32,051 nt of DNA from a virus. The position numbers and the translations under genes are program-made. Where the stretch lies: the IMG/VR virus record IMGVR_UViG_3300001460_000103, positions 1-32,051 of that record. One strand, written 5' to 3'. Shown here piece by piece: positions 1-32,051 of the stretch. The number at the start of each line of letters is the position of its first letter. Positions within the stretch are counted from its first letter, which is position 1. The notes beneath the pieces are model-generated. The model made no database searches. It was not told the origin of the DNA and worked only from the letters and a program-made list of their open reading frames with translations.

Positions 1-503
1 TGTATTCCGCCTACGTCCGGCATTTCTACCATGGCATTCATTTTAAAGTACGGCAGTTCGAAGTGTCCAAACACGTATTGCTGTTTCATTTTTTGAATTT
101 TTTTATACTCGTCTCCTACTATCCACGGGATAATTGCAACATCATCTTCAACAATCCATTCATTAACAAGATGTATGTTTGGTATGTTTCTTATAAACTC
201 CATGGAATTAATTTCTCTTTTTTCTCTGTAGAATAAATCGTGATTGCCCATGATAACATAGACTTTTTCAAATGCCGCACCCAGTCGTTCCATGTTAGAC
301 ACTGTGTAGTTCATTGTGGAAACGTTTGTGCTGGCTCTATGGTGATGCCAGTCGCCTAGGAATATACAAGTTTCACAACCTTCTGCTTTGGCCTGTTCTA
401 TAAACCATTTTACGAATGATTCGCAATCGTCGTTGTGTATACGACTGTTGCCTTTCATTCCAAAGTGAATATCAGTAAAACACGCTACTTTCTTAAAAAA
501 CAT
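1..503 (-). CDS. 47: gp47-like recombination exonuclease subunit (SbcD/Mre11 family), 3' part cut by window edge
   Basis: Metallophosphoesterase subunit of the phage gp46-gp47 nuclease, which processes DNA ends for recombination-dependent replication and degrades host DNA. Read on the minus strand, the first 167 codons show the family metal-binding motifs in order: TDIHFG (D11, H13), GDWHHHR (residues 50-56), GNHD (86-89) and GHFELP (146-151). This order and spacing match SbcD/Mre11 nucleases and T4 gp47. The ATG lies three bases after the stop of the upstream minus-strand gene (gp55-like), so the two are probably co-transcribed. A purine-rich AAGAAG stretch upstream could serve as a ribosome site. 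The C-terminal portion lies outside the window, so total length and partner-binding region are unseen. A generic calcineurin-like phosphatase is the alternative, but GNHD/GHFE motifs beside gp55 favour gp47. Confidence 0.88.
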   Translation of the reverse strand, partial: MFFKKVACFTDIHFGMKGNSRIHNDDCESFVKWFIEQAKAEGCETCIFLGDWHHHRASTNVSTMNYTVSNMERLGAAFEKVYVIMGNHDLFYREKREINSMEFIRNIPNIHLVNEWIVEDDVAIIPWIVGDEYKKIQKMKQQYVFGHFELPYFKMNAMVEMPDVGGI

Positions 504-506
504 ATG

Positions 507-1490
507 TTACCATTTCTTCTTTACTATTGGTTTGTGATCAGTCATATCTATTTTGTTTTTAAACTTCACACCATCAAAATCGTCAGACTCTAGTTTGCCT
601 TTCTTTTTCAATGTTTTATTCAATTTGGCTAGTGTGGTCTTGTTGACCTCATGTACATCACCGTGTGCAGTCTTCATTTTCTTTTGATATGACGGTCCCG
701 CCGTTTCGTTTTCATTTTGTCTCGTGAAACTTGGCATCATCCCATTAAATTCTAAAAGATCATCTCTGATAGATTGATTTTTCTTTTCGATGTTTAATAT
801 TCTTGTGAAACTGTTTGTTATGGCCGCTGTGTAGTACGCGAAAGGATTGTCCGATTTTGATTCATCGAACTGCAACCCTATCTGTGACAGTTGCATCAAC
901 GCCTGTGATTGCATTTCATCATTATACGTGTAACCTCTCCAGTTAGCTCTGGTACCATATCTTTCACACAACTTCATGTACATCATTGCCAATTGGTTAG
1001 TCATTTTGCCATGATGGCAGTCAAAGTGTCCGTTGTCCATTCCGCCTACCCAGTGTGATTTTCCCATACATTGTAGTTTATTTTTCTTGTCCAACTTGTA
1101 ATGTTGGAACGGAGGGAAGTTCACCTTTGCATGGTGGTCTGCTACTTGCTTAGGATTCTTTTTCCTTTCACTGTCCATTGGAATATGATCAAACATCATG
1201 ACTCTAAACACAAGGTCTGATTTGTCTATCTTTCTTGGTGATACAGTGTAATCTGCTAATTTAATTTTTTTCATTCCCGCTGACTTGGCCTGTTCCCACG
1301 CTTCCTGCGTCAATCTCTTGGCCTTGTTCTTTTTGGCCTCGGCTATCGTCCTCACATTTATTTTCTTAAGATTTGGCACAATTATATCATACTGTGCATC
1401 TTCTGGTGCGATATATGAACAATATGTGTTCTTGCTGGCGTGTATCTGTGCCAACAGATCTCGGTTGTTTAGATATTTTACTCTTTTCAT
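507..1490 (-). CDS. 55: gp55-like late-transcription sigma factor with large N-terminal insertion
   Basis: Sigma factor that recruits host RNA polymerase to T4-type late promoters. The N-terminus (YLNNRDLLAQI, residues 6-16) resembles the start of T4 gp55. Residues about 165-250, including NWRGYTYNDEM (183-192) and FDESKSDNPFAYYTAAITNS (207-226), match the sigma region-2 core of gp55. The protein is 327 residues against about 185 in T4. Most of the excess is an insertion of about 130 residues between the first motif and the core, and it contains a Cys/His-rich patch (C141, H146, H155, C158, H159, H160) that could bind metal. The C-terminus is lysine-rich, and I do not see a clear copy of the T4 clamp-binding tail. 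GGAG about five bases before the ATG (minus strand) supports this start. The gene is divergent from the baseplate module it probably controls. Confidence 0.85.
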   Translation of the reverse strand: MKRVKYLNNRDLLAQIHASKNTYCSYIAPEDAQYDIIVPNLKKINVRTIAEAKKNKAKRLTQEAWEQAKSAGMKKIKLADYTVSPRKIDKSDLVFRVMMFDHIPMDSERKKNPKQVADHHAKVNFPPFQHYKLDKKNKLQCMGKSHWVGGMDNGHFDCHHGKMTNQLAMMYMKLCERYGTRANWRGYTYNDEMQSQALMQLSQIGLQFDESKSDNPFAYYTAAITNSFTRILNIEKKNQSIRDDLLEFNGMMPSFTRQNENETAGPSYQKKMKTAHGDVHEVNKTTLAKLNKTLKKKGKLESDDFDGVKFKNKIDMTDHKPIVKKKW

Positions 1491-1581
1491 AGTTCTCCAA
1501 TAATGTTAGTGTAGGATGACCACAAACAGGTCTGTTAAAAATCGTGCCGTATTGGGAATTAAGTGCGCCTAAAATTATGCC

Positions 1582-1589
1582 TATAAATA
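1582..1589 (+). promoter_or_regulatory. T4-type late promoter TATAAATA
   Basis: Exact TATAAATA, the T4 late promoter consensus recognised by gp55-containing polymerase, in the 145-bp divergent region between the gp55-like gene and the gp48-like gene. Transcription would start about six bases downstream, giving a leader of about 40 bases. The ribosome site AAAGGA (1614-1619) is 16 bases from the ATG, which is long, but an in-frame TAA at 1630-1632 rules out an earlier start. The orientation points into the baseplate operon. Confidence 0.75.
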
Positions 1590-1635
1590 TAGTTAAAGTA
1601 TACGAAATTTTACAAAGGAAAGCAACCATTAATAC

Positions 1636-2463
1636 ATGGCAACACTAGGTGGTATAATAAAGAATGTAGCTTCAGGGTTTTTCAATAGGACCCTTGCACG
1701 TCTTACAGGCGCTGGTATTTCTACGGACTCAAGACTAGTGCAGGCTAGAGCCAAATGGTCAGGCAGAAATGACACAACCGACTGGCGTGTGAGATTACAG
1801 GTGCCCGAAAATTCACCATTAATTAAATTTTTTGATTTTGAAAGAAATCCTCTAATGAAGCCTCTCGCAGAGTCTCGAGGGATATTTTGGCCGTTAACAC
1901 CTGCTGTTGTGATACAGCACTCGGCAAATTACAATGCGTTGGCACAGACACACAGCAACTTTCCATTCCAGGCATACCAGAATTCACAAGTGGATCAGAT
2001 GAATATCATTGGCGAGTTTCCCGTGCAGAATTCCGAGGACGCTAAACACTGGGTAGCAACTGTTAATTTTTTAAGGACGGCAACAAAAATGTTTTTTGGA
2101 AAAGACGAAGGTGATGGACTTAAAGGAAATCCTCCACCAATTATGCACCTGTTTGGTTACGGTGACAACATGTTCCACAAAGTGCCAGTGGTTATCAATT
2201 CTTTTAACGTTGAACTAAGACCGGGCATAGATTACATATCAACAAAACAAAGCAACACACCTTATAAACAATTGGCAGGATCAGACGCTGGGTTCTTCAT
2301 GAACGCAGAGGGAGAGGATCAATCATGGGCACCAACACTGTCAAATATATCTGTGCTAATAACTCCTATATATGGCAGGGAGACTATCAAGAATTTCTCA
2401 ATGAAAGACTTTGTAAACGGAAGAGCTAACGGAAAAGGCACAGAAGGGGTAGGATTCATTTAA
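1636..2463 (+). CDS. 48: gp48-like baseplate tail-tube cap protein
   Basis: Probable baseplate protein on which the tail tube is started. At 275 residues it is in the range of the marine T4-like proteins annotated as gp48, and shorter than T4 gp48 (about 364). Features recalled from that family are seen: GAGISTDSRLVQARAKWSG near residues 26-44, DWRVRLQVP (49-57), and a middle section VDQMNIIGEFPVQNSEDAKH. The C-terminal half (VPVVINSFNVEL, then ISVLITPIYGRETIKNFSM) is predicted beta-rich, like gp48/gp54 and tail-tube folds. It is the first gene after the late promoter and overlaps the next gene by one base (TAATG). An assignment to gp54 (tube initiator) is the main alternative. Identification rests on remembered family resemblance, not a search. 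Confidence 0.65.
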   Translation: MATLGGIIKNVASGFFNRTLARLTGAGISTDSRLVQARAKWSGRNDTTDWRVRLQVPENSPLIKFFDFERNPLMKPLAESRGIFWPLTPAVVIQHSANYNALAQTHSNFPFQAYQNSQVDQMNIIGEFPVQNSEDAKHWVATVNFLRTATKMFFGKDEGDGLKGNPPPIMHLFGYGDNMFHKVPVVINSFNVELRPGIDYISTKQSNTPYKQLAGSDAGFFMNAEGEDQSWAPTLSNISVLITPIYGRETIKNFSMKDFVNGRANGKGTEGVGFI

Positions 2464-2762
2464 TGGCCAAGTATTCAACGACGTCACCTTATTTTGCAAC
2501 TCCGCAGAACAACATCAACCTAGGTGTGTTTGTTCCAAGACCACTGACAGCAGAAAAGGACGATCAGACATACATCATAGAGAGGACCTATGCGTACAGA
2601 CCAGACCTACTGGCTTATGACCTTTATGGCTCTCCAAGATTATGGTGGGTGTTCGCACAAAGAAATCCAAACCAGTTAGAGGACCCAATATACGATTTTA
2701 AACCGGGAGTGACTATTCAGTTGCCAAAGCCAGGTAATGTCTCCAGCGACCTAGGTATATAA
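2463..2762 (+). CDS. 53: gp53-like baseplate wedge protein (short form)
   Basis: Small baseplate wedge component, 99 residues against about 196 in T4. The recognisable core is RPDLLAYDLYGSPRLWWVFA (about 47-66), which parallels the T4 gp53 segment ending in an ANAIYGNPQLYWV-type motif. It is followed by NPNQLEDPIYDFKPGVTIQL, a LysM-like ending that fits wedge proteins of many contractile tails. In T4, gp53 helps join six wedges around the hub. It starts inside the stop of the preceding gene (TAATG) and lies two bases ahead of the next, so it is part of one translationally coupled block. The N-terminal 30 residues are not recognisable. Confidence 0.7.
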   Translation: MAKYSTTSPYFATPQNNINLGVFVPRPLTAEKDDQTYIIERTYAYRPDLLAYDLYGSPRLWWVFAQRNPNQLEDPIYDFKPGVTIQLPKPGNVSSDLGI

Positions 2763-2764
2763 AA

Positions 2765-4921
2765 ATGGCAAAGATTTATCAAGATAGGATAATGAAGTTG
2801 GCAAGCCAACAGAAACCATTCCTCAAACCAAACATACTACACCAGTTTGCATCTTACAACACAATATTCACACTGAGTGGCCTTACAGAAGAAGAATTTA
2901 GCTCACATGATTTCCTCATAAATCCTGTGCATGACATCATAGCAAAGACCGGCGGCATAGGCGGTGACGCCAAAGTGAGAAGTTTCGCCGCGGCAGAAAC
3001 TGGGGATGGTGCTGTTGCCGAGAGAGCATACAAACAGCAAAAATATGCATTGGGCATATCTGTGTTGGAACGTGCCCACGACATGTCAATTGATAATGTA
3101 AACATAACATCGACCACCAGTCCAAATTTGGAGCGTGGACTAGGGAACTTTACAAAGATGGAGTTTGAAATATCAGAGGCCTATGGTGTAACACTCATAG
3201 AAAAAATTAACGCGGCCACAGGATTGAATGGATATCAGGACTACATGGACGCTCCATTACTACTCACAATAGAATTCAAGGGATTTGATGAGAAAGGTGC
3301 CCCGGTCAAAAATCAACCAGTTGTAAGGAAGGTGCCTATAGGAATCACACGTGTGGATTTCGATGTCAATGAGTCAGGAGCAAGATATCAACTGTTGGCT
3401 GTGCCCTACCCGGAACTGGCATATGATGACAGGTACAAGTTTCCTAGAACAGATGTCCCGGTTGCGGTCAACACCCCAACACAATGGGCGGCAGATGTGA
3501 TGGAAGTTCTCAACGTCACAATGATGGAGAATGAAATTAAGGAAAAGAAAAGGGAATTGAAGGACAAGTACAAGTTTTCCATAGACAGCAGGGTTTTGGA
3601 GTATGGCAAGAAATACGCTTCCAACGAAACCAATGCCACGATAAGTGCCAACACAAAAGAATATGATGTATTCGACGAAGTAGAGAACTTACAGCCAACA
3701 CCCAAGGTCAAAACAATTGAAGGGACGGCAGGACAAACTACGTCACTGACAAAATTTTTCGAGGACGCTATTAGGTCTCTGACAGGTTACAAGGATCTGG
3801 CAGAAAACTTCTGGGTCAGCTATCTGAGTTCGGTTGGCGTCCCTCAGAAAATTTTGGATGACGAACTAGCACTGGCCAAGCTAGTAAACAGCGATGAGAT
3901 GCAGTCGATAGTGATGGAACATCAATATGTTGATTGGTTCAAAATAAAAACCACAGTGAGGACCGACGTCGAAAGATTTGACAGGATAACAAGAATGCAT
4001 CCTAAGGAAATCGAATACAGAGCTGTACCCTACAAGCTACACGTACTGAAACTTGTAAGGCCCGGTGTTAGCGTAAGTGGTGTGGATTGGCGAAGCCAGG
4101 TACACAAGGACTACAACTACATATACACAGGCGCTAATCTTGACATCCAGAATTTAAGGATCAACTACAAAACTGCGTACTACATGAGGAATGTGAGGGG
4201 CAAAGACAAGGGAGTAGCAGAACAAGGACTTTTTAACTGGGTGACGGAAACGACCAAAGAAATTTTCGGCCGAGAAAAATATCCCGAACCTCTGAAGCCA
4301 TTGCGACAATACCCTTCCACCAACAAAGGTCGTAATGTACTTAACGTTACACAGGACAGTCCAAAGTCGCAGGAATTTTATGACTACTTGACAAATCCGG
4401 AAGCTGACATGATTCGTATAGAAATGGACATACTCGGAGACCCGGCTTACATCTGTCAGGACGCCTTCATGCCCATACACAAAGATAAAATAGAGAGGGA
4501 AAAGACCTTTAGTGTGACCTACAGTGACAAGTACAATTCTTTCAATTCCGACTCTTTCCAGCCCATAATAAATCTAGCTTACAGGATTCCAGATGAGGTA
4601 GATGTGAAAGAGGGAACAATGTTCAGCGGTGCCAAGTTCCGTGATGAGAACCTTTTCTTCAATGGCATATACCAGGTCAACAAGATAGAGAGCAAGTTTG
4701 ACCAAGGACAGTTCACACAGACCCTGTTCTGCACAAGATTCAATAACCAGCAAGGTGCAGGTACGACACCGTTGACAGCATCGGCTCAAAAATCCTCAGC
4801 GGAAATAATAGAAACAATTAGAGACCACAGAAAGTTGCCTAGTATAAAAGAACTACTACAGAAGCAAAAAGACAAAAAACTTGAAGATGTAATCGGAGAT
4901 ATTAACGACATAATGGCGTAA
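2765..4921 (+). CDS. Probable baseplate hub protein (gp27-like), expanded
   Basis: A 718-residue protein between the gp53-like wedge and the gp5-like spike, the place for the hub ring that carries the spike. Supporting features are a beta-rich N-terminal segment with APLLLTIEFKGFDEKG (about 161-176) and a C-terminal segment FFNGIYQVNKIESKFDQGQF (about 631-650) followed by TQTLFCTRF. That ending resembles the tails of gp27/gpD-type hub proteins, where a final beta barrel reads 'Y-x-V-x-x-V-x-H...F'. T4 gp27 is only 391 residues. The extra length includes charged helical stretches (KEKKRELKDKYK near 259-270) and a Lys/Glu-rich C-terminus that may be helical. It could instead be an unrelated marine-phage structural protein. 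Function is inferred mainly from position. Confidence 0.5.
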   Translation: MAKIYQDRIMKLASQQKPFLKPNILHQFASYNTIFTLSGLTEEEFSSHDFLINPVHDIIAKTGGIGGDAKVRSFAAAETGDGAVAERAYKQQKYALGISVLERAHDMSIDNVNITSTTSPNLERGLGNFTKMEFEISEAYGVTLIEKINAATGLNGYQDYMDAPLLLTIEFKGFDEKGAPVKNQPVVRKVPIGITRVDFDVNESGARYQLLAVPYPELAYDDRYKFPRTDVPVAVNTPTQWAADVMEVLNVTMMENEIKEKKRELKDKYKFSIDSRVLEYGKKYASNETNATISANTKEYDVFDEVENLQPTPKVKTIEGTAGQTTSLTKFFEDAIRSLTGYKDLAENFWVSYLSSVGVPQKILDDELALAKLVNSDEMQSIVMEHQYVDWFKIKTTVRTDVERFDRITRMHPKEIEYRAVPYKLHVLKLVRPGVSVSGVDWRSQVHKDYNYIYTGANLDIQNLRINYKTAYYMRNVRGKDKGVAEQGLFNWVTETTKEIFGREKYPEPLKPLRQYPSTNKGRNVLNVTQDSPKSQEFYDYLTNPEADMIRIEMDILGDPAYICQDAFMPIHKDKIEREKTFSVTYSDKYNSFNSDSFQPIINLAYRIPDEVDVKEGTMFSGAKFRDENLFFNGIYQVNKIESKFDQGQFTQTLFCTRFNNQQGAGTTPLTASAQKSSAEIIETIRDHRKLPSIKELLQKQKDKKLEDVIGDINDIMA

Positions 4922-4935
4922 GGATAAATTAAAGT

Positions 4936-7371
4936 ATGGTACGAAACACACAGGGATTCTCAGACACACACGACAACCAGAAGAGCTTCAGTGAGGCCAA
5001 TCATGCCAAGGACACAGGGCCCTACGTTGCAACCGTGAAAAATGTGGCCGACCCTTTACGGATGGGTAGGCTCGGTGTCAACATTCCTGCACTTACAAAC
5101 ACAACAGAACCAAAGGCCAACCAAATCATATGGTGTCAGTATCTGTCACCTTTCTATGGTGCCAAGTCCATCGATGCAGTATCAAAGACAGATCCCTACT
5201 CATACAAGACAACACAGCACTCATATGGAATGTGGGCAGTGCCGCCTGACATAGACACAGAGGTGCTTGTGATATTTGCCAAGGGTGACCGTACTGCCAA
5301 CACAGCATTTTGGATAGGATGTGTGCAAAAACCACTTGTGAACCAGCAGGTTCCTGGCTATGGTGCTTCTAGCAATACTGCCGTTGGCGTGGCACAGGTA
5401 GCGTACGACAGCACAGAAACCAAAAAAGATTTATACGGCACAGACTTTTTACCAGCAGGCGAAAAGAATCAATTGGACTATTCCGACGGTGAGACTCTAG
5501 CCAATGTTAACAAATGGAAATATCCAGTAAATGACATCATGGCAGATCAACTTTTAAAACAAGGGTTGATCAAAGACCCTGTTAGGGGAACAACTTCATC
5601 ATCTGCTCGTAGAGAATCACCAAGTGCAGTATTTGGGATTAACACCCCGGGCAGGATCAGACCCGACTCGGAGTCAAAAAACTTCGGATTGGAAGGCACG
5701 CCGGTAAGGTCTGATAGGGTTCCAGGTCACAGCTTCGTTATGGATGACGGGGATAGATCAGGAAACAATCAACTTACAAGATTACGGACCGCCTCTGGAC
5801 ACCAAATACTAATGCATGACACAGATGGTTCCATATACATAGCAAACGGATCAGGAAACGCATGGATAGAAATGCAGAGCAACGGTAGGATAGATTTTTA
5901 TTCAGGGATTGGTGGAATCAACATGAGAACAGAAGGGGACTTCAACTTACACAGTGACTCAAACATCAACATGCACGCCAATGGACAGATGAGGATAAGT
6001 TCTGCTAACGAGATGATTCATTCGGCAGATACTATACTGAACATAGGGGACAAGGGAATACTCAGCAGTTCGCAGACAGGATCCATACGAGAGTTTGCAA
6101 GGGACGGTATAACTTCATTTACTAATGGTACGCAACTGCATGGAGCAGGTGGACAGATACACCTGGCAGGAGCACAGGTACATTTCAACTCAACAGGTGC
6201 AAGTTCTAGTTGGGGGCCAAACTGGTTAACAAAAGCTCGTGCAGGTATGGAATTGAGAGAAGAAGGCGACGTAGAACTTGCAGACAAGGGCAGAAAACCT
6301 TTGGAACCGTTTACTAGAAAAACAAAAACAACAGTACACAGGTTTGTATCTCATGAACCTATGTTTAGAGCCAGTGTAATAGGTAACGATGGAATAATAC
6401 CTATAGATAGTGACGATAAAAAACAATGGAGAAGACTGGTTAGCACTCCAGGGACAGCAGAATTCTTAAACCACCAGAATAGATTCAGTACAAACAGTGC
6501 AATACGTGATGCACAGTATCAAGCAGACGCACTAGAATATGTAAAACAGAAAATGGGCAAGTCCACGAATGTTGCAAAGGCCAAAGAGCTGTTGACCGAT
6601 TTTGGAAAAAAATACAACACAACGTACGGAATAAGCGACAAGATAAATTTACCGTTCAATATTAAAGATAGTATATCAGAAAAAATTAAAGGAATAGACT
6701 TCAATACCTCAAGTAAAAATCTGACCAGTAGTCTGACATCGCAGGTGGTAGACACTTTCACAAGTAAAAGCACAGAACTTTTCAAGGACAATGTTTTTGT
6801 TAATAGTGCAGGAGAGCTATTCAGCTTAGAAAACGCATCAGGGATTACGGGCAATATAGATCTACTGAACAAAAGCCTGAACTCTGTAGACGGGCTAGTC
6901 AACAACTTATCATCAATAAAAAATTTCAAACCGTCTATAACTAACCTTGCAAGTATATCACAGACTTATTCAAACGTCATCGGAGGAAAGATAGTTGGAA
7001 TAAATCAAGTCAAGAGCCTGGCCAGCAAGGCGGGACTGTTCAACGCCAGGGAGGCCGCTATAAGTGGACAAAGTTTCTTCCAGAATGTGGGAGCCAACTT
7101 ACCTACTGTAATAGGTAACATAGGTGGTGCGGTGAGCAACTTCTTTTCCGGAGGAGGATTCTTCAGTGATTCTAGATTGAAAGAAGACATAAGATTTGTT
7201 GGAAAATCGCCTGCAGGCATCAACACATATTCGTTTAAATACAAGCAGTTGCCTGGTAGGTACCTAGGCGTCATGGCACAGGAAGTTCCATGGGCGAGGC
7301 ACATGACAGACACTGGTTACTACGCTGTGGATTACAGCAAGGTAGACGTAGAATTTAGGAGATTACATTAA
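4936..7371 (+). CDS. 5: gp5-like central spike: OB-fold + beta-helix, no lysozyme domain, C-terminal S74 chaperone
   Basis: Central spike of the baseplate hub, 811 residues. Residues about 25-132 form the gp5/VgrG-type OB domain (GPYVATVKNVADPLRMGRLG; later YGMWAVPPDIDTEVLVIFAKGD). A linker with PSAVFGINTPG and PGHSFVMDDGD follows, then about 280-420 is a repetitive beta-helix (GHQILMHDTDGSIYI; GDFNLHSDSNINMHANGQMR). T4 gp5 has a lysozyme domain between OB and helix; none of its catalytic pattern is visible here. Residues 430-740 are Ser/Asn-rich with helical stretches. The C-terminus has SDSRLK (S744, K749) and LGVMAQEVP...YYAVDYSKVDVEF, the signature of the peptidase S74 / endosialidase intramolecular chaperone. 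It starts 15 bases after the hub stop with AAGGA 11 bases upstream, and overlaps gp25 by one base. Confidence 0.82.
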   Translation: MVRNTQGFSDTHDNQKSFSEANHAKDTGPYVATVKNVADPLRMGRLGVNIPALTNTTEPKANQIIWCQYLSPFYGAKSIDAVSKTDPYSYKTTQHSYGMWAVPPDIDTEVLVIFAKGDRTANTAFWIGCVQKPLVNQQVPGYGASSNTAVGVAQVAYDSTETKKDLYGTDFLPAGEKNQLDYSDGETLANVNKWKYPVNDIMADQLLKQGLIKDPVRGTTSSSARRESPSAVFGINTPGRIRPDSESKNFGLEGTPVRSDRVPGHSFVMDDGDRSGNNQLTRLRTASGHQILMHDTDGSIYIANGSGNAWIEMQSNGRIDFYSGIGGINMRTEGDFNLHSDSNINMHANGQMRISSANEMIHSADTILNIGDKGILSSSQTGSIREFARDGITSFTNGTQLHGAGGQIHLAGAQVHFNSTGASSSWGPNWLTKARAGMELREEGDVELADKGRKPLEPFTRKTKTTVHRFVSHEPMFRASVIGNDGIIPIDSDDKKQWRRLVSTPGTAEFLNHQNRFSTNSAIRDAQYQADALEYVKQKMGKSTNVAKAKELLTDFGKKYNTTYGISDKINLPFNIKDSISEKIKGIDFNTSSKNLTSSLTSQVVDTFTSKSTELFKDNVFVNSAGELFSLENASGITGNIDLLNKSLNSVDGLVNNLSSIKNFKPSITNLASISQTYSNVIGGKIVGINQVKSLASKAGLFNAREAAISGQSFFQNVGANLPTVIGNIGGAVSNFFSGGGFFSDSRLKEDIRFVGKSPAGINTYSFKYKQLPGRYLGVMAQEVPWARHMTDTGYYAVDYSKVDVEFRRLH
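7162..7371 (+). other. S74 intramolecular chaperone/autoprotease domain of the spike protein
   Basis: Encodes residues 743-811 of the gp5-like spike. The SDSRLK motif has Ser744 and Lys749 five residues apart, matching the catalytic Ser/Lys spacing of endosialidase-type chaperones, and the usual LGVMAQEV follow-on is present. In that family the domain helps a homotrimer fold and then cuts itself off just before the serine. At about 68 residues it is shorter than the classic domain. Self-cleavage here is inferred. Confidence 0.72.
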
Positions 7372-7787
7372 TGGCATACGGCGGCGGCGGATCAGGAAGT
7401 AATTTGGCAAACAAATCAGTGACCTTCAAAGGTTTCAGCTCAAAGGCAGAGCAAAAAAATTTTAAGCTATATGATTTTGAGTGTGCCAAACAGGACCTTA
7501 TAAACAGATTGAGTGTGCGTAAGGGCGAGAGAGTTGAGAATCCAGAATTTGGCACTATCATATATGATGCAATCTTTGAACCTTTTACTGAACAATTAAA
7601 GGATGCCATATTAGAGGATGTGACAGCAAATCTCAATGCAGATCCTCGTATAGCAACACAGGACATAAGGGTCACAGAAGCAGATAAAGGAATAGCCATA
7701 CAGGCTACTATAACATACGTACCTTTGGATATTACCGAGAAACTACGGTTTGATTTCGATGAAAATTCGTTACTACGCCTATCTTAA
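7371..7787 (+). CDS. 25: gp25 baseplate wedge protein (GPW/gp25 family)
   Basis: Wedge protein with a lysozyme-like fold but structural role, found in nearly all contractile tails and contractile injection machines. At 138 residues it is the usual family size. The family signature is clear: AKQDLINRLSVRKGERVENP (41-60), then EFGTIIYDAIFEPFTEQLKD, and a C-terminal beta segment IAIQATITYVPLDI. The conserved 'G-E-R-x-x-x-P-x-F-G' block that gp25 uses to nucleate sheath assembly at the baseplate is intact. It overlaps the spike gene by one base (TAATG) with AGGAG nine bases upstream. It is followed by gp6, the same adjacency as in T4 relatives. Confidence 0.93.
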   Translation: MAYGGGGSGSNLANKSVTFKGFSSKAEQKNFKLYDFECAKQDLINRLSVRKGERVENPEFGTIIYDAIFEPFTEQLKDAILEDVTANLNADPRIATQDIRVTEADKGIAIQATITYVPLDITEKLRFDFDENSLLRLS

Positions 7788-7807
7788 TATACGCAGTTAA
7801 TTTAATA

Positions 7808-7815
7808 CATAAATA
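7808..7815 (+). promoter_or_regulatory. Possible late-promoter variant CATAAATA before gp6
   Basis: CATAAATA differs from TATAAATA by one base and sits in the only gap (42 bp) within the baseplate operon, 15 bases ahead of the gp6 ATG. A start about six bases downstream would leave a leader of under ten bases, and I see no Shine-Dalgarno before this ATG. Such motifs arise by chance in AT-rich DNA, so this is tentative. Confidence 0.35.
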
Positions 7816-7829
7816 TCCATACAAACAGT

Positions 7830-10800
7830 ATGGCCACTACAGATAGACAAAACAGATTATTAGTTGCGGAAGATTGGAGAAAGATCTACCAGTCATTCCA
7901 ACAGGCAGATTTTAAAAGTTACGACTTCGAAACATTACGTAGAACAATGGTGGCGTATCTGCGTGAGAACTATCCAGATGATTTCAATGACTTCGTAGAA
8001 AGTTCGGAGTACGTTGCACTGATAGATCTTATTGCCTACATAGCACAGGCACTTTCTTTCAGAGTTGACTTGAATGCAAGAGAAAATTTTCTTGAGACAG
8101 CAGAGAGAAGAAATTCGATCTTAAGGTTAGCAAGGCTTATTAACTACAATGCAAAAAGAAACAAGCCTGCAACAGGATTGTTAAAAATAAATTCAATCTC
8201 TACAACACAAGACGTTACAGATTCATCAGGAACAAATTTAGCAAACAGCACAATAGTGTGGAACGACTCAGCAAATTCTAATTACAGAGAACAATTTACT
8301 GCGATATTAAATGCCGCAAATCAGCAAGGCCAATTATTTGGAAAGCCCAGAGAAAAAGGAACAATAGGTGGGGTAGATACAGAAGTTTACACATTGGCAT
8401 CTAATCAAAACGGATTGCCTATTTTTGGTTTTCAGAAATCAGTAGGTGGTGTAAGCAGAGCTTTTGAAATAGTACCGTCTACAATAAACGACAGTGATTC
8501 AATTTACGAATCAGATCCAGTAGAAGGCACAGGGTTGACTTACACATACCGTAATGACGGTTCAGGCGACGCTTCGAACAACACAGGATATTTCTTCCTA
8601 TTCAAACAAGGAACTTTGCAAGACACTATATTCACAGTGGACAATGCAATTACAAATTATGTTAAAAGTTTAGCAACAATAAACGTTAACGATTCCGATG
8701 TTTGGTTGTACAAGTTAGACCAATTTGGACAGATAATAGAAAAATGGGAAAAGGTATCTGCACTGTCTGGCAATAATGCGATTTATAATTCATTGTCAAA
8801 AGATGAAAGAAACATTTACAACGTAATAACAAAAAACGAAGATGCAATAGATCTAGTGTTTGGTGATGGTAATTTTTCTAATTTGCCACTTGGATCTTTT
8901 AGAGCTTACTACAGAGTAAGCGACAATGCCAAGTATTCACTTCAACCCGCTGACATGCAAAATGTACAGATAGATGCAACGTATCAAGACTTAAACGGTT
9001 CTTCACAGACATTGTCAGTGACAATGAGTTTAAAGGCATCGATCTACAATTCAGCAGAAACAGAGTCAAACGCATCGATAAAGGAAAAGGCCGCACAGGT
9101 TTATTATTCACAGAACAGAATGATCACTGCTGAAGACTATCAGATAGTTCCTTTGAGTGCATCACAAGAGATCGTAAAAGTTAGATCAGTAAACAGATCT
9201 GCATCAGGGATAAGCAGAGCAAAAGAGATTTTAGATCCAACTGGCGCATATTCAAATATAAGTGTTTTTGCCGAGGACGGAATGTTATACAGAGAAGAAA
9301 CTGCACCAACATTCACTTTCACGTTTAACAACAGCAGTGATGTGCAGACTGTGATAGATTCATCAGTTGAAGCAAAATTAAAGACAGCATACTCGCGTCA
9401 TTTTTATTATGACAAATACTCCGCAAAAAGTTTAAGCTCACTCACGGCAACATGGAATTCATCTACGACAACGACAAACACCAACACAGGATATTTCACT
9501 TCAGGCGGTGCACTTGCAACGGGAGATACAGCAACATCAAATTTACAATACGCAAAGGCTGGTTCACTTATTAAATTTACGTCACCCGACACAAGAGAAT
9601 TTTTAAATGGAAGTCTTGTAACTTCAGGTACCGAATTAGCTGAAGATCGGAAATGGGCTAAAATTTCTGCTGTCGAAGGAGATGGCTCAAATGGCGGTCA
9701 AGGAAACTTATCATCTGGTGCTGGACCAATTACTTTGGCAAACATAATACCTAATGGTTCTGTTTTGAGTACAGTGATTCCAAATTTTACAACGTCATTC
9801 TCAGCAACACTGGAAGCCAACATACGAGACCGTATAGAAGCATATGAAGAGTTTGGTTTAAGGTACGATGTGGATTCAGAAGAATGGAAGGTCATTACAT
9901 CAACAAACCTAAGTTCAAGTTCAGTGTTTAATCTAAATAACACGGGTTCCACAGCAGGCACCGCTCTTGACTCAAGTTGGTGGTTCAAATTTACAAATGA
10001 CGGAAACACCTACACAGTGACATACAGAAAAATGGACTACATTTTCGAGTCTGAAGGGCAGAATAAATTTCATTACGATATTGAAGAAAAAATTTATGAT
10101 TACAAAACAGGAAAAACGGTCAAAGACACAATAAAAATTTTAAAAACAAACAGCATTGTGTCAACTGGATCCAGCATAGGCTATCCGTTAATATGGCAGA
10201 TTACTGATACAGTAACAGAAGACGACGGGTTCCAAGATAACAGGAAAGTAAAAGTTGGATTCTTTGATAATGACGACGACGGTGTTGTAGACAATCCTGA
10301 AATATATGATATTTTTATTGAACCAGACACATCGGTGTCAACTAAATTTGTTTTCTTTGAAAAATATATTTCTTATGATAGCATTGAGAGATACAGACCA
10401 TATGCGGCATCAAACTTTGTTGTTACGGAAAAAGAGACAGATATTAATTTAAACACTGCAACATACACTGACGGACAACTATTTTATTTTTATGATGGTG
10501 CGGAAGATGTTGTCAAGAAGTATGTGTTAAGCACAAACACATTGTCAACGACTACAGACTATTACGCCAGACGAGGCAGAAGTTCAATAGATTTCCAATA
10601 TAAACATCATGCAGGACAGGAAACAAGGATAGATCCAAGTGTGTCAAATATTATAGATACCTATTTGCTAGAAAGAACTTACGACAATTTATTTAGAATA
10701 TGGTTACAAGATGGCGGCACAAAGCCAATAACATCAACATCTGATCAATTGAGAATCAATTATTCGGGTGCATTGAATCCTTTAAAATCTCTATCAGATC

Positions 10801-11318
10801 AAGTAATATACCATCCGGTAAAATATAAAATTCTATTTGGCAGTGATGCAGAAGAACAGTTACAAGCAACTTTCAAAGTTGTAAAAAATTTAAAAACTAA
10901 TGTCACAGATGCAGTGATCAAAACAAGAGTTATTGCCGCTATAAATGAATTCTTTGCGTTAGACAACTGGGATTTTGGGGATTCTTTTTATTTCACAGAA
11001 TTAGCCGCTTATGTACACAACCAACTTGCACCGGATCTTTTGACGGTAGTAATTGTGCCAAATGAGTCCGGACAGGGGTTTGGGTCTCTGTTTCAGATCA
11101 ACTCAGCGGCAGACGAAATTTTCATCAGTGGGGCCACCGTTGATGATGTGTCGATTATAACAGCACTAGGAGCCAACCAATTAGAGGCTTCCGGTACTGT
11201 GGTCACATCTACATCAACTGCCACGTCAAACACCTCATCAGGATCAGCAGTGTCAGGCTCTACTACAACAGGTTCGGGATCAAGTTCAAGTACCGGCAGT
11301 AGTGGGGCAGGATACTAA
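7830..11318 (+). CDS. 6: gp6 baseplate wedge protein (baseplate J-like)
   Basis: Major wedge protein that dimerises to form the inner ring of the baseplate. The N-terminal 110 residues are typical of marine T4-like gp6: DFKSYDFETLRRTMVAYLRE, DFVESSEYVALIDLIAYIAQ, and ARENFLETAERRNSILRLA. A middle segment (KEKAAQVYYSQNRMITAEDY, about 417-436) followed by IVKVRSVNR carries the gp6/gpJ core motif. The protein is 1162 residues against 660 in T4, with the extra length in beta-rich sequence after residue 500. Near the C-terminus FALDNWDFGDSFYFTELAAY resembles the J-family ending. The final 35 residues are a low-complexity Ser/Thr/Gly tail ending in GAGY. There is no clear ribosome site at this ATG. 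The stop overlaps the next start (TAATG). Confidence 0.9.
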   Translation: MATTDRQNRLLVAEDWRKIYQSFQQADFKSYDFETLRRTMVAYLRENYPDDFNDFVESSEYVALIDLIAYIAQALSFRVDLNARENFLETAERRNSILRLARLINYNAKRNKPATGLLKINSISTTQDVTDSSGTNLANSTIVWNDSANSNYREQFTAILNAANQQGQLFGKPREKGTIGGVDTEVYTLASNQNGLPIFGFQKSVGGVSRAFEIVPSTINDSDSIYESDPVEGTGLTYTYRNDGSGDASNNTGYFFLFKQGTLQDTIFTVDNAITNYVKSLATINVNDSDVWLYKLDQFGQIIEKWEKVSALSGNNAIYNSLSKDERNIYNVITKNEDAIDLVFGDGNFSNLPLGSFRAYYRVSDNAKYSLQPADMQNVQIDATYQDLNGSSQTLSVTMSLKASIYNSAETESNASIKEKAAQVYYSQNRMITAEDYQIVPLSASQEIVKVRSVNRSASGISRAKEILDPTGAYSNISVFAEDGMLYREETAPTFTFTFNNSSDVQTVIDSSVEAKLKTAYSRHFYYDKYSAKSLSSLTATWNSSTTTTNTNTGYFTSGGALATGDTATSNLQYAKAGSLIKFTSPDTREFLNGSLVTSGTELAEDRKWAKISAVEGDGSNGGQGNLSSGAGPITLANIIPNGSVLSTVIPNFTTSFSATLEANIRDRIEAYEEFGLRYDVDSEEWKVITSTNLSSSSVFNLNNTGSTAGTALDSSWWFKFTNDGNTYTVTYRKMDYIFESEGQNKFHYDIEEKIYDYKTGKTVKDTIKILKTNSIVSTGSSIGYPLIWQITDTVTEDDGFQDNRKVKVGFFDNDDDGVVDNPEIYDIFIEPDTSVSTKFVFFEKYISYDSIERYRPYAASNFVVTEKETDINLNTATYTDGQLFYFYDGAEDVVKKYVLSTNTLSTTTDYYARRGRSSIDFQYKHHAGQETRIDPSVSNIIDTYLLERTYDNLFRIWLQDGGTKPITSTSDQLRINYSGALNPLKSLSDQVIYHPVKYKILFGSDAEEQLQATFKVVKNLKTNVTDAVIKTRVIAAINEFFALDNWDFGDSFYFTELAAYVHNQLAPDLLTVVIVPNESGQGFGSLFQINSAADEIFISGATVDDVSIITALGANQLEASGTVVTSTSTATSNTSSGSAVSGSTTTGSGSSSSTGSSGAGY

Positions 11319-14300
11319 TGGCTGACACTCCTACAAATTCTTTAACCAACAACGAAGTTATAAAACAAGGCACAAACGAGTACAGACGTACTGTACAACA
11401 TCTGCCTGCATTTTACAGGACTGCCGCTAATCAAAGATTCTTGTCAAGCACATTGGATCCATTGGTCCAGAAAGGAGCACTGGAGAGACTAGACGGATTT
11501 GTTGGTAGGCAGGATGCTTATACTAGGAAATCTACGGACAGATATATTTCAACAACGAGTAGAGATAGGATGGCTTACCAACTCGAGCCCACAATCACCT
11601 ACACGGACAGAGACACAACAAGTGTAAATCCAGAGGATCAAGTCAAGTTCACAGGAACATACGACGATTACATAAACCAATTGAAATACTTAGGCGGTAA
11701 GGTCAATAATCACGACAGACTTAACAAGGAACACGTATATAGTTGGAATCCTGCAATTGACCTAGACAAATTAGTAAATTATAGGGAATACTTCTGGGTG
11801 TCCAATGGACCAGATGCAATAGAGATAGACAGTCCTGGCACAGGTGCAGAAGCAGAATACAAGGTGCAGGCAGTGACCGGTGCTTATCAGTTTCCACACC
11901 TGGAAGGCGAAAGCAATCCTGAGATAACACTCTATAGGGGTAACACTTACAAATTTAATGTAGACGCCAAAGGAAATCCATTCTACATAATGACCGAACC
12001 ATACTCAACAATGCTGTCATCAGACGGATCAAGTTCAACACTTTATACTTCTGGTGTAACCAACAATGGAGCAGACGAAGGCACTGTTACTTTTGTCGTG
12101 CCAACAAACGCACCTAACACTTTATACTACCAGTGTGGCAATCATGATGCCATGTATGGTGTACTCCACGTGCAGACAGTTGATGCAGGCACACAAATAA
12201 ATGTTGAAGATGACATAGTGGGAGTAAAAAACTACAAACTTAGAACACTTGATTTATCTAATGGCATGAAGATTAAATTTTCTAATACAAGAGTTTCGTC
12301 AGCTTATCAAAATAAGGAATACTACATCGAAGGTGTTGGCGAGGCGATAAGGATTACGGATGTATCAACACTAGCAACACCCGAGAGCTATTCAGACTCT
12401 GGTGTACCGGTAGACAAGGATTACATAACAATTAAAAGAAGTTCACTAGATCAAAACGCATGGTCGAGATACAACAGGTGGTTTCATAGATCGGTCATAG
12501 AAAAAAGTTCAGCAGTAAACGGCACCGCCACAGTTTTAGATGAGACAGATAGGGCAAAAAGACCCATTATTGAATTTGATTCAGGCCTAGCACTTTACAA
12601 TTCAGGTACAACAGCAAAGACTCCTGTAGATTTATACGATACAACACAGACGGACGCATTTAGTAATGTGTCAGGGACATTTGGATACATTGTTGATGGT
12701 GTGCCGATCACAGATGGAATGAGGGTAATATTCTCAGCAGACACCGACCCACTGGTGAGAAACAAAATTTATGTGGTCAACTTTGTAGATGCCGGCGATT
12801 CCTCTGTATTATCACTTACGCTTTCAGAAGCATTAAATGGTACAGCGGGAGACAAAGAAACTGTTTTTGTAAAACAAGGAACAAGTAACAAAGGAAAATC
12901 ATACTACTACAACAGCTCTACAACAAGATGGCAAACAACACAGCAGAAGACTAAATTGAATCAACAACCGTTGTTCAACATGTATGACAACAATCACACA
13001 TTGTTTGATGACGCGACAGCATATCCAAACTCCTCTTTTGTGGGAGCCAAAGTTTTTGCTTACGCTACCTCTGACAATGCAACAACAGACACGGTATTAG
13101 GAATTAAAGTAAAATACAACACTATCAACAATGTGGGAGACATGGTGTTCGAGTCTGATCATACGTCAGGCACATTCACATATCAAGATGACGGGGTAAC
13201 AACCACTAAAAATCTTGCCGAGGGACACCTTCACTACACTACAAGCAGTACTTCTCACAACAGTAAGAGTGCTTGGGTTAAACGTACAAACGAAAGCAAA
13301 CAGCGTGTTATTAGAACCTTCATAGTCGACGACACAGAAAAAAGATTATTCCCGATTGATTTTTATGCCAACTCATCATCATCATCGGACCTTGAAGTAT
13401 CAGCTTCAGTAAACGGCATAAGAAAAACGCTGACAACAGACTACACTTTGGTAGACGGAACAGCAAACAAATACGTTAGATTTGTAAACGAATTGAAAGT
13501 CAACGACCAAGTAAGACTTGCCGGATACAGTACCGCGGATAAATTGGCAGACAAAGGCATTTATGAAATACCTGAAAACCTTTCTACAAACAGTCTAAAC
13601 GAAACAGTCGGAACTTTCACCTATGGACAAATACTAAAGCACTCAACAGATATACTTGATAAAGATTCAGAATTAACAGGGGCAATACCTGGCGTAACAA
13701 ATTTACGAGACAAACCAGATGCCAAGCTCAAAGGCGGAACAATACATCAGCATGAGGCACCTCTTGCTCCTGCAATATTCAACCTTGTGGATCAAGATGC
13801 AAACGCCATCAGAGCCATAGACTATGTTAACCAAGAGTACGAGAAATGGTATAACGCTTTCTTAACGTATGCTACTGGTACAGCATATGAAGGAAACGCC
13901 GCCGATAGGGTTGACGAAATAATAATTGGAATAAACCAGGGTAGGAACAGTTCTTTTCCATTCTATTATGAAGACATGGTGGGTTGGGGAGAAAACGTAT
14001 CTTTAAGGACCTACACAGTGCAAGGTGCATCACAGACAGAATATGCTTTGGATTCACAGCACAATCTTACAACTTTAGGCAACAGAGCGGTTTATGTTTA
14101 CAAAAACGATGTGCAATTAGTTCATGATTCTGAATACACATTCAGTACAGCAGACGACAGTGTAACAATTAGTGCAACTCTCACAGCAGGTGACATTATT
14201 AAAATAAAAGATTATAGCGATACCACTGGTAGTTACATGCCACCATCACCAACAAAATTAGGAATGTATCCAAAATTTAAGCCTGAAACATTTACTGATA

Positions 14301-17300
14301 ACACTTACATAACAAGTCAAACAGTTTTAAGGAAACATGATGGATCAATTATAAAGTCTTATGGTGATGAACGTGATGCCTTGATACTTGAATTAGAAAA
14401 AAGAATTTATAACAACTGTAAGACAGCATACGATTCAACGTTGCTAGATTTATCAGATGTAAGGCCCGGTGCTTTTTCAACAACAGAGTATTCACTATCT
14501 GAAATTAATGACGTGATGGGCGGAGATTTTTATTCATGGGCAGGAAGAAACAATGTACAATACATTAATAACACGACCTTTGTTGAAGGTTCTCCTTTCA
14601 CATACAATTATTGCAAATCAACTGATAGAATTACTGGCACAACACTTCCAGGATATTGGAGAGGTATATACCAATATTTCTATGACACCGATAGTCCACA
14701 TCTAAGACCATGGGAAATATTAGGACATTCAGAAAAACCATCAGACTGGGATACCACATATGGTGCGGCACCCTACACAGCAGGAAACAGTGTACTATGG
14801 AATGCAATAGCATCGGAACCAGGAAGATATGGAAAACCAAACATAGCAAATTATATTCCTGTTGATGCCTCAGGAAATTTATTAGATCCAATAGCGGCAG
14901 GATTGATACAAGACTTTAACGTGCCCGGTAGAACATTGCACTGGAAATTTGGTGATCATGGTCCAGCAGAAACGTCATGGAGAAGATCAAGTTCGTACCC
15001 ATTTACTGTGATGAAAACTTTAGCAACAACAAAACCTGCAAAATTCTTCTCTACTTTCTTTGACCTATCTCGATTGACTACAAACACAGCAGGAAATCAA
15101 ATTTACAGTGATACAGGAATTAGACTAAGATTTAAAACTTCAAAGTACCATCTCGAAACTTCTATAGATAACAACACAGGAGTGACAACGAGATACATCA
15201 CAGCAGGTTATCAAGTTTTCATCATCAATAGCCTCATAGCAAACAACCTCGACCCTATAACTTTTTACTATGATAAGATGAAAAATCTCAATGTGCAACT
15301 TGCATACAAGTTAGGAGGATTCACAGACAAAGGTAATATAAAGGTATTGACAGATTCTGTTTCACCAGGATCTACATCAGGATCTAAATTTATTCCAGAC
15401 GAAAACTACAAAATATTGTTTAGAACTTCTAATCCGGTTGAAAGTTTTGAATATTCAGGAGTGCTCATTGAAAAGAATACAGACACAACGACATCAACAG
15501 ACGGATCAACAGTCACTGATGTTGGTGGATACAAGGTATTAGGTTATTCTACATCAAAACCGTTCTTCCGTTTCACATATCCAGCCAAGTCAAGTAATTC
15601 AAAAAAAATATCAGTCGCAGGATCTGTTTCTGTAGAACAGCACTCTAATTTCCAAGAAACAGTGCAGACAATACCTTATGGATATGTGTTCACTACAATA
15701 CAGGATGTTGCTGATTTCTTATTTGGTTATGGAAACTACTTAGAATCACTAGGATTTAAATTTAACAAATATTCTAATGAAATTAGAGAGACTCTTAATT
15801 GGTCCAACGCTGTAAGAGAATTCTTGTTCTGGACCACACAAAAATGGGCACCTGGTTCGGCTATAACAGTCTCACCGGCGGCAGATGGGTTTGAATTAGA
15901 CACAAACAACAGTGTGGTTGGCAAATTAAGAAACCTAGCAGGTGATTATTCTTTATTAGATGCAGGCGGAAGAAAGATAGATATCAGAGAAGTAAGCACA
16001 AAACGTACAGGAAAAACTTTTGATCTTGACATCAAATCTCAAGATGTTGGATTGTTTAACATATCATTGAACACGGTTCAAAAAGAACATATGTTAATTT
16101 TTGATAATTCAACTGTGTTTTCAGATATAATTTATGAACCGTTCACAGGCTTTAGGCAGGCAAGGTTAAAACTTGTAGGATGGAAAACAGCAGGGTGGAA
16201 TGGCGATTACTACGCACCCGGCTTTGTGTTTGATGCCGCACAGGTTACTTACTGGACAGCAAACAGTGATTACAGAATAGGTGATTCAATCGAATATCAA
16301 GGCAAATTTTATGTTGCTAAATCCAATCATAATTCTATGGACAAGTTCGAAAACACGTACTGGACACTGAAAAGAGATAAACCGGCACCACAATTAATTC
16401 CAAACTTTGATTACAAGATATCACAGTTCAATGATTTTTATAATTTAGAATCAAGTAATTTTGATGAGTCACAACAGAAACTAGCACAAAAATTAATTGG
16501 ATACCAATCTAGAGATTATCTAGAAAATCTTTTTGTCAACGATGTTTCGCAATACAAATTTTATCAAGGATACATTAGAGAAAAAGGGACACAGAATGCA
16601 ATAGATAAAATCCTTAAAGCAAAATACGAAAATTCGGACATCACATTAGATTTATATCCAGAATGGATGATCCGGACTGGTACTTTTGGAAACACAGATG
16701 CACGAGAAAATATTCAAATCACTTTAAGTGATAGCGAAGTAAATGCCGATCCACAAAGTATCGAACTTCTAGACAACGCAACAGACACTAAAACATATTC
16801 GAGGTCACTGGCAGTCAACAAAGAAGACTTTTATAGAAAACCTGTGGAATACACAGCTAGTACAACATTTGCATTGTTAGATTATACCAAAGAAGGTGTA
16901 GACAGAGATAACACACAGGTCTTTAAGACTGCTGGATATCCTCAGTTGGGACAGGTGCAACACACCGGTTTCGATATAGATGATCTTCTAAATCTAGATA
17001 TTAATTCTATAGATAAAAATGATCTTGTATGGATAGCTAATAAACAAGACAAGGATTGGGACGTTTACAGACTAACAAGTGCTGGAATAAAAATTGCAAC
17101 GTTATCAACTTCTGAAAATGCAACAAAATTACTAATAGAGTTCACAGGGTCACATGGACTTTCTGCCGGAAACAACACTACTCCTGCCGACTACTTTGCG
17201 ATTTCAAACAGCGAGGCTACAACACTTAACAGGGTGTTCCAGGTAACAAGCACACCCAACCATAAAACAGTTATAGTCGACTACGAGGACAATGTAAACT

Positions 17301-20300
17301 TTATACCAACCCTACTTGACGGTTCGACTGCAGACAGTTATGGCAACGTATACAAGTTTGTATCTGTGCGTGTTGCATCCATGGACAATGTAAATGACAG
17401 ACTAGACTATCATGTCTATCTAGATAAAAATGACTCATTAAGTGTACCTGGAGATAAAATTTTTACAGACGCCGACACTACAGGATTATGGCGAGTATAT
17501 GAGAAGCAAGATCCATACACAGAATTTAGAACGTTTTCACCAAACGCAAGTTTATCTGACCAAGACTTTGGATACAAAATAGTTGCAAGGAACGACGGAA
17601 GATCCGCTGTAATATCAGCACCAGGAAAAGGTCAAGGGGAATTACATTTCTTATTCAGATCAAATCATTCCGCAGGTACACAATATTCTGTGCAATCGAC
17701 TGTGACAATGACTGACAACAACGATAATACAAGTAGATTAGGTGAGTCTCTGTCAATGAGTACGGATGAAAACTTGGTGGTTGCAGGTGCTCCGTATACA
17801 AACACGTTAGGACTTGACGGAAGCACAAGACAACTTGATGCTGGATTGATCAAAACTTTTGTTTGGGATTCTTCGACATTCAAATATGGTGCACTAGGAA
17901 CAGTCAACCCGCCAACTGATGGATCGTCATCTAATGAAAATCTAAATTTTGGTTGGGCACACAAGATAAGTGAACCGGGTTTGCTTTCAGTCAGAGACAC
18001 AGCAACCAAATATCTTTTTGTGTCTGCTCCTGGACACGCAAACGACAACGGAAGAGTATACATGTACACATGGGGAATAGGTGCTGACGGAAGTACTTAC
18101 GACACTTGGACACTTGACTACACACTAGAGGCTCCTTCTGCAGGACAAGGTCACAGATTTGGACACAGACTAGACGCCAATGACAATGGTGATATTCTTG
18201 CAGTAAGTTCATTGGCCCCGGGTCAGGCAGGAAAAGTAGAAATTTTTGTAAGGGTAGGGCAAAGCAACGATGACAGCACACAGAACTCATTTACATTAGC
18301 ACAAACACTCACAGGTACTTCCGGTGATGGTTCAACTTTGAACACGTCATTTGGAGAGTCTATCACAATGAGCAAAGATGGAACTAAATTGTTCGTAGGT
18401 GCTCCGGGAGTTGACGGAACAGATACTCCTGACACGGGTGTTGTTTATGTCTACAAATGGAACAGAGATGGTTCTACAAATACATACACACTAGATCAAA
18501 CAATCAGTGAACCTGATACGCTTTCCGGAGCCAAGTTTGGGTCGTCATTGTCGGTCAATCAGTCTGCAACAAGATTAATTATAGGTGCGGAAAAAGCCGC
18601 AAATCCTAGAGAAATGAAATTTGAATCTGGGGAAACAACATTCGACTTACAGGACACTACTATTGTAGATACCAATGCAAGTTCGGGTGCCGTGTACACT
18701 GCCACATTGTACAACACGAAATATGTCATAGATGATAGATTAGTGTCGCCTACTGTTTCACCACACGACGATTACGGCAGGGGAGTATGCATGATTGACA
18801 ACAACGTATTTGTAGGTGCACCTAAGGATGAGGGCAATTCAGGTTTAAGTAATGATGGATCTGTGTATTGTTTAGACTTGACAGAAGAAGATGTGTATGC
18901 ATGGAAAAATATTGCAACAGAAAAAGCATTTGTAGATATTAGTAAATTAGGACAAGTATTTGATTTCAACAACGGCTCGAAACAAATCAGGGATTACTAT
19001 GATCTATACGATCCGGTTAAAGGAAGAATACTAGGAATCGCTGACAGAGAAATAAACATTAAATCTCCATGGGATCCAGCTGTATACAATACAGGAGATA
19101 AAGCCAACACCGCGACACCTTGGGCAGAAAATCATATAGGTGAAACATGGTGGGACCTTTCAGCTGTGAAATGGTTATGGTACGAACAAGATAGCCAAGA
19201 ATACAAAGTAAACAACTGGGGTAAAACTTTCCCAGGTTCCAACATCAACATATATGAATGGACGGAATCAAGATTCACGCCAACGGAATGGAATAACTTT
19301 TCAGGCACACAAGAAGGTGTGTCGGCTCAAGTCACAGGTGAGGCTTCTGATAATTACACACAAATACAAAGGTATAGTTCTGTATTAGACACTTTTGTAA
19401 ATTATTATTTCTTCTGGGTAAAAAATAGAGCATCTATCCCGACCAATACAGTTGTACAAAGAAAAAACACAACGGCATTTGTTTCAAGTATTATTGCAAA
19501 CCCAAGCAAATCTGGTCTCAAATATTATTCTATTACTGACACAGATAAACTGATACTAAATGGAGTAAACGATTTGATCAATAGTGCTATCGTGCTCAAC
19601 ATAGACATAAGAACTAATAATTTTGATGGAGATTCACACACGGTGTGGAAATTAGCACGTGAAAGTGACCCGGATTACAGACCAGGACATCAGATAGAAT
19701 CACGTTGGTGGGATTCACTAGTGGGCAAAAACATAACCGGTGATTCTGTTCCGGACATAGATTTGCCTTTAAATGAAAAATATGGAAATAGTATAAGACC
19801 TCGACAGAGTTGGTATGTTGACAGATATTCTGCACTTAAAGAGTTAGTAGACTACGCCAACACTATTCTTAAAAAGAATCAACTAGTTGGTCAGATACGA
19901 TTAGGTAATTTAGATTCCAAGGAACCAGAACCAAACACTGTAAGTGGATTGTGGGACGGACAGGTAGACACATACGCAGAGTTAACTTACATAAACACTG
20001 CAGATATATCAGGAACACTAAACTATTTGGTCAAAGCAGATGAAACAGCAAACAACTATTGGGCAATATACCAATGGGATGGCACATTATGGAATAGGAC
20101 AAGAATTCAAACTTATAACACTTCCAATTACTGGAGTTACACTGACTGGTACGGCACTGATCCTGCCATCCATGAAATGTTACACGACGAAAACACACCT
20201 ATTGATAAACAAGTAACCTTCGAGTACGAACTTGACACATTAGATCTTGCATTAGGAAAACACGTAAAAGTTACCAATGCAGACACCGGTGGTTGGAAAC

Positions 20301-23300
20301 TGTTCATGAAAACTGCAACAGGATGGACAAATGTTGGAACGGAAAATGGCACAGTAAGATTAAGCACAAAATTATATGATTATTCTCAGGACGCTACTGG
20401 TTTTGCTTCAGGTGATAACTTTGACGATAATACTTTTGACCAAGAGCCAGTTACAGAAACAAGAAATATATTAACGGCACTGCGTGATGACTTATTCATA
20501 GGAGACCTAAAAGTTGAATACAACACTCTATTCTTTACAGGTTTAAGGAAAGTACTAGCGGAACAAATTTATGTTGACTGGATGTTTAAAACAAGTTTTA
20601 TAAACGCCGTAAACAAAGTTAGACAATTTGACCAAAGAAAGACTTATACAACAGGCACTGATAGCTGGATTGAAAGTTACATTAACGAAGTGAAACCTTT
20701 TCATACAAAACTACGTGAGTACAAACTGGGCTACAACGCTCCAGAACAACACGACAGTGTGATCACAGATTTTGACAATCCGCCTTTCTACGATGCTTCT
20801 GTGTCCAAGATAAGAAGATTAAATCCGCAGTACGACATTGATAAACTTAAACAATATCCATGGCAATTATGGTACGACTATCATAGAAAACATGTCAAAT
20901 CAATAACAGTAACACATGGTGGATCTGGATATGTAAGGGTACCGACAGTTACCATCACCGGTGATGACAGTACATCGGCTACTGCTACTGCAACAATACA
21001 AAGTGGAGCAGTCACATCTATTACAGTAACAGGAGTAGGCTTTGGATATTCCACAACACCTACTATCTCAATTACAGGGGGACTTGCAGACGGTTCAACG
21101 CCAACAGATGTTGCCAAAGCATATGTCAATCTAGACAACGATCTTGTGAGAGATTTCCTTACAACCATAAAATTTGATAGGATATCAAGCACATCTAAAG
21201 TGGTTAACTGGACGGCCAGCACAATATACAAGTACGGCGCATTGTTAAGATATAAAAATCAACTTTATAAAGTTACAAATGAATTTACTTCGACAACAGA
21301 TTTTGACGACAATGTAAACAGTGTTTACAAATATTTTGGTGATGAGTCAGGACTTACAGCCGCAGACAGGATATTAGGTTTCTATACACCAGCATCAGGC
21401 ATGCCGGGCAATGAATTGTCACAGGTTATGTCAGGTGTTGACTATGGTGGTACTATGGTCACAGGATTGCTGTTTAGTCAAAGTCAAGGGTGGGACAATT
21501 CACCATGGTACGACTATCCATGGGACAATTACGGTCTATCAAGAACAGTACCTTTCTTGGCAGATGGTTCTACAAAATCGTACACATTTGACACTGCACC
21601 GCAAGTAGGGGAAGTATTCCATGTGTACAGCACGGAAGATGACAGCACACGTAGAAAACTTTCTGATACATTCTCAGGTGATGGTAGCACAAGAACATTC
21701 ACTCTTAGCACTTCGCCTAACGAAAATGCTTTGATAGAATTTATACCTGCAGATGATGACGGTGTGTTGACACCTACAGACGACAGGACACTTGACTCTA
21801 TCGTAAAAGGCGGACTGTTTACGAAAGATGGACTTTATGGTTCTGCACTTGGATCAGCACCAAGTGATATAAACGTGGATGGTGATGAGTTCATATCTTC
21901 CACAACAAGTCATGCACCAGAAGAGACTGTGCCTGGTCAGATATTTGACACAGTTGATATAAAAGTTTACACTTCTCCTACTTCAGGAGCACCTTTTATT
22001 ACAGAAAAGATTTACACAGGTGATGCGACAACAACAACGTTCTCACTTGCAGAACATCCAGGAACTGTGGGTTCAGTTACAGTTTCTGTAAATGGTGTAA
22101 TTAAAAAATTAACAACAGACTATACAGTGGATGTGGGAGCAAAAACAATAACTTTTGGTTCAGCACCAGGCAGTGGTACTGTTATTGCAACAAAAACATT
22201 TGCCATATCGGGTAGACAGTTCAAAGCATTAGATCAGTTCACTGGAGATGGGTCAACCACGGTGTATACTACTTCATCAAGGGAAGATTTTAATTTAGAT
22301 TCAACACTTGCAGAATTGTATGTGACGGTCAACGGCGTGCCTACAACCGCTTTCAATTCAAGTTCAACATCACCAGAATTCGGTGACGGTTCAACAACAA
22401 GTTTGGGTAACACTCTTATTATAGATTTCAATTCAGCACCGGCAAGTGGAGCATTTATTCAAATAGCAGGATTCATGAAGAGTCCAAGTAATGCCTCAGG
22501 CAGAAATCATATGAGAATGAGGAACGAGGAGATAACCTTTGACGGTTCTACTACACACGTGTTGACACACCCACCGGGAACCATCAGACCACTGACAGGT
22601 TTGACACTTATCGAAGTGGATGGAAAAATGTTGAGAGCGCCAGATACCACTTATTACAAAGGTGACGGAAGCACATACACATATGGTGTTGCAACGGGAC
22701 TATCAGATGATTCAACAGTGGACCCTGCAAAAACTATAAGTTCTGCTAGTCAAGTGGAAGTGCATGTCAATGGAGGGCTGAAAACATTAACAACAGACTA
22801 CACAGTTGACACTGGAAGTCAAAACATAAATTTCACTTCAGGGAGTGTGCCCAGATCAGACCAGATGGTTAGTATAACCACTTTTGTAGATCATCATTTC
22901 AGTATTGACGCTAGTAACAGATTGGTCTTAAACTTGACTCAAATTGCGGCAGATGGATACACATTGAATGTCAATGACAAGATGGCAGTAACTACTTTCA
23001 ACAATGCTGTTGGTATGAGTTTAAGAAGAGAAGTTTTAGAAGGAAGACCAGACGGAGTATATAAAACTTACTTTACACCAACAAACTCAACTTACATGTA
23101 CGTCTGGCTAAATGGAGAAAGTCTAATTCAAAATAATGACTTTACACTTACTGGAGGAAACACAATTACAGTGATTGGAAAAACAATGACGTCATCAGAC
23201 AGGCTTGATATCTTATACTTTGCGTCGCCAACAATAGCAAACGCTGTTGGGTACAGAATTTTTAAAGATATGATGAACAGAACTTTCTATAAGAGAATTA

Positions 23301-23941
23301 GTAAGACACACACGACTGAATTAACACTAACACTGGCCACAGACGCCACTACTATAACTGTGGCAGATGGAACGAAACTTGCTGACCCTCAGTCAATAAT
23401 AGGATTAGATGGATCAACTATCAGCACTATAATACCAGGAGTGGTGTTTATAGACAAAGAAAGAATTGAATATTTTACCAAGACAGGAAACACGTTGGGA
23501 CAACTACAACGTGGCACACTTGGTACAGGAATTAAGGGGCATGGATCAGGCACTGAAGTGGTAGATGTGTCTGGTACTCAAACCATCCCTTATGTGGACA
23601 CCGTGTACACCAACACTTTTATAAGTGACGGAAGCACTGCGTCGTTCACAATATCACAAACCCCATCCTCTGCTACTGAGTTAGACATATTCATTGGTGG
23701 CCAACGATTGTTGCTCACTAGCGAGGATGGATCAACTATCAACTATTCTGTGGACGGAAGCAATGTAGTCACATTAACCAGTGTACCGCCTATTTCCATG
23801 CAGATTAAAATATTACACAAGAGAGGACAGGTATGGACAACAGCGGCAGATGGTAATCCTGCTGATGGTAAAGGTTTACAAGGCTCGATCACTGCACAGT
23901 CTAAATTCATTGCGGACGAACCGACAAACTCACCTGAATAA
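11318..23941 (+). CDS. Giant (4207 aa) mosaic baseplate/fibre protein with gp7-like segment
   Basis: One uninterrupted 12.6-kb frame, by far the largest in the window. Modules seen: an N-terminal marine-phage signature with YREYFWVSNGPDAIEI (about 153); a cupredoxin-like domain (about 200-290; C273, H276, M279); a carbohydrate-binding-like WTANSDYRIGDSIEYQGKFY (1646-1665); a segment with YQSRDYLENLFVNDV and FYQGYIREKGTQNAIDKIL (within 1719-1772) resembling T4 gp7 near FYSTKGIEASYKFLFKVLY; seven FG-GAP repeats (2084-2505); a GGSGY...PTVTITG double repeat (3195-3256); a second WTA-type motif (3298-3345); and several Ig-like repeats (3454-4175). A GVVFIDKERIEYFTKTGN block lies near 4040. It follows gp6, where T4 has gp7, gp8 and gp10, none of which appear separately here. 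AGGA five bases before the ATG supports the start. Probable role: wedge plus peripheral adhesin; the exact role is unknown. Confidence 0.7.
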   Translation: MADTPTNSLTNNEVIKQGTNEYRRTVQHLPAFYRTAANQRFLSSTLDPLVQKGALERLDGFVGRQDAYTRKSTDRYISTTSRDRMAYQLEPTITYTDRDTTSVNPEDQVKFTGTYDDYINQLKYLGGKVNNHDRLNKEHVYSWNPAIDLDKLVNYREYFWVSNGPDAIEIDSPGTGAEAEYKVQAVTGAYQFPHLEGESNPEITLYRGNTYKFNVDAKGNPFYIMTEPYSTMLSSDGSSSTLYTSGVTNNGADEGTVTFVVPTNAPNTLYYQCGNHDAMYGVLHVQTVDAGTQINVEDDIVGVKNYKLRTLDLSNGMKIKFSNTRVSSAYQNKEYYIEGVGEAIRITDVSTLATPESYSDSGVPVDKDYITIKRSSLDQNAWSRYNRWFHRSVIEKSSAVNGTATVLDETDRAKRPIIEFDSGLALYNSGTTAKTPVDLYDTTQTDAFSNVSGTFGYIVDGVPITDGMRVIFSADTDPLVRNKIYVVNFVDAGDSSVLSLTLSEALNGTAGDKETVFVKQGTSNKGKSYYYNSSTTRWQTTQQKTKLNQQPLFNMYDNNHTLFDDATAYPNSSFVGAKVFAYATSDNATTDTVLGIKVKYNTINNVGDMVFESDHTSGTFTYQDDGVTTTKNLAEGHLHYTTSSTSHNSKSAWVKRTNESKQRVIRTFIVDDTEKRLFPIDFYANSSSSSDLEVSASVNGIRKTLTTDYTLVDGTANKYVRFVNELKVNDQVRLAGYSTADKLADKGIYEIPENLSTNSLNETVGTFTYGQILKHSTDILDKDSELTGAIPGVTNLRDKPDAKLKGGTIHQHEAPLAPAIFNLVDQDANAIRAIDYVNQEYEKWYNAFLTYATGTAYEGNAADRVDEIIIGINQGRNSSFPFYYEDMVGWGENVSLRTYTVQGASQTEYALDSQHNLTTLGNRAVYVYKNDVQLVHDSEYTFSTADDSVTISATLTAGDIIKIKDYSDTTGSYMPPSPTKLGMYPKFKPETFTDNTYITSQTVLRKHDGSIIKSYGDERDALILELEKRIYNNCKTAYDSTLLDLSDVRPGAFSTTEYSLSEINDVMGGDFYSWAGRNNVQYINNTTFVEGSPFTYNYCKSTDRITGTTLPGYWRGIYQYFYDTDSPHLRPWEILGHSEKPSDWDTTYGAAPYTAGNSVLWNAIASEPGRYGKPNIANYIPVDASGNLLDPIAAGLIQDFNVPGRTLHWKFGDHGPAETSWRRSSSYPFTVMKTLATTKPAKFFSTFFDLSRLTTNTAGNQIYSDTGIRLRFKTSKYHLETSIDNNTGVTTRYITAGYQVFIINSLIANNLDPITFYYDKMKNLNVQLAYKLGGFTDKGNIKVLTDSVSPGSTSGSKFIPDENYKILFRTSNPVESFEYSGVLIEKNTDTTTSTDGSTVTDVGGYKVLGYSTSKPFFRFTYPAKSSNSKKISVAGSVSVEQHSNFQETVQTIPYGYVFTTIQDVADFLFGYGNYLESLGFKFNKYSNEIRETLNWSNAVREFLFWTTQKWAPGSAITVSPAADGFELDTNNSVVGKLRNLAGDYSLLDAGGRKIDIREVSTKRTGKTFDLDIKSQDVGLFNISLNTVQKEHMLIFDNSTVFSDIIYEPFTGFRQARLKLVGWKTAGWNGDYYAPGFVFDAAQVTYWTANSDYRIGDSIEYQGKFYVAKSNHNSMDKFENTYWTLKRDKPAPQLIPNFDYKISQFNDFYNLESSNFDESQQKLAQKLIGYQSRDYLENLFVNDVSQYKFYQGYIREKGTQNAIDKILKAKYENSDITLDLYPEWMIRTGTFGNTDARENIQITLSDSEVNADPQSIELLDNATDTKTYSRSLAVNKEDFYRKPVEYTASTTFALLDYTKEGVDRDNTQVFKTAGYPQLGQVQHTGFDIDDLLNLDINSIDKNDLVWIANKQDKDWDVYRLTSAGIKIATLSTSENATKLLIEFTGSHGLSAGNNTTPADYFAISNSEATTLNRVFQVTSTPNHKTVIVDYEDNVNFIPTLLDGSTADSYGNVYKFVSVRVASMDNVNDRLDYHVYLDKNDSLSVPGDKIFTDADTTGLWRVYEKQDPYTEFRTFSPNASLSDQDFGYKIVARNDGRSAVISAPGKGQGELHFLFRSNHSAGTQYSVQSTVTMTDNNDNTSRLGESLSMSTDENLVVAGAPYTNTLGLDGSTRQLDAGLIKTFVWDSSTFKYGALGTVNPPTDGSSSNENLNFGWAHKISEPGLLSVRDTATKYLFVSAPGHANDNGRVYMYTWGIGADGSTYDTWTLDYTLEAPSAGQGHRFGHRLDANDNGDILAVSSLAPGQAGKVEIFVRVGQSNDDSTQNSFTLAQTLTGTSGDGSTLNTSFGESITMSKDGTKLFVGAPGVDGTDTPDTGVVYVYKWNRDGSTNTYTLDQTISEPDTLSGAKFGSSLSVNQSATRLIIGAEKAANPREMKFESGETTFDLQDTTIVDTNASSGAVYTATLYNTKYVIDDRLVSPTVSPHDDYGRGVCMIDNNVFVGAPKDEGNSGLSNDGSVYCLDLTEEDVYAWKNIATEKAFVDISKLGQVFDFNNGSKQIRDYYDLYDPVKGRILGIADREINIKSPWDPAVYNTGDKANTATPWAENHIGETWWDLSAVKWLWYEQDSQEYKVNNWGKTFPGSNINIYEWTESRFTPTEWNNFSGTQEGVSAQVTGEASDNYTQIQRYSSVLDTFVNYYFFWVKNRASIPTNTVVQRKNTTAFVSSIIANPSKSGLKYYSITDTDKLILNGVNDLINSAIVLNIDIRTNNFDGDSHTVWKLARESDPDYRPGHQIESRWWDSLVGKNITGDSVPDIDLPLNEKYGNSIRPRQSWYVDRYSALKELVDYANTILKKNQLVGQIRLGNLDSKEPEPNTVSGLWDGQVDTYAELTYINTADISGTLNYLVKADETANNYWAIYQWDGTLWNRTRIQTYNTSNYWSYTDWYGTDPAIHEMLHDENTPIDKQVTFEYELDTLDLALGKHVKVTNADTGGWKLFMKTATGWTNVGTENGTVRLSTKLYDYSQDATGFASGDNFDDNTFDQEPVTETRNILTALRDDLFIGDLKVEYNTLFFTGLRKVLAEQIYVDWMFKTSFINAVNKVRQFDQRKTYTTGTDSWIESYINEVKPFHTKLREYKLGYNAPEQHDSVITDFDNPPFYDASVSKIRRLNPQYDIDKLKQYPWQLWYDYHRKHVKSITVTHGGSGYVRVPTVTITGDDSTSATATATIQSGAVTSITVTGVGFGYSTTPTISITGGLADGSTPTDVAKAYVNLDNDLVRDFLTTIKFDRISSTSKVVNWTASTIYKYGALLRYKNQLYKVTNEFTSTTDFDDNVNSVYKYFGDESGLTAADRILGFYTPASGMPGNELSQVMSGVDYGGTMVTGLLFSQSQGWDNSPWYDYPWDNYGLSRTVPFLADGSTKSYTFDTAPQVGEVFHVYSTEDDSTRRKLSDTFSGDGSTRTFTLSTSPNENALIEFIPADDDGVLTPTDDRTLDSIVKGGLFTKDGLYGSALGSAPSDINVDGDEFISSTTSHAPEETVPGQIFDTVDIKVYTSPTSGAPFITEKIYTGDATTTTFSLAEHPGTVGSVTVSVNGVIKKLTTDYTVDVGAKTITFGSAPGSGTVIATKTFAISGRQFKALDQFTGDGSTTVYTTSSREDFNLDSTLAELYVTVNGVPTTAFNSSSTSPEFGDGSTTSLGNTLIIDFNSAPASGAFIQIAGFMKSPSNASGRNHMRMRNEEITFDGSTTHVLTHPPGTIRPLTGLTLIEVDGKMLRAPDTTYYKGDGSTYTYGVATGLSDDSTVDPAKTISSASQVEVHVNGGLKTLTTDYTVDTGSQNINFTSGSVPRSDQMVSITTFVDHHFSIDASNRLVLNLTQIAADGYTLNVNDKMAVTTFNNAVGMSLRREVLEGRPDGVYKTYFTPTNSTYMYVWLNGESLIQNNDFTLTGGNTITVIGKTMTSSDRLDILYFASPTIANAVGYRIFKDMMNRTFYKRISKTHTTELTLTLATDATTITVADGTKLADPQSIIGLDGSTISTIIPGVVFIDKERIEYFTKTGNTLGQLQRGTLGTGIKGHGSGTEVVDVSGTQTIPYVDTVYTNTFISDGSTASFTISQTPSSATELDIFIGGQRLLLTSEDGSTINYSVDGSNVVTLTSVPPISMQIKILHKRGQVWTTAADGNPADGKGLQGSITAQSKFIADEPTNSPE
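11915..12183 (+). other. Cupredoxin-like domain inside giant protein
   Basis: Encodes about residues 200-288: EITLYRGNTYKFNVDAKGNP at the start and TLYYQCGNHDAMYGVLHVQT at the end. The C-x2-H-x2-M spacing (C273, H276, M279) resembles type-1 copper sites. The upstream position that in similar marine sequences I recall as GHPF reads GNPF here (N220), so one expected ligand may be absent. The fold is inferred; copper binding is uncertain. Confidence 0.5.
17558..18830 (+). repeat. Seven FG-GAP-like repeats in giant protein (predicted beta-propeller)
   Basis: Seven successive units, each beginning with an F/L/Y-G motif and closing in a VxAPG-like strand. They begin near residues 2084 (DFGYKIVARNDGR), 2140 (RLGESLSMSTDEN), 2210 (NFGWAHKISEPG), 2280 (RFGHRLDANDNGD), 2344 (SFGESITMSKDGT), 2406 (KFGSSLSVNQSAT) and 2485 (DYGRGVCMIDNN). 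Spacing is 56-79 residues. Seven copies match the blade count of integrin-type propellers. The units are diverged in DNA, so they are an old duplication. Confidence 0.75.
20902..21085 (+). repeat. GGSGY/PTVTITG double beta repeat in giant protein
   Basis: Residues about 3195-3256 contain two copies of a short unit: SITVTHGGSGYVRVPTVTIT, then SITVTGVGFGYSTTPTISIT. Copies share 'SITVT-x-x-G-x-GY-x-x-x-PT-(V/I)-(T/S)-IT'. They are separated by an Ala/Thr-rich linker. I associate this unit with marine phage fibre-like proteins, where it is probably a small beta module; binding function is not known. Confidence 0.7.
21673..23838 (+). repeat. C-terminal Ig-like repeat array of giant protein
   Basis: At least five diverged copies of a module that begins 'GDGST-x-x-(F/Y)' and continues through 'x-V-x-VNG-x-x-x-x-LTTDYTVD' to a closing 'ITF...AP-x-SG...I-x-x-x-x-F'. 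Starts are near residues 3454, 3568, 3642, 3781 and 4101, with a related unit near 3911 (TYMYVWLNGESLIQNNDFTL). Similar single units occur earlier, near 671 and 902. The pattern suggests a string of beta-sandwich domains, a typical extended fibre or stalk. Confidence 0.65.
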
Positions 23942-23950
23942 ATACACTAG

Positions 23951-24676
23951 ATGACACATGACAATAAACCACAAGAATCAAAAGAAGAGAATCAAACGCC
24001 ACAAGATCACACAGGGGTGATGATGCAGGGACATATCAAGATATTTGATCCCGAAACGGGCGAAGTAATTGTAGACAAAAGGAATGCTATTCACTATGAA
24101 AACATGTCTCAGGCCATGGCAAGTTCACTGGGAAATAAAACAAACGGATTTATTCATGAGATGGCATTTGGAAACGGTGGGACCAGTGTTGATCCAACAG
24201 GTATCATAACTTATCTTACTCCCAACACAACAGGAACTAATTCAACGCTTTACAATCAAACTTACTACAAAGTAATAGATGATAACTCTACTGCAAACAA
24301 AGATACATCACGAAACAAGATGGAAGTGAGACACATCACAGGAAACAAGTACACTGATATAGTATGCACTTGCACACTGGATTACGGTGAGCCAACAGGA
24401 CAGGAATCTTTTGACAATACAACAAATTTCAATGGTGATTTTGTTTTTGATGAGTTGGGATTGAAATCCTATGAGGGTTCAGAAAACGGCGCGACAAATA
24501 AATTATTGACACACGTTGTATTCCATCCAGTACAGAAATCACTGAATAGACTTATACAGATCGACTACACATTGAGAATACAAAGTTTAACAACATTTAC
24601 AGAAACTAGTTCAACTGCACTGTCAACTTCTAACACAGTAAGTGGAACAACATCAGGTGGTAACACAGGATACTAA
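23951..24676 (+). CDS. Conserved virion structural protein (function unknown)
   Basis: 241 residues. It opens with a hydrophilic Gln/Glu-rich stretch (to about 22), then GHIKIFDPETGEVIVDKRNA (about 28-47) and NGFIHEMAFGNGGTSVDPTG (65-84). These are segments I associate with structural genes near the baseplate or fibre region of marine T4-like phages, though no biochemical role is assigned. The last 25 residues are a Ser/Thr/Gly low-complexity tail ending GNTGY, very like the end of gp6. It lies nine bases after the giant gene and three bases before the next. No clear ribosome site precedes its ATG, so translation may depend on coupling. A baseplate wedge or fibre connector is a guess. Confidence 0.6.
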   Translation: MTHDNKPQESKEENQTPQDHTGVMMQGHIKIFDPETGEVIVDKRNAIHYENMSQAMASSLGNKTNGFIHEMAFGNGGTSVDPTGIITYLTPNTTGTNSTLYNQTYYKVIDDNSTANKDTSRNKMEVRHITGNKYTDIVCTCTLDYGEPTGQESFDNTTNFNGDFVFDELGLKSYEGSENGATNKLLTHVVFHPVQKSLNRLIQIDYTLRIQSLTTFTETSSTALSTSNTVSGTTSGGNTGY

Positions 24677-24679
24677 TAA

Positions 24680-25897
24680 ATGGCATATACAGTAAACAAG
24701 AGTAACAGTTCGGCTTCTCCCAATCAGTACATTGTGCAGGATGGTGTGGTCAACGCACAAACGGATTTAAGTTTCATAGGTAAGGGCTACGCAGGTTATG
24801 GAGAGCTAGTAGCAGAAAACTTTTTACACCTTTTAGAAAATTTCGCTGGAACGAGTGCTCCAACAAAACCTATTCAAGGACAACTTTATTATGATTCAAC
24901 TGGCAACAGATTAAAGGTATACACAGGAACAGCGTTTGTCCCGGCCGGTGGTAACGTTCCTTATCAGTCAACACAACCGACTGCGATACAACAGGGTGAT
25001 CTTTGGATAGATTCAGACACAGGACAATTATATTATTATGATGGTTCACAGAGTGTTTTAGTAGGTCCACCTGCTTCGACAGGATCTCTAAATGGTTTCA
25101 TATTTGAGTCAGTAACAGATTCAACAACTGCCAGCCAGCCAATTACAAAATGGTATAGTGATGGAACACTTATAGCAATTATTTCAGACACAGAATTCAC
25201 TCCTCAGACAACCATTGCAGGATTTGCCACAGTCAAAAAAGGAATTACACTTACTACATCACCTAGTGGAATTAAGTTTCAAGGTACTGCCACGGACGCA
25301 GACGCACTTGGTGGAATATCAGCGTCATCATTTCTAAGATCAGATGCCAATGACACAACAACAGGCACACTGGGTATAGTAAACGATTCTGGTATGACAG
25401 TCGGTGCAGACAATGACTTGTCAATCACAGTAGACGGAACAGGAATTAATTTAGCAAACACAGTTCAGAATACGGACATAACCTTCAAAGTAAACGACGG
25501 TGGTGCTACTTCAACTGTTATGACCATTGATGGCACGGAATCCAGGATTGGTATAGGCACTATAACTCCTAGTACAAAATTAGATGTGTCTGGTACTGTA
25601 AATGCAACAGCATTCACAGGTCCAATAACAGGTGCTGTCACAACATCAGGAATACAATTAACACAAAATGGTACAGTGATCTTTGAAGGATCTGCAGACG
25701 ACGGCTTCGAGACAACACTGACTGTGGCAAACCCAACAGCAGACAGAACAATTACCATACCAAACGTAACAGGAACAGTCATAACAACAGGTGACTCGGG
25801 TACAGTTACAGCCGCGATGATGGCAACACCAACGTCTCTACAAATTTTAAGCAGTACAGGATCGGTATTAAAGACCATCAACGGCGCAGGAGCGTAG
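24680..25897 (+). CDS. Tail-fibre-like virion structural protein
   Basis: 405 residues. The N-terminal 70 residues (NQYIVQDGVVNAQTDLSFIG, YGELVAENFLHLLENFAGT) form a virion-attachment-type segment recalled from marine T4-like fibre proteins. Short repeats follow: GQLYYDSTGNRLKVYTG and GDLWIDSDTGQLYYYDG (a duplicated 'G-x-L-(Y/W)-x-D-x-x-T-G' unit). A shaft region contains DALGGISASSFLRSDANDTT (about 208-227) and RIGIGTITPSTKLDVSGTV (about 288-306), the formulas typical of trimeric fibre shafts. Many proteins with this shaft end in an S74 chaperone; this one does not, ending TGSVLKTINGAGA. AGGA lies eight bases before the ATG. It is the last gene of the continuous late block. Probably a peripheral fibre for host recognition. 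Confidence 0.68.
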   Translation: MAYTVNKSNSSASPNQYIVQDGVVNAQTDLSFIGKGYAGYGELVAENFLHLLENFAGTSAPTKPIQGQLYYDSTGNRLKVYTGTAFVPAGGNVPYQSTQPTAIQQGDLWIDSDTGQLYYYDGSQSVLVGPPASTGSLNGFIFESVTDSTTASQPITKWYSDGTLIAIISDTEFTPQTTIAGFATVKKGITLTTSPSGIKFQGTATDADALGGISASSFLRSDANDTTTGTLGIVNDSGMTVGADNDLSITVDGTGINLANTVQNTDITFKVNDGGATSTVMTIDGTESRIGIGTITPSTKLDVSGTVNATAFTGPITGAVTTSGIQLTQNGTVIFEGSADDGFETTLTVANPTADRTITIPNVTGTVITTGDSGTVTAAMMATPTSLQILSSTGSVLKTINGAGA

Positions 25898-25905
25898 ATT
25901 TATGG

Positions 25906-25934
25906 TTGATATTTTTGTCAGCGTAGTATATTAT
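25906..25934 (+). promoter_or_regulatory. Sigma70-type promoter (TTGATA-17-TATTAT)
   Basis: The -35 TTGATA (25906-25911) and -10 TATTAT (25929-25934) are separated by exactly 17 bases, in the 59-bp gap before the 311-residue gene. The predicted start near 25941 leaves a leader of about 16 bases that contains AAGGA (25946-25950) six bases from the ATG. A GCGTA/TACGC inverted repeat (25921-25925, 25937-25941) flanks the -10. Confidence 0.65.
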
Positions 25935-25956
25935 TGTACGCAAACAAGGATTACAA

Positions 25957-26892
25957 ATGACTGTTAGAGTACCACTAGTATACAATGGATCACAACTTCA
26001 GCAAATGAAGACAAGTGATCTCAATAATATCTATGGTTTAGCAGTATATTACTACTCATTAGATCCATCAAGGGTATTGGCTGTTTCAGGTTCAGGCGGT
26101 AATATTACATCCATCGATGACACGAGATTACAGGCAGGTGCGTCATCAACGGCGTCAGGTAGCTTTCCAAATGAAGCCACAACAGCAGAACCAAGTACTG
26201 TAACAGTTTCATATCAGAGAATAACACAATCAGCCGAGACATCCAACATTACAACGTCAGACTCAGGTAAAACTTATCCTGTATTTTGGACCGGCACAAA
26301 GATACAGGCGATGACCGAAACTGACTTCGTGGACACCTTTATTCTACCAGCGATAAATCTTCTATCCGGAGGTACAACAACATCGGATCAGGCCGGCACT
26401 TACTTTATTTCCACCTCTGACAGTGTTACAGGTGCGACATTAGTATCATCAACACCGGTGTTCACTGACACTAGGGCAGATACATCGGCCTACACAGCGG
26501 ACGGTATTGGTGAAACCGTTGATCAACCAACAACAATAAACAATTATTACTTGCACATCATTGATGGTGTGCTAGGTACATTCAATCCTCCACTTCAGAT
26601 AGATTCAAATAACGATCTAAAACAATATTCCACAGCGGCAATTGGTGCGTTATTCCAGGAATACATAAGACATCATGTAGTAAATTCATCTGCAGGCTAT
26701 GAAGTCAAGTACAACATAGATGGTAGTTTAGGAACATTGAGAGGTTCGGCAATGGTAGACACTAGGTTGTCTGGAGGAGACGGTAATTACCAAACAAGAT
26801 TCGTAAGTGCGGGTGATTATAGAGCACAGGAGTTTCCAGACGGAACACCAGCCACAATAGCCACTTATTCTTTCAAGATTGAGAAATCATAG
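25957..26892 (+). CDS. Probable virion structural protein (function unknown)
   Basis: 311 residues with no catalytic motif recognised. The start TVRVPLVYNGSQLQQMKTSD (2-21) and a similar internal line (TYPVFWTGTKIQAMTETDFV, about 107-126) look like two copies of one unit, 'V-x-x-x-G-(S/T)-x-(L/I)-Q-x-M-x-x-x-D', implying a duplicated domain. The C-terminal third has YLHIIDGVLGTFNPPLQIDS and AALFQEYIRHHV-like helical sequence (seen as GALFQEYIRHHV). Ser/Thr/Gly-rich composition and position next to fibre genes suggest a virion or adhesion part. Unlike the upstream late genes it has its own sigma70 promoter and a good ribosome site, so it may be made early or throughout infection. Nothing shows a specific function. 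Confidence 0.55.
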   Translation: MTVRVPLVYNGSQLQQMKTSDLNNIYGLAVYYYSLDPSRVLAVSGSGGNITSIDDTRLQAGASSTASGSFPNEATTAEPSTVTVSYQRITQSAETSNITTSDSGKTYPVFWTGTKIQAMTETDFVDTFILPAINLLSGGTTTSDQAGTYFISTSDSVTGATLVSSTPVFTDTRADTSAYTADGIGETVDQPTTINNYYLHIIDGVLGTFNPPLQIDSNNDLKQYSTAAIGALFQEYIRHHVVNSSAGYEVKYNIDGSLGTLRGSAMVDTRLSGGDGNYQTRFVSAGDYRAQEFPDGTPATIATYSFKIEKS

Positions 26893-26895
26893 GTG

Positions 26896-26924
26896 TTGAC
26901 TTATGGTGCCCAGTGCCATATAAT
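26896..26924 (+). promoter_or_regulatory. Strong sigma70-type promoter (TTGACT-17-TATAAT) with spacer palindrome
   Basis: The -35 TTGACT (26896-26901) and a perfect -10 TATAAT (26919-26924) have 17-base spacing in the 52-bp gap before the 157-residue gene. The spacer holds an inverted repeat TATGG-N9-CCATA (26902-26906 and 26916-26920) that overlaps the first two bases of the -10, positioned like an operator. The predicted start is near 26931, at the first base of the AAAAGGA ribosome site. Confidence 0.8.
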
Positions 26925-26944
26925 ATAACGAAAAGGACATTACA

Positions 26945-27418
26945 ATGGCAATTTTTACAGGAAAGATACTTGAGGCGTATTACTCTAATGCCGATAACAC
27001 AACGGTTGAAGTAATCTACAAAGATGGCAAAAGAGCAATTAACCACTATCTTCCGGTAGATATGTCTCATCCAGACTTTAAGGATTTGATTGCTGAATAT
27101 CCAGCATCCAAAATAGCGGATTCAACAGTAGCGAGAAATAGAGAAGCGTACAAACAGCTCAATAGAGTTGTAGAAGCAAAAGTAAAACAAAAACTTGAAG
27201 ATAAACCTATGCAGAATTTTGATTCTGTAACGGAATTTATAATCAATTATGATCCAAAGAAACAGGCGGAGCAATTATTTTCTCTCAAGTTGAAAATATT
27301 TGAGAAAGATCAGGTCAAAGATTACAACGACAATGATGTTAAGGCTAAGATCAGACAAGCAAAGACACCATTAGATGTGTTGTTGGCCTATAAGGAAATA
27401 ATCACTAGCAATAGATAA
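26945..27418 (+). CDS. Uncharacterised 157-aa protein
   Basis: Not recognised. It begins with a beta-type stretch MAIFTGKILEAYYSNADNTT (1-20) followed by VEVIYKDGKRAINHYLPVD, which could bind or dock to something in a DNA-, fibre- or assembly-related way. The rest is mostly helical and charged, Lys/Glu/Gln-rich (REAYKQLNRVVEAKVKQKLE, about 66-85), ending in a short helix PLDVLLAYKEI. There is no signal peptide or membrane segment. It sits directly behind the best sigma70 promoter in the window (AAAAGGA seven bases before the ATG) and one base ahead of the accessory cassette, so it heads that transcript. A fibre chaperone or a small regulator are both possible; neither is supported by a motif. 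Confidence 0.6.
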   Translation: MAIFTGKILEAYYSNADNTTVEVIYKDGKRAINHYLPVDMSHPDFKDLIAEYPASKIADSTVARNREAYKQLNRVVEAKVKQKLEDKPMQNFDSVTEFIINYDPKKQAEQLFSLKLKIFEKDQVKDYNDNDVKAKIRQAKTPLDVLLAYKEIITSNR

Positions 27419-27419
27419 A

Positions 27420-27992
27420 ATGTTATCGGTATATTGTGTAAACTGGGGAACGAAATACCCAAGGGATTTTACAACAAGTCTAAAAGAATCAATAGAAAAG
27501 CATCTAACCATACCTCATAAATTTTATTGTTACACAGATAATCCCATTGAGGATTATGATGTGCAGGTGAAATATCCTTACCTTAGAGGAGTGTGGCATA
27601 AACTGGCTCTTCTAGAAAACACAGGTGAAAGTTTGTTCTTTGATCAGGACATCAAAATAAACAGCAACATAGATTTTCTTTGTGAAGACTTTGATAAATT
27701 TTCTGTAATTGATAGTACCCCATGGAAACCAAAAAATATACCACTTTTAGAATTTAGAATGACACAGAACACGTTGGTAAACAGCAGTGTCATGCGTTGG
27801 AGCAATCATGCACACATATTTGAGAAATTCCAAAAGCATAGAGACATGTATCTTAGACTATACGCTGGTATAGATAGGTACATCTATAACGAAAAAGTGG
27901 AATATCACCCAATTAGCACTGACAAGATAACAAGTTGGTATCAAAAGATTGATGATAGTGCGATAGTGCTGTATAATGGCAAGTACAAATGA
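27420..27992 (+). CDS. Glycosyltransferase-like protein (GT8-type, DQD motif)
   Basis: 190 residues with features of a compact GT-A nucleotide-sugar transferase. The N-terminal strand LSVYCVNWGTKYP leads into KFYCYTDNP (34-42), then GVWHKLALLE (57-66) and FFDQDIKIN (73-81), where D75-x-D77 stands for the DxD motif that holds metal and sugar nucleotide. A later SSVMRWSNHAHIFEKF matches the acceptor-side helix in related proteins. It would transfer a sugar to an unknown acceptor in the cytoplasm. It starts one base after the previous stop and its own stop overlaps the next start (ATGA), so translation is coupled. It is smaller than typical GT8 members (about 250-300), so the C-terminal part may be minimal. 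Confidence 0.65.
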   Translation: MLSVYCVNWGTKYPRDFTTSLKESIEKHLTIPHKFYCYTDNPIEDYDVQVKYPYLRGVWHKLALLENTGESLFFDQDIKINSNIDFLCEDFDKFSVIDSTPWKPKNIPLLEFRMTQNTLVNSSVMRWSNHAHIFEKFQKHRDMYLRLYAGIDRYIYNEKVEYHPISTDKITSWYQKIDDSAIVLYNGKYK

Positions 27993-28621
27993 CATATGAT
28001 CAAAAGACTATAAATGCATACAAGGACATACAGAGAATTGCCAAGCATTTCCCAGGAAGATTGCTTGACGCTTTCTCTTGCTTCAGTCAAAATCAGTTTG
28101 ATTGCAAAACATGGTTGATAGATTGTCTTAATCAGTATCCGTACCATTTCAAAAATAAAACTAAAGATAGTATCGATATTGCTATCCTAGGAGGATGGTA
28201 TGGATTGATGGCAAAATTACTCTCAACAAATTTTATACTAAAGCCAATCAATAATATTCACTCATTTGATTTCGATCCAATCGCAAAAAAAATTGGAAAA
28301 ACACTTTTCCCAGAAGTTACATTTATCGAAAAAGATGTCACGGAACTAGATCTCAACGACAAGCATTTTAGCATAGTGATTAATACAAGTTGCGAACACA
28401 TAGATCAAAAACTGCTTTACAAATCTATAGACACGGCGCCAGAAAAAACTTTATTTGTTTTACAAAGCAACAACTACAAAGATCTTCAACAACATATAAA
28501 TTGTGTTGAAAATCTTGAACAATTTACAAAACAATACGAAAGTAGATTAGAAAACATTCGTCCATTTGAGCTTCAAAAAGAAAAGTACACAAGATTTATG
28601 ATAATGGGGGTCAAAAAATGA
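27989..28621 (+). CDS. SAM-dependent methyltransferase-like protein
   Basis: 210 residues with a class I methyltransferase pattern. Motif I is IAILGGWYG (64-72), a form of the glycine-rich SAM loop; the acidic end of strand 2 is SFDFDP (92-97); then FIEKDVTELDL in the motif III region; and FSIVINTSCEHID as a motif IV-like strand. The substrate is not indicated. The surroundings (two glycosyltransferases) make a sugar, glycan or small-metabolite substrate plausible, but this is inference. There are 4-base overlaps with genes on both sides (ATGA), so it is made in step with them. It lacks the target-recognition features of DNA methyltransferases (no NPPY or PC motif seen). Confidence 0.62.
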   Translation: MTYDQKTINAYKDIQRIAKHFPGRLLDAFSCFSQNQFDCKTWLIDCLNQYPYHFKNKTKDSIDIAILGGWYGLMAKLLSTNFILKPINNIHSFDFDPIAKKIGKTLFPEVTFIEKDVTELDLNDKHFSIVINTSCEHIDQKLLYKSIDTAPEKTLFVLQSNNYKDLQQHINCVENLEQFTKQYESRLENIRPFELQKEKYTRFMIMGVKK

Positions 28622-29352
28622 CACAACTACAAAAACTAATGGAGTTTAGGGAGAATATACATCATTTCAAAACGCAAGACCCTGGCAGAGATAAAATAGA
28701 AAAGATTTTAAAAGATGCACATTCATTGGTCCCAACAAAAAATAATCTTTGGGCCTACAATATAGATGTTTATGGTCCACAACACAATAAAGAAAAAGAA
28801 ATTGTGGCTATGCAAACAGTAACCGGATACGATAAACGCAATTTTGCACCAGGAGGACAGGATTACGGAAACATTGACAAACTCAAAGAGATCTATAAAA
28901 AATGGAAAGAAGGCAGAGAGACACTACGTGATGATCCAACGGTAGAAAATAGGAAACTGAGAGCCAAGTACCAGGGTTTTTCTTTTAACGAACAGGTCAC
29001 AGCACCTTATCTTTTAGTGTATTATCAAGTGCCTGGCTTTCCAACAGAAAAACAAATGTCAAAAAATTACAAAAGACTTATGATTGACTACAAAGATAAC
29101 GAGCAATGGATGATATCTGCATCAATGCACGGTTATGGCACAACACTTCTTGCCGCGGAACAAGGCCTACACGCAAGTTTTTGCAAATGTTACTATCATG
29201 ACATTGAGAATTTTACTAACATTCTTTCTCCTCTAAGGCACGGGTACAAGAACGTCGCATTTCTTTTGGGCATAGGATACAAAGATGCGGAACTACCGTA
29301 TTATAAAAATCGCAATGTTCCAGAATATGATGAAATAGTCACATGGAGGTAA
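28618..29352 (+). CDS. Nitroreductase-family flavoprotein-like protein
   Basis: 244 residues. The N-terminus MEFRENIHHFKTQDPGRDKI (8-27), with R11 and the IHHF turn, corresponds to the 'RRSVRxF' FMN-phosphate contact. ILKDAHSLVPTKNNLWAYNI (30-49) corresponds to 'A-x-x-APSxxNxQPW'. Near the C-terminus GTTLLAAEQGLHASFCKCYY fits the 'LAAxxLGL' helix and AFLLGIGYKDAE the closing 'GYP' strand. The family uses FMN and NAD(P)H to reduce nitro groups, quinones or related substrates; the cellular substrate here is unknown. A long charged insertion (EIYKKWKEGRETLRDDPTVE) separates the halves. It overlaps the methyltransferase by four bases. The match is by pattern; key residues differ from classical members, so a diverged role is possible. 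Confidence 0.55.
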   Translation: MTQLQKLMEFRENIHHFKTQDPGRDKIEKILKDAHSLVPTKNNLWAYNIDVYGPQHNKEKEIVAMQTVTGYDKRNFAPGGQDYGNIDKLKEIYKKWKEGRETLRDDPTVENRKLRAKYQGFSFNEQVTAPYLLVYYQVPGFPTEKQMSKNYKRLMIDYKDNEQWMISASMHGYGTTLLAAEQGLHASFCKCYYHDIENFTNILSPLRHGYKNVAFLLGIGYKDAELPYYKNRNVPEYDEIVTWR

Positions 29353-29358
29353 AATGTT

Positions 29359-30717
29359 ATGGAAAACTTTGAACAATTTAAAAAACTTTGGCTAGAACAA
29401 ACAGATTCGATTAAACCAACAAAAAAATTGAAGCATCTTGTGTTTATTGTGATGTATCCGGACTCGATAAGATGGAACAGCATAGTTGAAAAGCAAGTGC
29501 AGATGACAGTTTTACAAACATCAGGTGGTATAACAGGATCTGGTACCGGCCATGTACAAAAACTTTGTCATCAAAGCGAATTGCAGAGTGTTTTAGAATC
29601 TTGTGATGAGCATTCACATGCAATGATATGTATGTCCGGTATGATATTCGACATGACTGCACAGGTTTCACCGATAACGAGATTCTATGATTGGGCAAAG
29701 ACAGGAGAGTATTGTAAAGGACACATACTATCAAGATTAAATTTTACACAACTCAACGGCCAACACATGCAATTAAATTTACAAAAATGGAGAGAACTTG
29801 GCAAACCCTCAATATGGGAAGTATGGAAGAAGTTCAAAAGGTCAAAAGAAAACATACATGATGATTACACACCCTCTTGGGTGAAGCCACATAACAGGCC
29901 TGAAATAAAAAATTTCACTCCTGTAGAACGTAAAGCAAAAGCATGGTCATATCTACACTTAAGAAAGAAGAAAGCACATCAGCGGAAATTATGGTTGAAC
30001 ATAAAAGGATTACCCGACGGGTGGATAGATAGTATTAACATAGACACCAGGGACAACTACACCAAAATACTAATGAAAAGAATGAAATCGCGTTTCTATT
30101 CAGAGAATACTGAGTTGATAGGTAAACTCCCAGAACAAAAATTTGATCTAATATTCACTCCTACCGCAGGGTACAGTGGTGAGATATTTGCTGACAGATT
30201 AGATTTTTGGGGAGAAATAATTTTCTATGATTATTGTAATGAAAATATTCATATAAAACAAAATATAGTTGGGATGAGCATGAGCATGGATGATATAAAA
30301 AAGTATAGTAAAGTATCCAAACATCCGATTGTTTTTAACAACCATGGATTCCTACAAAATCACTATCCTGATTATGATCCAAAAAAGTTTAAGAAAGAAT
30401 ATGGCGACAGGACCGCATTAAGACTTTTACAGTATAAAATGCACAACAAACACAAAGTTACCTATTGGTTGATGGACCTTATTAAAACATTGAGAGCCAA
30501 AGGGAGATCGAAAAATTACAATGATCTCGTCAAGAAAATAAAAGGCAAACACGTTTTTTTTGATGTAAGTAATATATTCAGCTATCATGTATCACATGCA
30601 GGATATACTTTACAAGAATTAGTGGACGCTTTAGAAGATTTTAAACAACTGTTGAAAAGACACACTACCAGTTTTTATATAAAAGGCACTGCACCGGCTA
30701 AACAGGAGATACAATGA
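29359..30717 (+). CDS. Uncharacterised two-part protein, possible transferase
   Basis: 452 residues, not firmly recognised. The N-terminal part (about 1-150) has an alpha/beta start (KHLVFIVMYPDSIRW) and HSHAMICMSGMIFDMTAQVS, then GHILSRLNFTQLNGQHMQLN and LQKWRELGKPSIWE, reminiscent of glycosyltransferase-like domains, with no clear DxD. A basic linker (about 155-240, many Lys/Arg) follows. The C-terminal part has FDLIFTPTAGYSGEIFADRL (about 260-279), then EIIFYDYCNENIHIKQNIVG (about 285-304) and KHVFFDVSNIFSYHVSHAGY (about 397-416), which resembles a SAM-methyltransferase-like alternation of strands and helices without a glycine-rich loop. GGAGGT eight bases before the ATG is the best ribosome site in the cassette. 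It overlaps the next gene by ATGA. Confidence 0.45.
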   Translation: MENFEQFKKLWLEQTDSIKPTKKLKHLVFIVMYPDSIRWNSIVEKQVQMTVLQTSGGITGSGTGHVQKLCHQSELQSVLESCDEHSHAMICMSGMIFDMTAQVSPITRFYDWAKTGEYCKGHILSRLNFTQLNGQHMQLNLQKWRELGKPSIWEVWKKFKRSKENIHDDYTPSWVKPHNRPEIKNFTPVERKAKAWSYLHLRKKKAHQRKLWLNIKGLPDGWIDSINIDTRDNYTKILMKRMKSRFYSENTELIGKLPEQKFDLIFTPTAGYSGEIFADRLDFWGEIIFYDYCNENIHIKQNIVGMSMSMDDIKKYSKVSKHPIVFNNHGFLQNHYPDYDPKKFKKEYGDRTALRLLQYKMHNKHKVTYWLMDLIKTLRAKGRSKNYNDLVKKIKGKHVFFDVSNIFSYHVSHAGYTLQELVDALEDFKQLLKRHTTSFYIKGTAPAKQEIQ

Positions 30718-31415
30718 AAATATTCGCAGTAAGGATAGGGGACAGGTATGGTCCAGAATACGAAAGTTACCTAGAGGCAAAACTGCCCGAATATGATTTT
30801 CACTGGATACGCAAACCAATACAAGATGATATATTGATGCAATGGAATAAGATGGCGGTCATGAACATGGATATAGATGAACCAGTAGTTGTGATGGACA
30901 TTGACATGTTATTAGTAAATGATTATAAAAAAATATTTGACTATCCGATCAAACGTGGAGAGTTTCTTTCAATACCTGGATGGTGGAGAGACACTGAACG
31001 AGAAGGTTACAGTCTTAACGGCGGATTTTTCAAATACTACCCAACTGACTGCAAGTACATATACGAAAAATTTATGAAAGACCATTTGAAATGGCAAAGA
31101 CATTACATTGAAAATGGTGTTACTAAAGGCCCAATTAATGGCGAGCAATATTTTGTTGAGGACTCGGTTAAGGAAAGACTAAAGTTAAAATTAATACCTA
31201 CGAGCTGGGTGACACGTTGGTGTAGTGACGAAATAGTAATTTATGGACAAGACATGAAAGAATGGCAAATTAAAACTACAATGAAATATCAAAGGCTTAC
31301 AAATAACGATTATGTGTATCTTGGAGGTGAATTTCATCCAGACATAAAATTAGTGCATTTTACTCACCATGCAAATAAACCGCACGACTGGGAGGGCTAT
31401 AAATATTTCATATGA
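30714..31415 (+). CDS. Glycosyltransferase-like protein (GT-A fold, DxD motif)
   Basis: 233 residues. It starts MKIFAVRIGDRYGPEYESYL, then QWNKMAVMNMDIDEPVVVMD (43-62) and D62-I-D64, a DxD motif at the end of a hydrophobic strand as in GT8-like enzymes. SLNGGFFKYYP and NGEQYFVEDSV follow the 'N-G-G' and 'D-Q' stations of that family, and LVHFTHHANKPHDW near the C-terminus matches its 'H-F-x-x-x-x-KPW' ending. It probably transfers a hexose from a nucleotide sugar; the acceptor is unknown. AGGAG lies five bases before the ATG, which overlaps the upstream stop. It shares architecture with the 190-residue protein at the head of the cassette, but the two are clearly different in sequence. Confidence 0.68.
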   Translation: MKIFAVRIGDRYGPEYESYLEAKLPEYDFHWIRKPIQDDILMQWNKMAVMNMDIDEPVVVMDIDMLLVNDYKKIFDYPIKRGEFLSIPGWWRDTEREGYSLNGGFFKYYPTDCKYIYEKFMKDHLKWQRHYIENGVTKGPINGEQYFVEDSVKERLKLKLIPTSWVTRWCSDEIVIYGQDMKEWQIKTTMKYQRLTNNDYVYLGGEFHPDIKLVHFTHHANKPHDWEGYKYFI

Positions 31416-31975
31416 TAATATTATACGGATATATGATTTATTGGGTGTTAGCGGCAATAGGAATCACTTACGGATACCATAGGTACTTTGCTCATAAGAA
31501 CTACACAACCAATAAATTTAATGAAATACTTCTTTTATACATAGGCCTTCTATGTGGGGGCAGAAGTGCCTTAACATGGGCAGGTGTACATAGGATACAT
31601 CACGCACACGCTGACACAGAAAAGGATCCCCACAGTCCTAAAAATTATCCTTGGTATGTTGTACTATTCAGTTTATGGAAAGTTAAACAAATACCGAGAA
31701 AATATATACATGATTTAATTAAAAATCCAAGGGTAATGTTCTTCCATAGATACGGTAAATTTATTTTTGCCGCTCACTGGATAATCACACCATTGCTTTT
31801 TGGCGTAAATGCAGTTATAATTAACCTAATGTTGTTTATTCTTTCATATGTGGGTTTTGGTATACTGAACTTTTACGGACATGATGCCAAAGGTCCTGCA
31901 AACAATTTATTAATTAATTTGGTTGCACCGTTTGAAGGGAACCATAAGGATCATCATGATTACGCAAGAATTTAA
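31412..31975 (+). CDS. Fatty acid desaturase-like membrane protein (compact)
   Basis: 187 residues with the three histidine boxes of membrane acyl desaturases: HRYFAH (23-28), HRIHH (60-64) and HKDHH (178-182). Together these bind the di-iron centre that inserts a double bond into an acyl chain. Hydrophobic segments lie at about 2-18, 37-55 and 117-155. The protein is short: the usual range is about 250-350, with a membrane pair before box 1 and tens of residues after box 3. Here only 22 residues precede box 1 and five follow box 3. All boxes are intact and no stop interrupts the frame, so it is either a minimal enzyme or has lost its ends. It overlaps the upstream gene by four bases and the downstream start by 20. 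Acyl substrate and electron donor are not indicated. Confidence 0.8.
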   Translation: MIILYGYMIYWVLAAIGITYGYHRYFAHKNYTTNKFNEILLLYIGLLCGGRSALTWAGVHRIHHAHADTEKDPHSPKNYPWYVVLFSLWKVKQIPRKYIHDLIKNPRVMFFHRYGKFIFAAHWIITPLLFGVNAVIINLMLFILSYVGFGILNFYGHDAKGPANNLLINLVAPFEGNHKDHHDYARI

Positions 31976-32051
31976 CAGATCCAGTAATGTTGAGTATGTT
32001 GAGATGGGGTTCGATGTGCCCGTCAAACAACTGCTTACAGAATACGAATTG
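31956..32051 (+). CDS. Start of an additional cassette gene (cut by window edge)
   Basis: An ATG at 31956, five bases after AAGGA (31946-31950), opens a frame that stays open to the end of the window (32 codons): MITQEFNRSSNVEYVEMGFD followed by VPVKQLLTEYEL. It begins within the last codons of the desaturase gene, the same overlapping arrangement as the rest of the cassette. Too little is visible to name it. A small cytoplasmic enzyme such as an oxygenase is one guess from marine phage gene neighbourhoods and has no motif support. Confidence 0.55.
   Translation, partial: MITQEFNRSSNVEYVEMGFDVPVKQLLTEYEL

Follow-up and report, generated by a model that had tools for sequence, protein, structure and literature searches.

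The window analysed here, the whole stretch of 32,051 bases, is the entire IMG/VR record IMGVR_UViG_3300001460_000103, from a phage known from environmental DNA alone. A giant open reading frame (ORF) is preceded by genes for a late sigma factor (minus strand), two virion structural proteins (275 and 718 aa), a gp5-like hub, and three baseplate wedge proteins on the plus strand: gp53 (2463..2762; PF11246; phrog_7145), gp25 (7371..7787; PF04965; phrog_261 and phrog_43), and gp6 (7830..11318; 1162 aa). This gp6 matches phrog_10646 (E 1.2e-288) and, less strongly, the T4 gp6 family phrog_219 (E 1.4e-18). It is much longer than T4 gp6 (660 aa), and its strongest similarity to the T4 gp6 family lies in residues 26-161. 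The hub gene (4936-7371) has a C-terminal match to Peptidase_S74, an endosialidase-type chaperone (E 1.6e-4). Past the tail region, positions 26945-31975 carry genes that look host-like, including one fatty acid desaturase (PF00487, E 2e-8); the glycosyltransferase, methyltransferase, and nitroreductase in the same stretch are guesses by eye.

The giant ORF itself (11318..23941, plus strand; 4207 aa) begins with ATG, has no internal stops, and forms one intact frame that overlaps the end of gp6 by a single base, so the initial annotation of a single 12.6 kb frame directly 3' of gp6 is confirmed. It matches PHROG_10938 ("virion structural protein") with E 0 and 1108.6 bits over five stretches, and phrog_10938 is recovered in five of seven segments of the chain when they are searched one by one. 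Matches to the core of the family occur in 60 phage records, among them that of coliphage Sharanji, with E. coli K12 MG1655 as its host; the products are named "virion structural protein", "structural protein", "putative structural protein" or "hypothetical protein", with one named "chitin-binding type-3 domain-containing protein". By sequence similarity the giant belongs to the PHROG_10938 family, already known from jumbo phages, and is not peculiar to one phage.

Nine of the 60 core-matching records are jumbo-phage orthologues of 3138-4555 aa that were compared in detail: those of PA5oct (gp355, 3857 aa), Phosso (4555 aa), RaK2 (3326 aa), Munch (3342 aa), Vibrio 2.275.O (3771 aa), Atu_ph07 (gp180, 4449 aa), SCTP-2 (3807 aa), CBB (CBB_236, 3340 aa), and RAS14 (3138 aa). 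The giants of RaK2, CBB, PA5oct, and Atu_ph07 (3326-4449 aa) are 25-30% identical to the window protein and likewise follow gp6. Pieces of the Phosso and Vibrio 2.275.O proteins, each used as a single query for related loci, returned no relatives. Residues 1-1700 of the giant match 80 phage records, with at least 12 Synechococcus and at least 7 Prochlorococcus phages among the matches listed, whereas residues 695-1700 match 60 records with no cyanophage among the matches listed. The cyanophage matches are therefore attributed to the first 700 residues, and they are perhaps due to a phrog_677-type domain located there.

A frame of this length could in principle be an assembly or reading-frame artefact. 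The one observation in that direction is a relative (L021, 13954-14352) whose frame is interrupted at about window residue 3010 and continues, at 90% identity, in an overlapping frame. An IMG/VR scan with residues 1695-2061 as the query gave 373 stretches, of which 372 are relatives. Among the best 80 of these 372, 43 carry a complete giant frame of more than 4100 aa (4186-4355 aa), 36 are cut by a contig end, and L021 is broken; one of the 43 complete loci (L008) matches the window at 100% identity over the queried part. A second, profile-based scan led by PA5oct yielded at least 599 stretches, at least 563 of them relatives. Of these, 80 were retained, 77 as new loci, although some contigs are shared with the first scan. 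The frame is complete in 44 of the 77, including 31 divergent complete ones of 2497-5536 aa. Given the 43 close and 31 divergent intact frames, an artefactual origin is extremely improbable.

In two divergent viruses from the second scan the chain is divided. The giant frame of L108 (2855-18093) stops at the equivalent of window residue ~2817, and a 1416-aa frame begins 10 bases later; still another frame, truncated by the contig boundary (at least 897 aa), matches residues 2904-3135 of the window protein (E 1.3e-12) and phrog_10938 (E 1.9e-22). The L104 frame (6101-14010) shares 49% identity with that of L108 across most of the chain and stops at the same position; the frame that follows it, truncated (at least 140 aa), is similar to the second frame of L108 (45.5%, E 1e-24). 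The occurrence of a common split in two divergent viruses argues that it is real. We did not meet such a divided giant chain in the open-licence literature searched.

The position of the giant is shared by its relatives. An annotated baseplate wedge protein lies directly 5' of the giant in PA5oct, RaK2, CBB, Phosso, and Atu_ph07; the PA5oct gene matches phrog_219 and the CBB gene has been named gp6 (PMC5259590). In Munch, Vibrio 2.275.O, SCTP-2, and RAS14 the 5' gene is long and does not bear a baseplate wedge name. The placement of the giant in the gp7 position thus stands, both in the window and in five annotated orthologous loci. Orthologues have also been reported as virion proteins. CBB_236 was found in the CBB virion proteome with 21 peptides and 7.72% coverage (PMC5259590). 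In phAPEC6, the virion protein gp245 (381.88 kDa, 17 peptides, 7.6%) is listed right after gp244, "baseplate wedge" (PMC7247149), and gene order and size suggest that gp245 is the giant orthologue. The PA5oct record carries an "ESI-MS/MS" note on its giant.

Alignment with the nine jumbo-phage orthologues resolves the chain into conserved cores (residues 25-160, 350-1640, 1693-1860, and 2534-3180; ~2200 residues) with inserts and variable parts between and after them (all features below are on the plus strand). The N-terminal core (residues 25-160; 11390..11797) aligns with all nine, and phrog_10938 matches residues 1-400 with E 4.3e-37. It is followed by an inserted domain (residues ~190-290; 11885..12187) that matches the C-terminal part of phrog_677, a baseplate connector family, at residues 198-286 (E 1.2e-17). 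By eye this domain looks cupredoxin-like, with a YYQCxxHxxMYG motif resembling a type-1 copper site; the motif YYQCxxHxxMxG is present in 71 of the 130 giant sequences collected, a count that includes duplicate contigs. The phrog_677-type domain is missing from RaK2, Munch, CBB, and Vibrio 2.275.O. The long core at residues 350-1640 (12365..16237), again aligned across the nine orthologues, matches phrog_10938 with E 5.4e-111 over residues 1001-1640.

Immediately after this core lies a CBM5/12 chitin-binding-type module (residues ~1641-1690; 16238..16387). Pfam CBM_5_12 matches the giant in two stretches (E 1.2e-6), the best at residues 1646-1675. The module is predicted with a pLDDT of 84-90 by AlphaFold2 (AF2), and VIA alignment matches it to modules of chitin deacetylases and to a chain of phage Milano (Z up to 8.0 over 45 residues). 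Its site is a gap in all nine jumbo orthologues, and other family members carry a similar module around the position corresponding to residue 1430-1440, which indicates that its place varies. The segment proposed as gp7-like (residues 1693-1790; 16394..16687) comes next. Further along, a variable insert (residues ~2060-2533; 17495..18916) carries FG-GAP repeats of the beta-propeller type (Pfam FG-GAP_2, E 2.9e-11, best stretch 2475-2517) and is short in RaK2, Munch, and CBB. The C-terminal conserved core (residues 2534-3180; 18917..20857), shared with the nine orthologues, precedes a glycine-rich GGSGY module (residues 3189-3301; 20882..21220) that matches phrog_460 (E 2.5e-11) and aligns with residues 420-528 of HTVC008M gp7 (hhalign E 5.2e-4, probability 31%). 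The tail (residues 3400-4207; 21515..23938) looks beta-repeat-like by eye. It varies among lineages, is poorly conserved with respect to the jumbo phages, and differs from the tails of the PHROG_10938 jumbo giants. A mosaic of adhesion-type modules, as originally described, is therefore evident from the FG-GAP_2 and CBM_5_12 matches, the domain shared with phrog_677, and the glycine-rich module shared with phrog_460.

To compare the giant with gp7 at the sequence level, we used a gp7-core profile of 13 sequences (six of T4 type, three cyanophages, HTVC008M, phiN3, pf16, and a Desulfovibrio phage). Because five of the 13 cores were excised around the KG motif, the profile is centred there. Across all 4207 residues its top placement is residues 1752-1773, at a KGT motif (hhalign score 22.3, E 0.15); against the giant segment alone the score is 19.2 (E 0.013). 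The match is short, spanning 18-22 columns. Among column-shuffled gp7 profiles, 1 of 80 placed as high on the whole chain (0 of 25 and 1 of 55; that one scored 23.3), and none of 115 reached the score on the segment alone (0 of 60 and 0 of 55). The motif is highly conserved in 63 aligned family members (K in 61, G in 63, T or S in 61). The gp7-like segment of the initial annotation (residues 1719-1772) thus has weak support: it overlaps the KGT placement, which mostly beats shuffles, yet by hhalign the match is not significant (E 0.15 for the whole chain and 0.013 for the segment). Overall, the KGT motif constitutes modest evidence for a gp7-like segment.

Broader comparisons with gp7 are negative. 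Full T4 gp7 (six sequences, hhalign profile comparison) and the T4 gp7 profile phrog_964 have no match in the giant, and the second core of T4 gp7, HPxGF, was not found in it by hhalign (best P 0.64). All 53 segment members match phrog_10938, and no gp7 family is found among the 25 of 33 PHROG matches listed for them or among 22 Pfam families. A stronger giant match is hardly to be expected, since T4 gp7 and HTVC008M gp7 align with each other solely at the KG[I/T] motif, and with an E of just 0.033. The giant segment also aligns at KGT with P2 gpI (12 columns, P 0.043), which we take to be the gp7 counterpart. However, gpI and the gp7-core profile fail to align at this motif (best P 0.13, elsewhere), so the gpI alignment adds little. 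No gp7 counterpart is named in the portions consulted of the papers on Atu_ph07 (PMC6102473) and phiKp24 (PMC9700779), and a 2010 review counts gp7 among the T4 proteins that are extra to P2 (PMC3004832). We met no prior gp7 assignment for the PHROG_10938 family in the open-licence literature searched.

Structure predictions were made for two segments. The model of residues 1440-1905 (AF2, 48 sequences) has a mean pLDDT of 65; the CBM part is confident, and residues 1690-1769 are predicted as four helices at low confidence (pLDDT 52-64). Foldseek and VIA searches with it retrieved chitin-binding modules and no wedge protein, so that this comparison speaks to the CBM part rather than to the gp7 part. 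The model of residues 2534-3190 (44 sequences) has a mean pLDDT of 79.9 and no PDB match at E <= 0.001 (Foldseek best E 0.47; VIA best Z 4.8 over 57 residues); a weak match of ~50 residues to tailspike domains was also seen. Against BFVD it has 16 matches at E <= 0.001, one of them named as an Atu_ph07 structural protein and the others "YHYH domain", uncharacterised or unnamed; these are taken to be family members. Positions 18917-20857 of the window thus encode a conserved, confidently predicted region (pLDDT 80) for which this search found no PDB match. At the sequence level, hmmsearch of PDB sequences with segment profiles (residues 15-420, 400-1000, 1000-1450, 1440-1905, 2534-3190, and 3190-4207) returned no wedge match; at E <= 0.001 the hits are solely chitin-binding modules (deacetylases and one chitinase), and the tail region 3190-4207 has none. 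A phmmer search with the propeller part (2051-2533) was likewise negative. The structural comparison with T4 wedge proteins proposed earlier therefore gave no T4 wedge fold in the two modelled segments.

Proteins in the gp7 position are not uniform in other phages. In P-HM1, a 4446-aa protein annotated as gp7 ("baseplate wedge initiator") lies between gp6 and gp8. The proteins in the same place are 3032 aa in S-CAM1, 1006 aa in phiN3, 523 aa in pf16, and 1016 aa in HTVC008M, an eightfold variation in length. The giants of P-HM1 and S-CAM1 resemble the window protein in size, in their place after gp6, and in the KGT motif. However, they show no significant profile match to it, and the cyanophages retain the HPxGF core and an adjacent gp8; relative to these giant-gp7 precedents, the difference of the window lineage is that gp8 was not found. 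T4 gp7 (1032 aa) and P2 gpI (176 aa) share a KGI or KGT motif and a place after gp6 or gpJ with the giant, but the latter is 4 to 24 times as long, and the second core of T4 gp7 was not found in it. The HTVC008M protein (L096, 33435-36485) follows gp6, and baseplate wedge PHROGs 2885, 17744, and 38653 are among its matches. Its annotation and best match, "head closure Hc2", may stem from the shared glycine-rich module. A 2020 paper described gp7 as absent from pelagimyophages and replaced by VrlC (PMC7029224); we did not adopt this replacement for HTVC008M because the protein after gp6 matches these wedge PHROGs.

The initial annotation further proposed that gp7, gp8, and gp10 are fused in the giant. 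No separate gp7-gp11 is found in the window, as was claimed (phrog_964, 977, 967, 958, and 963 absent at E <= 0.001 from 17 ORFs, excluding 3-503, 31412-31975, and short overlapping frames). Gene absence from only 32,051 bases means little, and 21 related records were therefore searched (16 from IMG/VR and five jumbo genomes; 72-524 kb, possibly fragments, with eight of 287-524 kb). Separate gp7 and gp8 homologues with T4-type cores were not found in these either. The gp8 core (phrog_977) is found in none of the 21, with all three controls (T4, RB49, and HTVC008M) positive, and the gp7 core (phrog_964) is likewise found in none, with T4 and RB49 positive and HTVC008M negative. Since the HTVC008M protein matches other wedge PHROGs yet misses phrog_964, a divergent gp7 could escape this search. 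Another gp8 family, phrog_438, matches in 9 of the 21 records, mostly inside giant frames, but always within profile positions 185-338, which differ from the parts matched by T4 and RB49 gp8. The gp10 family phrog_958, positive in T4 and RB49, gives partial matches in five of the 21 (two in PA5oct and one short match in each of four IMG/VR records), all of them in open frames short of giant length (178-2243 aa).

A true fusion of gp7, gp8, and gp10 would account for the missing gp8 core and for the lack of a gp10 match in 16 of the 21 records; the chain is long enough, and the divided chains of L104 and L108 indicate that joins and splits occur. The content of the giant argues against it. By hhalign there is no match to gp8 (three sequences, E 0.54), gp10 (E 0.15; also no phrog_958 match), gp9, gp11, gp12 (gp9-gp12 each as a single sequence) or gp53, and the phrog_438 matches fall off the gp8 parts seen in T4 and RB49. 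The sole sequence link to rim connectors is the phrog_677 C-terminal domain at residues 198-286, whereas T4 gp9 and gp10 match phrog_677 through its N-terminal part. PA5oct encodes a separate protein, in the third gene 3' of its giant, with a match to the gp10 C-terminal part (E 2.2e-17); a giant is thus not bound to replace gp10. Cyanophages with a giant after gp6 retain gp8. The proposed fusion is not supported, and we consider it very unlikely.

A different possibility is that the giant lies at the baseplate periphery as an adhesin or an anchor for fibres, with a short, unrecognised gp7 encoded elsewhere. The several adhesion-type modules fit such a role, the gp7 evidence is a single short motif, and no wedge fold was found in residues 1440-1905 or 2534-3190. 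Moreover, given the strong divergence reported for gp7 (PMC3037559), a separate copy may have been missed; phrog_964 fails even on HTVC008M. Against this, the giant keeps its gp6-adjacent place in annotated orthologues, the ~2200 conserved residues common to jumbo phages exceed what an exchangeable fibre would need, and the KGT motif mostly beats shuffles. Such a peripheral role is unlikely on this evidence, though it deserves serious consideration. On balance, we lean, without great confidence, toward the view that the giant takes the part of gp7 in the baseplate wedge of this lineage, which is related to the RaK2-like and other jumbo phages; the best reading is of a gp7-like scaffold enlarged through the insertion of adhesin-type modules.

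If the giant is a gp7-equivalent, the helical KGT segment (residues ~1693-1790) would join two gp6 chains in the inner core of the wedge, and very long N- and C-terminal arms would extend to the baseplate rim. These arms would bear the exchangeable modules (CBM5/12, FG-GAP repeats, the phrog_677-type domain, and glycine-rich and beta-repeat-like units), which could bind surface sugars or anchor fibres and so assume some functions of gp8 and of the rim proteins. We infer this gp6-giant complex, with its copy number and layout, as well as ligand binding and the replacement of gp8. More speculatively, and with considerable doubt on our part, a large phage clade that includes jumbo phages may have rebuilt the wedge around one gp7-like chain of 2500-5500 residues, which would do the jobs of gp7 and gp8, bear rim adhesin modules, and swap them by insertion and by gene splitting and joining.

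The gp7 assignment, if true, would supply the wedge component that is missing so far from RaK2-like phages and their relatives; the protein family extends to 60 phage records and at least 563 IMG/VR stretches. It would also make it possible to test whether the separate rim proteins of T4 can be replaced by one expandable chain.

Follow-up and report, generated by a model that had tools for sequence, protein, structure and literature searches.

Positions 27420-32051 of the window, the whole 32,051-nt stretch of viral DNA that was analysed (IMGVR_UViG_3300001460_000103), hold six complete ORFs (g1-g6) and the start of a seventh (h7; Table 1). A first-pass annotation had described at least seven genes joined by ATGA overlaps or tiny gaps, and the ORFs as well as all four 4-base overlaps, at 27989, 28618, 30714 and 31412, were found as described. 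The spacing between g3 and g4 is six bases, and g6 and h7 share 20 bases. The run extends beyond the window edge, where the rest of the seventh gene and all later genes are cut off; contig IMGVR_UViG_3300025120_000109, identical to the window contig over 11.4 kb, carries ~9 further overlapping genes downstream, among them 2-oxoglutarate oxygenases, methyltransferases and a GNAT.

Table 1. Features of the cassette and its left border (positions in the window)
Feature	Position	Strand	Remarks
Predicted sigma-70-type promoter, TTGACT-N17-TATAAT	26896..26924	+	Directly follows the stop codon of the upstream tail gene, 5´ of g0; best match in the scanned region
g0, 157-aa protein, function not assigned	26945..27418	+	Constant left partner of the cassette
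g1, GT-A glycosyltransferase, GT8-like	27420..27992	+	Conserved DxD (D75, D77); family alignment A8
g2, class I SAM-dependent methyltransferase-like	27989..28621	+	Invariant CEH motif; family A10
g3, nitroreductase-like flavoprotein	28618..29352	+	Family Pfam and PDB match
g4, protein of two domains: N-terminal half GT-A-like but lacking DxD, C-terminal half Rossmann/methyltransferase-like	29359..30717	+	Invariant HDxYTP motif
g5, GT8-type GT-A glycosyltransferase	30714..31415	+	Invariant DID (62-64); AlphaFold and Foldseek
g6, short membrane fatty-acid desaturase	31412..31975	+	Pfam FA_desaturase (PF00487)
h7, 5´ part of a gene for a 2-oxoglutarate oxygenase (Asp/Asn beta-hydroxylase family)	31956..32051	+	Cut by the window end

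The packing of the cassette is tighter than expected by chance. Overlaps were found at 264 of 284 junctions within the cassette families and at 36 of 152 junctions between flanking structural genes called by the same gene caller, which favours 1- and 4-base overlaps, such that these counts are meaningful only as a contrast between cassette and flank. The -4 overlaps are also kept in diverged loci, for g2-g3 in 17/19, for g3-g5 in 13/15 and for g5-g6 in 10/10.

The cassette has one conserved predicted promoter, located before g0. In eight related loci, the two hexamers of this site have pairwise identities of 96% and 90%, compared with only 39% for the spacer. Most loci of the other lineage have a mere 10-20 nt gap 5´ of g0, without such a site. 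Terminators and promoter-like sites counted in bulk were no more numerous than in shuffled sequence, and we therefore used only the conserved site. The g0 gene lies upstream of g1 in all 34 distinct loci showing both g0 and g5, sometimes with other genes intervening, and the g0 homologue of the Pelagibacter phage Mosig EXVC030M (MT647606) is near the Mosig g2 and g5 homologues. The g0 profile was too diverged for use in a scan.

Predicted functions of the encoded proteins

The first-pass annotation had named two glycosyltransferases, a methyltransferase, a nitroreductase-like flavoprotein, a two-part protein and a desaturase, and these assignments proved broadly right. For g1, the Pfam Glyco_transf_8 model matched 4 of 19 family members (best E 9e-4), with no match to the window protein itself, and the DxD motif is invariant in the alignments of both the g1 and g5 families. 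The AlphaFold model of g5 (pLDDT 75.9, poor in the C-terminal part) gave Foldseek matches to UGGT, LgtC, GlyE and glycogenin with a best E of about 1e-6; the family has 492 viral relatives and no Pfam GT8 match. A single genome_contigs scan with g5 returned two matches, binned in a Flavobacteriales MAG and a Chloroflexi MAG. A cellular origin was rejected since both sit on contigs with phage structural genes.

The two-part protein is g4, for which AlphaFold (mean pLDDT 89.9) and Foldseek gave two domains. Weak matches to GT-A enzymes and to NNMT-type methyltransferases were detected along with matches to uncharacterised phage proteins at E 1e-25, and the protein resembles a fusion of a GT-A part with a methyltransferase-like part. 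Its ~30 full-length homologues (35-50% identity), whose genes usually sit immediately upstream of g5 or at a distance of one to two genes from it, define a sizeable unnamed protein family, likely of glycosyltransferase-methyltransferase fusions, that had no INPHARED match. Searches of PDB sequences with the g1, g4 and g5 profiles gave zero matches.

The methyltransferase and nitroreductase assignments are weak but consistent. The g2 protein scored 19.4 bits (E 0.0018) with Pfam Methyltransf_25, below the cut-off of 27, and its profile matched spermidine synthases, which share the fold, at E 0.0014, a resemblance of fold only. Pfam Nitroreductase (PF00881) matched 5 of 16 members of the g3 family (best E 1e-3), the window g3 not among them, and g3 matched the putative reductase 5j6c in the PDB at E 1.7e-4. 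The g6 protein scored above its Pfam cut-off (34.7 versus 29.7 bits), carries all three histidine boxes (HRYFAH, HRIHH and HKDHH) and is 33-37% identical to its Mosig homologue; of the named cassette proteins, it alone is predicted to be a membrane protein. The h7 gene is complete in contig L002 (10598-11188), where it matches Asp_Arg_Hydrox (PF05118) with 50.1 bits against a cut-off of 22.6, and its family keeps HxD...H...R. Identification of h7 as LpxO or OlsC was considered and rejected: the OlsC model gave 14.2 bits against a cut-off of 450 (E 0.018) and no LpxO model matched.

A conserved core next to tail genes

The order g0-g1-g2-redox enzyme-(g4)-g5 is shared by 32 of the 34 distinct marine viral contigs, and nitroreductase and AspH-type oxygenase were never found together in it. 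A related phage with both flanks 91-96% identical is without the entire 6.8-kb block between g0 and the GNAT gene. Among 27 loci sampled by anchoring on neck genes, g4 and g5 were both present in 13 and both absent in 14. The g1 and g2 distances are correlated (r 0.96), though such correlations also reflect shared genome ancestry, and pN/pS values of 0.07-0.16 indicate purifying selection. With a constant gene order, gain or loss of the block as a whole and a single predicted promoter, the g1-g2-g5 core behaves as one unit. The scattered, independently gained genes that would have spoken against a coupled set were not found for this core. The proposal of one coupled pathway is thus partly supported. 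The desaturase is not a core member; it is present as an add-on in 17 of 67 loci and, in the window lineage, belongs to a downstream sub-block with AspH and GNAT that has conserved overlaps.

The middle genes and downstream add-ons differ between loci. The island of contig G003 also holds a carbamoyltransferase, a PseC/LegC-like aminotransferase, an epimerase and a PIG-L deacetylase, and radical-SAM NF033640 genes (twitch domains) are found downstream on contigs G001 and G003. This variability, together with a GC content below that of the structural flanks in 54 of 57 loci, would fit a permissive site that has collected unrelated auxiliary genes, each with a separate role. However, the g1-g2-g5 core keeps its order between loci that share no more than 20-90% identity in g1 and g2, and where it is missing it is missing as a block. 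Such accretion, already disfavoured for the core, appears improbable.

Tail genes flank the cassette on one side in the relatives, and genes for head-tail adaptor, head-closure and sheath-stabiliser proteins on the other. In the window, a 4207-aa baseplate/virion ORF precedes it and the region includes a fibre-like ORF; the baseplate protein is closest to phages of Agrobacterium and others (32-42%). The window lineage has a second fibre paralogue, after which come genes for a small protein and a further glycosyltransferase. No neck genes were found on the window-lineage contigs compared. The best explanation is that these genes are the left end of a modular tailoring cassette that was inserted between tail-fibre and neck genes in T4-like marine phages and travels as a unit, with g0, g1, g2, a redox enzyme, optionally g4, and g5 ahead of variable add-ons.

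Possible products of the cassette

The product is probably a glycoconjugate. Glycan chemistry is suggested because g1 and g5 are of the GT8 type, g4 has GT-A and methyltransferase-like parts and the G003 island holds the carbamoyltransferase, aminotransferase, epimerase and deacetylase named above. We favour a surface glycoconjugate that is made and decorated in the cytosol with the host envelope as acceptor, a reading to which we give a probability of roughly 0.45. In the infected cell, the two GT8-type glycosyltransferases and the g4 fusion would assemble or extend a short glycan at the cytosolic face of the membrane, to be decorated by the methyltransferase and by one of several interchangeable oxidising enzymes (a nitroreductase, an AspH-type oxygenase or a radical-SAM protein), the most likely acceptor being host LPS or lipid A. 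In the window lineage, the desaturase, the AspH-family hydroxylase and the GNAT might additionally change acyl chains, as suggested by the order of their genes with conserved overlaps, by the adjacency of desaturase and AspH in Mosig and by the membership of LpxO, a lipid A acyl hydroxylase, in the AspH family (PMC5767591). The altered envelope could block superinfection or keep progeny from binding debris. Counted against this envelope reading, neither a lipid-carrier transferase nor a flippase, polymerase or ligase could be recognized, the desaturase is the only named gene with a predicted membrane product, and h7 scored far below the OlsC cut-off. GT8-type enzymes also act on proteins and the cassette sits among virion genes, two observations likewise counted against it.

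The main alternative, which we consider less likely, is that the cassette acts on tail fibres or receptor-binding proteins of the phage itself, where side-chain oxidation followed by glycosylation and methylation would tune adsorption, comparable to collagen or flagellin glycosylation. Consistent with such a role, the cassette adjoins the tail genes F6 and g0, before the neck genes, the second fibre paralogue of the window lineage is itself followed by a glycosyltransferase, the named enzymes except the desaturase are predicted to be soluble with no lipid-carrier machinery recognized, and the Foldseek neighbours of g5 include the protein glycosyltransferases UGGT, LH3 and glycogenin. However, F6 (92% identity) and g0 (86%) have close relatives in a phage that lacks the cassette, the desaturase would be unexplained, and matches to the GT-A fold say nothing on the acceptor. 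An unlikely, more elaborate form would be a post-translational modification system for virion fibres, in which interchangeable oxidisers prepare tail-protein side chains and the GT8-type transferases and g4 fusion add a decorated glycan. If true, this would provide swappable receptor-binding chemistry independent of fibre sequence. We also considered a collagen-like target, rejected given that Gly-X-Y runs occur in only two loci, both of one sequence type.

The radical-SAM twitch-domain proteins, nitroreductase, AspH and methyltransferase recall peptide-tailoring sets, and might make a modified small molecule or peptide, such as a RiPP-like product or a cofactor for infection. This seems decidedly improbable, as no precursor-like ORF was detected among ORFs of at least 60 aa in the nearly gap-free run and the most constant cassette members are glycosyltransferases. 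Phage glycosyltransferases and 2-oxoglutarate oxygenases are able to act on DNA bases, and hypermodification of the phage DNA would rest on this general ability; with no nucleotide kinase, hydroxymethylase or base-modifying enzyme recognized and the block dispensable in a close relative, we regard it as very improbable indeed.

Islands of sugar and oxidative enzymes next to phage tail genes are common in the ocean, and it had been unclear if they are loose collections or pathways. An ordered core with a promoter, present in dozens of diverged contigs and cleanly missing in a near-identical sibling, makes the function testable, the question being whether the block changes the host envelope, the virion or neither. 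Many large marine phages carry, by their tail genes, a compact sugar-transfer, methylation and oxidation block that is acquired or lost in one piece and probably modifies a surface molecule, either on the infected cell or on the virion.

Comparison with described phage islands

Mosig carries homologues of g0, g2, g3, g5 and g6 among tail genes at 54.7-71.8 kb, together with AspH, NodU, DegT and SGNH-like proteins, and its desaturase gene adjoins AspH. Compared with the window, the gene order and strands are rearranged, and the Mosig genes are annotated only as putative; g1 and g4 homologues were not found there with phmmer. Among annotated isolates searched with g2, g3, g4, g5, g6 and AspH, the only matches were those in Mosig and a desaturase of one Acinetobacter phage (two records). 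Cyanophages reportedly encode lipid desaturases, which are phage fatty-acid desaturases like g6, but g6 is very short and is part of a block linked to AspH and GNAT.

The LPS-gene clusters of T4-like cyanophages (P-SSM2 and S-SSM7, PMC3037559; S-SCSM1, PMC9602691) are similarly phage-borne sugar and cell-wall modification genes, and the same cyanophages have many 2-oxoglutarate oxygenases. P-SSM2-type clusters, however, are near hli03/phoH and tRNAs, whereas the cassette is at the tail/neck junction.

The closest parallel is the host recognition cluster (HRC) of pelagimyophages (Zaragoza-Solas et al. 2020, PMC7029224), likewise a variable island in the tail-gene region of T4-like marine phages, where GT8 glycosyltransferases and radical-SAM cassettes lie between VrlC and the neck gene gp14. 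These GT8s were independently assigned to a change of the host O-chain, with coinfection avoidance proposed (PMC7029224). The gene content that characterizes the HRC (tail genes, GT8 and radical-SAM) is found for the cassette in the fibre-like ORF, g1/g5 and the NF033640 genes on G001/G003. The HRC was called non-syntenic (PMC7029224), whereas we found an ordered core, a predicted promoter of its own and a sibling from which the whole block is missing. Given the HRC and the five homologues in Mosig, the initial statement that no described phage pathway has this gene set was too strong. The island is of a kind already described, but its conserved ordered core is new.

A coupled gene run at the end of a T4-like phage fragment

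The 32-kb window covers part of the genome of a T4-like marine phage. The run proposed by the first-pass annotation, g1 to g6 followed by the start of h7 (an AspH-family gene cut by the window end), was confirmed together with its four-base overlaps; start codons were set by a simple caller biased towards overlaps, against which structural genes from that caller serve as contrast. A second contig, identical to the window over 11.4 kb, extends the likewise overlapping run from h7 to h15, which include two AspH-family oxygenases, an acetyltransferase-like gene, two methyltransferases and unnamed proteins, some taken by eye as 2-oxoglutarate oxygenases and an SGNH-like hydrolase. Beyond h15 lie a second fibre paralogue, glycosyltransferase-like genes and radical-SAM genes (NCBIfam NF033640). 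Related fibre-like proteins flank the cassette on both sides; behind the second come a further protein, a small protein and genes resembling glycosyltransferases, and this repeated layout recurs in locus L100. Contig G003 (74% DNA identity) shares the gene order and additionally encodes a carbamoyltransferase, a PseC/LegC-like aminotransferase, an epimerase and a PIG-L deacetylase. Among the loci scanned, only L102 and L103 encode a collagen-like protein, its Gly-X-Y repeats being of the GYTGS type.

Features of the window and of one compared locus
Feature	Coordinates	Strand	Remarks
Two genes	window 3-1490	-	first metallophosphoesterase-like by eye
Baseplate genes, 4207-aa ORF, tail proteins	window, up to 26892
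Virion/baseplate ORF	window 11318-23941		4207 aa, many DGST repeats
Fibre-like protein	window 24680-25897
Second sigma-70-like motif	window 25898-25956		TTGA... then TATNNT, before tail gene F6
Four-base overlaps	window 27989, 28618, 30714, 31412
Related fibre-like protein	L009 6762-8405	-

Upstream of g0 (encoding a 157-aa protein) is a gap that the other lineage lacks; it holds a sigma-70-type promoter sequence, with pairwise identities across eight relatives of 96% and 90% in the hexamers and 39% in the spacer. In L097, of the window's own lineage, no intra-cassette gap after this promoter exceeds 30 bases, so g0 to h15 can be a single transcript. A similar motif, conserved in the same relatives, precedes F6; the promoter therefore does not set expression of the cassette apart from that of the tail genes.

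Conservation and loss of the cassette as a block

Scanning viral contigs with a g5 profile gave 492 confirmed relatives; the loci compared are best-scoring samples, here the top 80 of this set. Strict coupling had been read as a sign of one pathway and, sought in marine viral contigs, the order g0-g1-g2-...-g5 was kept in 32 of 34 distinct loci in which g0 and g5 were both visible. In 33 of the 34, the stretch between g2 and g5 holds a gene of the nitroreductase, AspH or radical-SAM type; nitroreductase (18 loci) and AspH (14) never co-occur, an exclusivity that partly tracks two lineages and so is not independent evidence of their equivalence. Homologues of g4 are full length (35-50% identity) and usually lie immediately before g5 or a gene or two further upstream. 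Both matches of g5 in cellular genomes fall on phage contigs that had been binned into bacterial MAGs: L181 (CAJWSQ010000087.1), almost identical to viral locus L123, and L182 (PAAV01000055.1), with g0-like and g1/g2/g5-like genes. On L180, a 96.6-kb viral contig, six consecutive radical-SAM genes precede a distant g4 relative and AspH.

Since a g5 query selects for cassette carriers, a second scan used the neck (head closure) protein. Among 27 loci with enough upstream sequence, g4 and g5 were both present in 13 and both absent from 14; where g0 was visible (six loci), five had the full core and one, L190, had none. L190 matches L174 at 91% identity to the end of g0 and at 96% from the GNAT start on, and lacks the intervening 6.8 kb. 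Protein distances of g1 and g2 correlate strongly (r 0.96), and less with those of F6 (0.54-0.58). Purifying selection acts on all six genes. Cassette GC is below that of the structural flanks in 54/57 loci, which is compatible with import, although gene class could also account for it.

Enzymes and candidate acceptor

The products of g6 (desaturase) and h7 score above Pfam cut-offs, and among the named genes only the desaturase has a predicted membrane span. Both g1 and g5 have a conserved DxD and GT8-type affinities, g1 by profile matches and g5 by its structural model (pLDDT 76, C-terminal part poor). By sequence, g3 appears nitroreductase-like, and g2 is methyltransferase-like with a score below cut-off. 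For g4, a PDB sequence search gave no match and Pfam no credible one; its confident model (pLDDT 89.9) matched uncharacterised phage proteins strongly and GT-A enzymes and NNMT-type methyltransferases weakly in Foldseek. We infer that a GT-A-like domain lacking DxD is joined to a methyltransferase-like one, TM-scores being low over the two-domain model.

Judged by homology and gene position, the glycosyltransferases, as constant members, and the sugar-pathway genes in a relative's island point to a glycoconjugate as the putative product. Its acceptor may be the host envelope (LPS or lipid A), at somewhat under even odds (roughly 0.45): GT8 has been so assigned (PMC7029224), LpxO, an AspH-family enzyme, is a hydroxylase of the acyl chains of lipid A (PMC5767591), and desaturase, AspH and GNAT genes form a sub-block, although h7 itself scores below the cut-off of the OlsC model. 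Modification of the virion, suggested by the position among tail genes, the predicted solubility of the enzymes and the repeated fibre-then-glycosyltransferase layout, is less likely; against it, closely similar F6 and g0 also occur where the cassette is absent.

Relation to described pelagimyophage islands

The idea that this gene set had no described counterpart was too strong: islands of this type have been described in pelagimyophages as the host recognition cluster, and Pelagibacter phage Mosig (EXVC030M) carries a related set, but rearranged. Isolates HTVC008M and Melnitz share the tail-neck junction but differ in its contents, consistent with an exchangeable site. The new elements are an ordered, conserved core and its promoter, the absence of the block as a whole and the g4 family.
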